Below, one piece after another: positions 1 through 64,000 of a stretch of 64,000 nt of DNA. Every line of letters starts with the position of its first letter. Position 1 is the stretch's first letter. The notes beneath the pieces are model-generated. The model searched no databases, had not been told where the DNA came from, and saw nothing but the letters and a program-made list of their open reading frames with translations. Both the position numbers and the translations under genes were made by a program. The stretch comes from Antedon mediterranea (Eukaryota; Echinodermata; Crinoidea; Comatulida; Antedonidae), in the NCBI RefSeq assembly GCF_964355755.1, contig NC_092672.1, forward strand, positions 24,922,501 to 24,986,500, in the 5' to 3' direction.

Positions 1-243
1 TTTAAATATATCATTAATCTGGGACGGTGCGGCCATACACGCCAATTGCCACATGCACCGCCGCAACATCTCTTTTTATTAACGGTGATTAATTAGATTC
101 TAGGACTTCATAAAGGTAACATTCAAGATACACCTCGGTCCCGTTCATGATTACACGTAAGTTTGCTTCATGGATCAATTATCGTTAACTTTGGCGGGAT
201 CAAATCATGTTTTCAAAACTATGTATGCCATTGACTAACTTAC

Positions 244-961
244 TACCAACTGTAAATGACGATTCTGATCTATTTGTCGTTACTCTTCCATTTTGTTTTT
301 CTACAAGTAAAAAGCATTCGATCCAATGTTGATAACCTGTCATGTTTAGGTTTGTTAAGGTAAGAATGGCTTCTGTATTTGAGATTACAGCAGTATTTTT
401 TCCTGAATTAATAGGTACTTCGTCAACTTTCCATTCAATATCCGAGGCATTGTACGATGTTTTTGTTTGATCTAACGTACATGTGAAGTTCAGGGTGGAA
501 CCGGCCAACGAATATGGATCAACGGGCGTCAGTTTAAGTGCTGCAATAAAATAAAAAAATGTTTAGGTACGTACAGCATATAAGTTGTGTCCGCACCCAA
601 CAATATTACTGTACAACAAAGAAAATAATGGTAACATTGTAAAGAACAACAGTGAAATAGTTATTTAAAAAATATTTATTAAAGAAAAAAATTGAAAAAA
701 GAAAGTTGTTAATTGTTTAACATTATAAAGAAGATTTATTAACCTATCATGCAAATATTTCTATTTTGAAACATAGATGTATTATAAGAAGTAAGTTCCA
801 TCGTTTCCTCAGAATATAATTCTTAAGTTAAATAGTTAAAATAAACAAAATGATGGTGTCTACTTACATGATGTAGCTTTGAAAGCGCAGACAGTGGTCA
901 AAATAATCCAAATCTGGAACGTACACAATGGAATGTTTAATGTATAAGAGAGTTCTGCCAT
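244..961 (-). CDS. Immunoglobulin-domain secreted or membrane protein, exons 1-2 (5' end of gene)
   Basis: Two exons join cleanly. Exon 1 (961-868) starts with ATG and encodes MAELSYTLNIPLCTFQIW followed by a hydrophobic stretch (IILTTVCAF), a plausible signal peptide. It ends at a GTAAGT donor in phase 1. Exon 2 (540-244) follows a TTATTTTATTGCAG acceptor, is 297 nt long and ends at another GTAAGT, again phase 1. Symmetrical 1-1 exons are typical of Ig domains. Exon 2 has the Ig pattern: GSTLNFTC (B-strand cysteine), IEWKVD (C-strand tryptophan), AILTLTNLNMTGYQHWIEC (E/F strands and second cysteine), plus several N-glycosylation sequons. The role is probably cell-surface recognition or adhesion, but the rest of the protein lies beyond coordinate 1, so transmembrane or further Ig domains are unknown. 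The Ig call is firm; the family within the superfamily is not. Confidence 0.8.
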
Positions 962-986
962 CGTCTTTGGAACAATAAAAAGCTAA

Positions 987-1068
987 TGATAATTATACAT
1001 AGTATTAACGTGATTGGTCGAAATGAATTATCGGAATGATCGTTCTAAATGATAATCGTATGACGTCA
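987..1068 (-). promoter_or_regulatory. Putative promoter of the Ig-domain gene (CCAAT and CRE)
   Basis: Upstream of the minus-strand ATG at 961 lie a CCAAT box (ATTGG on the plus strand, 1013-1017) and a perfect CRE palindrome TGACGTCA (1061-1068), with an AT-rich TATA-like stretch near 990-1003. Spacing of 50-110 bp fits a core promoter. This is inference from motifs only. Confidence 0.35.
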
Positions 1069-1332
1069 TCGAAGTACACAAAATAAAATGAGAGGGTTAA
1101 TTTAGTGTCAAAATCAAAACATTAACTCTAAGTGACCGGAAACATTCTTATTGAAAGGCAAATGTAACCTTTTTTATGTAATATAACGGATATTGCCTTA
1201 TTTTAAAGATATTTTATAACATTTGAGATCCTCGTTTAGTAGTCAATATATTTTCTCACCAGACTATAATTTCCATAAGCGCTACGCAATTCGAGGAAAT
1301 AAAATACGATTTCCTCGAAGGAGGATTTCATA
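1069..1332. other. Intergenic, no feature recognised
   Basis: AT-rich sequence between the Ig-gene promoter and the LTR-derived fragment. No convincing coding or repeat signal was seen. Confidence 0.4.
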
Positions 1333-1406
1333 TATTTTCCGGAGCTGCAGCACTGGCACAAACACAATAACATCATTCACAGAGACAGTTCTTGGTTTGG
1401 AAAAGT
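1333..1406 (-). repeat. LTR-derived fragment (second copy of LTR positions 2182-2254)
   Basis: About 73 bp nearly identical to 2182-2254, differing by a few single-base changes or indels. It lies downstream of the Gypsy pol tail in the element's own minus-strand orientation, where a 3' LTR would be expected, but flanking sequence does not extend the match. It looks like a stub of a deleted or rearranged 3' LTR. Confidence 0.5.
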
Positions 1407-1676
1407 GCCCGTTTACACTTCAGAAGTTTCTTGAAATCCTGCGATTACTACTCGAAGGTTCAATCCCACCAAACACAAGGTGACGTACCAACATAACATG
1501 GCAAACAAGTATGTTAAAAAAAACATGATCAAAAAGATACATTATACCGTAAAGGTAACGAAATTAAATAAACTATTGAGATTAAAATTAAAATCAAGTA
1601 AAATTGTCTTCTCTCAGACATAATTATATTAAAAAAACAAGTTAAGTGTCAAGCAAAATCAATACAGTTTAAACAA

Positions 1677-2031
1677 TCAAACATCTAAACAATCCACATG
1701 GGATGTTAGTGTAGGGGTTCCCAAGAGCCACTTAGAAATAAAGCCGTTACGGTCTGGCGGTTTAATTACACGTTTTGAACGTCGGGGACTTAAGGTTGGT
1801 TCTGAAGGTGTTTCTCCTGAGGAGTTATCATCATCAGTATGATCCATGGCAACTGCGACAGGACTGATATCATGCTCAGTTGAAGGAGAAGTTTCTGACG
1901 GTTCCACAGATGCATGGACAGAAGCAGGGTTGATAGATGGTGTTTCTTGTTGTTCTATGGATATTGCATCAACGGATTCTGGTACTGCAGTTTCAGGGAC
2001 ATAAGGTTGAATAAGATCCACATCTTTCCAA
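1677..2031 (-). pseudogene. C-terminal tail of a Ty3/Gypsy integrase (truncated pol)
   Basis: The open frame begins PVIWKDVDLIQPYVPE, which resembles the end of the Gypsy integrase GPY/F region (W-K/R-x-H/D-V-D-x-I/L-x-P). It runs through an acidic Ser/Thr/Pro/Glu-rich linker and ends with RRSKRVIKPPDR followed by NGF, the usual C-terminal basic motif (R-R-S-x-R-x-x-x-P-P-D-R) of Gypsy polyproteins. About 114 codons remain. Gag, protease, RT, RNase H and the integrase catalytic core are missing, because the fragment starts only ~110 bp inside the LTR and primer-binding site. The element is thus an internally deleted, non-autonomous derivative. An earlier start is excluded by an in-frame TAA just upstream. 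Confidence 0.6.
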
Positions 2032-2117
2032 ATAACTGGTTAAAACTTAAGAAAAGACTAATCAGCACTTATCGTAGTCTTTCTTGAGAGTGATCCCTTC
2101 CTCCTGGCTGAACAGCA

Positions 2118-2138
2118 AATCCTGGTCACGGCACCAAA
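2118..2138 (-). other. Candidate primer-binding site of the LTR element
   Basis: Read on the minus strand, the sequence directly after the LTR end (CCTGTTACA) is TTTGGTGCCGTGACCAGGAT. A TGG-containing tract immediately 3' of the 5' LTR is where a tRNA primer-binding site lies in LTR retrotransposons. The primer tRNA is not determined. Confidence 0.5.
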
Positions 2139-2952
2139 TGTAACAGGTTCGTACTACTAGCGTCGTAGCTGTATCGCGTAGTATTTTCCGGAGCTGCAGC
2201 ACTGGCACAACACAATAAAATCATTCACAGAGACAGTTCTTGGTTTGGAAAAGTTACATTCTTTTATTGAAGCTAGTAACCAGTCGGAAGGAGATATAAC
2301 AAAAACAGTGTTACTATATTTAAAATAACATCAGTGATCGTATCATTAACGACAGTATGCCTATAGGCTACTATTGCGTTGTGTCTAGTATAACATCAAA
2401 TAACTAATCAACTATGTTAACTGTAGTAAAACCATTCTCAAATTAAGAGAGATAAAAATATAGATGCTTACCTAGTAACCAGTCGGAAGGAGATGAAAAC
2501 CTTCACTTTGGGCTAGGCACTAGTAAGTGTCATCCATTCCCAGTTGGGTACTATGACAATTTTTAACCGATGGTACTGTATATACATTTACCATAACGTT
2601 ATTTCGTAGTTTACAGACCGATTGTATTGTAGGCCTAACTCGAGTCATACACATGTAATTATCAATTTAAATTCGGTTACACAAGATAAGAAACTATTAA
2701 AAATGCAAATCAATTAACAAAATCCCTTGTCCATTTATGAACTGACCCATACTGAAACATTATACACTAAATATTCTTGACCATTTTCTCGCCACTTGGA
2801 TGAGGTGACTCATCTATTTATAGCATGGTCACTTATCATTCCAGCTTTTACTTTAATGGGTCCCACAGGGTTTCTCAGATTCGATTCAAGTAAGATTCAG
2901 CAGATAAATCATTCAAGTATTTGGGTATAAGCATACCTGTTACCCTGTTACA
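2139..2952 (-). repeat. 5' LTR of the truncated Ty3/Gypsy element
   Basis: An 814-bp segment bounded by short inverted ends, TGTAACAGG on the plus strand at 2139 and CCTGTTACA at 2944-2952, the usual TG...CA structure. It is followed (minus sense) by a primer-binding-like site and the pol tail, so it is the upstream LTR. A 22-bp sequence starting CTAGTAACCAGTCGG occurs twice inside it (2273 and 2472). The boundaries are inferred from end motifs and not from alignment with a complete partner LTR. Confidence 0.55.
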
Positions 2953-3754
2953 TATATAAATAAAGAATAATCGTACGCCTCTTTAAGTTTAATTAGGTGT
3001 TTTTAGTTTGAACTTTCTAAACAATACTATGACAATCTAATGCGAGTGATCGCTTGTGATTGGTCAAATCACCTTCGTTTCGCTTACGTACTTACGTTAC
3101 GTCCAAGAGGAGAACCAAGCTTTATTTTCACTGACGTATATTAAAATGTATATCCTGTTCATAATGCAATCATGGTAATATGCTAGATTACTTTAACCCA
3201 ATGTAAACACACTTCTAATTAAGATGTAAATTATCGTAAAAGGCGACAGTACCATTTGGATAATATTGTGTCATTTCGTTATCCGTGTACGTGAAGACCG
3301 TAAGCTTATTATAAATATGAACAAATATATAGTATTTTAATACCTGCTGTATGAGTAGTACCGTATCCGTGCCCTGCGTCTTGTTATGATCCACCACAAT
3401 CCACGATTTTTGTATTGTCATGGATCAGTTGTTGTTCGTGTGCGTTCTGCGTATTTGCATATAAGTGTCTTGCTGCTAGTTGTTTTTTGAGCATTGTGTT
3501 TGGCGCATTTGCATATAGGTGATGTTTTGTTTAACTACCTGGTTTTTCTGTCTGCGCGTCAGAAAAGCTTTTGTTGCAAACACAGGAAGATGTGATTTTC
3601 GTTACGGTGTTGTATATATTAGTATTAAGCCGTTGTTGAAGTTACTATTCTAAGTAGTAAAAAGAATTATATTACACGATAGACGGATCATTGCCTGATA
3701 ATTTATTATAGGAAATTGCATGCATACTAAATAAAGCTGGCTTGACTGTGTGAT
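2953..3754. other. Intergenic, AT-rich, no gene recognised
   Basis: Short open frames only. Two similar TTTGCATATA-containing segments (about 3455 and 3510) suggest a small local duplication. Confidence 0.4.
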
Positions 3755-5366
3755 AATGGCCGTTTTGATTTTTTGGGTGTTACATTTGACTTAGAAATAA
3801 GCAAAATGACTAAAATAAATGTTGAAAACGGGTAAAATTAGGTCTACTATCAATGTGTGGCGTAAGAGAAATCTTACTGTGTTGTGAAGATTAACTGTGT
3901 TAAAATCTCTAATATTATCAAAACTTAATTATATTTTTACAATGTTGCCAAACCAAACTACAGCTTATCTAAGTGAACTTAATAGGATGTTTTTTTAATT
4001 TTATCTGGAAGGGAAAGGATAAAGTCAAAAGAAATAAGCTAATTAGAGAGTATAAGGATGGCGGAATTAACATGATTAATATCTTCAGTTACATAAAGGC
4101 AGTAAAGGTTAGTTGGATGCGAAGAATTCGTAACACTGGAATTCTCAATGTAGTTTTCAACAAAATATGCCATGGTAAAAAAAAACTGAATCAATCTTTG
4201 AATACGGCTTATGCATGATTTCAGAGACTGTCGAAAAATATGAACAATTTGTTCTGGAGAGATGTTCTCCATTCATGGTCCGAGTTTATTGCTATTCATA
4301 ATTCAACAGCATCTGCAAACTATAACGTACTGAAAGAACCAATATGGTTGAATGATTCGATTCTAATCAATAACTTTCCAATTTTTTACACCAATTATTA
4401 TGAGTGTGGCGTAAGGTTCATAAATGATTTAATCTAGGATAGAGGAACCTTGCTTAGTTATGAAAACTTCAAAACAACCTATAAGGTGAAAAAAAATTAT
4501 TTCCTTAAATACTATGGATTAATTGATGCAATTATAACTTAATACCCTTCTTTGGGTACATAAATAAATACTAAATTACAGAACCCAATAAATTTAACCC
4601 ATACTTGAAACCATAACCAAACCCCAAACAGGATGTAAGCTTTTTATAGTAAGTTTATTCAAAACAAAGACTTTAACTGTAAAGCTAAACAAAAGTGGGG
4701 TAAAATCTTAAATGTTGAATTCTCGGAACATGAATGGGAAGAAATTAATGTTTAATTAACTTTTAATATGACCGACAACGTAAAATTACGATGGTTCCAA
4801 TACAGACTTACAGTATCCTCACGACTAAAGTTTACCTTAAGATTATTAAGTACATCGACGAAGACAACTGCTCCTTTTGTAACATTAGAAGAGAAACAGT
4901 TTATCATTTATTCTGTAAATGTAATATCAGTAGATGGATAAGCAATTTCTTTTTTCAATGGTGTTCTCGAAATCTTGATATTCGTATACGTGTATCGGAA
5001 AGTGAACTGCTTTTTAGTAATACACCATCCAATAGGATTAATTTACTTATTGTCAATACTAAAGTTGTATATATATGAGTAAGTTTTCGGGCCTCCTCAC
5101 ACCCACCGGCCTCATAAGCTTTGTAAAATATTACTTTATAATTAAAAAGTTTAGATGTTTGATTAATAATAGAGCTGAATAATGGGAAGAGTGGAGTGCC
5201 TGGGATAATCTTCTGTAACATAGATTTTTATCGCTCTATTCTGACTTTTTTATAAGGTGTTTATATAGGAGAATTGATTTTGTATAATTTTTCTATTTTA
5301 CTCTTGTCTGCTTTTTTTGTATTTCAATGTATTAAAGAAAGATTGAAAATAAAATAATAAAAAAAA
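3755..5366 (+). pseudogene. Decayed L1/Tx1-like LINE, ORF2 C-terminal part
   Basis: A chain of frames separated by frameshifts and stops spells the C-terminal half of an L1/Tx1-type ORF2. It reads FLGVTFDLEISKMTKIN (about 3765), then KRNLTVL-stop-RLTVLKS (3860-3910), MLPNQ (3945), FIWKGKDKVKRNKLI and GGINMINIFSYIKAVKVSWMR (3973-4150). Next are NLFWRDVLHSWSEF and PIWLNDSILINN (4240-4437), KLRWFQYRLTV (4775) and finally a cysteine motif C-x2-C-x8-H-x4-C within CSFCNIRRETVYHLFCKC (4880-4940). A TGA replaces an expected Gly codon near 3890. The sequence ends in an A-rich tail near 5340-5366. The reverse transcriptase core is absent, so the copy is 5'-truncated and dead. Clade assignment rests on motif order. 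Confidence 0.75.
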
Positions 5367-5828
5367 AACTTAAATAAGGCAAATAGGCCTAATGTTCTCA
5401 AATCTTTACTTCAATTTATAGAGAAATGGTTGATTGCTGTACGATCTTTCGTTCTTAGTTAGTAAATACATCATTCAAGTTGATCCAGGTATTAATCATT
5501 TGTAATGACGTTTAATTGATTGTATTGTTCTTAATGATAACCAGTTTGTACACAGTGTGTTTAAGTATAGTGGTAATACAGTGGTAAAGTGAAGTTATAA
5601 ACTGATTGTTATTGAAACTATGTAAATTATGTAACGCTTGTTTGTATATTTGCAGGGTTTTTCCTTTCTTCGTTCTCTTTATTTTCCGAGTAACGTTGAT
5701 TCGTACACAATAAATGGTATGGTAGCGGCAATCAACAACTTGTTGTCTTTCTGTTGGTCTTGATATTGCATTCATTTGAGCCAAGCCTCGCACGCTTGAT
5801 ACCCGGGGAGAAAACTTCTAAATTAATC
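5367..5828. other. Flank left of the large transposon
   Basis: AT-rich DNA with no recognised gene. It ends with AATTAATC (5821-5828), which recurs at 23623-23630 and may be the target-site duplication of the large element. Confidence 0.4.
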
Positions 5829-6125
5829 GAGCGGGGTTGGTGAAATCTGTCCAAAATAGGTTACTTTTCTGTCCATAATAGGTTACTTTCTGTCCATAAT
5901 AGGAACTAGAGGGCGCTGTTGTTTGTCCATAATAGGTGACTTTCATAATTGGCTGTCCAAAATAGGTGACTTTTTGTCCACACATAGAGATATTATATAT
6001 CTCTATGGTCCACAATAGGCGAGTTTATTGGAGTAGTGCGCCATCCATTGTGTTGTCCATAATAGGTGATTTTGTTGGCGTACTCGTACGTACGTAGTTT
6101 ATTTCGCGAGTAGAAGTAATAAATA
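5829..6125. repeat. Left outer TIR with iterated TGTCCATAATAGGT motifs
   Basis: About eight copies of a ~20-bp word, consensus TGTCCATAATAGGTNACTTT, lie in the same orientation between 5845 and 6070. The inverse set lies at 23395-23605. Iterated subterminal words of this kind are typical transposase-binding sites. Left and right arms differ by substitutions and small indels, including a 12-bp local hairpin ATAGAGATATTATATATCTC at 5983-6003 only on the left. Confidence 0.75.
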
Positions 6126-7029
6126 CTAATAGGAGGCCTAATTAGTATAAACATTTAAGTCTTTCTAGCCTAGGCCTAGGCTAGTCCTGTTAGTTAGGCT
6201 ACCTCTATAGATAGGCATACTAGTACTACTAGCCTAGGCCTAGTCCATTTGTTATTGTCCACTAATAATAATGACAATTTATTCAGCAACAAATAATTTA
6301 ATTTGAACCTCATTTTAGGTTTGATAGTACGGACAGACATTACGCAACTTACCATACTATTGCAAGTTTAAATAAATCACCAAACCCACACATTCTTTTA
6401 CAAAAATAAAAAATACCCCATAATACTCTAATACCGTAATAATATTGATAAAGTTTTATTTTTATAAATGCATTGGTGTTTCAATGTATTTGTTGTATTT
6501 TTTTTTTCTTTGGACTTATTTTGTTTTGTTAACAGTAATAATAAAAATCAACTTTATCAATTTAATATTGAAAAAGACATCACAGTTCAGCACTTCATTT
6601 GTCATTTTAGGTCCTCCCCTATTTCAAAATTCTGGATCCACATAGCTCAATGACAAAATCTAAAGTGGATTAACAAGAATTAATAAGAAATACGACAATA
6701 AATCAAGTTTACATACACGCAGTGTACAATCAACACCTTTGTTCTGTATTCAGAACAGTTTATTCAAAATCTAAATCACATTTAAAAAATACTGAATTAT
6801 ATTAATTTTATAAGTGTAAAAACATGGTTAAACTACAATTTAAAAAATAGCAAGGATAAATAAAATACACCATAATTATTATGTTTATTACTATAATTAT
6901 TGATCGATGATTATGATCAAAAATAATATGTTGAAGTGATGTAATTTTTCATTTCAGCAGCATACTGTATATGAGCAGAATATCAAACATCTGTATGCCT
7001 ATAATAAAAAAAATGAAGTATTTAAATAC

Positions 7030-8500
7030 TATAATAATGTAAGTATTGTATAATGCAAGTAACTTCAATCTTAGTAATGCTGAGACAAATGTTCATGTTG
7101 TATGGTGGGACACAGTTATGTTTAAATATTTTATTGCATTTAAAAAAAGATATGTATGATTGTTTTACTAAATTTAAGTTTATACCAGTTGTCAGAGTCA
7201 ATTATTACCATACTCACTATATGAAAACTGATATTAGTGCTTGTTAGTGATACGGTGAAAGGTCTCCAAAAATTAATAAATAAACTTGAACTTTATTGTG
7301 ATACTTGAAAACTTACTGTAAACACTACAAAATCCAAAATTATGGTTTTTAAAAATGGCCGCAATTTAAGGAACATTGAAAAATGGAAGTATAAAAATAT
7401 TGAATTAAAAATTGTTAATTCGTATAATTATCTTGGTGTTATTTTTAGTTCAAATGGTGCATGGAACAACTCAATGCAACATAATCAACAAAAAGCAAAT
7501 CAAAGTTTATTCTGCTTAAAATCATTCATTTATCGTAACTTATCTTTTCTTCCAATTAATACATGGAACCATAATTATTTTTGATGTGAAAATACTTCCT
7601 ATTTTAACGTATGGAAGCGAAATCTGGGGAATGTCAGATAGCACAAACATTATAGAAAAAACACATACTAAATTTTGTAGATATTTATTGCAAGTTGGAA
7701 AAAATGCACCAAATGCCGCTGTTACTTCTGAGTTAGGTAGATTACCACTTTCTTTGGATTGTTTAGTTACAGTTATAAGATTTTGGTTACATATTATTAC
7801 TTTAGATCATGACAGATTCATTTTTAAGTGTTATGAGTTTCAACTTAGAAAAGTTAACCGTAATGAGAATTGTTGGGCACAACAGGTCAAACACTTACTC
7901 TTTTCTACTGGTTTTGGTTATATATGGTTACAACAATATGTTAATAGTAAAGGTTTATTTTTGAGAGAATTTAAGTTGCGCTTATGTGATATTGAAAAAC
8001 AAAAATGCATTCAAAAATTTAGTTTACATAATAAGTTAAGGCTCTTTTCTCTTTATAAAAAAGAAAAATGTTTAAGTTATCACTTGACCAACATCATTAA
8101 TTTTAAACAAAGAAGATTATTAACTAAGTTACGTTTAGGGATATTAGAGCTAGAAATTGAAAAGGGCAGATGGGAGGGTGTAGAAAGATATAAGAGAACG
8201 TGTAAATTATGTAAAAAGAACATTGTTGAGGATGAATATCATTTTATTTTGCAATGCACATTTTATAATGATTTAAGAAAAAGTTTTATTCCAAGATTTA
8301 TTCGTGTTTTTCCTTCTATTAATAAGCTTTGTTTATTACTTTCCAACACAAATTTTACTTATAATTTAGGAAAATACGTCTACTTTGCTTTTGAAAAAAG
8401 AAACCATTATCTTAAGTTTAGTTAATTTTTATTTGTTTGTATTAGGGCCAAAGGCCAATATACTTTGAACCAATAAATTCCCTGAAAAGGGAAAGAAGAA
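7030..8500 (+). pseudogene. Non-LTR retrotransposon, RT C-terminal region
   Basis: Three segments align in order. A damaged RT catalytic region ends LVLVSDTVKGLQKLINKLE (about 7222-7290), where the YADD-equivalent is shifted out of frame. Then KLTVNTTKSKIMVFKNGRN (7310-7362), with one TGA replacing an expected Trp codon, runs into NYLGVIFSSNG. After a one-frame break at 7584 comes a 279-codon open frame (7586-8425) with ILPILTYGSEIWG and FCRYLLQVGKNAPNAAVTSE, then a cysteine-histidine motif (C-x2-C-x9-H-x4-C at CKLCKKNIVEDEYHFILQC). The last 279 codons are clean while the upstream part is broken. Endonuclease and most of RT are missing. The clade is uncertain. Confidence 0.7.
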
Positions 8501-9611
8501 GATATTAAATGTTTTAAAGACAAAGGCTTTATTGAATGAATGCTTTAATAATATAATATTCAATTAAATTTTGAAATAGTTTCTGCATGAATTTGTTAGT
8601 GGATTTTTATCTATTCTTTGTACTGTGATTGTAATGTTTATAATGAATGGAAATAAAAAGAAAATATCTACTTTTAATTTCTTAGCAATTCAAATGAATA
8701 GAACATTTCAAATCAGAATGTTAAAAATTAATTTTCATGTATTGTCAGTTTTTCTACTACGGTACTGATAAAATTCAGTCTGTCTCTCTGAAAATGTTTG
8801 ACTAAATTGTATCCTTCTTTTCCGAAGATTACTTTTGCAAACAAATACTTTTTCTAAATAGACTTCTTCTTGGGATTTTACAGTATCTCATATTGAAAAA
8901 TGTCCTAAAAGATGTAGGTCTAGTGGGTTATATGTAAAGTATTTTTCTTCAATTGTAGGTTGGGCCTCCTATCTGTTACTTACCCTAGTTAATAGAAATG
9001 TCCATGCTACTGTACTATAACATTGATCAGAAGATACACTGTACCCAATCTTTAATACATGCAAAAAATATGGGAAAAATTGAGATTTAAATAGATGACA
9101 TAATTAATAACAGTAACAATAGCTCTGGCTCTACTATACTGCCAACCTATTAACTGTCCGAACTGTCTGGATAAGACTCATTCATTCACAAAATAATAAA
9201 AAAAAAAACCATTTTAATAATCGGTCAATCTAGCAATCTAGATGTCTGTGATTTGAAGACAAACTACCAATAGGTCTAGTAGACTAGGCTAGTAGTAGGC
9301 CTACTAGTAGTAGCCGATTTCGGTCTTCAAAGTATAGTAGTAGTGGGTGGTGGTGGCAGTGGTATTAGTAAAAGACTGTATAGTGACTAGTCCGCCAGAC
9401 CTGACCTGCAGTTAGGCAGTATAGTTACGAGTAGTCTGTAAAATATTCATATTAAAATAATAAAAAAACAGATAATGAGGATAGGCCTAGTTGTTTGTAG
9501 ACCTAATATGAGCCCATGGGCCATGTCATTTGTATTCCTACTGTAGCAGGGAGGTTCCTATTGTAGCAGGGAGGTACCCCCTGCTGTAAGCTAGGCCTAG
9601 AAAAAAAAGCT
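8501..9611. other. Noncoding AT-rich interior of the inserted element
   Basis: No gene recognised. Contains TAGGCCTAG-rich low-complexity tracts (about 9270-9310, 9480-9600) and a short direct repeat of TGTAGCAGGGAGGT (9543 and 9559). Confidence 0.4.
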
Positions 9612-9783
9612 AACATTTCATTAGTGGACAATAACAAATGGACTCCAGCTAGGCCTAGGCTAGTAGTAGTAGTAGTAGGCCTGAGGTAGCCTAACTAAAA
9701 CAGGACTAGCCTAGGCCCTAGTAGAGGCTAGAGAGACTTAAATAATTATACTAATTAGGCCTCCTACTAGCTAGGCCTAGGTA

Positions 9784-10278
9784 GCCTCGAAGTCTGAAGA
9801 GTACGGTGGCTGATTTCCGCCAAAGAAAACAATTATTTTATAATAATACGGCGTTATAACGCCGTAATTACGGCGTTACAACGCCGTATTAGGGCGTTAT
9901 AACGCCGTATTAGGGCGTTATAACGCCGTATTAGGGCGTTATAACGCCGTATTAGGGCGTTATAACGCCGTATTTACGGCGTTATAACGCCGTAATAGGG
10001 CGTTATAACGCCCTAATTTAGGGCGTTATAACGCCGTATTTACGGCGTTATAACGCCCTAATTATACACTCTGTTCACACGTACTTGCGCTTGCGTAGTA
10101 CATCAACAAACCTCACACACGTCGTCTCACGTGTAAAGAGAAGAAACACAGAAAATTAAAAGTAAGTAAAATTGTATTATTATAACAAAACATGTTTATA
10201 CCTTGGACAATATAATTATTTGAATGAAAATTGGCCTTGTAAATGTAAAGTAGTGCAAGTGACGACAGATAAGGAGTC
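9784..10278. repeat. Left inner TIR with a palindrome array
   Basis: Begins with CGGTGGCTGATTTCCGCC (about 9804), then ten tandem units at 9848-10063 each built on the perfect 14-bp palindrome GGCGTTATAACGCC (one has GTTACAAC), joined by TAAT or TATT spacers. It continues as unique sequence to about 10278 (GTGCAAGTGACGACAGAT), whose inverse is at 21220-21240. Such arrays can extrude cruciforms or bind a dimeric protein. The function is inferred. Confidence 0.8.
10075..10170 (+). promoter_or_regulatory. Candidate TIR-borne promoter and leader exon with donor (left)
   Basis: The segment between the palindrome array and a GTAAGT donor (10162-10167) is conserved in the opposite TIR, where GTAAGT lies on the minus strand at 21345-21340. 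Both donors point inwards toward the nearer gene, HECT on the left and integrase on the right. Conservation of a consensus donor in both arms suggests each TIR supplies a 5' untranslated exon. No TATA or Inr element was clearly identified. Confidence 0.35.
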
Positions 10279-10865
10279 AATCAATGGGCCAAACTAGGCC
10301 TCCTAAATAATAATAAATATTTACACTAGGCCTAGGGGCTAGCCTACTGGGCCTACTTCTTAATGGTGGCCGCACAGCAGCAGGAGGAAGTGCGTGTGAC
10401 GTGCGTGATGAATGTGCTAGACCTGTCGGAGGGCATTAATAGCTAATACATTTACTTAATAATAGGCCGATGTTATTAAATCGATTCAGCTCTCAGAATT
10501 AATAATAATAGCACCCATTCTGATATTTGGAAAATATAATATTTTCCCATTTACAGTATTTAATATTGATTTTGATGTTTTAAATACATATAAAATAATA
10601 TAATATATAATCTTTTTTCACTAACTAAAAGAAGAGTAAATTGATTTTCTATTTTAACAGTTCTGGGCCTAGGTCCTTATATTTATTATAAAGCTACTGA
10701 ATCTACTGTAGCAATCATAGTGAGCTGGACAACATTGTATTTGTAGGCCAGGTTTTTCATTGTTATAAATAAATGAATGCATACATGAAAACAAGTATAA
10801 TATGCAAATTCGCTATACATTCTATGTTTTCATGATATCTCATAAACTAATAATAGTCCATTCTT
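10279..10865. other. Upstream region of the HECT gene
   Basis: AGGCCTA-rich and AT-rich leader or intron sequence. A possible acceptor, TTTTCTATTTTAACAG, lies at about 10647-10662 and could join the TIR leader exon to the HECT coding exon. Confidence 0.35.
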
Positions 10866-13023
10866 ATGAATCAACAGGCAATTAAGGTTCTACTAGTAAT
10901 TGCTACTTCAAGAGGCTCGATTGGAATAGGTAAACCATCAACCAGCGGTACATGGATGGAAAGTGAAATGGGAGAAGATTTACTTTCGATAGATATGTCT
11001 GATATTACTTCAACTGACAGTGATGCTAATACCTTTGTGGATCTAGGCAAACCGGCTGTGGAAGCCAAAGTAGTACTAGTAGCCAATAATCTTCCCATAG
11101 CAAATGGTTTATTGAATTATGATGATAGGAATGAAGGTCTGTCTATAATGAATGACTTAAATTATGAGGTTGAGAGTGGAAATCCTGTCATTCCCAAGTA
11201 TACTAAAGTAAGGCTGCACCGAGGCCATGTTTTGAAAGAACTTACAGATTTCTTTATCAATACTGACCTTAATTGTCCTATTGAGGTTGAAATGGTTAGG
11301 CCTAATGGCCAACTTGAATTTGGAGAAGACTTTGGTGGTGTATTAAGAGATGCTCTTAGTGAATTTTGGGAGGATTTCTACAATTTGTATACTGTGGGAG
11401 AACATCTGAAGGTACCCTGTCTACGGGATAGTATGAGCAAAGAAAAGTGGCAAGCCACAGCAAAAGTTCTGGTTATCGGATATAAGCAGGAAAGTTTCTT
11501 CCCGTTCAAATTAGCAGTACCGTTTTTACAATATGTGATGGATGCCACCATCATCAATTCAAACCATCCATCAATGATACCCACTTTTTTAGAATTAGTT
11601 GCAGACAGTGAAAAAATTGTTTTAGAAACGGCACTGAACAACTTCTCAGATGTGGATGAAGAGGACCTATTTGATATCCTCGACAATTACAAGGTAAAAA
11701 GAAATGCTACGAGTGACAATATTAGAGCAATTCTACAGGATGCTGCCCACCGTACCTTGATACAGGGAACATCATACATAAGTAGATGCTGGCACAGCGT
11801 GTTTGTAGAACACTTGAAACCCGTTCTACATACAATGAACATTGAAGATATCTGTCAAACAGCTATACCAACAACCAGGCGCGTCATAGCTGCGTTAAAT
11901 CTGCCCCAAGATGCATCAGAAGAACAAAGAAATACGACTAAACTTCTTCTCAAATTTATAAAGAGTCTGTCTGTGGATAAGTTAATGACATTTATGAGAT
12001 ACACTACAGGTAAGTTCATTTGAAAATAAGGTTTTTAACCGATGTTAAGGCTAGCCTCTATCCCTAGACATAAATACTTTTTCCAAATTTGTAAAAAAAG
12101 ATTTTGGTATATTTTATTTTTAAAGGGTATTACTAACTGTGCAACAAAACCAATTAATATTGATTAGATGACAACTAGAACTATAAAAGGAGACAATATA
12201 GTTCTATTTGTGATCTAATTAATATTATTATTAATTAGTTTGAAGGAGGTTTCTCAAAGGTTTTTTTTTTAAATTATCTCCTATATGATCTAATTAATAA
12301 TTGGTTTGAATGATATTTGTGTTTTAGGGATTTGCACTCTGAAACCTGTATTTTTGCCGGAAAAATGTATGTTTTTCAACCCAAAAACTTGCATTAATTT
12401 CAATAATTTTGTTTTATAAATTGTCTTCTTTTTAGATCTAATCATGTTATGGTTATAATCAATATAATATAAGTGGTTTGCAGGAGGTTTGAGTTTTTTT
12501 TAGATTTGCGCTGTGAAATCTTTAATGTAAAAATGATTTTTTTTTACTCAAAAACTGGCAAACTTTACATTATTTAAATATTTTTTCCCCATAAATTATC
12601 ACCTTTTAGTGTTCTAGTTGTGATCTAATCAATATTGATCACTTTAAATGAGGTTTGACCTCAAATACGAAAAAAAAAATGTTTCACTATCACTATTTAT
12701 GAAGATGAACCCTATCCCATAATGTTTTCAGTTTTTTACTACTAGTAGTAGAGGCTAGCCTTAAATTATTAATAATATGTTATTATATATCATTATATGT
12801 ATAAATTTATTTTTTCATTTCTTCATTTAAAGGAGCTAATCAAATGTTGGGAAAGAAAATAACAGTGCGTTATGTTCAACAGTCTGACTTTGAGAGACGT
12901 CCAGTTGCGCATACATGTGGGTGCATCCTTGAATTGGCTTCTAGCTTTAAAGACTACATTGAATTTCGATCAGAGTTCAGTGCTGTGTTAGAAAATAACA
13001 TTTGGGTAATGGACATTGTGTAG
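10866..13023 (+). CDS. HECT-type E3 ubiquitin-protein ligase-like protein (transposon-borne)
   Basis: Exon 1 (10866-12009, 381 codons plus one base) ends at the donor CTACAG/GTAAGT. The intron carries an ATTTCTTCATTTAAAG acceptor, and exon 2 (12833-13023) completes a 444-residue protein. Residues ~1-110 are acidic and Ser-rich with no recognised domain. From ~115 on it reads as a HECT domain: an N-lobe opening (IEVEMVRPNGQLEFGEDFGG, then LRDALSEFWEDF) and a C-terminal lobe RRPVAHTCGCILELAS. Cys410 of AHTC is the predicted ubiquitin thioester cysteine, 35 residues from the end as in HECT ligases. It resembles the small HECT proteins often annotated 'G2/M phase-specific E3 ligase-like'. HECT enzymes transfer ubiquitin from an E2 via that cysteine. 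Its role in a transposon is unknown; it might target host or transposase proteins. The start is provisional because an upstream exon is likely. Confidence 0.75.
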
Positions 13024-13069
13024 AAAATTAAACAAGTAGCTAAAAAAATGATAATATGTGATTTTAGCA

Positions 13070-13755
13070 AGATACAGACAATCACGATTATGTTTATTCT
13101 TTTTATTTGATATTATGTTCACAATATTCAGCAGCAAATGTCAAATATTGTGATCACTGCAGTCGAGGTGTAAAGCTCGGAGATGTATCCAAGAGTTGTG
13201 ATATACTGTAATACAGTATATGATAAATGAAACCTCTTCTTAAGCATTTTAAATCTAAAATAAGATATAAGGGAAGTTTTGTTTGTTGGGTTTTTTTTTT
13301 TAAATATGTTTCCATTTGTGATATTTTGAAAGTGTTGTTTGTAAATGATATAGCCTAGACCACTTCTTTAAAAAGTAAATGATTTAAAATATTTGTTGTT
13401 TTATAATAATTATGGAATATGTTTATTTACATGTGTTCCGAGAATATACAGTAGTTTCATAGTTTTTATATTGTACGAGCATTTAAAGTCGAATCAAGTC
13501 AGTGTGCACTATGGAGTAAAAAAAATCTTTTTCAAAAGAAAAGTAACAGTGTGTTATTGATAAGATCGTCAAATCCGTTACCAAACAACAATACCATCAC
13601 GATTATGTTATATTTTTATTTGATATTATGTTCACACTATTCGGCAGCAAATGTCAATATTGTGATCACTGCAGTCGAGGTGTAAACCTCTGAGATGTAT
13701 CCAAGAGTTTTGAAATACTACAGTACTGTATATGATAAATGAAACCTCATTTTAT
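13070..13755 (+). repeat. Direct duplication of ~160 bp, 515 bp apart, downstream of the HECT gene
   Basis: 13083-13245 and 13597-13745 share most of their sequence (for example GTGATCACTGCAGTCGAGGT, ATCCAAGAGTT, AGTATATGATAAATGAAACC), with small indels. They lie just after the HECT stop codon, in what is probably its 3' UTR or flank. Confidence 0.75.
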
Positions 13756-16700
13756 TTTAAGTTATGTAAAAGGGAATTTTTGTTTATTGAAAAAAACATT
13801 TGTGTTGAGAGTGGTAAATGATTACTTTAAAAGGTAATCATGTGTTCCATAGTTTTTGTATTGTATGAAAAATCTTAGTGAAATAATGAAAAATTAAGTA
13901 CAGTTTAGGCCTATTGATGTTATTGATAAGATTTCTTAAATCCGTTGCCATACACATTTGTTGTTTGTTTGTAAAAATAGATAAGTTGATCATAATATGT
14001 AAAAAACAGTTAACTGGAAGAATAATACTGTTTTATTCATAATTTAGATCAAGAATAGGCACTTTACTAAGCATGTTTTAACGCATAACATGGTTGGTGA
14101 TTTCTATCAATAATTCTTAAACATTTATGCATTATGTAAAAACTTGCCGCATCCAGATATACATTCCAGGTAAAAGACAATCTCATTCATAATGTAATAC
14201 TGTAGTAAAAGTCTTAATTCACAACCTTATCTTGGCAGTTTTATGTGTTGGCGTTGAATTGTAACTAGTCTATTGATGACATTTATATATAATATAAGCA
14301 TTTGAATAAAGAGTTTTATTATTGCAAAAACATGTTTCATTAGCTTATTATGGGTATTAAAGTAACTTGAAAGTTCAGTGGAGCCATGGAGTATCAAAAT
14401 AACCGGAATTTAAGGCTACTGGAATGTTTATAACTAAATTTTAAAAACATCACAGAGGGGTTGTGTGTTGGAAGTGACCATTAGATATCAAAATGACTGG
14501 AATTTGTACTTGGAAGGTTTTAAACTACTGTTGTAGGAAAGATACCCGCACTATGGTGGGTATTTCTTCTATTACATAGTACTGGCAAATGCATATTAGC
14601 CAGCTGGGTATTCAGCAATCACACATGCATGTTTACGGCAACAAATATATCTGGCTCGTTCGTTTACATACATTATGTAACTGACAACTGGGATAGGGGC
14701 TTCCAAACGACTTAATTCATTTTAACCATAATAATGATTTACAAATTACATTAAAAGGAGTGGATGCGTTACAAATGATTTCCAGTATGACTCGCCTTCC
14801 CATCCCATGATGTCTTGCAACCTGTAAAGGCACGAAAGGTGATTTGATTTTTCAGCTACTTTGTTGTTCACTATATCAGATATCGTCTTTAGTATGTTTT
14901 TGCTATACGAGTTAAAAAGTGCACATCATTACACATCAACTGTCATGTATAAGCACATAAGCTTCTTCGTGATTGCCATTAGCAGATCATTTGTCCTTGT
15001 TTAACTTGCATCTTGAAAATCTACTCACTGTTACCAACTCGTATCATTCTTGTATTGTTCTCTCTGTATTCATTATATAGGTAACTAAAATGCCTGACAG
15101 CAATGTTTACTGAATCCTTAAACTGGTAGTGAATGACTATCATGTTTTTAAGTTTTCAGCTTCTGGAACATCTGTGAGTATGTCAACGCCATCCATTAAG
15201 ATATGTATGAAGTCAGATTTGGCTGAAGAAATTGAAATTGATCTATGATCATGCTCTACTTTATGATATTCACCAACTTCAATGTTGTTGATGCTTTCTC
15301 AGTGGCTTATAAAATTCTACTTTTTTTCTCTTTAGTTGTTACTTTAAATGTGAGCTCTTCCTCATAATCCGTCAGGTCGAAAAGATATTGTGTATTATGT
15401 TTATGTACCATGTCATGCAGAACCTATCACTGAATGAATTGTTTCTTGTTGTACCATATAATTCTATTTTGAATCATAAATGATCCACTCAGTTTTTAAA
15501 ATATTTGGTGCTGATTGCTTATGGAGTTTGATCTTTTATCACCGACGAGCATAAATAGTATAGTCATAAAAGCAAAAACCAAGATAGCATAGATGCAAGT
15601 CTCAAGATGGAGAACCCTTCTAACTTTGATAAAGTCCGATTAATTAGGGTGTTCAAAAACAGAGAATCGATTGACCCAGATTTCTCTTTCAAGATTTTTC
15701 GAAACAGAAACCTCTCAGCAAAAACTTTTGTTATTGTATTGTATCATTCAAAGATTGAACAAAACAACTTCTCAATAATTATGTTATAGGGGCCCGGGTC
15801 TCTGTTTTTTGACATTTCTCAAAACCAAAAACCCCAACACAATTTTTCAACTTTAGGTCGTATAGGGAGTCTCTGTTTTTGAGATTTCTCGAAAACATAA
15901 ACCCCCAAAAGCAGGCCATATACATGGCTGCAGTCGCGTGCTCAAGTTAGTGTTTATCGACCCACCAACCGACCGACATAGTGAGCTGCACGCGACTAAA
16001 AAATTCTCAATATTACGTTATATATAGGTAGTAATAGTATTATAGTAAAATATAAATAGGCTATATGGCGTTTCATGTACCTATTTTCCGGACAAAAATC
16101 GAAACGCTGACTGGTGGACAACATATAAAAATACAAATTACCAACAGACTGGCAAAAGTCTATAAAAGTTTGTGTAATTAACCAATTTTCTATCTAAATT
16201 ATGTTACAACAGCTTTTTAAGAAAATGACACTTTTGTATTTAATTTCCTATGTTTTTATGTGTAGAATAAAATGTTTATCTGTATATAATTACTATAATA
16301 TGAAATGACTAGATGATCTTCAAAAATAGTTTTTTTTTGTGAATAGATCTGTTGATGTAGATGATTTTCCATGAAAAAACGTAAAAATCCTATATTTTGA
16401 CCTTGTTTGACCGTTTCACCCTATAAACTGACCTTAAAACCCAAAACTGAGGATTGCATCCACCCCTATCATTTTTGTCAACCCACAAAGGATCCATCCA
16501 ACATGGTTGCTGCTATTAACCAAAAAATCTTCCCAAATTTTTTTCTAGAGGACTTTTCAGTATTTGGCCTCTCTACTTATTACCATGCTCTATTTTTTTC
16601 CTCATTAAAACATCTTTTATTGATGCCTATCCTCTGATAAGCCTTCATGCAAACTTCTTTATGACGAGTAATTTCAAATCTTTCGATATTAAAACCAAGA

Positions 16701-17359
16701 TCTTTCTGGTTAACAACTTTTTTACATATTGAAGAGAAGCGTGGAACCTTAAAATTAGGAACCATTGCTTTGACCAGGATGACAACATACCTAAGTCCTT
16801 CTGTAGCAGGTCACAATCATCATAGCTTATAATTTCTTTTAATTATTGAATATTGTCCGCAAACATTTTGGCAGTTGCTTCCCGCCATTCTTTATTGTTA
16901 TTCTCATTCTTTATTTCCTCTCTCTTTTTAAAAATGCCGTCACCATTTTATACCATTTATTATGCAATGTATTAATAACGAATTGCAAGACCTTAATAGA
17001 TAGCATATACCCTAGGCCTATATTTCTTTGATTGTATGTTATGATTGTATTGTATGATATACAAACAAACGGTAAAAAGCGTCAATGAATGATATATATT
17101 GTATGTTTGTTATGACAGTGATAAACCCAAAACAACAACTGCGATATTACGTAAACTAGGTAATTTTAAAAAAGAAGATTAAAAAATGAAAACTCCACCT
17201 CCACTAAATGAACACACCAATTGAAGAATAAACACTCATTGTCGATAATCATTTGTACTTTTATTTTCTGTAGACATCTTATATACTACCATTTGTTTTA
17301 ATCTAATCAATACATCATACATAACGGAAACAAAAAATATCGATTCTTTCATGTCACGA
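13756..17359. other. Transposon interior without a recognised gene
   Basis: Only short unsupported frames. Two related segments, CTCTGTTTTTTGACATTTCT (15800) and CTCTGTTTTTGAGATTTCTC (15863), are preceded by a similar one near 15680, suggesting a decayed local repeat. I could not identify a third transposon gene here. Confidence 0.4.
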
Positions 17360-17670
17360 TTATTATATATCCTTGGTTCTCTATTGTTCATCCTGTATAT
17401 CAATGATATGCCGATGACACATCTATTTTATTTTCAATAAAAAAATTTAACTATCTGTATGAAGAACCTAAATTAATAAAATAGTAAATTAAATACGTTA
17501 TTTTTTCGGCAATAAACTTTCTAATAATTTCAATAAATCAAATGCTTTATGGATGAAACAATCTTATAAAATCTTCAAATCTTAATGACATTGAGATTCA
17601 ACTGGTAGACCTCGTTAAGTTTCTTGGTGTATTGACTCTTATTTAAGCTGGAAACATCAAATGCAAACAG
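17360..17670 (+). pseudogene. Short reverse-transcriptase remnant (non-LTR type)
   Basis: Conceptual translation with gaps gives LGSLLFILYINDM (about 17371-17410), then a deletion into ADDTSILFS (17412-17440). This is the RT core, where IND..., YADDT normally follow each other at a longer distance. Further on comes NDIEIQLVDLVKFLGV (about 17586-17630) followed by SWKHQM-like sequence. Several stops and frameshifts make it clearly dead. It lies inside the large transposon, so it is a later insertion or debris. Confidence 0.5.
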
Positions 17671-18002
17671 GAAAAACAAAATAATCTTGACAGAGACTTC
17701 AATATCAACCTTTTAATTTGCACAGATAATTAAACAATTAATTACTACCAATAATTGAAATGTTTACTCTCTCTAGCAACTGAACCCATCAGAATAACAA
17801 ATAAATAAGATAAACATGAACATTATTGCCAGGAAAGTGGATTAACTTTTTTGTAAGATTATTTTCCTAATTGCTATTGGTATCTACGAACAGCAGCATT
17901 TCTAAACTGGTGTCGGTGTCTTCTAGGCTTGCCAAACGGATTCGACACATTTCTACATAAACTATAAAATATGATATAATTATATAAAATATTTATTTAT
18001 TA

Positions 18003-18543
18003 AAGATGTATTGTCCCTTGAAACACAAAATATGAAGGTCAAAATATTCTAAATTTAAATTGGCCATATCAAAGTAATATTAAAGTTATTCACTTTAAGT
18101 CGAAAATTCGAGCCAAAAACAAAAAGTTTACGTAATTAACAGGTAAATTAATTTGATTACATTTCGTCTGGAAAATCGTCGTGAGTGAAAGTAAACAAAG
18201 ATTTCAAACAACGAGTATGCATTATGCATGATGCTAATTAGGATTCGTCACGGGTGAGAAGGTGTTCTCACACAGATCGTGAAAAAGTTTTATGATTATG
18301 CATACAGAGTAGCCAAACAAGCGCGTTGCATTATGGGATATGTTTTGATCGAAAACTTTGACTCGAAGTCAAAGTTATTTTTTGAAAAAAAAAACGTCTA
18401 TATTTCAGTTAAATGAATTTTTTGTTCGACTCATTTTCAGTGAAAGTTAATAACTATTCTATGATACTTCAAAATCACCCACTTATTTTCGAAATCTTTT
18501 TGTTTAACTTTTTTTTAAATTAGTCAAAGGGACAATACATCTT
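18003..18543. mobile_element. MITE with AAGATGTATTGTCCC inverted ends
   Basis: Left end AAGATGTATTGTCCCTT (18003) mirrors the right end AAGGGACAATACATCTT (18527-18543), both flanked by TA (18001-18002, 18544-18545). A TA target duplication suggests Tc1/mariner-type mobilisation. About 541 bp, noncoding. The same ends occur at 38003-38287. Confidence 0.75.
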
Positions 18544-18766
18544 TATCATTTTCATTTTATTATATTATATTAAAATGTAATTTAAACCAAGGCAGCTATG
18601 CATAAAGAAACATACAATGTACAGTTACCTAATGTAGCCTCAATTGCAAATGTTGTATCTATATTGTATTAATACCATAATTATTGTAATTTATTTTTTT
18701 TTGGTAGAAAATAAAATTTAACATTGAACTTGCGAACTCTGTATAATAAAAGAATATTTCTTGTTG

Positions 18767-20454
18767 CTAAAAAAATCCAATTTCTCTTCTAACACAATCC
18801 CTTAGGTTGATGTGAAAGAGCATAGAACCTTCTGGAGTAGTTGGGATCTCCCATTCGTTGAATATGATTGTATTCAAACAGTATTCAAATAGATCACGAT
18901 CACATGGGTATTCGTCTTTGAATTTACTGGATTCTTTACAAAGGTCTATTCTCCTCTGATCTACCTGCTTGATGTGATCCCTGCTGTGATAAACCTGTGG
19001 CAGCTGAAACATCACTAGAGGGCGTCCATTGGTAACATGGTCTTGCTTAGACCTTCTTATCAAATGAGTGTCCCATAACTCCGCTTTTCTATCAAGATCA
19101 TCCGGCATAAATGTAGACAATGATAATCATAAATACATAATTCATAATCTAAATCCAACGTATTACAAGCTTGAAAACGAATAAGCGAGTTTCGAGTGAT
19201 TGTTTCTCAGAAATGGCATCCATGTATTTATTATTTAAAAAATGCAATATCTTTTTAACCAGGAGCTGTACAGTAGGTATGGCATATGAAGATGTGTTGA
19301 AATTTGTGTTGTGATCATGAAATACTATGTACATTAGCTAGATTGACATTGAGGTAAAAAAAATCTAATGTAGCCTATTTAATTAAACTACTGCATCTGT
19401 TAAAATTTGAAAGCGTTCCTTTATTAGGAAAAAAAATCCATAAATTAACAGACAACCAAAATTGATATGCCTTCCATTTTAATGCTTATAATTGATATTC
19501 TACATTTACATGAAGATGCCAGATGATCAACAGGCATTATGAGTGGAATATGCCTTCCTTACATTGGATACTGGTTGGTTAACGCACAAATTCATGACAG
19601 AAGTTACTAACCTGAATAAGCCTCATTAACACAAATCTAACAAGTTCTTTGTCCAATAAGTCACCAGAGAAGTGGCCTTCATGAATAAGATATTTAAAAA
19701 TCAAAATCCAAAACTCTGTGCACTGCTTCCTTAATTGTCCCCACCAAGATTCTATCCTTTGGTTTGCCGTACTTTGGCCACTCAAGTAACTCTTTTTGCC
19801 AGCAAACGTGTCATCATGATTTCTGAGAAACATCTGAAATGCCGCAATATGCCCATTTTCTGTTCCTTTGTCTGTTCTGACAAGAGTAGGACATCCTCCT
19901 ATCCTTTCGACTGCTTTCAAGAAGAAACCTCCAATATAAGCTGGATCATTTGTTGTGCTGTTCGCCTCAAGCCAAATTAGTTTTCTTGAAAACCCATCAA
20001 TGCATCCATTAATACCAATGCCATACGGTTTGAGTTTGTCCATTGAATCGACATGCCATACAAAATTCGGCCCTCTGGCTGAATATCGTCGACGTACTAA
20101 TCTTCGCCTTTTCCGAAGCTTCACCCCTTCTGGATCTAGTTCAAGTAGAATCTTTCTAACGTTTTCTCTACTAACAACCATACCTGCCTTTACCAACCTC
20201 AGATGCATCCAGCGATAACCATGTAACTCACCACCTCTTTGCAATAGATTTAGTATAAATCTTCTAACTTGATCAATGTCAGTTTGTTGTCTGTGACGGT
20301 ACAGTTCTAGGCGCTGTAGTTCCCTTTGCAGCTGACGAATGCTTATGTTAACGTCATAACAGCAACTCAATGTGGCTGCTATTTCAACATGTGTATACCC
20401 AGACTTGAAATAATACTTGATAAGTTCATCCGTTTCATTCAATGCCACTTCCAT
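18767..20454 (-). CDS. IS3/rve-type DDE integrase (transposase) of the large transposon
   Basis: The main exon (20454-19612) starts at MEVALNETDELIKYYF and encodes 281 residues. It has an N-terminal helix-turn-helix (about residues 9-48), then the HGYRWMHLRLVKAGMVVSRE helix-turn-helix seen before IS3-type integrase cores, a basic KLRKRRRLVRRRY linker, and a DDE core. Asp136 lies in FVWHVDSMD, Asp195 in VRTDKGTEN and Glu235 in QRIESWWGQ, a D-x39-E spacing close to the D35E of IS3 and retroviral integrases. The exon ends RLIQ at a phase-0 donor CAG/GTTAGT. A second exon (19102-18767, DDLDRKAELWDTHLIRRSKQ onward) continues in phase 0, but the bases before it are CG instead of AG, a possible splice-site lesion. 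It would cut and join the TIR ends. An upstream in-frame Met at 20526 gives an unlikely hydrophobic leader. Confidence 0.75.
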
Positions 20455-20529
20455 GAAGATTAAATTATAAGAAAAAAAAAGTACAATTAACACCAAATTT
20501 ACAAAGATATACTGAATATCTTTCACAAA

Positions 20530-21211
20530 AGACAGCTCACTGTTCCAACCTGTAGGCCTATGTCAGAACAACAACACATACAGTATAATGTTACAATGTC
20601 ATAAAATTGTGAAATGCCACACTCACAATGATTTTCAACTAATGCCTATATTAATAATTCCAAATAAACGTATGATCTCCATTCAAAAAGTCTAATTATG
20701 TTTGTCTCCGTTTATAATGGTTATACATTAAACCATGGAGAGCCTCCATCACGATTAGGCCTAGCCTTATAATAGGTATTAGCAACATTATTACTAAATA
20801 AGTACTATTTAAGCATGGACCAAATTTATAGGTCTATGATTTAAGTAAGCAATATGCACAGTTCTAGTGTTAATTATAGGTGGCGCTATTTCGTCTAACA
20901 GTATGCCTTGAGTTGAGAAACTATTTTCCAAATTAAAAAAAATTGCATAATAATACTATAATAGGCCTAAACCGGTCCTAGTTCTGAGAGCGGGATCGAT
21001 TAAATTCCTGATTGTGATAATTATACTTATAGGCATCTTTCAGCTATGTCCAGCGCTAACAGGAAGCATACATACAATTAACATGAAGCGCATCACACAC
21101 GCACGCAACCCCTTCGGCCCACCATTTATTATAGAATACTGTAGGCCTACAGGCCTAACTAGTAACTATTACAATTATTATTAGGCTCAGCCTACCAGCC
21201 CATTAATTTAA
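20530..21211. other. Upstream region of the integrase gene
   Basis: Noncoding, AGGCCTA-rich. It contains a possible minus-strand acceptor (GATATTCAG, near 20514-20522) that could receive the TIR leader exon ending at 21346. Confidence 0.35.
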
Positions 21212-21838
21212 TTCATTATCTGTCGTCACTTGCACTTATAGTGTAAAATTTTACAAGGCCAATTTTCAATCAAATAATTATATTGTCCAAGGTATAAACA
21301 TGTTTCTTATAATACAATAATAATAACTACTAGGCCTATACTTACTTTTGATTTCTGTGTTTCTTCTTATTACACGTGACGCTGTGGAGGCGTACTACGC
21401 ATGCGCATGTACGTGTGAACGGATTGTATAATTAGGGCGTTATAACGCCCTAATACGGCGTTATAACGCCCTAATACGGCGTTATAACGCCCTAATACGG
21501 CGTTATAACGCCCTAATTAGGGCGTTATAACGCCCTAATACGGCGTAAATAAATAAAGTAAAATAACGCCGTAAATACGGCGTTATAACGCCGTATTAGG
21601 GCGTTATAACGCCCTAATACGGCGTTATAATGCCGTACTTACGGCGTTATAACGCCCTAAATTAGAGCGTTACGCCCTATACGGCGTTATAACGCCCTAA
21701 TACGGCGTTATAACGCCCTAATACGGCGTTATAACGCCCTAATGCGGCGTTATAACGCCCTAATTACGGCGTTATAACGCCGTATTATTATAAAAAAAAA
21801 TTTTCTTTGGCGGAAATCAGCCACCGTAGAAGAGAAAG
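21212..21838. repeat. Right inner TIR with a longer palindrome array
   Basis: Inverse of 9784-10278. The array 21433-21786 has about 16 units of GGCGTTATAACGCC or one-base variants. One unit is split by a 17-bp insertion (21546-21562) and one is shortened to GAGCGTTACGCC (about 21664). It ends in TTGGCGGAAATCAGCCACCG. The unit number differs from the left arm (10), so the arrays expand or contract independently. A minus-strand GTAAGT donor at 21345-21340 is shared with the left arm. Confidence 0.8.
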
Positions 21839-21845
21839 CAAATTA

Positions 21846-23332
21846 AGGCTGGTTTCCTGTCGACATAAGAACATCATTTTTGTAGCGACTATGTCGATTT
21901 GTCGTAAGAAATGCGGGTTTTACAGGAAACCGATTACGATCGAAAATTTATAAAATCGACGCAACGTAAGAAAAATGGTAACGACAAACGATTTTACAGG
22001 AAACCGATGACCTAACAATTGTTGCGTTACGACGTTTTCTTCCGATTTTACAGGAAACCGGGATTTTTTGTCTTATGCTTGAATGAACGCCCTTGCGTCA
22101 CGTTTCTTACGTCTCTTACGAAAGTTGACTTGAAGTCAACTTTCGCAAGAGACGTAAGCGCAATCGTAACAAGCAACCAATGAGCGACAAGAGTTATGAC
22201 GTAATGTGTATGACCTTATAGTGAAATAAAGCCGGATAATATTAACATTTGTATGTATTTAATACTAATTTTAGCCAACTTTACGATGTTGTAGGCCTAC
22301 ATACTTTACAAATGCACAGTAGTTTCAATATAGGCCTAATAATGTTCTAATCAGGGAGTTCACAACTCATATCAAAATATAATACCGGTACTCTTATTTA
22401 TGGACGTGCAATAAACAATCAGCATTTCAAAGAAACCGACATTCTTCTGTCACGAAAAATTAACATTTGCAACAAGATAAGATATAGAAAGCCCCTTTAT
22501 AAGCAATATAATATTATTACGTAACTTTTAAAAAAACTGTTTGTTTGATTTTGTATAATTTATATTGTTTTGTTAAATTTATTCTTATTATAGGCCTGTA
22601 AATAATGGGTATCTTACTGCGGTAGTACTATCTCATGCTCGATTAGAAATGCCTGGGCCCATAGGCCATGGCCTATGGCCTAGCATGGAACTATAATATA
22701 ATAGTTCCATGGGTAGGTCTAATAATAATAGGAATCCCGAAATGATTTGCCTTTTTTTAATTTTGAAAACTATTTAAGGCTAGGCCTAGAGGGCCAGGAT
22801 AATTAATTCATATTTGTATCCATACACTACTACATAGCCTAGGCTAGTTTGATTAGATTTTGGTCAAATCAATTCATATTAGTACAGTATTAATTAAGTA
22901 TTATTACTAATACTAGGGCCTAGCCTATCTACTGAAAATAATATGTTGGTGTGCTGCACTGACCTGAGTAGCTACAGGTACAATAACAACATTCAACATT
23001 TCGCGCGAAAAAGGATAAAACCCGCTCTAAAAAAAGAAACACCAATCAGAGATGTTGTTTCAAATACGTCATAAATCTGACCGACGTAAGAAAAAAATTT
23101 CAACTTTCGTAACAACACTAAAATCGACGTAAGCATACGACGTTTGTTTCACAGACAAAATTTCAACTTTCGGGAGCAGCATAACTACAGATGTTTCTTT
23201 GCGGGCCGACACGATCTTGACTAACGTCAACGACGTCATTTTTTTCTCAACTTTCGTAAGAGACGTAAGAAACGTATGAAACGCAAGAATCGTTGCAAAA
23301 TTTGACTTCTTACGTCGACAGGAAACCAGCCT
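21846..23332. mobile_element. PIF/Harbinger-type non-autonomous element
   Basis: TIRs AGGCTGGTTTCCTGTCGAC (21846) and GTCGACAGGAAACCAGCCT (to 23332) are flanked by TTA on both sides (21843-21845, 23333-23335), the 3-bp TWA duplication typical of PIF/Harbinger. About 1.49 kb with no coding frame. Subterminal words related to TTTACAGGAAACCG recur at about 21910, 21995 and 22050. It interrupts the right arm of the large transposon. Confidence 0.8.
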
Positions 23333-23335
23333 TTA

Positions 23336-23622
23336 GTATTAACTAATATAATAATACTATTACTTCTACTCGCGAAAACGTACGTACGAGTACGCCAACA
23401 AAATCACCTATTATGGACAACACAATGGATGACGCACTTCTCCAATAAACTCGCCTATATTGTGGACAAAAAGTCGCCTATTTTGGACAGCCAATTATAT
23501 TATTATGAAAGTTACCTATTATGGACAAACAACAGCGCCCTCTAGTCCCTATTATGGGCAGAAAGTCCCCTATTATAGACAGAAAAGTAACCTATTATGG
23601 ACAGATTTCACCAACCCTATTG
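23336..23622. repeat. Right outer TIR of the large transposon
   Basis: Inverse of 5829-6125. It shares CTCGCGAAAACGTACGTACG-like sequence, ACACAATGGATGACGCACTT, repeated CCTATTATGGACA words and the terminal TGGACAGATTTCACCAACCC. It abuts AATTAATC at 23623-23630. Confidence 0.75.
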
Positions 23623-23630
23623 AATTAATC

Positions 23631-25224
23631 CGGGCATGGTCTCACGTACCACGACAGTATGAAACGCCATGTGTCCCAAATATGTATTATAAAATACACA
23701 GACTATGAATCACCATTTCTAATAAATACCAACCACATTATAAATCCACTTGTATTTTAACTATTTACACCGAATGTTTGCACTTTGTTTATAACTATTG
23801 CAGATCATGTACGGTGACATACATAACGAATAAAAATAGGCTTATAAATAAACGTGCCTTCAATAACGGAGAAGTCTGTATAGGTATTAACTCCAATAAC
23901 GCTTTATATATTTCCGATAAATTTAAGCCGACTGTGTCATTAGCACATGTTATCAAAAGCATCTTATAATTTTTTTTTTTTTATTTTTTTTTTTTTGGGT
24001 AGGGTATATGACACCTAGGCCTAACTATATTTATATGGTCATACAACGCCTACTATTTATGCTCAATATAGAGATTTAAATACAACGCCTACTATACTAT
24101 GTTTCCATTACTACTAACTAACACTTTGTATACACAGTCATACAGATAGGCACTAAGTCGCAGTTTCAACGCGTCCTCCACTAATAACATGATCATACTT
24201 ACTCAAAGAGATTTGGATACTGCGCCGAATAGGCAATTATTAGTATCAATCCTCTTAAACTGTATACCGTATTATTGTTATAGTAAAACATTCACATAAA
24301 TAAAGTAACTCCGAATACTATGTAAAATCTAAGAGGAAATAAGACTCACCAGAGGTATTGAGAGCATGCACCGACTCTAGGAACAACGTACCAATCAATT
24401 CACCCATCCATATTATCATGTTGTCATTCTCTCGATTTAATATTCACTAATCCAAAATTGAACCAATATTATAAGTCACTGATTCCAGTGTGTGTACAAT
24501 AACAATAGCAGCATACTAAACACAAATAGAACACCTTTGTGTATGTATAACGTTTGATTTAGCACGCCGAGTTTCAGTTCTGAGAAAAGCCGAATAGGAT
24601 ATTTAAAGTATTTCCATAAATCATGGATTAATGAATGATAAATCCGGTTTCTGCTGTAGGTTTAGGCCTAAATTGATAAAAGGAGAAAAAAATCTTACCA
24701 GATATGCAGGAATAAATACCATTTTACAATTGTATCATGGCCAATTCGACAAAGCAGGATATAAAGGTGTACAAAATCAGCGTGGGGAATTCAGTATCTG
24801 AACACCGATTGAAACGGGGGCGGTTAAAAGTGCTTGAAACATACCAGGCATTGCATAAAAGCATTAAAAAAACACGTTATAACAAGTTATACATTCGCAA
24901 CTTCGTGTGTTTTGCGCTACCTTTTAAAATTAAGACATAGTCCCAGTTTACATTTCATTTTGTTTTTTATGTTCTTTTCATTTTCATCTATTATTTCCTT
25001 TTAACATATTTGTATAAATAAACTCCGAATACTTGGTTATGATCAAATAAAGTTCAAACATTAAATTATGAGTTCTTCCCTCTTATTATATGGAATTGGT
25101 TGTTTTATACTATTATGTTATTTATACATAATCCGTACATTGCTTTTTTGTATTTTAACCTATGTAGGCCTATATATTTTTTATGACGAATAAACTTGAA
25201 TTGGAGATATTTCTCTACCTGTCT
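23631..25224. other. Intergenic, no supported gene
   Basis: AT-rich flank right of the large transposon. The longest notable frame is 24737-24940 (67 codons, starting MANSTKQDIKVYKISVGNS), which is Lys-rich. I do not recognise it, and no splice or homology signal supports it. Confidence 0.35.
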
Positions 25225-25720
25225 AAATCAGACACATTCTTCTACACAGCAGCACAACAATGGAACATATTACCACACATTTTAAAAACCATTTTTAGCA
25301 AGACAGATTTTAAATTTAAAGTAAAGGAATATTTAGCAACGTCTCATGAATGAATAAATGACAGATGTATTTTAACTTACTGTAAGTCGACTTTAAAGAA
25401 TGACTTGTAATATTATTTGAATAATCAATTTTATACAGTATGCTTTTATATGCTATGTTTTATTGTTTTACTGGTTTAATATTTTATTATTTGTATGTAT
25501 AATGTACCCCAATGGAAATAAGCTGGAATGATATTTACCGGCTTTTTGGGTTATCCATGGAACTACCGTATGTTTTAATTGTTCTTGTTTACCAATTGTA
25601 ATGTATATTTGTGTACTTCCGAATCAATTCAAACGAAATGTTTAAGTGCTTAGAAGCATTGTGCAATAAGCGCTTTGTACGAACGAATATTATTATTATT
25701 AAGAGAGAAAAAATATATAT
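25225..25720 (+). pseudogene. CR1/L2-like LINE 3' end
   Basis: A 42-codon frame ending at TGA 25353 reads KSDTFFYTAAQQWNILPHIL, then KTDFKFKVKEYL. This matches the last segment of many CR1/L2/Jockey-group ORF2 proteins (F-x-x-x-A-x-x-x-W-N-x-L-P, then F-K-x-x-L/V-K-x-x-L). It is followed by a 3' UTR containing GGAAATAAGCTGGAATGATA. A second retroelement-like tail ends in ATTATTATTATTA (25688-25702). Only the tail of the element is present. Confidence 0.55.
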
Positions 25721-27211
25721 AGAAAAGCAAAGCACTGAATTGCCATCATATTCTTCTATGCTTTCTTCTATGTAACCGGTTCTTGCTGGTTACACACCAA
25801 ATTCGGGATGGATTCGAGGTGACGTTCAGATAGTTTTATTCTCTCTGCGGATCAGTCAATAAGAGATGAGGTTTCTTATTGATGTCCACATCGAAATTCT
25901 GACCAAATCCATTTTCCGCGAAAGGAACCGACAACTTCGCGCATAAAAGACACTGCGATAAATATTTACTATATGAACAGCGATATAAATGTATTAAATA
26001 ATAATGATATTATTTACCATTTTTATATGATTTCATAATTAATAGAATGCAACGAAATATTAACTTAATTAACCAAATAAATGTAGATGTACAAAAATGG
26101 TAGGGTCCAACTAACTTAACTAATTAAAACTAGTATTTTAAGGAAAGATAAACAATTAACTTTACTAAATTAACCGGACTAAGAAAATATAAACAGCATG
26201 AATATTTTGGAGGTGTGAAAATAATCTTATTTCAGGAAGTTCTTAATGAGATAATAGTTAATTCACATGTGTATTAAGATATTAATGCAGAACAAAGGAA
26301 ATAACAAGATAAAATACAAATAAGTAACAGGCCAGATAATTACCATAAGTAGAATATTTTAGCACTTTGTCGTAATTCAATGTTGTAATTCAATAAATGT
26401 GTACAATGTTAAACAACACACTGTTACATTAACAATTTATATTACATGAACTGATACGTACCACCAGGTGCACAATAGAAATTTATTTTTATACAGAATG
26501 TGTATATAGATTAAAAAAAGTACAATGACTTCCGTGTTTAACAATAATGAAATTATGGTGAAACTATAATTAATAAATACTTGAACCACGAAGGACAGAA
26601 TAGAAGTGATACAAACCACAATGACAAAACTTTAAACAAAATATTATTAATGAGTTTGTTGTTGTTGCTTTTATATAGTTTTGTAACTGCAACGTTAATT
26701 AATTCAAAACACTTTTATAAATAAATCTGAGTAAATTCATATAATAAATTAATAATTCAATTAATTAATACCAAAAATGAAACATAGATAAATCTAATTC
26801 GATTCATGTCCTTGAACAAATAATCTGTTGGATAAGATAAGATAAATTTTACAAGGCAATGTAAAAACAAAAAGAAAAGTATAAAAAAATAACATAAAAG
26901 TAAAATGAAATACTGTAGTAAAAACAAGGTAATCTTACAGATCGAACAATACTTAACCTATATGATGGAGTTAATGTTATTATTTATTTATTATCAGTAT
27001 TATTAATATTTTCAAGTTTAAAGCGAATATATTATCATTATTATTACTAAAAAATATATATTATATAATTGCCAATTGATTTTATTATACTGTTATTATT
27101 AAAATAAAGGCAACTGTTATATGATTATTTGTTCTTATTATATTTAATTTTAATAGCTATTTGTAATTTAATTAAACGTGATACTATTTTTATTATACTA
27201 TTTAGTCTTAT
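25721..27211. other. Intergenic AT-rich DNA, one LTR-like junction
   Basis: No gene recognised. At 25774-25797 TGTAACCGGTTCTTGCTGGT, continuing TACA, is an inverted-ended block followed by CACCAAATTCGGG, which resembles an LTR edge but has no partner nearby. Confidence 0.3.
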
Positions 27212-30025
27212 TTTTACATAGTTGGTATAAACTACACCTTTACATAGTTGGTATAAACTACACCTTTACATAGTTGGTATAAACTACACCTTTACATAGT
27301 TGACATAAACTACACCTTTACATAGTTGGCATAAACTACACCTTTACATAGTTGGTATAAACTACACCTTTACATAGTTGGTATAACTACACCTTTACAT
27401 AGTTGGCATAAACTACACCTTTACATAGTTGGCATAAACTACACCTTTACATAGTTGGTATAAACTACACCTTTACATAGTTGGCATAAACTACACCTTT
27501 ACATAGTTGGCATAAACTACACCTTTACATAGTTGGCATAAACTACACCTTTACATAGTTGGCATAAACTACACCTTTACATAGTTGGCATAAACTACAC
27601 CTTTACATAGTTGGTATAAACTACACCTTTACATAGTTGGTATAAACTACACCTTTACATAGTTGGTATAAACTACACCTTTAACATAGTTGGCATAAAC
27701 TACACCTTTACATAGTTGGTATAAACTACACCTTTACATAGTTGGTATAAACTACACCTTTACATAGTTGGCATAAACTACACCTTTACATAGTTGGTAT
27801 AAACTACACCTTTGCATAGTTGGCATAAACTACACCTTTACATAGTTGGCATAAACTACACCTTTACATAGTTGGCATAAACTACACCTTTACATAGTTG
27901 ACATAAACTACACCTTTACATAGTTGACATAAACTACACCTTTACATAGTTGACATAAACTACACCTTTACATAGTTGACATAAACTACACCTTTACATA
28001 GTTGACATAAACTACACCTTTACATAGTTGACATAAACTACACTTTTACATAGTTGGCATAAACTACACCTTTACATAGTTGGCATAAACTACACCTTTA
28101 CATAGTTGGTATAAACTACACCTTTAACATAGTTGGCATAAACTACACCTTTAACATAGTTGGCATAAACTACACCTTTACATAGTTGGCATAAACTACA
28201 CCTTTACATAGTTGGCATAAACTACACCTTTACATAGTTGGCATAAACTACACCTTTACATAGTTGGCATAAACTACACCTTTACATAGTTGGCATAAAC
28301 TACACCTTTACATAGTTGGCATAAACTACACCTTTACATAGTTGACATAAACTACACCTTTACATAGTTGGCATAAACTACACCTTTACATAGTTGGTAT
28401 AAACTACACCTTTACATAGTTGGTATAAACTACACCTTTACATAGTTGGTATAAACTACACCTTTAACATAGTTGGCATAAACTACACCTTTGCATAGTT
28501 GGTATAAACTACACCTTTACATAGTTGGTATAAACTACACCTTTACATAGTTGGCATAAACTACACCTTTACATAGTTGGCATAAACTACACCTTTACAT
28601 AGTTGACATAAACTACACCTTTACATAGTTGACATAAACTACACCTTTACATAGTTGACATAAACTACACCTTTACATAGTTGACATAAACTACACCTTT
28701 ACATAGTTGACATAAACTACACCTTTACATAGTTGACATAAACTACACTTTTACATAGTTGGCATAAACTACACCTTTACATAGTTGGCATAAACTACAC
28801 CTTTACATAGTTGGTATAAACTACACCTTTAACATAGTTGGCATAAACTACACCTTTAACATAGTTGGCATAAACTACACCTTTACATAGTTGGCATAAA
28901 CTACACCTTTACATAGTTGGCATAAACTACACCTTTACATAGTTGGCATAAACTACACCTTTACATAGTTGGCATAAACTACACCTTTACATAGTTGGCA
29001 TAAACTACACCTTTACATAGTTGGCATAAACTACACCTTTACATAGTTGACATAAACTACACCTTTACATAGTTGGCATAAACTACACCTTTACATAGTT
29101 GGTATAAACTACACCTTTACATAGTTGGTATAAACTACACCTTTACATAGTTGGTATAAACTACACCTTTAACATAGTTGGCATAAACTACACCTTTGCA
29201 TAGTTGGTATAAACTACACCTTTACATAGTTGGTATAAACTACACCTTTACATAGTTGGTATAAACTACACCTTTAACATAGTTGGCATAAACTACACCT
29301 TTACATAGTTGGCATAAACTACACCTTTACATAGTTGGTATAAACTACACCTTTACATAGTTGGCATAAACTACACCTTTACATAGTTGGCATAAACTAC
29401 ACCTTTACATAGTTGGCATAAACTACACCTTTACATAGTTGACATAAACTACACCTTTACATAGTTGACATAAACTACACCTTTACATAGTTGGTATAAA
29501 CTACACCTTTACATAGTTGGTATAAACTACACCTTTACATAGTTGGTATAAACTACACCTTTACATAGTTGACATAACCTGCACCTTTACATAGTTGACA
29601 TAAACTACACCTTTAACATAGTTGGCATAAACTACACCTTTAACATAGTTGGCATAAACTACACCTTTAACATAGTTGGCATAAACTACACCTTTAACAT
29701 AGTTGGTATAAACTACACCTTTAACATAGTTGGTATAAACTACACCTTTAACATAGTTGGTATAAACTACACCTTTACATAGTTGGTATAAACTACACCT
29801 TTACATAGTTGACATAAACTACACCTTTACATAGTTGGCATAAACTACACCTTTAACATAGTTGGTATAAACTACACCTTTAACATAGTTGGTATAAACT
29901 ACACCTTTAACATAGTTGGTATAAACTACACCTTTACATAGTTGGTATAAACTACACCTTTACATAGTTGACATAAACTACACCTTTACATAGTTGACAT
30001 AAACTACACCTTTACATAGTTGGCC
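27212..30025. repeat. Satellite array of a 26-bp unit with higher-order structure
   Basis: About 105-110 tandem units with consensus TTTACATAGTTGGYATAAAC followed by TACACC. Variants are GGT, GGC and GAC at the central position, and 27-bp units with TTTAACATAG. Runs of variant units repeat as a block: the rare CACTTTTACA variant appears at 28041 and again at 28746, with the same order of neighbouring GAC, GGC and GGT types around both. This implies a ~705-bp higher-order period covering about 27.8-29.2 kb. Confidence 0.97.
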
Positions 30026-31565
30026 ATAAAAAAAACATAAAAAGAATACAAACAATACAACAAACGGATACAAAATAAATGGCGTGAATACAGGAACAAC
30101 TAATTTTAAACCAACCGACTCGATCTCTGTTGTAGTCACACATCACTGAAATAAAAAAAACATTAAATATTAGGGTAATAAGTGAAAATAATCATAATAA
30201 CTTAAACTATAGTATATATAATAATGACTGAAAAATATCGATAACTGAAAGGGTAACATACACTACTCCACACTAACATTTGCAAGCTAGCTCTGAGATT
30301 ATAATTTTGTTTTTCCATGATCTTTATCCACATAGATTGTTATTGCTGAGGAAAAGTGTATAGTGTTTATGTGTACTGTTGCATACAAAGTCACGTTAAA
30401 TTAATAATGTTTCTTTCCGAAGTCCAGGCAATCTAACAACAGGATGCAGGATCTATTATGCTATAATAATAAATTAATAATGTTTCCCTCCGAAGTGCTA
30501 TACTAGATCACGTTATACCCAGATATTTATAATTTATACTACACTCTAGATAGAAAAAGAGATCATTCAAACACACTAATATCGATCAGCAAGAAGTTAA
30601 TTTTGAAAAAAATGAGTTGCAACCATAATTTCCACATTTGGCTAGCCTGAGATCATGTTTACTATTATAAATGCCAATACCTTTAGTCTTATAATAGTGC
30701 CCTCTATAATGGTTTGACATTTTTTCAAAATATTATAGTGCCCTCTATAGTTTAGACATAATTTTATAAAACCTCCAGGAATATTTAATTTTTCCAAATT
30801 GATAATTTTAGGTTCACATGAATTGACTGCTTTATAATTATCAGCGAAAGACGCTGCATGGATCCATATCAGTTTGTATATTGCGTTAATGAGGACGATT
30901 TTTTATTTGTTATTTTTTAAATCCATTTGGCTCATCTGACAAAGGTAAGTCCTATGCATATCTTCATTTTTGAAATTTCCTCTCGGCATTTAATACCATC
31001 GACTCTCTTATGTATTAATAGATAAGCTTTGTTTTGCCCATGCCTCACCTCCATCTATCCAATCTGGAGCAGTTGTATCGTTGATGGTGATTTTACTGAA
31101 ATGAGTATTTTAAGAATGTTGTTTATAACAGAGGCAAAATGTTTTTGAACAAAAATGAGACCGTCGATATCTAGCTTTGAATGAAGCAATTGTTGTGGAA
31201 TATTTAATTTCAGTTGGTAGGTTATTCCATATTTAAGAATTTTGTTTTAACAGAGGCAAAAACATTCCACAATATCAGTGTTCAGTGGCATGGTACAAGT
31301 TTACACCATGAGGCAAATGTATTTCTAATGTTATATTAAAATAATACACTTGACGTTAATGCTATTAGGCCTGTCAATTTGGCTGATATGCAAGAGCTTA
31401 TGGTCAGTGTGATAAAACTGGGTAGATTCAGAAATACAAGATATTCGATATAATACTCGTAACGAAGAGTTCAAGTATGTTTACATGACCATTGCGTGAT
31501 GGTATATCATTAACATCTTTAGGCTTATACAGGATTACACTATCAGGTAAAAGAAAAAATACTTA
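30026..31565. other. Intergenic, no gene recognised
   Basis: AT-rich. Short direct repeats occur: TAATAATGTTTC with CCGAAGT (30403 and 30474), and ATAGTGCCCTCTATA (30692 and 30735). An ACAGAGGCAAAA-containing segment recurs at about 31128 and 31249. Confidence 0.4.
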
Positions 31566-31880
31566 CTAGCCTATACATAGATTCTTTATTCGTTCGTCAT
31601 TCCGAAGTTTAAAATAAACCATACTAGCATATACTGATCTTGCATTCTGTTCGCTTTTGATTCTCGCACTGAGTGGTGATATAGCATTATAACCCCGGCC
31701 CACTAAGGATCCATTTGGAAAATCACAAGAAGGGCAGGGCGTAGGATTGTAATTGATGTATATACTTGAATGTAAACAGGATGCAGGAACTGTGTATAAC
31801 AAACGACTTACTGTATTAAAGATGTAGATAACCTGTACGGATTATGGATGGAATAACGCTATCTTCTTTGTGAAGCAGGT
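31566..31880 (-). other. Unassigned coding-like sequence with a CxxC motif
   Basis: A minus-strand open frame (to a TAG at 31566) contains NYNPTPCPSCDFPNGSLVGR, then an Arg/Asn/Ser-rich stretch to NDERIKNLCIG. A ACACAG acceptor-like site precedes it at about 31791. Upstream, 31796-31885 is the inverse of 36330-36417, which lies at the end of another unassigned frame (36135-36350). So the two may be displaced parts of one gene family. I recognise no family; the CPSC motif alone is weak evidence for zinc binding. Confidence 0.35.
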
Positions 31881-31983
31881 GACACATTTTGTAGATTGCG
31901 TTTTACCAAGAGAACGCATGCATCCTGTTTACATTCAAGTATATACATCAATTACAATCCTACGCCCTGCCCTTCTTGTGATT
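31719..31983. repeat. 65-bp inverted repeat around a possible exon
   Basis: 31719-31785 and 31917-31983 are near-perfect inverse copies (both include GGGCAGGGCGTAGGATTGTA in one orientation or the other), separated by ~130 bp. The repeated part overlaps the PCPSCD-coding sequence, so a coding segment has been duplicated in inverse orientation. Confidence 0.85.
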
Positions 31984-32254
31984 CTTGTAATTTTTCCAAA
32001 TATAGGCCTAGTAGTTTCTCGACAAAAAAAATAACACTAACTTATTGTCAAGAGATCGGTAATTTGTAATTATATACTCACAAGAACTGTACAGTTGTTT
32101 TGATTTAACCGTGATCTCCATTGTATTTTAAATTACAATTGAGTTTTATCCCTTTGTTTTTGTTTCAAGCTGTACCGTTTATCGATTTATTTATTTGTCT
32201 GTATTGTACAGGCCACATACAGCGAACATGGGAAATCAAAGTATAAAATCTAGT

Positions 32255-33054
32255 ATAATACAATTTTTAATAACCAGATTTTAAATTATATTTTGTAATG
32301 ACCAATTAATGATATATTTAATATGTATATTGGACAAAATAAAAAAAGAAATATATTTGACATACTATATTATTATTTGATATAATTTAACGTACGCACA
32401 TAAAGAGACGCAGACAACTAAACTTTACTTTGATTAGAAGTAATAATTGTTTATTTGATTTGATATAATAATTCTAATATTTGCTACGTCTACTCTAAGA
32501 CCCGTAAGGTCCGTATTAATGACTGGACTATCTCTGGATTTAGTCTGGACAATCTTTAGTCCTGGACAAACCAGTATTAAAATCGGCAAAAGATAGTCAT
32601 GAATACGGGCCAATGTGATTGTGGCCTACACTATGCAGTCATTCACAGTACGCATTAACCTCAACAACAGTCACTGATCGTTTTATATGTTAGTACATAT
32701 AGATATAGATATCACATACCAGTTCATAAATCACATTTAGTCCAAAAATATCATAACCAGCAACTACAATTGAAAAACATTCATGTAAACAAGAAAAGCA
32801 ACTTACAAATATATTAATAAACAACTTCACTTAACAGGTCTGCCTCATTATTTAAGCCCTTAATTTCAAAACTGAACTTGTCATGGCACACAACAAAGCG
32901 GCAAGTACGCCACCAATATTTTGGAACGTAAGTGATAACAGTTATCAGACATTCAAACACTCTCCGTTTATTTAAGTGTTGATATACTATTTGTTAGCAA
33001 AGTGTATTTAGAAGTGATAGTGAGTTTACAGTAGGCCTGTAAAGATGGCCTATA
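32255..33054 (+). repeat. Segmental repeat copy 1, containing a conserved short first exon
   Basis: About 800 bp highly similar to 37095-37858. Near its end, 32883-32927 reads ATG then AHNKAASTPPIFWN and stops at a consensus GTAAGT donor in phase 0. The ATG, 15 codons and donor are identical in the second copy (37685-37729). It therefore looks like the 5' exon of a duplicated gene, with upstream sequence as promoter. No downstream exon was identified here, because a LINE follows immediately at about 33055. Confidence 0.7.
32508..32612. mobile_element. Small MITE-like inverted repeat inside the segmental repeat
   Basis: GGTCCGTATTAATGACTGGA at 32509 mirrors GATAGTCATGAATACGGGCC ending near 32611, bounding ~105 bp. 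The same structure is in the second copy (37349-37460), so it was present before the duplication. Confidence 0.5.
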
Positions 33055-34135
33055 CAGACCCAAAAATTGTTAATGATTATCAAAATGCACTTAAACATTT
33101 GACTTCCTGCATATCCAAAATTAACGAATTGATGATTAGTAGGCTAATATGTTACAGTTAAATCAGGAGAAAACTGAGTTTTTTTGTTTTGCATGTAATC
33201 GTGTCGCGCTACCAGATCTTGAATTAAAATTAGATAACAATATATTATTCGTCCTTCAAAATGTATTAAAAACTCTAGGTGTGATGTTTGATAGCTCTTT
33301 GAATATGTCCTCTCAAGTAAATGCTTTATGCAAGTCATTGAATTACCTACTCCGTAATTTGTCGTAAATATATTACTAAAGCTTGGTTTTCACTAGCGAC
33401 GCAATCTACGCAACTTAAGAAAATGCCCTTCCAATCACTGTGTTTGCCCCCGCCTGCGTGAAATCAAACATACAATGTTTGCAGCACTATTGCGTCGTCG
33501 GTTCCCACTTATGATTACGCAATACAGCACATTGCGTCGATACGTCTATGCGTTGCGTTCTAGTGGGAACCACGCTTAAGGATGCATGACAAAATCCTGT
33601 CCCGCCTTGACTTTGCTAACTCGCTCTTGCTTGGTGCTCACGCCCGTGCCCGCGAAGTTGATCTTAAACGATTACAGCGATTGCAGAAACAAGGCTGTGT
33701 TTGCGTGTGGACGGTATCAGCCTTCGGATGGTTTATATTGAAATATCTCGATTGGCTTCATATAAAAAAAAAGAATTGTGTACAAACTTATTGTTTTTGT
33801 TCATAAATGTATTTACTCTGTTTCCTTTTTACCTTTTTTTATTTAACCGTGATCCGCTTTCATTTAATTTTGACTTCTCTCCTCTAATTGATCCCACCCG
33901 ACTTTTCGTTGCACGATCTAATGGGAAAGCTGGGGACAATACTTTTTCTGTCACCTCTCCGCGGATCTGGAACGTAACGCGCTTCCTGTCGATTTAAGAG
34001 GAGCGAATTCGGCAACTCTATTTAAACATCAAAAACTTTTCTTTAATTAATAATAGGCGTACTAGTGTTGTTAGGTGTTCTGTTCATTGTAGAGGGCGCC
34101 TATACGAACTTATAGAATAGAATATAAATAAATAT
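33055..34135 (+). pseudogene. CR1/L2-like LINE, RT C-terminal half, split by a MITE
   Basis: Translation in pieces gives HLTSCISKINELMI (33095), LQLNQEKTEFFCF (33152), TLGVMFDSSLNMSSQVNALC (33272), then LSRLDFANSLLLGAHAR (33597), EVDLKRLQRLQ (33657) and finally LFVARSNGKAGDNTFSV and SPRIWN (33900-33975), LFKHQKLF (34020). These are the successive C-terminal motifs of CR1/L2-group ORF2. The reading frame is interrupted by a 197-bp MITE at 33380-33576. Removing the MITE brings ITK and DA codons back together, with one further base missing. The 5' half including endonuclease is absent, and several frameshifts show it is dead. Confidence 0.75.
33380..33576. mobile_element. 197-bp MITE inserted in the LINE
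   Basis: Ends AGCTTGGTTTTCACTAG (33380) and CTAGTGGGAACCACGCT (to 33576) are imperfect inverted repeats flanked by TAA on both sides (33377-33379, 33577-33579). A 3-bp TAA duplication fits PIF/Harbinger mobilisation. The interior is unusually rich in TGCGTC/GACGCA words. Confidence 0.75.
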
Positions 34136-34846
34136 TCTTTAGAAACGTGAAACTTAAACAGATCTGATATCAATGATCAGTGGCCTCTTGTACCTGACAA
34201 TGATGGATGCAGCCTGTTTGGTTCTCATTGCTTTTTCTCAGTGGGTGAAAACGTATAAGAAGGTGCGTTCCCACTCAGTTTGGTTATCCAGAAACAATTC
34301 CCGTATCGGATGAGTGCTTTCAACGATGTAATGTAGACGCGGCAGTATGTGAGCCTATGTCGGTAGAAATCTTGTCGTATGCGACATGATTTGATTATCG
34401 TATACAGATGTGTGCCTGTTATCGTATGTTTGTGATACATCGTATTCTTATTTTGTTTTCTAAATAAAACTTTCTAGCCAAAAAAAATAAAAAAATTGTC
34501 GTATGCAGATGTGTGTCTCTTATCGTATGTTTATAATGTTTTAATATTTCTGTAATAACAAACTAAAAATCGTATTTTAATTTTTTTAATTATTTGTTAT
34601 CTTTTTTTGATTTCTTACAAAGATGGGGATGATGTTAAATTGAAATTCATGAAAGCGCCATGATTGATGCAAGCATGCAAATGTATTAGACATCGGTCAT
34701 AATAATATTATTGACAATGGTGCGTGCAATAGGCCTACTGTTCTTGATAATGAAACAAACATTAAATTAACATAGCTAAACTATTAACACATCGATGGTC
34801 TTTCTCGTTATGCCTGGGGAAGCGATATGGAAACGGTAGTAAAACA
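34136..34846. other. Unassigned region with fragmentary open frames
   Basis: On the plus strand, DINDQWPLVPDNDGCSLFG (34166) and, in another frame, GAFPLSLVIQKQFPYRMSAF (34264) look protein-like but are interrupted. GATTTGATTATCGTATACAG (34389 onward, 24 bp) recurs in inverse orientation at 35018-35041 within the next frame. I could not assign a family. Confidence 0.3.
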
Positions 34847-35284
34847 GTGTTAGAACATTCATCCCAAACAGGAATAATGTTGCTAAGATACGAAAAGGAA
34901 AAGCAGAAAACTCAAAGCATAGAATACTTTGAAGAGATTTGCAAAAGAGTTGTGTTGACCAGAGGCTATGAATTGCATAGAGCCAAGCACTCATCGTTTT
35001 ACGAATATTTATCGTATACATCTGTATACGATAATCAAATCAATGGCACGTTGTTCCCAGAGCAGATTTACGGATTTCGAAAAGTATTGAGTTTCATGCA
35101 TCAAACTATAGCACAGCCAGAAGATTTGTTGAGAAAACCGATATTGAAACTAAAAAGGACCGCTTGGCAGTGCATCAAGAGCGTAGACTTTAAGGTTGAT
35201 TTTGGCGAATTTATAGAAAACGCAAACATCGACGTCTTAACCATGTATCATAATGTACTCTGGGTGGTATTAAACGTGAAATGA
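34847..35284 (+). CDS. Unassigned ORF, 145 codons (coding-like)
   Basis: The open frame includes LLRYEKEKQKTQSIEYFEEI, KRVVLTRGYELHRAKHSSFY, FPEQIYGFRKVLSFMHQT and LKLKRTAWQCIKSVDFKVDF, a mixed amphipathic composition that reads as real protein. It does not match LINE, integrase or LTR-element motifs known to me. It is open further upstream (GKRYGNGSKTVLEH) with no clear start codon, so the true 5' end may be an exon boundary. Its stop overlaps the next frame's start (ATGA), meaning either two overlapping genes, as in compact viral genomes, or one gene with a frameshift. No splice sites were recognised. It might be a domesticated or decaying sequence from a large DNA virus or transposon, but I do not know. 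Confidence 0.4.
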   Translation: MLEHSSQTGIMLLRYEKEKQKTQSIEYFEEICKRVVLTRGYELHRAKHSSFYEYLSYTSVYDNQINGTLFPEQIYGFRKVLSFMHQTIAQPEDLLRKPILKLKRTAWQCIKSVDFKVDFGEFIENANIDVLTMYHNVLWVVLNVK

Positions 35285-35568
35285 ATAGAAAAGACAGTTT
35301 CCTACCAAACACTCTGTTCGATGCCATAGAGAACATTAATGTGCCACAGGGACTCTTGTGTCTTCCAAGGTCTTTTATAGCAGCCACACAGATGGCTATG
35401 CAAAAGGAATATAAATCTACCATGAAGAAATTACATCCCCACGTGACACCGGAGCTCATACAAGAATATGCTACATTCACTCCATCGGACATTCTGAACG
35501 ACATACGCATTTCTGAAAGGTTCTGTCTAAAGACAGCCATTCTTTTCTTGTTATTCGGCCGACTTTGA
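35281..35568 (+). CDS. Unassigned ORF, 95 codons (coding-like), overlapping the previous frame
   Basis: Starts MNRKDSFLPNTLFDAIENIN and continues with PQGLLCLPRSFIAATQMAMQ, LHPHVTPELIQEYATFTPSD, ending LLFGRL. Overlaps the upstream frame by ATGA. The composition favours this frame over a longer minus-strand frame (35211-35726), which is Arg/Ser/Cys-rich in the way of an antisense shadow. The function is not recognised. It is either a separate overlapping gene or the continuation of the same protein after a frameshift. Confidence 0.4.
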   Translation: MNRKDSFLPNTLFDAIENINVPQGLLCLPRSFIAATQMAMQKEYKSTMKKLHPHVTPELIQEYATFTPSDILNDIRISERFCLKTAILFLLFGRL

Positions 35569-35761
35569 CATTCGATAGAACGTGAAAATCCCTTTATATG
35601 CTGGGATGAGGAACATAACCGACTTGAGGAGGAGCCAGCGTTCGTTTTCCGTTTTTTTTTTATAATTTGTACTTCAGCATTGTTGAAACATAGCTTCCGT
35701 GCTTTCCTCACATATATAATAAACATATACCTAATAATAGTTTTTTATAATTTTTGTTTCA

Positions 35762-36013
35762 TTAATGGCTTTCAAAATCATCATAATGACAGAAGATGAA
35801 TGTCGATAGTATTCGACAGAACAGAGTCTTTTTCAATGTACTAAGCAATGTGGGATGGTAAAGAGTTGGAACAGATTTCAAGAGTTTCGTCCTGACGATT
35901 AAGATCGTGTAATGAGTATCCAAGTACCAGTTTCGATTCATGAAGCCTAAAGGATTTTCATGTTTGGCGAGAGTGATGGTAGACTGGTATTTGCCTTCAA
36001 GGACGTCACCATG
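35762..36013 (-). other. Unassigned minus-strand open frame, 84 codons
   Basis: Reads NVHGDVLEGKYQSTITLAKH, then NPLGFMNRNWYLDTHYTILI, ending FCHYDDFESH before TAA. It has no ATG at its start and follows a TAA, so it would have to be an exon or a broken gene. A second minus frame upstream (NFKFLGVSIISPVCK) overlaps its start, which suggests a frameshift. No family recognised. Confidence 0.3.
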
Positions 36014-36417
36014 TACGTTGTAACTTTACAGACGACTTTGAAGAGCACTTTACAAACAGGTGAAATGATGGATACACCAAGAAATTTGAAGTTAAGTCAA
36101 CGCTTTTGCTAAACACCTGTTATCGTGCCAGGGAGTGATTTACGGCAGCGAAATCTGTCAACCGATGTTGTTTGGACAGTATGTAGCCGAACGTTCATCT
36201 ATAAAATTGACCATGAAACGGCAAAAGATAATCGCTCACGTAAACGGCATGCAAATATTTGCTTGGAGAATGCTACCAAACCGAGTCGTTGAAGGCTGTC
36301 AGGATGCATGTGTTCTCTGCAAAATGTATCATGCTTCACAAAGAAGATAGCGTTATTCCATCCATAATCCGTACACGTTACCTACATCTTTAATAAGTCG
36401 TTTGTTATACACAGTTC
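36014..36417 (+). other. Unassigned coding-like segment with a Cys-x2-Cys motif
   Basis: 36135-36350 reads IYGSEICQPMLFGQYVAERS, then GMQIFAWRMLPNRVVEGCQD followed by ACVLCKMYH. A second frame over the same bases (VPGSDLRQRNLSTDVVWTVC) is also open, so the coding frame is unsure. Just after CKMYH, a 2-base deletion relative to the inverse copy at 31796-31885 moves the frame out of LHKEDSVIPSIIRT. This copy therefore probably lost its frame recently. The inverse duplication 36330-36417 / 31796-31885 links it to the CPSC-containing frame at 31566. Confidence 0.35.
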
Positions 36418-36419
36418 AT

Positions 36420-36760
36420 TGTTGCTATATTATTATTCATGGAGAGCACTCCCGGATCACTTCATTATTTCTTATACTGTAGTATATTTTGAAACAATTT
36501 TAAATAATACAATGTTTAACCAGGTTTTATATTGTTTCTATATATTTGGTATTAATGAAAATAATGTATTTGTTATGTATATTGGAAAAAATATATAAAA
36601 AGAAATATGATTTACAATATTATTTAAATTATTTGTACTGTTTATAATTTGACACACGCACAGACGCAGACGCAGATGGGTAAACTTTTTCTTTGATTAG
36701 AAGAATTAAATATTGGATTTGATATATAATAATTCTAATTTTTGTTAATTATAATCACAG
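36420..36760 (+). repeat. Diverged third copy of the segmental repeat's first half
   Basis: Similar in order to 37020-37330 and 32130-32480: CCATTGTT/TCATTGTT, GAGAGCAC or GAGCACAC, AATACAATGTTTAACCAG, CGCACAGACGCAGACGCAGA, TTTGATTAGAAG, GATATATAATAATTCTAATT. It is more diverged than the other two and lacks the first-exon part. Confidence 0.65.
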
Positions 36761-37094
36761 ACAAAATGAGATTTTAGGCTATAGTAATCATTCATAATAC
36801 CGTAAGCACATTTGTCATAAATGTAGGCCATACAACATTGGAATGTCGGTCCTTGACTCGCTACGGATTACCGTAGGTTAGAGCCTGTTTACACGACGTA
36901 TGGGCGTAAGCCATGGCGTACGCATTGCGTAGCCTACGCCTTGCGTGTGAAGGCATTTACTACGCCACGTTCGTGGCGTTAGATAACGAGCCTAACGCTG
37001 TGTCGTTTGTTCAACAGTCCATTGTTTCTTGATAATTTATTTATTCAGAGCACACCGGAACACTTTTTTTATAAAGTATATTTCTAAACATTTT

Positions 37095-37858
37095 TATATA
37101 ATACAATTTTTAATAACCAGATTATATATTTTTTATATTTTGTAATGACCAATTGATAATTATTTAATTTGTAGGCCTATATTGGACAAAATAAAAATAA
37201 AATATATTTGACATATTATTATTTGATATAATTTAACGTACGCACATAAAGAGACGCAGACAACTAAATTTTACTTTGATTAGAAGTAATAATTGTTTAT
37301 TTGATTTGATATAATAATTCTAATATTTGCTACGTCTACTCTAAGACCCGTAAGGTCCGTATTAATGACTGGACTATCTCTGGATTTAGTCTGGACAATC
37401 TTTAGTCCTGGACTAAACAAGTATTAAAATCGGCAAAAGATAATCATGAATACGGGCCAATGTGATTGTGGCCTACACTATGCAGTCATTCACAGTACGC
37501 ATTAACAACAGTCACTGATCGTTTTATATTTTAGTACATATAGATATAGATATCACATACCAGTTCATAAATCACATTTAGTCCAAAAATATCATAAACA
37601 GCAACTACAAATATATTAATAAACAACTTCACTTAACAGGTTTGCCTCATTATTTAAGCCCTTAATTTCAAAACTGAACTTGTCATGGCACACAACAAAG
37701 CGGCAAGTACGCCACCAATATTTTGGAACGTAAGTGATAACAGTTATCAGACATTCAAACACTCTCCGTTTATTTAAGTGTTGATATACTATTTGTTAGC
37801 AAAGTACGTGTATTTAGAAGTGATAGTGAGTTTACAGTAGGCCTGTAAAGATGGCCTA
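37095..37858 (+). repeat. Segmental repeat copy 2, containing the conserved short first exon
   Basis: Near-identical to 32255-33054, with small indels (for example a 20-bp gap near 37600). The exon-like ATG plus 14 codons and GTAAGT donor sit at 37685-37729. Beyond GATGGCCTAT at 37858 the two copies diverge completely, as copy 1 is followed there by the LINE. Confidence 0.75.
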
Positions 37859-38002
37859 TGATTGTGTAAATGCTATTTTAGGAAACAAATGGAAACTTTA
37901 TGTCTGTTCTGTTATACTAGTAGGCCTACTTTAACTAAAATCATTGGTAATGTTTGTCTTGCTAAAAGATGTTGCTAGTAGGGCCTACTAGTAGTTGTAC
38001 TC

Positions 38003-38287
38003 AAAGATGTATTGTCCCACAAAAACATGAAAAATGAAGATTAATTAAATCAGACTAATAAAGTTAATCAATTCTGTAGGAAAAAAAAAATGTTTTCACT
38101 TATAAAATAACATAATAAATAGTTAAATTCAACCAAAAATCCATTGGCTGGCAGCCAATTTGACCATTTTTGCTTAAATACATTTTTTCCAATTTATCCA
38201 AAAGTGGATAACTATCATGTGACATTAAATGGCATATTGAAAAAGTTAAAGTTAAAAATTATTTTTCAGGGGGGACAACACATCTTT
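38003..38287. mobile_element. Second MITE of the AAAGATGTATTGTCCC family
   Basis: AAAGATGTATTGTCCC (38003) mirrors GGGACAACACATCTTT (38272-38287). It shares ends with 18003-18543 but has a shorter, different interior (285 bp). Confidence 0.7.
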
Positions 38288-39493
38288 AAACGAAATTTCC
38301 TAGGTTTAATCAATTTAGTAGGCCTAGTAGCCTATGGTCGCAATAAAGTGTATTTTGATTGTATGAGCATTAAGCGATTGATTATTCAAACTTTCGCTTG
38401 TCATTTAATTTAATTTAATTGTCATTTAATATTTAATTTTAATTGGTTAAAACAACGAAAGGAATGTGCTCACCCGCACAACTAACGTATGCACTATTTT
38501 CTATAAATCGATAACAGGCCTATTAGAAGTAAAATAGGCATACAACTTATTTTTCTAAGCATGCAATTTGGGTAAAAATACACACAATTTTTCAATAAAA
38601 ATAGGTAGTCTGTGTAAAAAATAATATAAAAATATATTAGTTGTTAAGGTTTTTTTTAAAAATGTAGGGCTACAATAAAACAATGTTAAAAATTTGATTA
38701 ATTAATATAAGTCATTGCAGTTATTTCCCAGTACGTACTTCTCAAGATCCAGGTCGTAGAATGTAGAGTAAGTATACTCTTCTTCAACAACAGCAGCACA
38801 CGTGTGGCATGATGGCTCATCAAAAAAAGTTCTCAAAATGAAACATGTATTTATATGGGGTGAACATGTTGTTACGTTTGTTACCGGTAATATTTTATGG
38901 TAATTAATAATTTATAGAACAGTGAATGTTAGGAAAAAATGGCGAAATAAATGTAAGGGTACACTCAGCTACTAAACTATAATTACTAAATAAAATAAAT
39001 AAATAATAAATAAACTAAATACTACGTACTAGCTAGGCCTAGCCTAGGCCTAGCTAGGCACAAGTGTCTGTAGGCCTACTTATGTAGGGTGATGTAGGCC
39101 TAAGGCTATACTACTAACTACTTTCTCTAGGCCTAGGCCTAAATACTAAATACTACTAACTAGGCCTAGTGTCTGTCTATAGGCCTGGGCCTACTTATGT
39201 AAGTTGATGTAGGCCTAAGTAAGGCTATACTACTAGACAAAAAGGGTGCTAGAGTAATACATAGGAGGAGGAACAGGTAAGGCTGGACCAGGCCTAGGCC
39301 TAGTACAAGTTAGGCTTATAGCTAGCTAGATACTGTTTAGGCATAGCCTACTAGGATCATCATAATAGCAGTTTTCATACTGGAATTACGGAAAAAGGTT
39401 AAAGGTTTCAAGATGGTTTTAGGCCTGGGGTTAAACCATATAATATTTATATTATAAATAAAGGAAGTAAATTCATTGGTTAGTGTTCATTAA
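38288..39493. other. Intergenic, AGGCCTAG-rich
   Basis: No gene recognised. 39030-39350 is built of overlapping AGGCCTAG/CTAGGC words, including a duplicated stretch with GTAGGCCTA and GGCTATACTACTA (39093 and 39209). Confidence 0.45.
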
Positions 39494-40119
39494 AGACCCC
39501 TTCCCTGCAATTTTGGACGTTTTTTGGAAAATAATACATATATATCACTTTAAAAACATTAAACCATGTCATTTCTTGTCTTAAATGTACGTTTTATGGT
39601 AAATTATGATAAAAAGTGAGAAACAATGCACTACCTAAGTAGCTCGCGGCGATCGACCTCTCATGGACGGTCTTAGGCCTAGCCTAGCTAGGCTTAGTTT
39701 TGTAGGCCTAGCTGGTAAACATCGGTAACGTACGAACATCGTACGCGAGCTATATACCTAGCCTGACGTTGTATAGTTGCTGCATTAATTGTCTTTCTAT
39801 TTTTGCCAGACTCCGTTGATACAAATTGGGGAAAACCCGGTATTTTCGCTGAAAAGTTAGGAGTCTTCCATTTGTTTTGGCCTCACGATCGATCGAAAAG
39901 TGGGCGAATTACAGGTGAAAAACAAAAATATCAATCCGCGCGCAATGCATTTTGGGATTTATAGCGGGCCGCTATAATTATTAGAATCGGCTTATTTTTC
40001 ACATTTTTAACCGTTTAAAGACGAAAAAAGTTATCGCAATAGGACCATATAGTATTATTTTTACATTAAATATAGTTTGTGATCTTAAATTAGATCTAAA
40101 AAACGTAGGGAATGGGGCT
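39494..40119. mobile_element. 626-bp TTAA-flanked MITE, copy 1
   Basis: AGACCCCTTCCCTGCAATTT at the left mirrors, imperfectly, the right end GTAGGGAATGGGGCT. Both ends are flanked by TTAA (39490-39493, 40120-40123). It is almost identical to 62572-63197 with the same length. TTAA flanks suggest piggyBac-type mobilisation. Noncoding, with an AGGCCTAG block inside. Confidence 0.8.
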
Positions 40120-40434
40120 TTAAATATCTTTGTATCAAAATTGATTAAATTCACAGCGTTAATGAATGGTGGCACAGAATAGTTAGCTCTTGTTAAGAAA
40201 GCTAATTGTAATACTTTACTCTCTGTCCAAATTAGCTATTAAATCAAATCAACATCACAGGCAGAATGGCAGAGCATACCAGGTACACACACACACTCAC
40301 ATTTCTATTTTTCTAAGGACACAATTACAACTCCACTCCCAAAGACTTGTAATAAGACTTTGTTTATGTAGAGCATCTTGTGTATATGTTTGTCTTGTGA
40401 ACCTAGCTCTGAGGGTCCCTAATGATCAGCAATT
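40120..40434. other. Pre-insertion flank of the LINE
   Basis: Probably an older retroelement 3' end (CTGAGGGTCCCTAATGATCA then, after the LINE, GCTGGATGGATCACCCTCAT and an A-rich run). Ends with the 14-bp target duplication AATGATCAGCAATT (40421-40434). Confidence 0.4.
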
Positions 40435-43289
40435 TTTTTGTTTTAATCTTATTTGGGTTCATCCCACTTTTATTTTCATACAACTGTTCTCTTTACATAT
40501 ATTTTTCACTATACACTATACATATCATTATATTTACAATGTTTGTTTAATCATCTGTTTACATATACTTATTTAAAGAGTTTTATTCATTTGTTTACAT
40601 ATTATCACATTGATTACATAGCTTCCTCTTTTTAAACACATTATCTGTAACACATTTTCATTAACAAGCATATTTTTTTTCTTACATAGTTGTTTTTGAT
40701 TATTTCATCTACCACATTTTCATTTAACAATGCATATTCTCTGTTATACTCATTACTTACTAAATGTTTACTGTTAACATAATATTGTTCTCATCCTTTA
40801 ACATTAATATTAATATTTTTGTTCTTTAATGTTTACAAAACTTTTATTTCCAGCAGATTATCCTTTTTTTGCATCTATAACTTCTTAAATTTTCATTTAA
40901 CTTTTTTACTTTCTTCTCTTATGTGGATTCATTCCACTTTTTTTTTACTTATTTTCTTTAAAAAAAACTATTTCCATATATTATTTTGTTTATACATACA
41001 TTATCATTTAACCACATTGATTACATAGTTTCCTCTTTTTATACATATTATCTATAACACATTTTCATTAACAAAGCTTATTTTTTCTTACATAGTTGTT
41101 TTTGTTTTTTTTTTCATCTACATGCATATTTATTTCATACAATTATAATACGTTTATGTTTAATAATCCATCCCATGGGTTTGTCCCATTTTATTTTTCT
41201 TTGGATTTATCTATGCAAACATATTTTCATTTAAACAATGCATATTCTCTGTTATACTAATTACTTACTAACTTTTTACTGTTAACATTATATTTTCCTC
41301 ATCCTTTAACATTGATTTTTTGATCTTTAAATGTTTACAAAATTTATTTCCAACAGATTATCCTTTTTTACATCTACAGTATAACCCATCAAAGTTTCAT
41401 TTAACTTTTTTTTTTCTTATGTGGGTTCATTCAATTTTTTTTTACTTATTATTTATTCTATTATTTTTTTATACATACATTATCATTTAACAACATTTAT
41501 GTTTAATGATCCATTAAAAAAATTAGACATTTTTTTTTCTTTTTAACCATTTTATCATTTCAAAATTCCACATGCAGTAAGAATGTGCAAATTACATATA
41601 TATATACCTATAATATGAAAGCTTTGATGAAAACACTTCACCACTTAAACCTAAACCTTCTTATCCTTCATCATTTTTTTATCATCAATCTATAAAAACT
41701 TTTCACATTTTGTCTTTTTGTTTTCAAATCATCAAGGTATACATATTTACAAAACATACAATATAGTAGCAAGAAAAAAAACATAATAGATTCATCATTC
41801 ATGGTATCTCATTTACATATTTTCTTCCTTAATCTGGTTGAGCATATACAGTATACCTGCAGATTTACATATTTCTTATCTTTTTTTCAGATTTAAACAT
41901 TTGTAGGAGATTGATTTTTTTTCTTTTTCCAATAAACTTAATATCTTTACTTTATAAATACAAAATGCTCCTAAAGTGTATAATTTATTTACGTAATTAT
42001 TGTCAGTTTCAAATAAAAGTCTTTTGAAAGAAAAAACAGGAATATGTATGCTTACTGCTCTAATTATTTTGTTTATCTCTCTCCATAAACATTTTACTGT
42101 TATGCACTCTACTAACATATGTTTATCATTCTCAATAACATTGCATGTGTCACAACATGGGGAATTTACAAGTCTCCACCTATGTAATCTTTCATTTGTT
42201 GGCAATATTCTGTGCAACAATTTAAAATTAAAATGTGCTAGTTTTTTTTCTTTAAGACCAGAAACTTTCTTAACCCATATTTTTGTCCATGGCATATTAC
42301 CAAATATGGATTCCCACTTAACCTGTGCCGTAGGCGTAATATATTGAGCATCTATTATGAATCTATATAATTGTCTAGACGTCATATTTAAGACCTTATT
42401 GTTTGTAAATATGTATATCATTTACATTAATGTCATGTGTTGATTTTAAAATACATTTCCATTCTTTTGGAATGGCTTTCAATGTACATGAATATTCACT
42501 GATCCAATTTTGTGTACATCTTAACCTTCTTGTTATCTCTATCGCAGGCTTAAACACATTATTATTTATTACATCATATCTTTTTAAAAACCCTGATCTA
42601 ATCCAGTTACAGTTATATAACGGCTTCTTTTTAATACATATAAACTCATTACCTCATAATGATTGATTAATAATGTCATCATAGCTTATTGGTTCCTTTT
42701 TTAATCTATTATTACAAGCATTAGCTACTGCTATAGACTTAATAACTCAGCTGAGAGGTAAAATGGTGGTACGGATATATTACACGGAACTTTTGATAAA
42801 TTTGAGGTTAATGATTTTGGGCCTTTTTTTTCTATATAAAATGTAGGTAAATATTTCCATTTGGCATCATCGTTTTCATACAGTCTATTGTGCCATTTAA
42901 CTTGGAAAGATATTACCTGAGATCTGAATTCTACCATTTTTAGACCACCTTGACTGTAATTGGCACACATGGTTTTTCTTTTTATTTTCTCTTTCTTAGT
43001 TTCCCAAATGAATTTAAAAATTAATTTATCCACCTCTTTTATTACTTTTTCTGGTACTAGTAAAATGCTGGAATTGTATATAATTTTTGAGAGCGCTAAT
43101 GTTTTTACAATAGTAATTCTTCCAAAAAAAGTGAGGTGTCTTTTCTCCCATGTTTTTAGGGTATTTTCTAATGCGTCTATTTTTTCTTTCCAGTTCTTTT
43201 GATAACAATATTCCTTATCATGTCCAACATAGATACCTAATATCCGAATTGGTGTGGATGTCCAAGAAATGTTACCATGTGTGTCCTGC
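40435..43289 (-). mobile_element. 5'-truncated L1/Tx1-like LINE with a 14-bp target-site duplication
   Basis: The insertion is bounded exactly by AATGATCAGCAATT at 40421-40434 and 43290-43303, and the minus-strand 3' end is an A-rich tail against the left copy. Coding remnants occupy 41876-43289. The 3' UTR (40435-41870) is strongly strand-biased (T/C on the plus strand) and contains internal duplications, for example TGCATATTCTCTGTTATACT at 40731 and 41239. Confidence 0.88.
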
Positions 43290-43291
43290 AA
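41876..43291 (-). pseudogene. L1/Tx1-like ORF2, C-terminal part
   Basis: Frame 1 (43291-42731) reads IRILGIYVGHDKEYCYQKNW, KTWEKRHLTFFGRITIVKTL, FIWETKKEKIKRKTMC and SQGGLKMVEF. A middle piece (about 42665-42430) reads LYNCNWIRSGFLKRYDVINN, then QNWISEYSCTLKAIPKEW. The last frame (42421-41876) has LAHFNFKLLHRILPTNERLH and a C-x2-C-x8-H-x4-C-like motif (CDTCNVIENDKHMLVEC). This is the motif order of the 3755-5366 remnant, but it is a distinct, better preserved family. Only a few frame breaks are needed. It starts directly at the target duplication, so RT and endonuclease were never copied in. Confidence 0.8.
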
Positions 43292-43303
43292 TGATCAGCA
43301 ATT

Positions 43304-43514
43304 GCTGGATGGATCACCCTCATTAAATATGGTTAAAAAAAAATATTAAAAACTGTAAATCAAGAAAAACAACATAAAAAAGTAAGTCACAATGTGTACA
43401 TCATCATCATCATTTCATAGCCTTTGTCAGCTTATTGATCATGTCATCTGGACTGATTTTAATAATATTTGTTTTTCTCTTTTATTCTCTATCTAGAAAA
43501 TCATGGCACTTTCA
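43304..43514. other. Flank right of the LINE
   Basis: A-rich continuation of the pre-insertion sequence, with a CATCATCATCATCAT run at 43401. Confidence 0.4.
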
Positions 43515-43994
43515 ACTTTTAAATCCCAAAAAATAAAAAAAATGTATAGAATTTGTCAAATTTTATATAAATATTTATTAACATAGTAAATAAGTCAATA
43601 CAGTAATTGTGTCATATTTGTTGTGATTGTTTGTTATCCAAACATGATAAATATTTGTATACATTACCTTTTTTTTATACATCATTAATGATCATAACAG
43701 TTTAAATTTGTAACTAACTTTATCATATAGATTTTGCCTCTTTCACTGTAAATGACTTTTAAATCCCAAAAAATAAAAAAAATGTATAGAATTTGTCAAA
43801 TTTTATATAAATATTTATTAACATAGTAAATAAGTCAATACAGTAATTGTGTCATATTTGTTGTGATTGTTTGTTATCCAAACATGATAAATATTTGTAT
43901 ACATTACCTTTTTTTTATACATCATTAATGATCATAACAGTTTAAATTTGTAACTAACTTTATCATATAGATTTTGCCTCTTTCACTGTAAATG
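43515..43994. repeat. Exact 2 x 240-bp tandem duplication
   Basis: 43515-43754 and 43755-43994 appear identical over their whole length, both starting ACTTTTAAATCCCAAAAAAT and ending TTTCACTGTAAATG. The sequence is noncoding. It is either a very recent tandem duplication or an assembly duplication. Confidence 0.92.
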
Positions 43995-44136
43995 AATTGA
44001 TAAAATGCACTTTGTGAAGTGAAACAAATTAATGTAATAAAATTCACTTAATGAAATAAATTAAATCAATAAATTTAAACTCAGATTACAAATACTGCCA
44101 CCAGTGTCCCAACATTTGAGATCACTTCTTTCTTGG

Positions 44137-45734
44137 GGCCTGTTTCTGCTGCATAAAAATAACCGGTTAAAATCGGTGTGAATAAATTAAAATCGGTGTG
44201 AATAAATTAACTCCATTTTCTTGGCAGCAGAAACAGGACAAATTTGTGGTAACCGGTTAAAACGCAGCGCAAAATCACCGGTTAAAAACACCAATTTAAA
44301 TCGGTGTTAGAACGCCGTTTAACCGGTTATCGCTGAGCAATTCTTAGCTGCAACACGAAATAACGGTTATTTGATTGACAGTTGTGACCCCGGGTCAGAT
44401 ACCGTCGCGTACCATGTGTGTTTTCCTTGTGGTTTTGACAGTCGAACGAAGAATTGAACGTGGATGAATGAAAATCACAACATATGTTATTCAGTTGTGG
44501 GGGGGGGGGGGGGGGGGAAGATGTGGGGGAAGATGTGGGGGAAGAGAAAGTGCGGGGAAGTATGGCAGGCAATAGAAAAGATTCACAGATATATAAGAGC
44601 ATTTTTGCGAAAGTAAAAGAGGAATTCGGGGTGGAGTTCCGAACTACCCAAGCTAAACAATTTGAGGCTTCACGCTCGCGAAGGGTAGGCCTATGGTCCT
44701 ATAAACACCAAACGGAAACAAAAGGGACTCAGAATGTTGCAAATACCTACCAAACAAGAATAGATAATGGTTAATTAATTATGAAAACCCAAATTTTATA
44801 GCAAAAATCGTCCGAATTTATGTTAAAAACAATGAATTTAGCAACAAAAACTGAAACCAAACGAGCGTATTTATGGCACGCCATTAGTGCCTTTAATAGG
44901 AGAACAATGAACAATCTGATTGTTTTACATAATATAATTTTTTAGAAAAAGGTTATCAGAGCCTTTGATAATATATTAAATATAATTTTATTAAGCATAG
45001 AAATGTGTTATTATTTATTTAAGTACATAAATATACAAAATAATGTTCAATACTCATTGTTCTATTAAAAGGCACTATGTGCGTGTGATGTTCTATGACT
45101 TGGATACTCTCGTTTGATTTCAGTTTTTGTGGCTAAACTCGTTGTTTTTAACATAAATTTGGACGATTTTTGCTATAAAAGTTGGGTTTTCATAATTAAT
45201 TAACAATTATCTACTCTCGTTTGGTAGGTATTGCAACATTCTGAGTCTTGTTTTTGTTTCCGTTTGATGTTTAGTAGGACCGCGCTCGCAAAAGACAACA
45301 AGTGTTCAGCTCAGGTGGGAAGGGAATTAGGCAAGATAATAATTATCCTAGGCGATCGGGCGCTGCACGACCCTCCCCATGTTATTGAAGGTGCCATGAG
45401 AATTAATGTAAATTAGCGATGGTAAGTAGGCTTTACAAAAAACAAAATTTGTAGACCTGGAGACTGACAACATTTTATTATTTTAACATGTTCGCCGATA
45501 TCACACACGTGTGTACTGAGCGTCGATGTAAACAAACAGCCAACTTACTACTTCCGTCTGAGTGTATTGCATTTTGGGTAATGATGATGTTTTGCTCGAC
45601 GACCACCCATTGTAGATTTAATCGGTTATTTCGGAGCACAAATTGAGCAGAAACGCGGTCTTTGTTATTGTTATCTATTTTTAATCTATTTAAAAATAAC
45701 CGGTTAAATTGCGTTATGCAGCAGAAACAGACCC
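44137..45734. mobile_element. Harbinger-like TIR element with an internal fold-back
   Basis: GGCCTGTTTCTGCTGCATAA (44138) mirrors TTATGCAGCAGAAACAGACC (to ~45733), with AACCGGTTA repeated inside both ends. A frame at 44484-44774 has IYKSIFAKVKEEFGVEFRTT, resembling a Myb/SANT-like helix of Harbinger accessory proteins, but it is truncated. In the middle, about 44690-44930 and 45050-45285 are inverse copies, giving a ~230-bp-arm hairpin. AATACTGCCACCA occurs outside both ends (44091 and 45741), but 30 bp from the left TIR, so the exact edges are unsure. Confidence 0.65.
44499..44517 (+). repeat. G19 homopolymer
   Basis: Nineteen consecutive G, followed by GGGGGAAGA-type repeats to 44558. Could form G-quadruplex. 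The exact length is likely unreliable in the assembly. Confidence 0.8.
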
Positions 45735-45737
45735 TTA

Positions 45738-47205
45738 TAAATACTGCCACCAATGTAAGCTTATTTGTTATCTTTGCTGTTCTATATTTGTAATCAATAC
45801 AAAGGTTAAAGTGTAAATATTACCTTTTTATGGATTCTCTTCCTACAGTGTTGAGCCTAATCTAATACTGTTTTACTTAAATTGTACAAAGGCTTCTTAA
45901 AGCTTATTCACATGTCTAAATTAGACGGAAGTTTTTCAATTCAATTGTTACTTACAGTTTTGCTGAAAGAAATTGATAGGTTGCAAATTTAAATTGATTT
46001 AACAAAGTTACGAATGTGAATTAAGTGATTGTTCCAAATGGCTGGAATGACATTTAAAAAGAATATTTAAGAGAGGTACAATGGAAAAAAGGGATACAGA
46101 AAGTGGGGAAATCTCTTCTTTGATTAATAAAGTATTACAGACCAAAATGTTTCATTATTTTGTGTTTTAGCCTAGAGGGCGTTTTTAAGAATTGTGTTGT
46201 TAATTGTTCAAACATTTTAAAAGATTACTTTGTACTGTTCATATTTATTTTACAGGGTGTGAGTGAGTGTAGCTACTGTATGACACAAAGTACAATGTTA
46301 TTGAACTTCCTTCAATATAGGTAGCTTGTAAACAATTGACTATTATGTAATTTGCACATTTTGAGCTTTTCAATAAAATCATTAAATTCATTTTTAAACA
46401 TTTCATTTGATTAATTTATTCACCGTGTGACATGATCAAAAAGAAAAATCAATATGCATCTGTAGTATAAGATGCTTTTATTAAAATGTCATTATAGCAC
46501 ACGGCAGAATTGGAAGTAATGTTTCACAATAGTAAAAAATAGTTGAAATGGTAAATCATACAAAATGAAAAATCTATACAAAATTAACAAATCAGGATAA
46601 AAATTTATTTGACATTGACATTATCTTTATATTATGACCTTTGGATTTTCTATTTATTTTACCTTGTCTTTAACCAATATTACATTTGAAATTGTAGGGC
46701 AATGATAAAATGAAAGCAAACATTAAATCATGCGACTTTGAATACTTGATTGACGCAGACAATTTATAACAATTCTTGTCCAGTATTGGTCTTCACTATT
46801 TCATGTCTTTAAAAGTAAAATGTTTACTGTAGAGTATTTGTATGTAGCTGTTTAACAATTCTTGTCCAGTATTGGTCTTCATTATTTCATATCTTTAAAA
46901 GTAAAATGTTCATTATAGGGTATTTGTTGTAGCTGTTTGTCATGTTGGTTTACCTGCTTATCTTTACAATCTATTAGTATGTTAAACATTTTGTACAGTA
47001 AAGAGTTAAGTTGTACATTTTACCCAGTTGTTTCTTGTCTTTATTGAAAATGATACCTTAATATCAGTGGTACTGGTGTCACACAGTGCATCCAAAAAGA
47101 ATAAACAAAAAAAACAACAAAAGTAATTAAATGAACAAATTGAACATTAAACTTTTAAACTTCTAAACTTCTTATACATTTTTTAGTGAATTTATTTGTT
47201 CATTT
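45738..47205. other. Intergenic, with an 86-bp tandem duplication
   Basis: AT-rich, no gene recognised. 46768-46853 and 46854-46938 are similar tandem copies (AACAATTCTTGTCCAGTATT, then TCTTTAAAAGTAAAATGTT). Confidence 0.5.
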
Positions 47206-47367
47206 CTAATTAATAAAGTATCAAATACATTCTACAGTATTGTTTTATACCTGTTTTATCATGTTGGTTTATCTGTGGCTTTCTATTTAATAAAGTGTAT
47301 CAAATACAGTATTGTTTTATACCTGTTATATCATGTTGGTTTATCTGTGGCTTTCTATTTAATAATA
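47206..47367 (+). repeat. 72-bp satellite, left part (split by a LINE)
   Basis: About two units of the same 72-bp repeat that resumes at 50914, each with TAATAAAGT, GTATTGTTTTATACCTG and CATGTTGGTTTATCTG. The LINE at 47368-50913 interrupts a unit at CTATTTAATAA. Confidence 0.85.
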
Positions 47368-50300
47368 ATAATAAATGAAAACTTATATAGCGCCGGTATC
47401 CTCCACCCATGTGGCGCTCATGGCGCTTTGTGCATTAACAACGTGCGAGAACATCAGCGAATAGCGACGTCTTTAGGTTGGTCTTGAAACTGTTTAGACT
47501 AGTTGAGCATTTAACTGTTGCTGGTAAGCTGTTCCATACACTTGCGAACGCAACGTAAAAATATCTCTGACCCCACTGATTTTTCGCTCTACGCTCTTGA
47601 AGAAGGTTTTGTGACAATGATCGTAGGCCTCTGCGGGATGATTCGTAACGATCCACAAGGTCAGATAAATAAGCAGGAGCACTGTCATTTAGGATCTTGA
47701 ATACAAATGACGCAAGTTTGTACTTAATACGTTGTTGAACAGGCAACCAATGCAAATCCATCAGAACAGGAGTTATGTGAGCGTTTGATTTTGTATAAGT
47801 TACAATTCTAGCTGCCATATTTTGCAAGCGCTGCAAACGTTGTATTTGAGATTTTGGTATGCCAAACAACAAGGCATTACCAATGTCAATTTTAGAAGTG
47901 ACAAATGAGTGTACAATCAATTCAGCTGTTTTCTTGTTAAGATTACCGCGAATACGACCAAGGTTCCTAATCGATATGCATGCTGCTTTGGATACAGTTG
48001 TTATTTGTGCTTCCATAGTGAGATTACTATCCAGCATGATTCCCAGATTCCGGACCACCGATGAGGGAGCGATGTTAGAGTTTCCGATTCTGATATGTGT
48101 GATGTTGATTTTGGAGATGTTACATTTAGACCCGACGATAATAAACTCTGTCTTTCCATCATTCAACTTTAGGTAATTTGTTGTCATCCAATTGCGAACA
48201 TCTTCTATACAGGCTTCCATCTTACTGATTGCTGCAGCAACATCCCTTTGCACTGGATTTACTGACACATAAATCTGTGTATCATCTGCATAGAAATGGA
48301 AATGTAGACTGTGTTTGCGAATAATGTCACCAAGGGGAAGCGTATAAATGGAAAACTGGCCAGGCCCAATTACTGACCCCTGTGGTACACCATATTCCAG
48401 GCAAGCTTCATCTGAGAATGCATCATTGATACAGACTAGCTGACGTCTTCCTGTAAGATATGACTGGAACCAGTTAAGAGCAACACCATTAATGCCAATG
48501 CGATTTCTCAGACGGGTTATCAGTCTTTGGTGATCAACTGTATCAAACGCTGCTGACAAATCCAACAACACCAATAGCGTTATTTTCCCATCATTCATTC
48601 CTTGTAACAAATCATTCTGTACCTTTAAAAGGGAACTCTCCGTACTATGACATGCACGATATGCCGACTGGTAATTCTCATTTAAATTATGCTTTTGAAG
48701 ATATGGAGTAATGCGTGATGTCACTACACGCTCCAGAGTCTTTCCAAGAAAAGAAAGATTCGACACCGGGCGGTAATTTTTCAGCGTGTTATGATCCAAG
48801 TTTTGCTTTTTTATTAAAGGACGAACGTGAGCAATTTTCAGTTCATCTGGCACTATGCCGGTATTAAGAGAATGGTTAATGATTTCCGTTATTATTGGAA
48901 CGACTGCGTCTATACACTTCTTCAGTATAGAAGTAGGAACTGGATCTAACCTGCATGATTTTGTTGGTGATTTTATCAGAATGTTGCGGATCTCATCTTG
49001 AGATACTGGTGTAAATGTTGTGAGATGCTGATGAACAGCTGTCACAGGCTCATTAAATGACATGTCATCAATCTTGAAGTCGTCTCTGATGATCTTGATC
49101 TTGTCTGTGAAAAACTGACAGAACCTGTTCGCAAGATCTAAGTCAGAATGACTATCTGGGAGAGGTGATACCTGGCGATGATGAAGGAGTTGGTTAACAA
49201 TTTTAAAAAGTTCTTTGTGATCTGCTGCATGTTCTTCACACAAGCCAATGTAGTAGTTGGCCTTTGCCTTTCTTACCATGGAATTTACAATCCTCTTCTG
49301 TGCAATGTAAGCTTGACGATCTATTTCCAGATGAAAGATTCTCCATTTCTTTTCAAGCTTACGCTTTGTTCTTTTCTCAGCATAGATGTCACTGTTATAC
49401 CAACTAGTGTTTGGTCGGACCTTTACTGTTCTCTTTTTTGGTGGTGCGTGTTTGTCAAGAAGTTCACTCAAAGTGGTGACATAAAGTCGTACTTTACTTG
49501 ATAAATCAAGATTTGAGAGCGAAGTTCCGAGATCAGACTGTGTGATATCTTTACATAATGTCTCAAAATTTATAGCATTCCAATGACGAGTTTCGATGGA
49601 TTTAGTGATTACGGGTGGCTTCTTGATAAGGAGATTACATGTGATTGCATAGTGATCTGATATACCATCAATGACATTAAGGTTTGAGAAAACAGGAGGA
49701 TGAGATGAACGAGTGATCAGCAAGTCTAATGTATGACCATGTTGGTGTGTAGGTGTAGACACATGCTGTTGAAGACTGCTTGCTACAAGTAGATTCTGAA
49801 AATGAATTGCATCTGCATCATTTGGCATATCCACATGGATGTTAAAGTCTCCAACGAATAGTATGGGAGCCGGCTTCAATACATAGTGATCAACCAAAGT
49901 TGAGAATTCTTCAGTGAAAACATTTAGACTGCAACCCGTTGATTTGCTTTGAGGACGATATACTGCTACGAGGAAAACTGAGGATGCATTGCTGACTATT
50001 TCCACATTTAGCAGTTCAAATGATTTTGGTAATAATCCCGTGTCATAACATTTAACCGCTATGCTTTCCTTGTAAAGAAGTGCAACTCCACCACCTCTTT
50101 TAGTAACTGCACGGGGAGCATGTTTGAGAGAGTATCCGTTGGGTGTAATATTTCCTATAACTGATGTGTCTTCTGGTTTAAGCCACGTTTCCGAAAGGGC
50201 AACAACATCCAGATTATGTTCGATAACGAAATCCACAAATTCTGTTGTTTTGTTCCGAACGGATCTTGTATTAATACAGCAAAATTTAATATTGTTTTTA

Positions 50301-50913
50301 GATAAGAGAGAGTTTGATGATAAGTCCAGAAATGATAGATTGTTTTTAGTGTGTTTGTCACGCCCAGCTCTTGTACCACGCCTGGTTTTTCTTTTTGGCC
50401 TCCTTGGTAATAGGTGGATACTACAGCTACTGGAGTTCAACTTAAAAGATTGTATAATTAAGCAAGATTCTTCAAGAAGTTCACAACTGTTATTGTTGTT
50501 GGTTACACAGCCCTGTAAACCATGAAGAAACTCAGAGCTATAGCTAATTAGCATGACAACAGCAGATCTTCAAGCATGAAGTGTACAAGGTCATTTACAT
50601 AACAATATGCACAGTCAGATTGAAAGTACAGGGCTAGCTTCCCACTGATGCTAGTAGACCATTGTTCTTGGGCAGTGATGAGTTTGAATTAAAACAATAA
50701 ACGCACAAGCAGGGCCTAGCTGAACTTCAGGAAACAACAAGAAAAACAACTGCGATTTACTCCGGAAATTTGTGAATATATGGTGCTCAATTTGCTATTC
50801 CAGCATCCAGTAAAACTTATTTGATGAAAAAAAAACCGTCTGCAAACAGATACGACGTTGTTATGCACAGAGCAATATAGAGCCGCCACATGGGCGCTGC
50901 AACATTCACTCTC
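47368..50913 (-). mobile_element. Apparently full-length CR1/L2-like LINE inserted in a satellite
   Basis: The 3' end (minus sense GGCGCTATATAAGTTTTCAT then TTATTATTATTATT) abuts the satellite at 47364-47376. The 5' end lies at about 50913, where the satellite resumes. The 5' UTR is ~360 bp. The TSD is at most a few bases (TAATAA), blurred by the ATT tail. One long intact frame fills the element. Confidence 0.85.
47435..50554 (-). CDS. CR1/L2-group LINE ORF2: endonuclease-reverse transcriptase, intact
   Basis: A 1039-codon uninterrupted frame. Residues ~1-85 are a basic, Ser/Asn-rich leader. An AP-like endonuclease spans ~88-310: CCINTRSVRNK, SETW (121-124), GGGVALLY, GDFNIH (235-240), SDHYAI (299-304). 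Reverse transcriptase spans ~540-830: PVSNLSFLGKTLERV, LLDLSAAFDTVDH (Asp665), GVPQGSVIGP (722-731), and catalytic YADD (755-758). A C-terminal domain follows with LHWLPVQQRIKYKL and YVAFASVWNSLPATVK near the end. All expected catalytic residues are present. The protein nicks target DNA and primes reverse transcription of its own RNA. Antisense frames in this interval are shadows. The lack of stops suggests a young, possibly active copy. No separate ORF1 was found, so either this family has one ORF or ORF1 is lost. Confidence 0.93.
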   Translation of the reverse strand: MLISYSSEFLHGLQGCVTNNNNSCELLEESCLIIQSFKLNSSSCSIHLLPRRPKRKTRRGTRAGRDKHTKNNLSFLDLSSNSLLSKNNIKFCCINTRSVRNKTTEFVDFVIEHNLDVVALSETWLKPEDTSVIGNITPNGYSLKHAPRAVTKRGGGVALLYKESIAVKCYDTGLLPKSFELLNVEIVSNASSVFLVAVYRPQSKSTGCSLNVFTEEFSTLVDHYVLKPAPILFVGDFNIHVDMPNDADAIHFQNLLVASSLQQHVSTPTHQHGHTLDLLITRSSHPPVFSNLNVIDGISDHYAITCNLLIKKPPVITKSIETRHWNAINFETLCKDITQSDLGTSLSNLDLSSKVRLYVTTLSELLDKHAPPKKRTVKVRPNTSWYNSDIYAEKRTKRKLEKKWRIFHLEIDRQAYIAQKRIVNSMVRKAKANYYIGLCEEHAADHKELFKIVNQLLHHRQVSPLPDSHSDLDLANRFCQFFTDKIKIIRDDFKIDDMSFNEPVTAVHQHLTTFTPVSQDEIRNILIKSPTKSCRLDPVPTSILKKCIDAVVPIITEIINHSLNTGIVPDELKIAHVRPLIKKQNLDHNTLKNYRPVSNLSFLGKTLERVVTSRITPYLQKHNLNENYQSAYRACHSTESSLLKVQNDLLQGMNDGKITLLVLLDLSAAFDTVDHQRLITRLRNRIGINGVALNWFQSYLTGRRQLVCINDAFSDEACLEYGVPQGSVIGPGQFSIYTLPLGDIIRKHSLHFHFYADDTQIYVSVNPVQRDVAAAISKMEACIEDVRNWMTTNYLKLNDGKTEFIIVGSKCNISKINITHIRIGNSNIAPSSVVRNLGIMLDSNLTMEAQITTVSKAACISIRNLGRIRGNLNKKTAELIVHSFVTSKIDIGNALLFGIPKSQIQRLQRLQNMAARIVTYTKSNAHITPVLMDLHWLPVQQRIKYKLASFVFKILNDSAPAYLSDLVDRYESSRRGLRSLSQNLLQERRAKNQWGQRYFYVAFASVWNSLPATVKCSTSLNSFKTNLKTSLFADVLARC

Positions 50914-51790
50914 CTATAATAAAGTGTATCAAATACAGTATTGTTTTATACCTGTTATATCATGTTGGTTTATCTGTGGCTTTCTATTTAATAAAGTGTA
51001 TCAAATACAGTATTGTTTTATACCTGTTATATCATGTTGGTTTATCTGTGCCTTTCTATTTAATAAAGTGTATTAATACAGTATTGTTTTATACCTGTTA
51101 TATCATGTTGGTTTATCTGTGGCTTTCTATTTAATAAAGTGTATCAAATACAGTATTGTTTTATACCTGTTATATCATGTTGGTTTATCTGTGCCTTTCT
51201 ATTTAATAAAGTGTATTTAAATACAGTATTGTTTTATACCTGTTATATCATGTTGGTTTATCTGTGCCTTTCTATTTAATAAAGTGTATCAAATACAGTA
51301 TTGTTTTATACCTGTTATATCATGTTGGTTTATCTATGGCTTTCTATTTAATAAAGTGTATTAATACAGTATTGTTTTATACCTGTTATATCATGTTGGT
51401 TTATCTGTGGCTTTCTATTTAATAAAGTGTATCAAATACAGTAGTGTTTTATACCTGTTATATAATGTTGGTTTATCTATGGCTTTCTATTTAATAAAGT
51501 GTATCAAATACAGTATTGTTTTATACCTGTTATATCATGTTGGTTTATCTATGGCTTTCTATTTAATAAAGTGTATCAAATACAGTATTGTCTTATACCT
51601 GTTATATCATGTTGGTTTATCTGTGGCTTTCTATTTAATAAAGTGTAATACAGTATTGTCTTATACCTGTTATATCATGTTGGTTTATCTATGGCTTTCT
51701 ATTTAATAAAGTGTATCAAATACACTATTGTTTTTAACTCTTATATTATGTTGGTTAGTCTATCTATTTTAATAAACTGTGTCAAACATG
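50914..51790 (+). repeat. 72-bp satellite, right part
   Basis: About twelve units of period 72 bp (for example AATAAAG at 50918 and 50990). Each has AATAAAGTGTATCAAATACA, GTTTTATACCTGTTATATCA and TTTATCTGTGGCTTTCTATT, with small deletions in some. Since 72 is divisible by three, long frames such as 51407-51706 are open by chance and are not genes. Confidence 0.95.
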
Positions 51791-53861
51791 ATGTAAAGTA
51801 AATTTGTGTTTGGTTTATCTGTTGGCCCTGGCTGTTGTTTGAACTTGGACTACATTAATCTAATAACCTTTGCCTTAGTTTACTGTTTGTTTGTCACCCT
51901 CTTATTTCCCCTTAGTAATATCATCTGATAAACTTAAAGCAAATATTAAACCAGGCTTTGTTGCACTATTGTACCATTAAATATAGTAGGTTTATTTATA
52001 CTTTTTTAAACACTCTAAAGTAAAATTCACAATAAACTTTTTACAGTTTGTCTTCTGTCTTTATACAATTTTGTTTCATTATTACTATCAACCAAATTAC
52101 AAAATAGTGTATAATTTACTTTATTAATATTTAAAACCAAAGTTGTTTTTTTAAATCTTTAAATTCAACGATCAAAGTCTTTTATCAAATTGTTTGTTGA
52201 CTGATTAGTAATTGTGCTCTGTATTTTATTTACTATAAATTTATAAAAATTGACAAATTATATTATCATTCAAGCAATATAAGTTTTCTATTTTTTATAC
52301 ACAATAAACGTTAGTCTTTGAAGAATTTCATTTCGTTTCAAAGTGTATCAAAGAAAGAGAAAAACGGAGAGTACTTTCCTCCATGCTCAAACGTTTAAAT
52401 CTCTATATGAAATCTTTATCAACTCACGTCATGACATCATCAGTTGTTGATGATGTTGTATTGAAGGTTATGCGGTCCCTGGCCAGGTGAGAATGCAATT
52501 AGGTGATTGTACAGATTGTTCATTGTTTTATCTATCTTCCTTCTAATGTTTGACTTTCTAATTGACTCTGTCTATCTTTCCATTTTGTTTCCTTAGATAG
52601 GATGTTTTCCTCCCATTTTGGTACATGATTTTCACCTGGCCAGGTACCGTACAACCTCCAATCTAAAACCGGAAGAGGCGTACGACGTCAGCATCCTTTA
52701 ATAATTCACCTTTGACACAGAATGTGATAGAGTTAAGTTATGAATCATTGTTATGTTGTTCAAAGATCTAGAGCCAAAAAATATCTATTCTATTATTGGA
52801 ATAGCATTCAGTAGGATCAACACAATTTCAGTAGGTATTTGATTTTCACATTAATTTTCATTTTTTCTTAACTTAAATTTTCTTATCGTGTGCTTCAGTT
52901 TGTATCATTTATACTCGTTTTTATTACAACAGAAAATGTATTTAAATAAAAATGTAACATTGAATGCAAAACTTTCTTTTGTTTTGTTGATTGACAGCTT
53001 TAATTGAATCCATAATGAAAAAAAAACAAAAAAACTCTGGCATATAGTAATGTAGAAAATATAAATAAGTGAATATTTACAATTAAAACAAATTTATAAA
53101 TTTACAAACTACCCATTAACAATGCTGAAGTATCCAAATACAGTGTGTTTTGTAAGGACCTTTTGTTATCACTATTAGTGGTTGCAGGTTACTTGGGCAC
53201 CTGATTTACAAACACCTATACATTTATGTTGATATTGTTTTTGTTATCCTAACTCCAGGGAAGTGACTTGAGTTTCTGGCAGTGGCACTCTTTGTTGTAA
53301 TGTTCATTTGAATAATGTCTTGTATGAACCTCATCTCATTCAGTGATTGTATTATAGTATTTTGTCTAATTTCAAGTACAATTATATAATTGTATTTTTA
53401 CAAGACCTTAATCAGTCATTATTAGAGTTTACCTGAGGTACCTTGATACACCTTGTTTGATTTACCTAAAATAGTAATTCACGTTGGTTTGTAGTTCTAA
53501 TCAACTATTAATGATAAGAACAAAGCAAACACTAAGTCACGCTATGTTGTAATTTGTATAGAATCCATTGAATTGCACTGGTTATCACTATATAAATAAT
53601 GATATAAAAGTGTTTGGTCTTCTGTACAACAACCACTTGCATTCAACTTTTGAAGAGGAAACGTTGCATATTTTGGATTTCTTTTATTTTAGCATTGCTC
53701 CACTGTAAGTGTTGTAGGTCTAAAAATATTATAATATTATTTGATAGAGGAGGCAGTGGTTGAGGAAATTGTTGATAGATGAGGCATTGTATTATATATT
53801 TACTCTATTTCAACATCATGTTCAGTACTTGTAGTCCTAGTACTGTATTTATATTGATTAT
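51791..53861. other. Intergenic, upstream of the ankyrin gene
   Basis: No coding exon recognised. A small inverted-repeat element lies inside (52465-52658). The ankyrin gene's 5' UTR exon and promoter may lie here but were not pinned down. Confidence 0.4.
52465..52658. mobile_element. Short MITE-like element with 30-bp TIRs
   Basis: AGGTTATGCGGTCCCTGGCC (52465) mirrors GGCCAGGTACCGTACAACCT (52638-52657). The inverted match extends through CAGGTGAGAATG and CATTTTCACCTG-like sequence. About 194 bp and noncoding. Confidence 0.65.
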
Positions 53862-54425
53862 TGTCAAAATTAGAGGAAGGAGTAGTATTTAGGTTGAGTT
53901 TAAAGCCACAATCTGCAGATGATCCTCTAATGATGTGACGAGCTGTCAAATTAGAGGGAGGGGTAGTATTTAGGTTGAGTTTAAAGCCACAATCTACAAA
54001 TGATCCTCTAATGATGTGATGAGCTGTCAAATTAGAGGGAGGGGTAGTATTTAGGTTGAGTTTAAAGCCACAATCTGCAGATGATCCTCTAATGATGTGA
54101 CGAGCTGTCAAATTAGAGGGAGGGGTAGTATTTAGGTCGAGTATAAAGCCACAATCTACAAATGATCCTCTAATGATGTGATGAGCTGTCATATTAGAGG
54201 AAGGGATAGTATTTAGGTTGAGTTTAAAGCCACAATCTACAAATGATCCTCTAATGATGTGATGAGCTGTCAAATTAGAGGGAGGGGTAGTATTTAGGTT
54301 GAGTTTAAAGCCACAATCTACAAATGATCCTCTAATGATGTGATGAGCTGTCAAATTAGAGGGAGGGGTAGTATTTAGCTTGAGTTTAAAGCCACAATCT
54401 GCAAATGATCCCAATGATTGCTTCA
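53862..54425. repeat. 81-bp minisatellite, seven units, open on the minus strand
   Basis: Seven units of 81 bp (TCAAATTAGAGGGAGGGGTA, ATTTAGGTTGAGTTTAAAGC, ATGATCCTCTAATGATGTGA). The minus strand is open for 214 codons (54444-53800), with 27-residue repeats of HHIIRGSFVDCGFKLNLNT. Substitutions change residues without clear codon-position bias, so it is likely a noncoding minisatellite whose period happens to be a multiple of three. Confidence 0.9.
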
Positions 54426-54644
54426 TTCTGTGATGAGTTGTCACACAAGTTTCTTTTTATCATTAAGTATCTACTACTAGTATTCAAATAATAATATTAT
54501 CATCATGTTTTTATGTCTGTGAATAGAAGCTGAGTATTTATAAATGCAGTTTACTTTAATATAAAAATATTTTTATTTGAATTGAAAATTTGTTTTTTTT
54601 TTATAATTTAAACAAGCATACATTGTTTTTGCATTTTCTTTCAG

Positions 54645-57600
54645 TTTAGCAATACAATGGATCTCCATGGATGGCTGCTTCAACTTTGTGCAGAAAATGG
54701 TCTTAAGGTAGGCAAGTTTACACTGTTTTAGGATAATAGCATTTAACCAGCAACAATTTAAGCAACACTATCACAACTATCAACAACTTAATAAACTGTT
54801 CTATTAGCTTATGATCTGGAATCAAAAGAGAACTAAAACAAGTAACTAAATAAAATAAATAGTGACAACAAATTTAACTTACAGTATCACAATGGATCAC
54901 AATAATCACTGTAGTGCTTATATGGCTGTTGGCTCATTTGATGTGATTGTTTTGCTTTAATTATTTGACCAGCATATCAACACATTAACATACAATACAA
55001 CATAGAGATGAAAAATGCTGGGAAGGGGCAGCTTAAGTAAAATACATTACTGTAAATCAAATGAGCCAGCTACCCCTCATACAAAAATAAATTTAAAAAA
55101 AAAAATTAAATACAAATTTCATTAAAATTAATGTAAATACAAAATTTAAGACCAGAAGAAAAAAAACTTATTTATTTGGGCAATTTAATATTATTATTAT
55201 AATGATATTTATAATATAATGGCTGTAATTTAATACAACATGAAATGTATGTTGTTGTCTATGTTTACTATAGTATATGTATTTTAATGAAAAATGTAAC
55301 TGAATGCATATTGATCTATATGTTTTATTTCATAGATTGCAAGAGAAAAAACTGCTGAAGAAATTTGCCATTTCATTGTCCGCAACAATGCTGTCAACAT
55401 CAAGGACCAGGTAGGCCTATACATCAATTTGTGTTCCTTTGTAATGAATTTGATAATACAAACCTTAAATTACTTGACACTAATTAAAGTGCATCAATAC
55501 TAATTTGTTTTTAAGATCTTTTATAAGTGCCTTACGCCTGCTCCTTAATAAACCTAGGTCATGCAGTGCCAGCACCATGTTTGTAGAAAACCACATCTGC
55601 TCGTTCTACGAACTACTACGTAAGGTGGTGTTTGGCATGTTGTGCAGGTTAGGGAGGTCAGACAATATTGTCATAAAATGTATTCATGAATTTGCTTTTC
55701 CTTCATCCAATCTACATAGTAGATGGATGAATCTATTGTTCTAACCATGACTATGTAGCATAGGTTTTTTTTATATATCTACATATATATGTATTTGTTA
55801 TATTTGCAATAATGTACACTAATTTGTTACCGTACTCGAACTATGGAGAATTTTTTTTTGCCGAAATAAAAGATGAATGAATGAATAAGTGTTCTCTGGT
55901 TGCATATTTGCAGTTAACATTCACACTGATTGTTAAAAGCATCATATTTGTTTCACTTCTTGAGCATTTTTTAGTGTTAAAAAGTATATTGTGTGTTTAT
56001 ATCTTATCTTAGCTGTCTGTTAGATGGTTTGTCAATATAATTTAGTACATTAGTCTTTCAGTACAATTTGCTTAGACAATTTGATTGGCTAATACCCGAT
56101 TTGAATAATGGCTTGGTTGTAATTAATTTCAGAATCTGAACAATGATATAATTATTCATCTGTTGAACAAATAACTAAACAAACTTCATATTAAAGAAAT
56201 ATATACATCACTGAAAAAAAAAATACAAGGCACAAGGCAGTGAAAAAAAGGATGAACAGGTGTCAAACACTTCTATCCACATTGGACCCCTTGTACCCCT
56301 TGTACAAATAACAAAACATAAAACACAAACATTTAGGATATAAAAATAGCTGAAATGGTATTATTTTCAGTTTCATATATAAAGCACACAGACGCAAAAT
56401 ACCAACATTTACGACCTGGCCACAACAAGCATAATGGAGGTACACATCTAATTGGTGACAGTGGTTTAGGCTGCTTTTGTGCTTTCCTGGTAGCTAGTGA
56501 CTATGATTTTATATTTTCTTCTTGCATCGTGTTTGTTTAATTTGTTGATTTGTATTATATTTTGTAAAATGTATCTTTTGCTTGAATAAATAATAATAAA
56601 AAATATAATACCTACAATGGGAAAAGATAATACCCATGTGCATGTAATGTCAGGGTCAAAGTTATTTAACAATTTTTCTCTCTAAAGTTTACATATAGTT
56701 TAATGAATTGTGGAATATTATTGATCTGATACAAAACGTTAGTAGATTCCAAATGGGAATAATCCTAAATCCTGAAAAATATGATTAATTTAGGGGATTT
56801 AGCTTTACACTTCACAGACTTCTTATTTAATGTTACCATTTAAGTTATTGTAAATGTATGCTTCTTTTTTTTCTTGATAAATATAAATATGTCTAAATAA
56901 ATGTTGAATGAAACTTATAAAGAGACATACTGTAAGAACAAACAGATTCAGTTCTGGTAACCCTGTATAGCCTTCAGTAGAAAAGTAAAATTATACAAAA
57001 TTATCAAGATGAATATCATAGATGTCCATATTACACATGCTGCGCCTTGCACGCCTTTCTCCCTAAAATCAGCCACTGATTGTAACATAAAAATAGGTAT
57101 GATGGTTTATGTGAAATAGTACGACACACACTATTATTCAGCTCTATACTAAATTGATTTTAAATATAATCTTTCAGATGATTAAGTCCTACATTATCAT
57201 TCATGGTTATATTAACAAATATTGCCTATTTTCTCTCTCTCTTTTGAAAATAGATTACTTTTTTAAGGCAAGTATTTAGCTCATCAGCTTTTGTATTTTT
57301 GTTATATGAAAGAACGTATTTCACACAGAAGTTTGAAACGGTGGGCCCATAACAAACAATTCAATTGTCCATTTATAAAATGTACCATAACATTAACAAA
57401 CTGACAAAACCTAACCACTTTTAAATAAAACAGCCTAAAACATGGTAGAACACTGGAGGCCTTTTGCTTCCCCCTCCCTCACCAGTTCCTGAGGCCGATT
57501 GTTCAAACTTTGTCACAAACCCCTTTTTCCCCTCCCTATTTTTAAAGCCTGGATCCGCCTCTGGGATTTATTAACAATTTTGTTGATATGATCATCCCAA

Positions 57601-60600
57601 CATATTAAAGTCTGATGCTATTTTGACACCAAGATCAGTTAGTGTTCTCTCAAAGATACAACCATTCAACTGATAAAAATATGTGATGAGATGTTTAGAA
57701 TGTGATATAGAAATAATTTGAAAATTAATTTCCCATGTTACTCCATTGAATAAGAACCTCTGAGGCAAATGACAGTCATCAATGGTAATGATTGACTTGT
57801 AACATTTTCCCTATTTAAAATATACGTCATAAACCAATCATGCAAATTAATATAGATATTGACACAAACTACTTGTAGTAGTTATCAACATGTTGGTGCA
57901 CTACCCACTGCTTCTTGAGGCTGAAATCAAACCCTATCAGCTCAAGCATGTCATGAGTGGTGGTCAGCGCCAAACCCACGCATTTCATAATAAGGTCGGA
58001 AAAATGCATTTCGTAGACAACCCTACGATGTTTTTTGTGAGGTAACAAGGTGTGCAAAATTAATGAGTCAATTTTGACTGACGGAGGACCAAGTTGTAAA
58101 TTACTCGGAAGTTATTAATAAATATTATTAATCGTTTAAATGTTTTTTTATCTACTCGACTGATGGTGAATATATAAATAAATTGAAATTTCCCACGGTA
58201 GAGGCATGATGGCACCACACGGTGAACCACAATGAACTAGTAGTAGTAAATAGGCTTAGGCAAACTTCTAAAAATAAAACGTCCAGTCGAACCAGAAACG
58301 ATGCCGACAACAAAAGATCGTTAACATTCTAAATATAGTTATCGGAACGTCGATCGCGCACAGACCTAGATTTTTTTTTTTCATATTATGGCCTGGAAAA
58401 CGCGACGAAGATTTTGTGTCTCATGACATCAAACGCAATACTCTCTCTCCAAATTAACAGTACCTATACGTAGCACATGTTTTTTTCACTCAAAATTAAT
58501 TATGGTCGGGGTTAGCTACAGAATACTAGGGCCATTTTCTTTACACAGTGACATGTCGTAATAATTGGGCCTAGGACTAGGCCTATGTTAAATCTTAACA
58601 TGGAATATATTTGTTTATGTTTACGTCGGCGTATTTATAATTAGCTAAGCCAAGGTAGGAGTAAATAATTTAGCGTAAGCCTAGGCCGCTGAAACTAGAC
58701 TCCACTCCGATGTCTATTCGGTGCACGATGTCGTCTCGTCTGGCTAAATTAGGCTAACCACTAACATGTGTCGTCTCCTACTAGGCCTAGCCTAGGTAGG
58801 ATTTTTAGGCGGCGATTTTAATTAAATTAGTGAACAGTACATTGTTAATTTCCATTGTCCATGCGTTTTCTAAAAAGGCGATGACAATTTAGGCGCAATA
58901 GCACTTTTTTTGTGCACTTCGTGACAAAAGCACCAAACTTGGCAGAAACCTTCTTTAGGACCAAACTAACAATTCTAGAAGGGTGCCCAAAAATTTGAAC
59001 AATTTAATGACGTCATAATGTACAGTATTATGTAAAAATATCTAAAAAATATAAATTACATAAATATGTCAAGTTTGTTATCAAATCATAGCTTATGACA
59101 TGTGAAATACTTCTAGCATGAGAAAAATATAATTTCGCAATATAATGACGTTATCAAGCCACACCCATTATATATTACATAACTTCGTGGGAAAGTTTAA
59201 GAAATCAAATTAATATGGCATGTTTGGTATTAAATTAAAGCTGACATGTACAAAACCACGGAACTATATAAAATATAATTTGAACAATATAATGATGCCA
59301 TTACTAAAGCCACACCCATTATATAATATTACATAACTTTCCAAATTTTGAACTACTGTAGATCATTATAAAGCTCTGTCTACCACTATCAAACTGTATG
59401 CGAGAAATAAATGCGATGTGCACATGGTGATGATGATATTTGGGCATAGAGCACACTTTTTTTGTCAAACTTATGTAGTGATAGTGTAGACATAGCTTAA
59501 GATTGAGCAACATGACAGAAAGATAAACCGCAACAGGCACAGAACATGAGTTTTAAACTGCCCGGTGATATGCTGAAATTTGATTAATTAATTTGAAACA
59601 ATAAAGATGAGGAAACATAAGAATATTTAAATTACAAATAAATTGATTGATATTTAGTCCTTATGACACTCAAATCTTAAAATATTAAACATTAATCCTC
59701 TCAACATTTTAAAAATTCTATAAAAATGATATTTAATATAATGTTGTTTTACTCTTACTTTGTTCTATATTTATTATTTGTACTGCATGTTTGTGTCTCT
59801 GTTGTGTTTGAAATTTAGTTTTGAAATAAATGAGAAACCCTTTCAGATTCTGAAATATTTAAAGTTATTGGTGAACTCTACACATCAGTAGGCACATTGT
59901 AAATAAACTATAGAAATTGATACCAAGAACTATGTTTATCCTCTTTCTTTTAGAGATTCAAGAGGGATTTTGTGGATTTTATTTATTTATTTTTATTTTA
60001 TGTCTTTAGGCAATGTGGCCAAGGATTACCAATAGTGAATTAATCACTGTCCTATCAGATAGGTGGTAATCCCCCTGATACAGGGGCTATTGTGTGAACC
60101 AGTTCACCGGGGTAACTCCCTACTCTTTTTCGAATAATGAACTGGGTTCTTTAAAGTACACACAGGTTATAACTGTGTACACTGGACCTACGGTTTATAG
60201 TCCTTATCCGAGAAGACTTGTTCCACCACCAGAACTAGGAGCGATTCGGCCTCGAACCCTTGCCGATGTTGTTGTTGGCTCTTTAGGTACGGTAAACGGC
60301 GTCCCTGCCTTAACCGCTCGGCCATATGATATGGATTCATTTATTTCAAGATGGATGTTCTCAATAATCAACCTTATGGTATAATTTTATAAATGTTTTA
60401 GCACTGTGAGTGTGAGAGTGATAATAAACAAACCTAGTTCACAAAAAAAAATGTGTATAACTATAATAATCTTATTTAATTTAGAATGAAATAGATTAGG
60501 GTTATGACTGGTAGATGGTATACATTACAATTCATAATAATTGTGATAATATAATTAAGACACACTAGTATCACTATATGCACTAATACATAGTAAACTG

Positions 60601-61688
60601 GATCAACAAATTAAACTTGTATAAATGATGGCAAATAATCACAATAAACTAAGCTTAAAAAATGATTGCTCATTTAACTGGCACATAATTAGTATGTTAT
60701 GTTCAGGCCTAATTTGTCTTAATTTATGATGATAACATACTGTCTTATCATTTCATAGATTCTAAATGTATATCAAAGCAATGCTGAAAATTAGTATATA
60801 CAATGTTTGTTATAAAGACATTAAGTTTTAATTGATTAATTTTATTGATTTAACAATTTTATTAGATTTATATTTTTTACACGACAAAATAATATGAAAG
60901 AAAATATATACTAAATAATTCTGAATAAAAGGAGAGGTTATGATTACATTGTCAACAATTGTGATGTACAAAATAGAAATGCCTTACACACAAAACACAA
61001 ACTAATACAGTAGGCCTAAATGATTATAAACAAGCTATTACAAGTTGGAGTGGTGTAATTGAATACACACACATAATGCCTACCACAAACACACACTAAT
61101 AAACAGTAGGCCTAAATCATGGAGATATCTCCATGCCTAAATGATTATCAACAAGTATGCCTATTACAAGTTGGAGTGGTGCAATTGAATAGTGAAAACC
61201 TGTCTTATTAATAACAGCTACAACACAATTTGAAATTTAAAATAAATGTTATAGTTTTATACTATAATTACACTTAATAATCCTATAAAGAAAATTGTTT
61301 AAAACATGTAGGATAGCTTTTCTTTACACAATAGTTTGCATTCAATCCAACTATTTGAAAATAAAATTTATCATATAGATGATATAGATAGTATAATAAT
61401 AATACATTTTACAATGCTTTGTGGAAATAAAAATCATTTAAAGTTGATTGTTGTCAATATTGAAAAAAATATTAACTTTTATTAAATTAAGGATATTTAT
61501 AAGATTATTAGTCATTTTTTTTGGTTAGATATTAAGGAATATGATGTACATGTTTTGTAACCTTATTTATTATTTAATATTTTCAATAGGATGGCGATAC
61601 AGCATTAATGTGTGCTGCTCTAGCAGGTAATACAACCATCTGCCAACTGGTCTTAGATGGTGGAGCTGATGTCAATATGCAGAATAAT
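54645..61688 (+). CDS. Ankyrin-repeat protein, first three coding exons (continues beyond window)
   Basis: Exon 1 (54645-54707; acceptor TTTTCTTTCAG; ATG 54657) encodes MDLHGWLLQLCAENGLK and ends at GTAGGC. Exon 2 (55336-55410; acceptor TTATTTCATAG) encodes IAREKTAEEICHFIVRNN and AVNIKDQ, again ending at GTAGGC. Exon 3 (61590-61688; acceptor TTTTCAATAG) encodes DGDTALMCAALAGNTTICQL then VLDGGADVNMQNN before GTAAGT. All joins are phase 0. Exon 3 is exactly 33 codons with the ankyrin signature (D-G-x-T-A-L-x-x-A-A, G-A-D-V-N), a one-repeat exon. The first two exons may form a capping repeat with weak consensus. The acceptor before the ATG implies an upstream 5' UTR exon. Ankyrin repeats mediate protein binding; the specific family is not recognisable from ~75 residues. 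Intron 2 is 6.2 kb and full of repeats. Confidence 0.8.
55495..55875 (+). pseudogene. Non-LTR retrotransposon C-terminal fragment in intron 2
   Basis: A frame at 55505-55744 reads ALRLLLNKPRSCSASTMFVE, then FYELLRKVVFGMLCRL and SRWMNLLF. This matches the extreme C-terminus of many LINE ORF2 proteins (L-P-R-x-C-S-A-S-x-M-F ... L-L-R-K ... R-W). The 3' end is a GATGAATGAATGAATAA microsatellite tail (about 55871-55887), typical for CR1/L2-type tails. Only the last ~75 codons remain. Confidence 0.65.
55890..58979. other. Intron 2 of the ankyrin gene, mostly unassigned
   Basis: No exon recognised. GGATCCGCCTCTGGG at 57551 resembles a common retroelement end, and 58540-58800 is AGGCCTAG-rich. Confidence 0.4.
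58980..59345. repeat. Degenerate ~150-bp tandem repeat
   Basis: CCACACCCATTATATATTAC at 59160 and CCACACCCATTATATAATAT at 59311 are preceded by TATAATTTCGCAATATAATG and TATAATTTGAACAATATAAT. A weaker third copy lies upstream (ATTTGAACAATTTAATGACG, 58993). Confidence 0.7.
59975..60326 (-). mobile_element. tRNA-derived SINE
   Basis: On the minus strand the element starts ATGGCCGAGCGGTTAAGGCA (about 60324), a class-II (Leu/Ser-like) tRNA 5' end with box A TGGCCGAGCGG. Box B GGTTCGAGGCC lies at about 60248-60258. A unique body follows (CCGGTGAACTGGTTCACACA, CTGTATCAGGGGGATTACCA, TTGGTAATCCTTGGCCACAT), ending in an A/T-rich ATAAAATAAAAATAAATAAA tail. Similar flanks TGGATTTTATTTATTT (59971) and TGGATTCATTTATTT (60333) may be a worn target duplication. 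It would be transcribed by RNA polymerase III. Confidence 0.82.
60327..61589. other. Intron 2 of the ankyrin gene, 3' part
   Basis: AT-rich. 60986-61064 and 61088-61192 are diverged tandem copies (ACAAACTAATACAGTAGGCC, TTACAAGTTGGAGTGGTGTA). No exon recognised. Confidence 0.45.
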
Positions 61689-62571
61689 GTAAGTCATACA
61701 CACAGTTTATAACATTAATTTAAACCTTCAGTGAAATAAATCAATAAATTGAAACTATTGTTTTTAGAATTTAGATGCTACCACCACTATAAGACTTTAG
61801 GAAAATCATATATAATATCTCTATGGGAAGATTAATTTAGTTGACAATACACTACTGTAGTATCCATGTTATTATACTATTGTAGTTATGTTATAATAAT
61901 ACCAATTCTCATAACAAACATATTTTAAATATATCTTGTACATTCTTAAAATGAATAGAATAACACAATACTGGTGTGTATATATAGGTCAATAAAGAAA
62001 TGATGAATATTATAAGTTATAAACACATGCGTAATAACTTATTTTCTTCTTTTTTTACAAATTCTCATACTATTCTGTTTAAATTTGCAATCAAATTTTT
62101 TTATTAAGAACATGTATACTTCAAGTTACTTGTTTACACACTGTTATACCATAACATTAATATGTGTATTCAATAATATACACATTTATTTTCCATAATT
62201 CATTGCCGAATGCTGCTTTAGAAATAAAGTGTGAAATGAATTTTACACCACAGTTTTTAAATATTTTTGCTATTGATTATTAATTCCCAGGGTGCTAATT
62301 TTAGTTGACTACATAAATCATCGTGTCTATTTATTCGTTTCTGTAAATGACAATGTATTGTAGTCCTGCGGTACGTACATTTGAAATCGCCAGTTTTGTT
62401 ACGCTGAAATTACTGTGTATTCGAGAACCATCTGTGGGCACGATTCGCTCGCGTACCATCTAGTAAAGTAAATTAAAATTGCATTTTCTCGAACTACTTG
62501 TCCAAAAAACTTCATTTTTGTACAAGAGTCAAGAGTTATTATTTGTGATTTAAAAACATAATTAGATTTAA
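61689..62571. other. Intron 3 of the ankyrin gene
   Basis: AT-rich, no exon recognised up to the TTAA-flanked MITE. Confidence 0.4.
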
Positions 62572-63197
62572 AGACCCCTTCCCTGCAATTTTGGACGTTT
62601 TTTGGAAAATAATACATATATATCACTTTAAAAACATTAAACCATGTCATTCCTTGTCTTAAATGTACGTTTTATGGTAAATTATGATAAAAAGTGAGAA
62701 ACAATGCACTACCTAAGTAGCTCGCGGCGATCGACCTCTCGTGGACGGTCTCAGGCCTAGCCTAGCTAGGCTTAGTTTTGTAGGCCTAGCTGGTAAACAT
62801 CGGTAACGTACGAACATCGTACGCTAGCTATATACCTAGCCTGACGTTGTATAGTTGCTGCATTAATTGTCTTTCTATTTTTGCCAGACTCCGTTGATAC
62901 AAATTGGGGAACACCCGGTATTTTCGCTGAAAAGTTAGGAGTCTTCCATTTGTTTTGGCTTCACGATCGATCGAAAAGTGGGCGAATTACAGGTGAAAAA
63001 CAAAAATATCAATCCGCGCGCAATGCATTTTGGGATTTATAGCGGGCCGCTATAATTATTAAAATCGATTTATTTTTCACATTTTTAACCGTTTAAAGAC
63101 GAAAAAAGTTATCGCAATAGGACCATATAGTATTATTTTTACATTAAATATAGTTTGTGATCTTAAATTAGATCTAAAAAACGTAGGGAATGGGGCT
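62572..63197. mobile_element. 626-bp TTAA-flanked MITE, copy 2
   Basis: Same ends, length and sequence as 39494-40119 with few substitutions. Flanked by TTAA at 62568-62571 and 63198-63201. Lies in intron 3 of the ankyrin gene. Confidence 0.8.
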
Positions 63198-64000
63198 TTA
63201 ATATACAGGTTTTTTGATGCGAGTAGTTGAAAAGGCTTATTTCTTTTCAAATTCACCCGTGTGTTTTTCGCGTTGCTGTTCTATTGTTAGTCAACTGAAG
63301 CTATTGTTAATTGAAAGGCGGGTTACATAACCTTTACACCAAACTCGCATACACATTCTTGTAGTGAAATTAGCCTAAATCACACACAGCATTATAAGAC
63401 ACACACTTTCCGGTGACTAAATCTGATGTAGAAGAATTTTACAGTAGGCGGAGGTATGCACTCTCGGAGTGTCTTCCTAGTTGTTTATGTGCATACTGTA
63501 GTAGGCTACATAATAAGCAGCTCTTAGCACGATCAATTGATTGTCTACAAGATTCCAATTGTACAACTCTGTCAATAACCAATGCTAATTACATATAATT
63601 CAAGCAGGCAATAGATAACAGAATTGTTTCTATGAATTAAAATGCCCACATCAAATATCCAACACAAGTAACAGATTTAATGTCTAAAGTATCATCTCTT
63701 TAAAGCCTTACCGAAGAGATTTTTAGTCATATTCTCTGACAACATACATAGATGAAAAGGTATAGCATGTACTGTATAATGAACACAATGATGATGAAAA
63801 CAATTATGAAGTATCATATCAAGAAGATATATACTGTCACACTTTGTAATAAACAATGCACTTTATAACAAGTTTGTATCACTTCGGAATAACCTGTCAC
63901 TTTGTAACTAATAATTTGTGTGAGAAGTGTGATAATTACAGGATATTACAACAATAGTGAAACAGTAAAACAGGATTATATACAAACAATGAGGACATTT
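63198..64000. other. Intronic DNA to window end, no feature recognised
   Basis: No further ankyrin exon found. A 61-codon frame at 63413-63598 (Cys/Ser-rich) has no support. Confidence 0.4.

What the first reader, a model, noticed from the sequence alone, without database searches (positions are those of the whole stretch)
5829..23622. Large transposon with paired HECT ubiquitin ligase and IS3-like integrase genes
Seen: two sets of inverted arms that reduce to one long TIR after removing two nested insertions. They enclose a HECT protein with the catalytic AHTC cysteine and a DDE integrase with D, D and E in place. Known: IS3-like DDE elements exist in eukaryotes (IS3EU), and small HECT genes are numerous in fish and invertebrate genomes. 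Inference: the HECT ligase is a cargo or accessory gene, perhaps controlling host defence factors or transposase turnover, which would explain the spread of such HECT genes.
Basis: partly seen in the sequence, partly recalled or inferred. Interest (0 to 1): 0.88.

Follow-up and report, generated by a model that had tools for sequence, protein, structure and literature searches.

The report
Transposon carrying a ubiquitin ligase gene
A jumping gene in this genome carries a HECT-type ubiquitin ligase gene beside its integrase-like transposase, and many related jumping genes in the same genome do too, which suggests the ligase is a working part of the element, perhaps aimed at the host's defences.

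Summary
The outer arms (5829-23622) are the ends of a different, non-autonomous element (8-bp TSD AATTAATC) whose fetched copies hold neither gene. HECT and integrase lie in a second element nested inside it, window 9802-21828 (12,027 bp), with TACGGTGG..CCACCGTA ends and 6-bp TSD GAAGAG; 14 of 14 copies of the outer element chosen because they hold the site show it empty. TA..TA ends, 6-bp TSD and a PF24764 integrase fit IS3EU. In the same genome, 31 facing pairs of these ends were found among 100 listed places: 28 short pairs hold neither gene, 3 long ones both, none only one. Of 56 integrase-related loci, 33 have a HECT match within 15 kb, about 0.26 expected; 23 are convergent. Nine divergent HECTs keep the catalytic cysteine. 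Two families with 80% identical integrase cores carry HECT C-lobes only 25% identical, so the ligase seems to have been replaced. Best reading: an IS3EU-like transposon with a persistent, exchangeable E3-ligase gene, probably acting on host proteins. Structure well supported; function inferred. No paper with both IS3EU and HECT is in the held library.

The parts
9802..21828 (.). IS3EU-like transposon, 12,027 bp, TACGGTGG..CCACCGTA
   Evidence: ends and TSD; same ends bound both genes at two other loci
9796..9801 (.). left target site duplication GAAGAG
21829..21834 (.). right target site duplication GAAGAG
9802..10289 (+). left terminal inverted repeat with tandem GGCGTTATAACGCC units
   Evidence: 82-90% to 21198-21828 reversed
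21198..21828 (-). right terminal inverted repeat with the same units
10857..12009 (+). HECT gene, exon 1 (open frame from the preceding stop; first ATG 10866); lacks the N-terminal domain seen in L029 and L032
12833..13023 (+). HECT gene, exon 2 with the AHTC catalytic motif and stop
   Evidence: GT..AG intron 12010-12832; Pfam on the spliced protein
19579..20562 (-). DDE integrase/transposase, 327-aa open frame, PF24764
18767..19126 (-). probable 3' exon of the integrase gene, 119-aa open frame; Pfam finds no domain in it
   Evidence: no Pfam match; ORFs in the same place follow the integrase in families 2 and 3, likeness judged by eye
5829..23622 (.). outer, non-autonomous element A into which the transposon inserted (hAT-like by recall)
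   Evidence: copies without the two genes
5821..5828 (.). TSD of element A, AATTAATC, left
   Evidence: read
23623..23630 (.). TSD of element A, AATTAATC, right
   Evidence: read
7236..8501 (+). stretch inside element A that its other copies lack; LINE-like by eye, no Pfam match
21846..23332 (.). another small nested element, TIR AGGCTGGTTTCCTGTCGAC, probable 3-bp TSD TTA
   Evidence: absent from 14 of 14 chosen A copies

Best explanation
Window 9802-21828 is an IS3EU-like cut-and-paste transposon with two convergent genes: a DDE integrase-type transposase and a HECT-family E3 ubiquitin ligase. SHOWN: bounds, TSD, empty site, two more end-bounded copies with both genes, and repeated pairing of integrase-related loci with HECT genes in divergent families of this genome. 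INFERRED: the transposase binds the long TIRs with their tandem repeats, excises the element and joins it to a target cut with a 6-bp stagger; the ligase, made from the opposite strand, takes ubiquitin on its AHTC cysteine. COMMITTED GUESS on purpose: it marks a host factor that would silence or restrict the element, so the ligase changes fast and is replaced between families while the transposase stays alike. I give that purpose 0.4. The confidence here is for the element and its persistent ligase gene, not for the purpose.
For: Empty site in 14 of 14 chosen copies of the outer element. 106 matches of the end against 0 and 1 for the reversed pattern; 3 long pairs hold both genes, 28 short ones neither, none one. 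Exact 6-bp TSD in 9 of 12 pairs read, 3 of 3 long ones. 33 of 56 integrase loci with HECT within 15 kb, 23 convergent, about 0.26 expected; for comparison 2 of 40 listed element-A places lie near HECT, one being the window itself. Family 2 element C1:8954369-8968774 with TSD CGTAAG, integrase 49% and HECT about 30% identical. Catalytic cysteine kept in 9 of 9 paired HECT lineages compared. dN/dS 0.35-0.54 in five of six HECT pairs.
Against: HECT assignment of the window protein is marginal (24.9 bits, cut-off 23.9; best PDB match by sequence is IQGAP1 at E 0.016, E6AP only at 0.82); structure models were too poor to use. 23 of 56 integrase loci had no HECT match within 15 kb. The window HECT lacks the N-terminal domain, and the other two long copies have broken HECT or integrase frames, so no long copy of this family is shown fully intact. 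One dN/dS value is 1.05 (10 differences). No expression or activity data.
Confidence: 0.85

Rival explanations
1. One reading: one transposon of about 18 kb whose single long TIR (outer plus inner arms) was split by two insertions.
For: Both arm sets are inverted, nested and in register.
Against: The outer arms plus the left 'insertion' form a separate element in many copies without the genes; 14 of 14 chosen copies show the empty site with one GAAGAG; inner ends alone bound both genes at two other loci.
Confidence: 0.02
2. Same element, other purpose: the ligase controls turnover of the element's own transposase, or helps transposition or repair after excision, as was suggested for OTU and Ulp1 domains of Ginger1 (PMC2836005, passages).
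For: Constant company of the two genes; ubiquitin-removing domains sit in other transposons.
Against: HECT and integrase do not diverge together: rank correlation 0.15, p 0.46 over 28 non-independent pairs of 8 families, and families 2 and 3 have like integrases but unlike HECTs. Weak evidence, as C-lobes are short.
Confidence: 0.35
3. Neutral cargo: HECT genes were caught by chance and are carried along without use.
For: Many copies are broken; one close HECT pair shows dN/dS 1.05; 28 short pairs move without either gene, but they also lack the transposase and so say little.
Against: At least nine HECT lineages paired with integrase, all nine with the cysteine; dN/dS 0.35-0.54 in five pairs.
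Confidence: 0.12
4. Sub-question (odds apart from the others): the unlike HECTs of families 2 and 3 arose by very fast change of one gene, not by replacement.
For: Short alignment (78 columns), long branches flagged by the tree program; N-terminal domains of family 1 and family 3 still match (28%, E 3e-11); the family-3 HECT was compared exon by exon, which lowers sensitivity.
Against: Family 2 HECT still matches family 1 over both lobes (34%, E 1e-22; 31%, E 4e-36) but not family 3 (best E 0.003 over 15 residues), while its integrase is closer to family 3 (80% against 57%).
Confidence: 0.3

Closest known systems
IS3EU / GingerRoot DNA transposons (PMC10045372, parts 1-3 of 5 read)
   Same: TA..TA ends, 6-bp TSD, integrase-type DDE transposase, TIRs.
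   Different: No HECT or other E3 ligase is mentioned in the parts and passages I saw; no paper of the held library has both words IS3EU and HECT.
Fungal IS3EU with alpha-kinase and TET/JBP genes (PMC12730594, passages)
   Same: TAYGG..CCRTA ends, 6-bp TSD; a second enzyme gene in the opposite orientation to the transposase; accessory genes pass between transposon lineages.
   Different: There alpha-kinase and TET/JBP dioxygenase, here an E3 ligase; other hosts.
Ginger1 with OTU or Ulp1 domains (PMC2836005, passages); Helitrons with VTD or OTU deubiquitinases (PMC9741609, passages)
   Same: Transposons that encode ubiquitin-pathway enzymes.
   Different: Those remove ubiquitin or SUMO and are domains of the transposase protein; here a separate gene whose domain adds ubiquitin.
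Small G2E3-like HECT genes of fish and invertebrates
   Same: Small HECT proteins in many copies; unclassified candidate repeats of the fish Cottus matched, among others, G2E3 (PMC5638112, passage).
   Different: A link to IS3EU was not tested outside this genome; likeness of the N-terminal domain to fish proteins is recalled only.

Membership tests
IS3EU | TA..TA ends (TAYGG..CCRTA in fungal families) | tested here: met
   TACGG..CCGTA; criterion from PMC10045372 and PMC12730594
IS3EU | 6-bp TSD | tested here: met
   exact in 9 of 12 pairs, 3 of 3 long ones; two short ones share the same flanks
IS3EU | DDE transposase that groups with IS3EU transposases in a tree | tested here: inconclusive
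   PF24764 match and D, D, E present; no reference proteins to build the tree
IS3EU | no HHCC zinc finger before the core | not tested
   Pfam reports none in the window protein at 0.01, which is no direct test
HECT E3 ligase | HECT domain above the Pfam cut-off | tested here: met
   24.9 bits, cut-off 23.9 (window, spliced); family 2 30.2, family 3 46.2, family 4 40.7 bits
HECT E3 ligase | catalytic cysteine in the C-lobe | tested here: met
   AHTC in the window; a cysteine at that place in 9 of 9 paired lineages
HECT E3 ligase | ubiquitin transfer activity | not testable with these tools
   needs a bench assay
Ginger1 / Ginger2 | 4- or 5-bp TSD and Gypsy-like rve integrase core | tested here: not met
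   6-bp TSD; PF00665 not matched in the window protein at 0.01, E 0.07-0.09 and below cut-off in families 2 and 3
Polinton | polymerase and other self-synthesis genes beside the integrase | tested here: not met
   only HECT and integrase ORFs of 100 aa or more on sense strands of 9802-21828; its 6-bp TSD (PMC10045372) is shared

The most novel reading that the evidence does not exclude
Animal IS3EU-like transposons have a standing E3-ligase slot: a second, usually convergent gene that is as a rule a ubiquitin ligase but is swapped over time, HECT for another HECT, and at C11:20.72-20.73M perhaps HECT for RING while the same N-terminal domain is kept. The ligases would be anti-defence effectors, and much of the spread of small HECT genes in animals would be debris and domesticated copies of these elements.
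Probability: 0.4. Interest if true: 0.85.

Novelty: new variant of a known kind. Interest (0 to 1): 0.72.

Why it matters
The transposon-borne ubiquitin enzymes met in the passages read (OTU, Ulp1, VTD) remove ubiquitin or SUMO; a ligase that persists over divergent element families would be a transposon-encoded way of marking host proteins, as some viruses do. It offers a concrete, testable source for the multiplication of small HECT genes in animal genomes, and a way to find host factors that restrict DNA transposons by asking what these ligases bind.

Tried and rejected
Second integrase matches near family-3 elements looked like a paired-transposase design; at C9:15.66M they are part of a 0.9-kb inverted terminal repeat that copies a piece of the gene; the others were not read. 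Integrase in viral contigs: 72 stretches matched a pattern, none was confirmed. Solved structures by sequence: integrase profile no match at 0.01; HECT only weak matches. AlphaFold models of integrase (mean pLDDT 50.6) and HECT exon 1 (33.5): too poor, no fold search made. Coelacanth paper PMC4255032 looked promising in a listing; no HECT in its main text. PMC12062965 main text holds neither HECT nor IS3EU.

Choices that shape counts. In one search hits were merged into loci by gaps of my choosing (3 kb integrase, 5 kb HECT, same strand). Ten of the 33 paired loci are not convergent: nine are second integrase matches beside a HECT already counted as convergent with another, one (C6:14.56M) is a different layout. 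The binomial value assumes independent loci and is not used. In one search one start was typed 19 bases off (C11:16189894), which leaves the tally unchanged; 6 of 106 places were not listed by the tool. In one search I took 14 loci that hold the site or are complete copies; the other fetched loci were not used. The HECT tree left out five of 24 rows (one host piece without the cysteine region, two unpaired and two near-identical family-3 rows).
Full report
What is there. The inverted arms are strong and real, and two convergent coding regions lie inside: a HECT gene on + and an integrase on -.

The bounds. The outer arm gave 68 matches in the same genome (40 of 107 candidates scored). Twenty stretches were fetched. 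So the outer arms and 6126-9775 are one element, A, here 5829-23622 with TSD AATTAATC; its ends, CAATAGGGTTGG and GAGCGGGGTTGG, and the direct repeats seen at other copies resemble hAT elements (recalled, not tested). The two genes lie in a second element, 9802-21828. Of the fetched A copies I took 14 that hold the site; all 14 read through it with one GAAGAG, and none has the right-hand insert. This is a pre-insertion site for both inserts.

More copies. The end TACGGTGGCTGATTTCCGCC with up to two mismatches occurs 106 times, against 0 and 1 for the reversed pattern. Among the 100 places listed there are 31 facing pairs within 30 kb: 28 of 81-5100 bp hold neither gene, 3 of 12.0, 16.4 and 17.5 kb hold both, none holds one (set against the matches). 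Flanks of 12 pairs were read: an exact 6-bp repeat in 9, including all 3 long ones (GAAGAG, TAATTC, CTCTTC); two short ones share the same flanks and are probably one duplicated site; the other three pairs match at 4, 5 and 1 of 6 bases. A fourth, broken copy with both genes lies at C10:10.10-10.12M. A HECT copy at C1:28753804, 99% identical, keeps one end but has no integrase match within 15 kb; two HECT fragments at C7:13.70-13.71M and a decayed copy at C1:29.62M have none either.

Other families. The integrase search gave 80 matches, the HECT protein 17, the Pfam HECT model 106. Merged, 33 of 56 integrase loci have HECT within 15 kb, 23 convergent; 24 of 56 HECT loci are near an integrase match; a random place would be near HECT with chance about 0.0047. 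The loci are not independent, since many are copies of one family; what counts more is that nine HECT sequences that I treat as separate lineages are involved, eight convergent to the integrase and one (C6:14.56M) not. As a comparison, 2 of 40 listed places of element A lie within 15 kb of HECT, the window's own and C7:13.70M. Family 2, C1:8954369-8968774, 14,406 bp, has TSD CGTAAG, long TIRs, integrase 49% and HECT about 30% identical to the window's; its HECT frame holds a stop between the two stretches read. Family 3 at C9:15.66M keeps its right end, while its left end looks lost. Family 4 at C3:10.87M has an open 452-aa HECT frame, 40.7 bits.

Loci without a HECT match. Twenty-three of 56; I read three. 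L041 holds a HECT remnant whose DNA is 98.8% identical over 249 bp to family 4. L078 holds a convergent 685-aa open frame that Pfam does not call HECT, but that matches the family 4 HECT (24%, E 2.5e-7) and, weakly, E6AP (E 0.022). L077 holds, in convergent direction, an N-terminal domain like that of the family 3 HECT protein (33% over 83 aa, E 4e-16) and 2.1 kb further a RING finger (PF13920, 41.2 bits, cut-off 27). Whether these two exons form one gene, and where that element ends, is not shown. The other 20 were not read.

Evolution of the ligase. All nine paired HECT sequences compared keep a cysteine at the catalytic place. Integrase cores of families 2 and 3 are 80% identical over 130 positions (sisters, support 100/98), yet their HECT C-lobes are 25% identical; the family 2 HECT instead groups with the window's (99/97; direct E 4e-36 and 1e-22), whose integrase core is 57% identical. 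The tree program warned of long branches, and family 3 was compared exon by exon. Replacement of the ligase is the simplest reading; very fast change is not excluded. Pairwise dN/dS of HECT exon 1 is 0.35-0.54 in five of six comparisons (one of these on six differences only) and 1.05 in one with ten differences; codons with gaps or stops were dropped.

State of the window copy. The integrase frame and both HECT exons are open, with GT..AG intron ends. The N-terminal domain found in L029 and, in two frames, in L032 is absent here and in L035, so this copy may have lost its substrate-binding part (inference). Of the other two long copies, the one on C10 has two stops in HECT exon 1 and the one on C1 has an integrase match split over overlapping pieces; no long copy of the family is shown fully intact.

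How it probably works. The transposase side follows from established integrase chemistry and the TSD. The ligase side is inference: constant company argues for use, exchangeability argues for a target that changes, which points to host factors more than to the transposase. I put 0.4 on host-defence targeting, 0.35 on self-control or help in transposition, 0.12 on neutral cargo, the rest unknown.

In print. No paper in the held library has both IS3EU and HECT, and one search found none with five of its six terms. Further searches listed 25 of 60, 15 of 114, 4 of 4, 1 of 1 and 9 of 9 papers; in those listings and in the passages opened I saw none that describes a HECT gene in an integrase-type transposon, but most listed papers were not opened. 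Repbase entries and subscription papers were not searchable, so earlier notice there is possible.

Noticed in passing
window 27212-30030: A tandem array with a unit of about 26 bp, copies 92-97% alike.
   Followed up: no
L009, L024, L025 (C3:22.96M, 23.91M, 22.14M): The window's flanks recur at 94-98% identity on the same contig, with element A at the same target site, so this part of C3 has been duplicated.
   Followed up: partly
L077:1211-1804 and 3953-4234 (C11:20.72M): Near an integrase relative, a HECT-protein-like N-terminal domain is followed by a RING finger instead of HECT; one gene or two is open.
   Followed up: partly
L038/L039 (C9:15.66M): A 0.9-kb terminal inverted repeat that copies part of the integrase gene to the other end; similar facing integrase matches at eight other HECT loci were not read.
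   Followed up: partly
C6:17983525-18068881: Five HECT loci in 85 kb without integrase matches nearby, perhaps a tandem array of host HECT genes.
   Followed up: no
C7:13694501-13713794: An element-A end, two ends of this transposon and HECT fragments lie together, perhaps a second case of the same nesting.
   Followed up: no
window 13024-18766: 5.7 kb between the two genes without any open frame of 100 aa or more; part holds a 160-bp direct repeat (13078-13236, 13593-13748).
   Followed up: no
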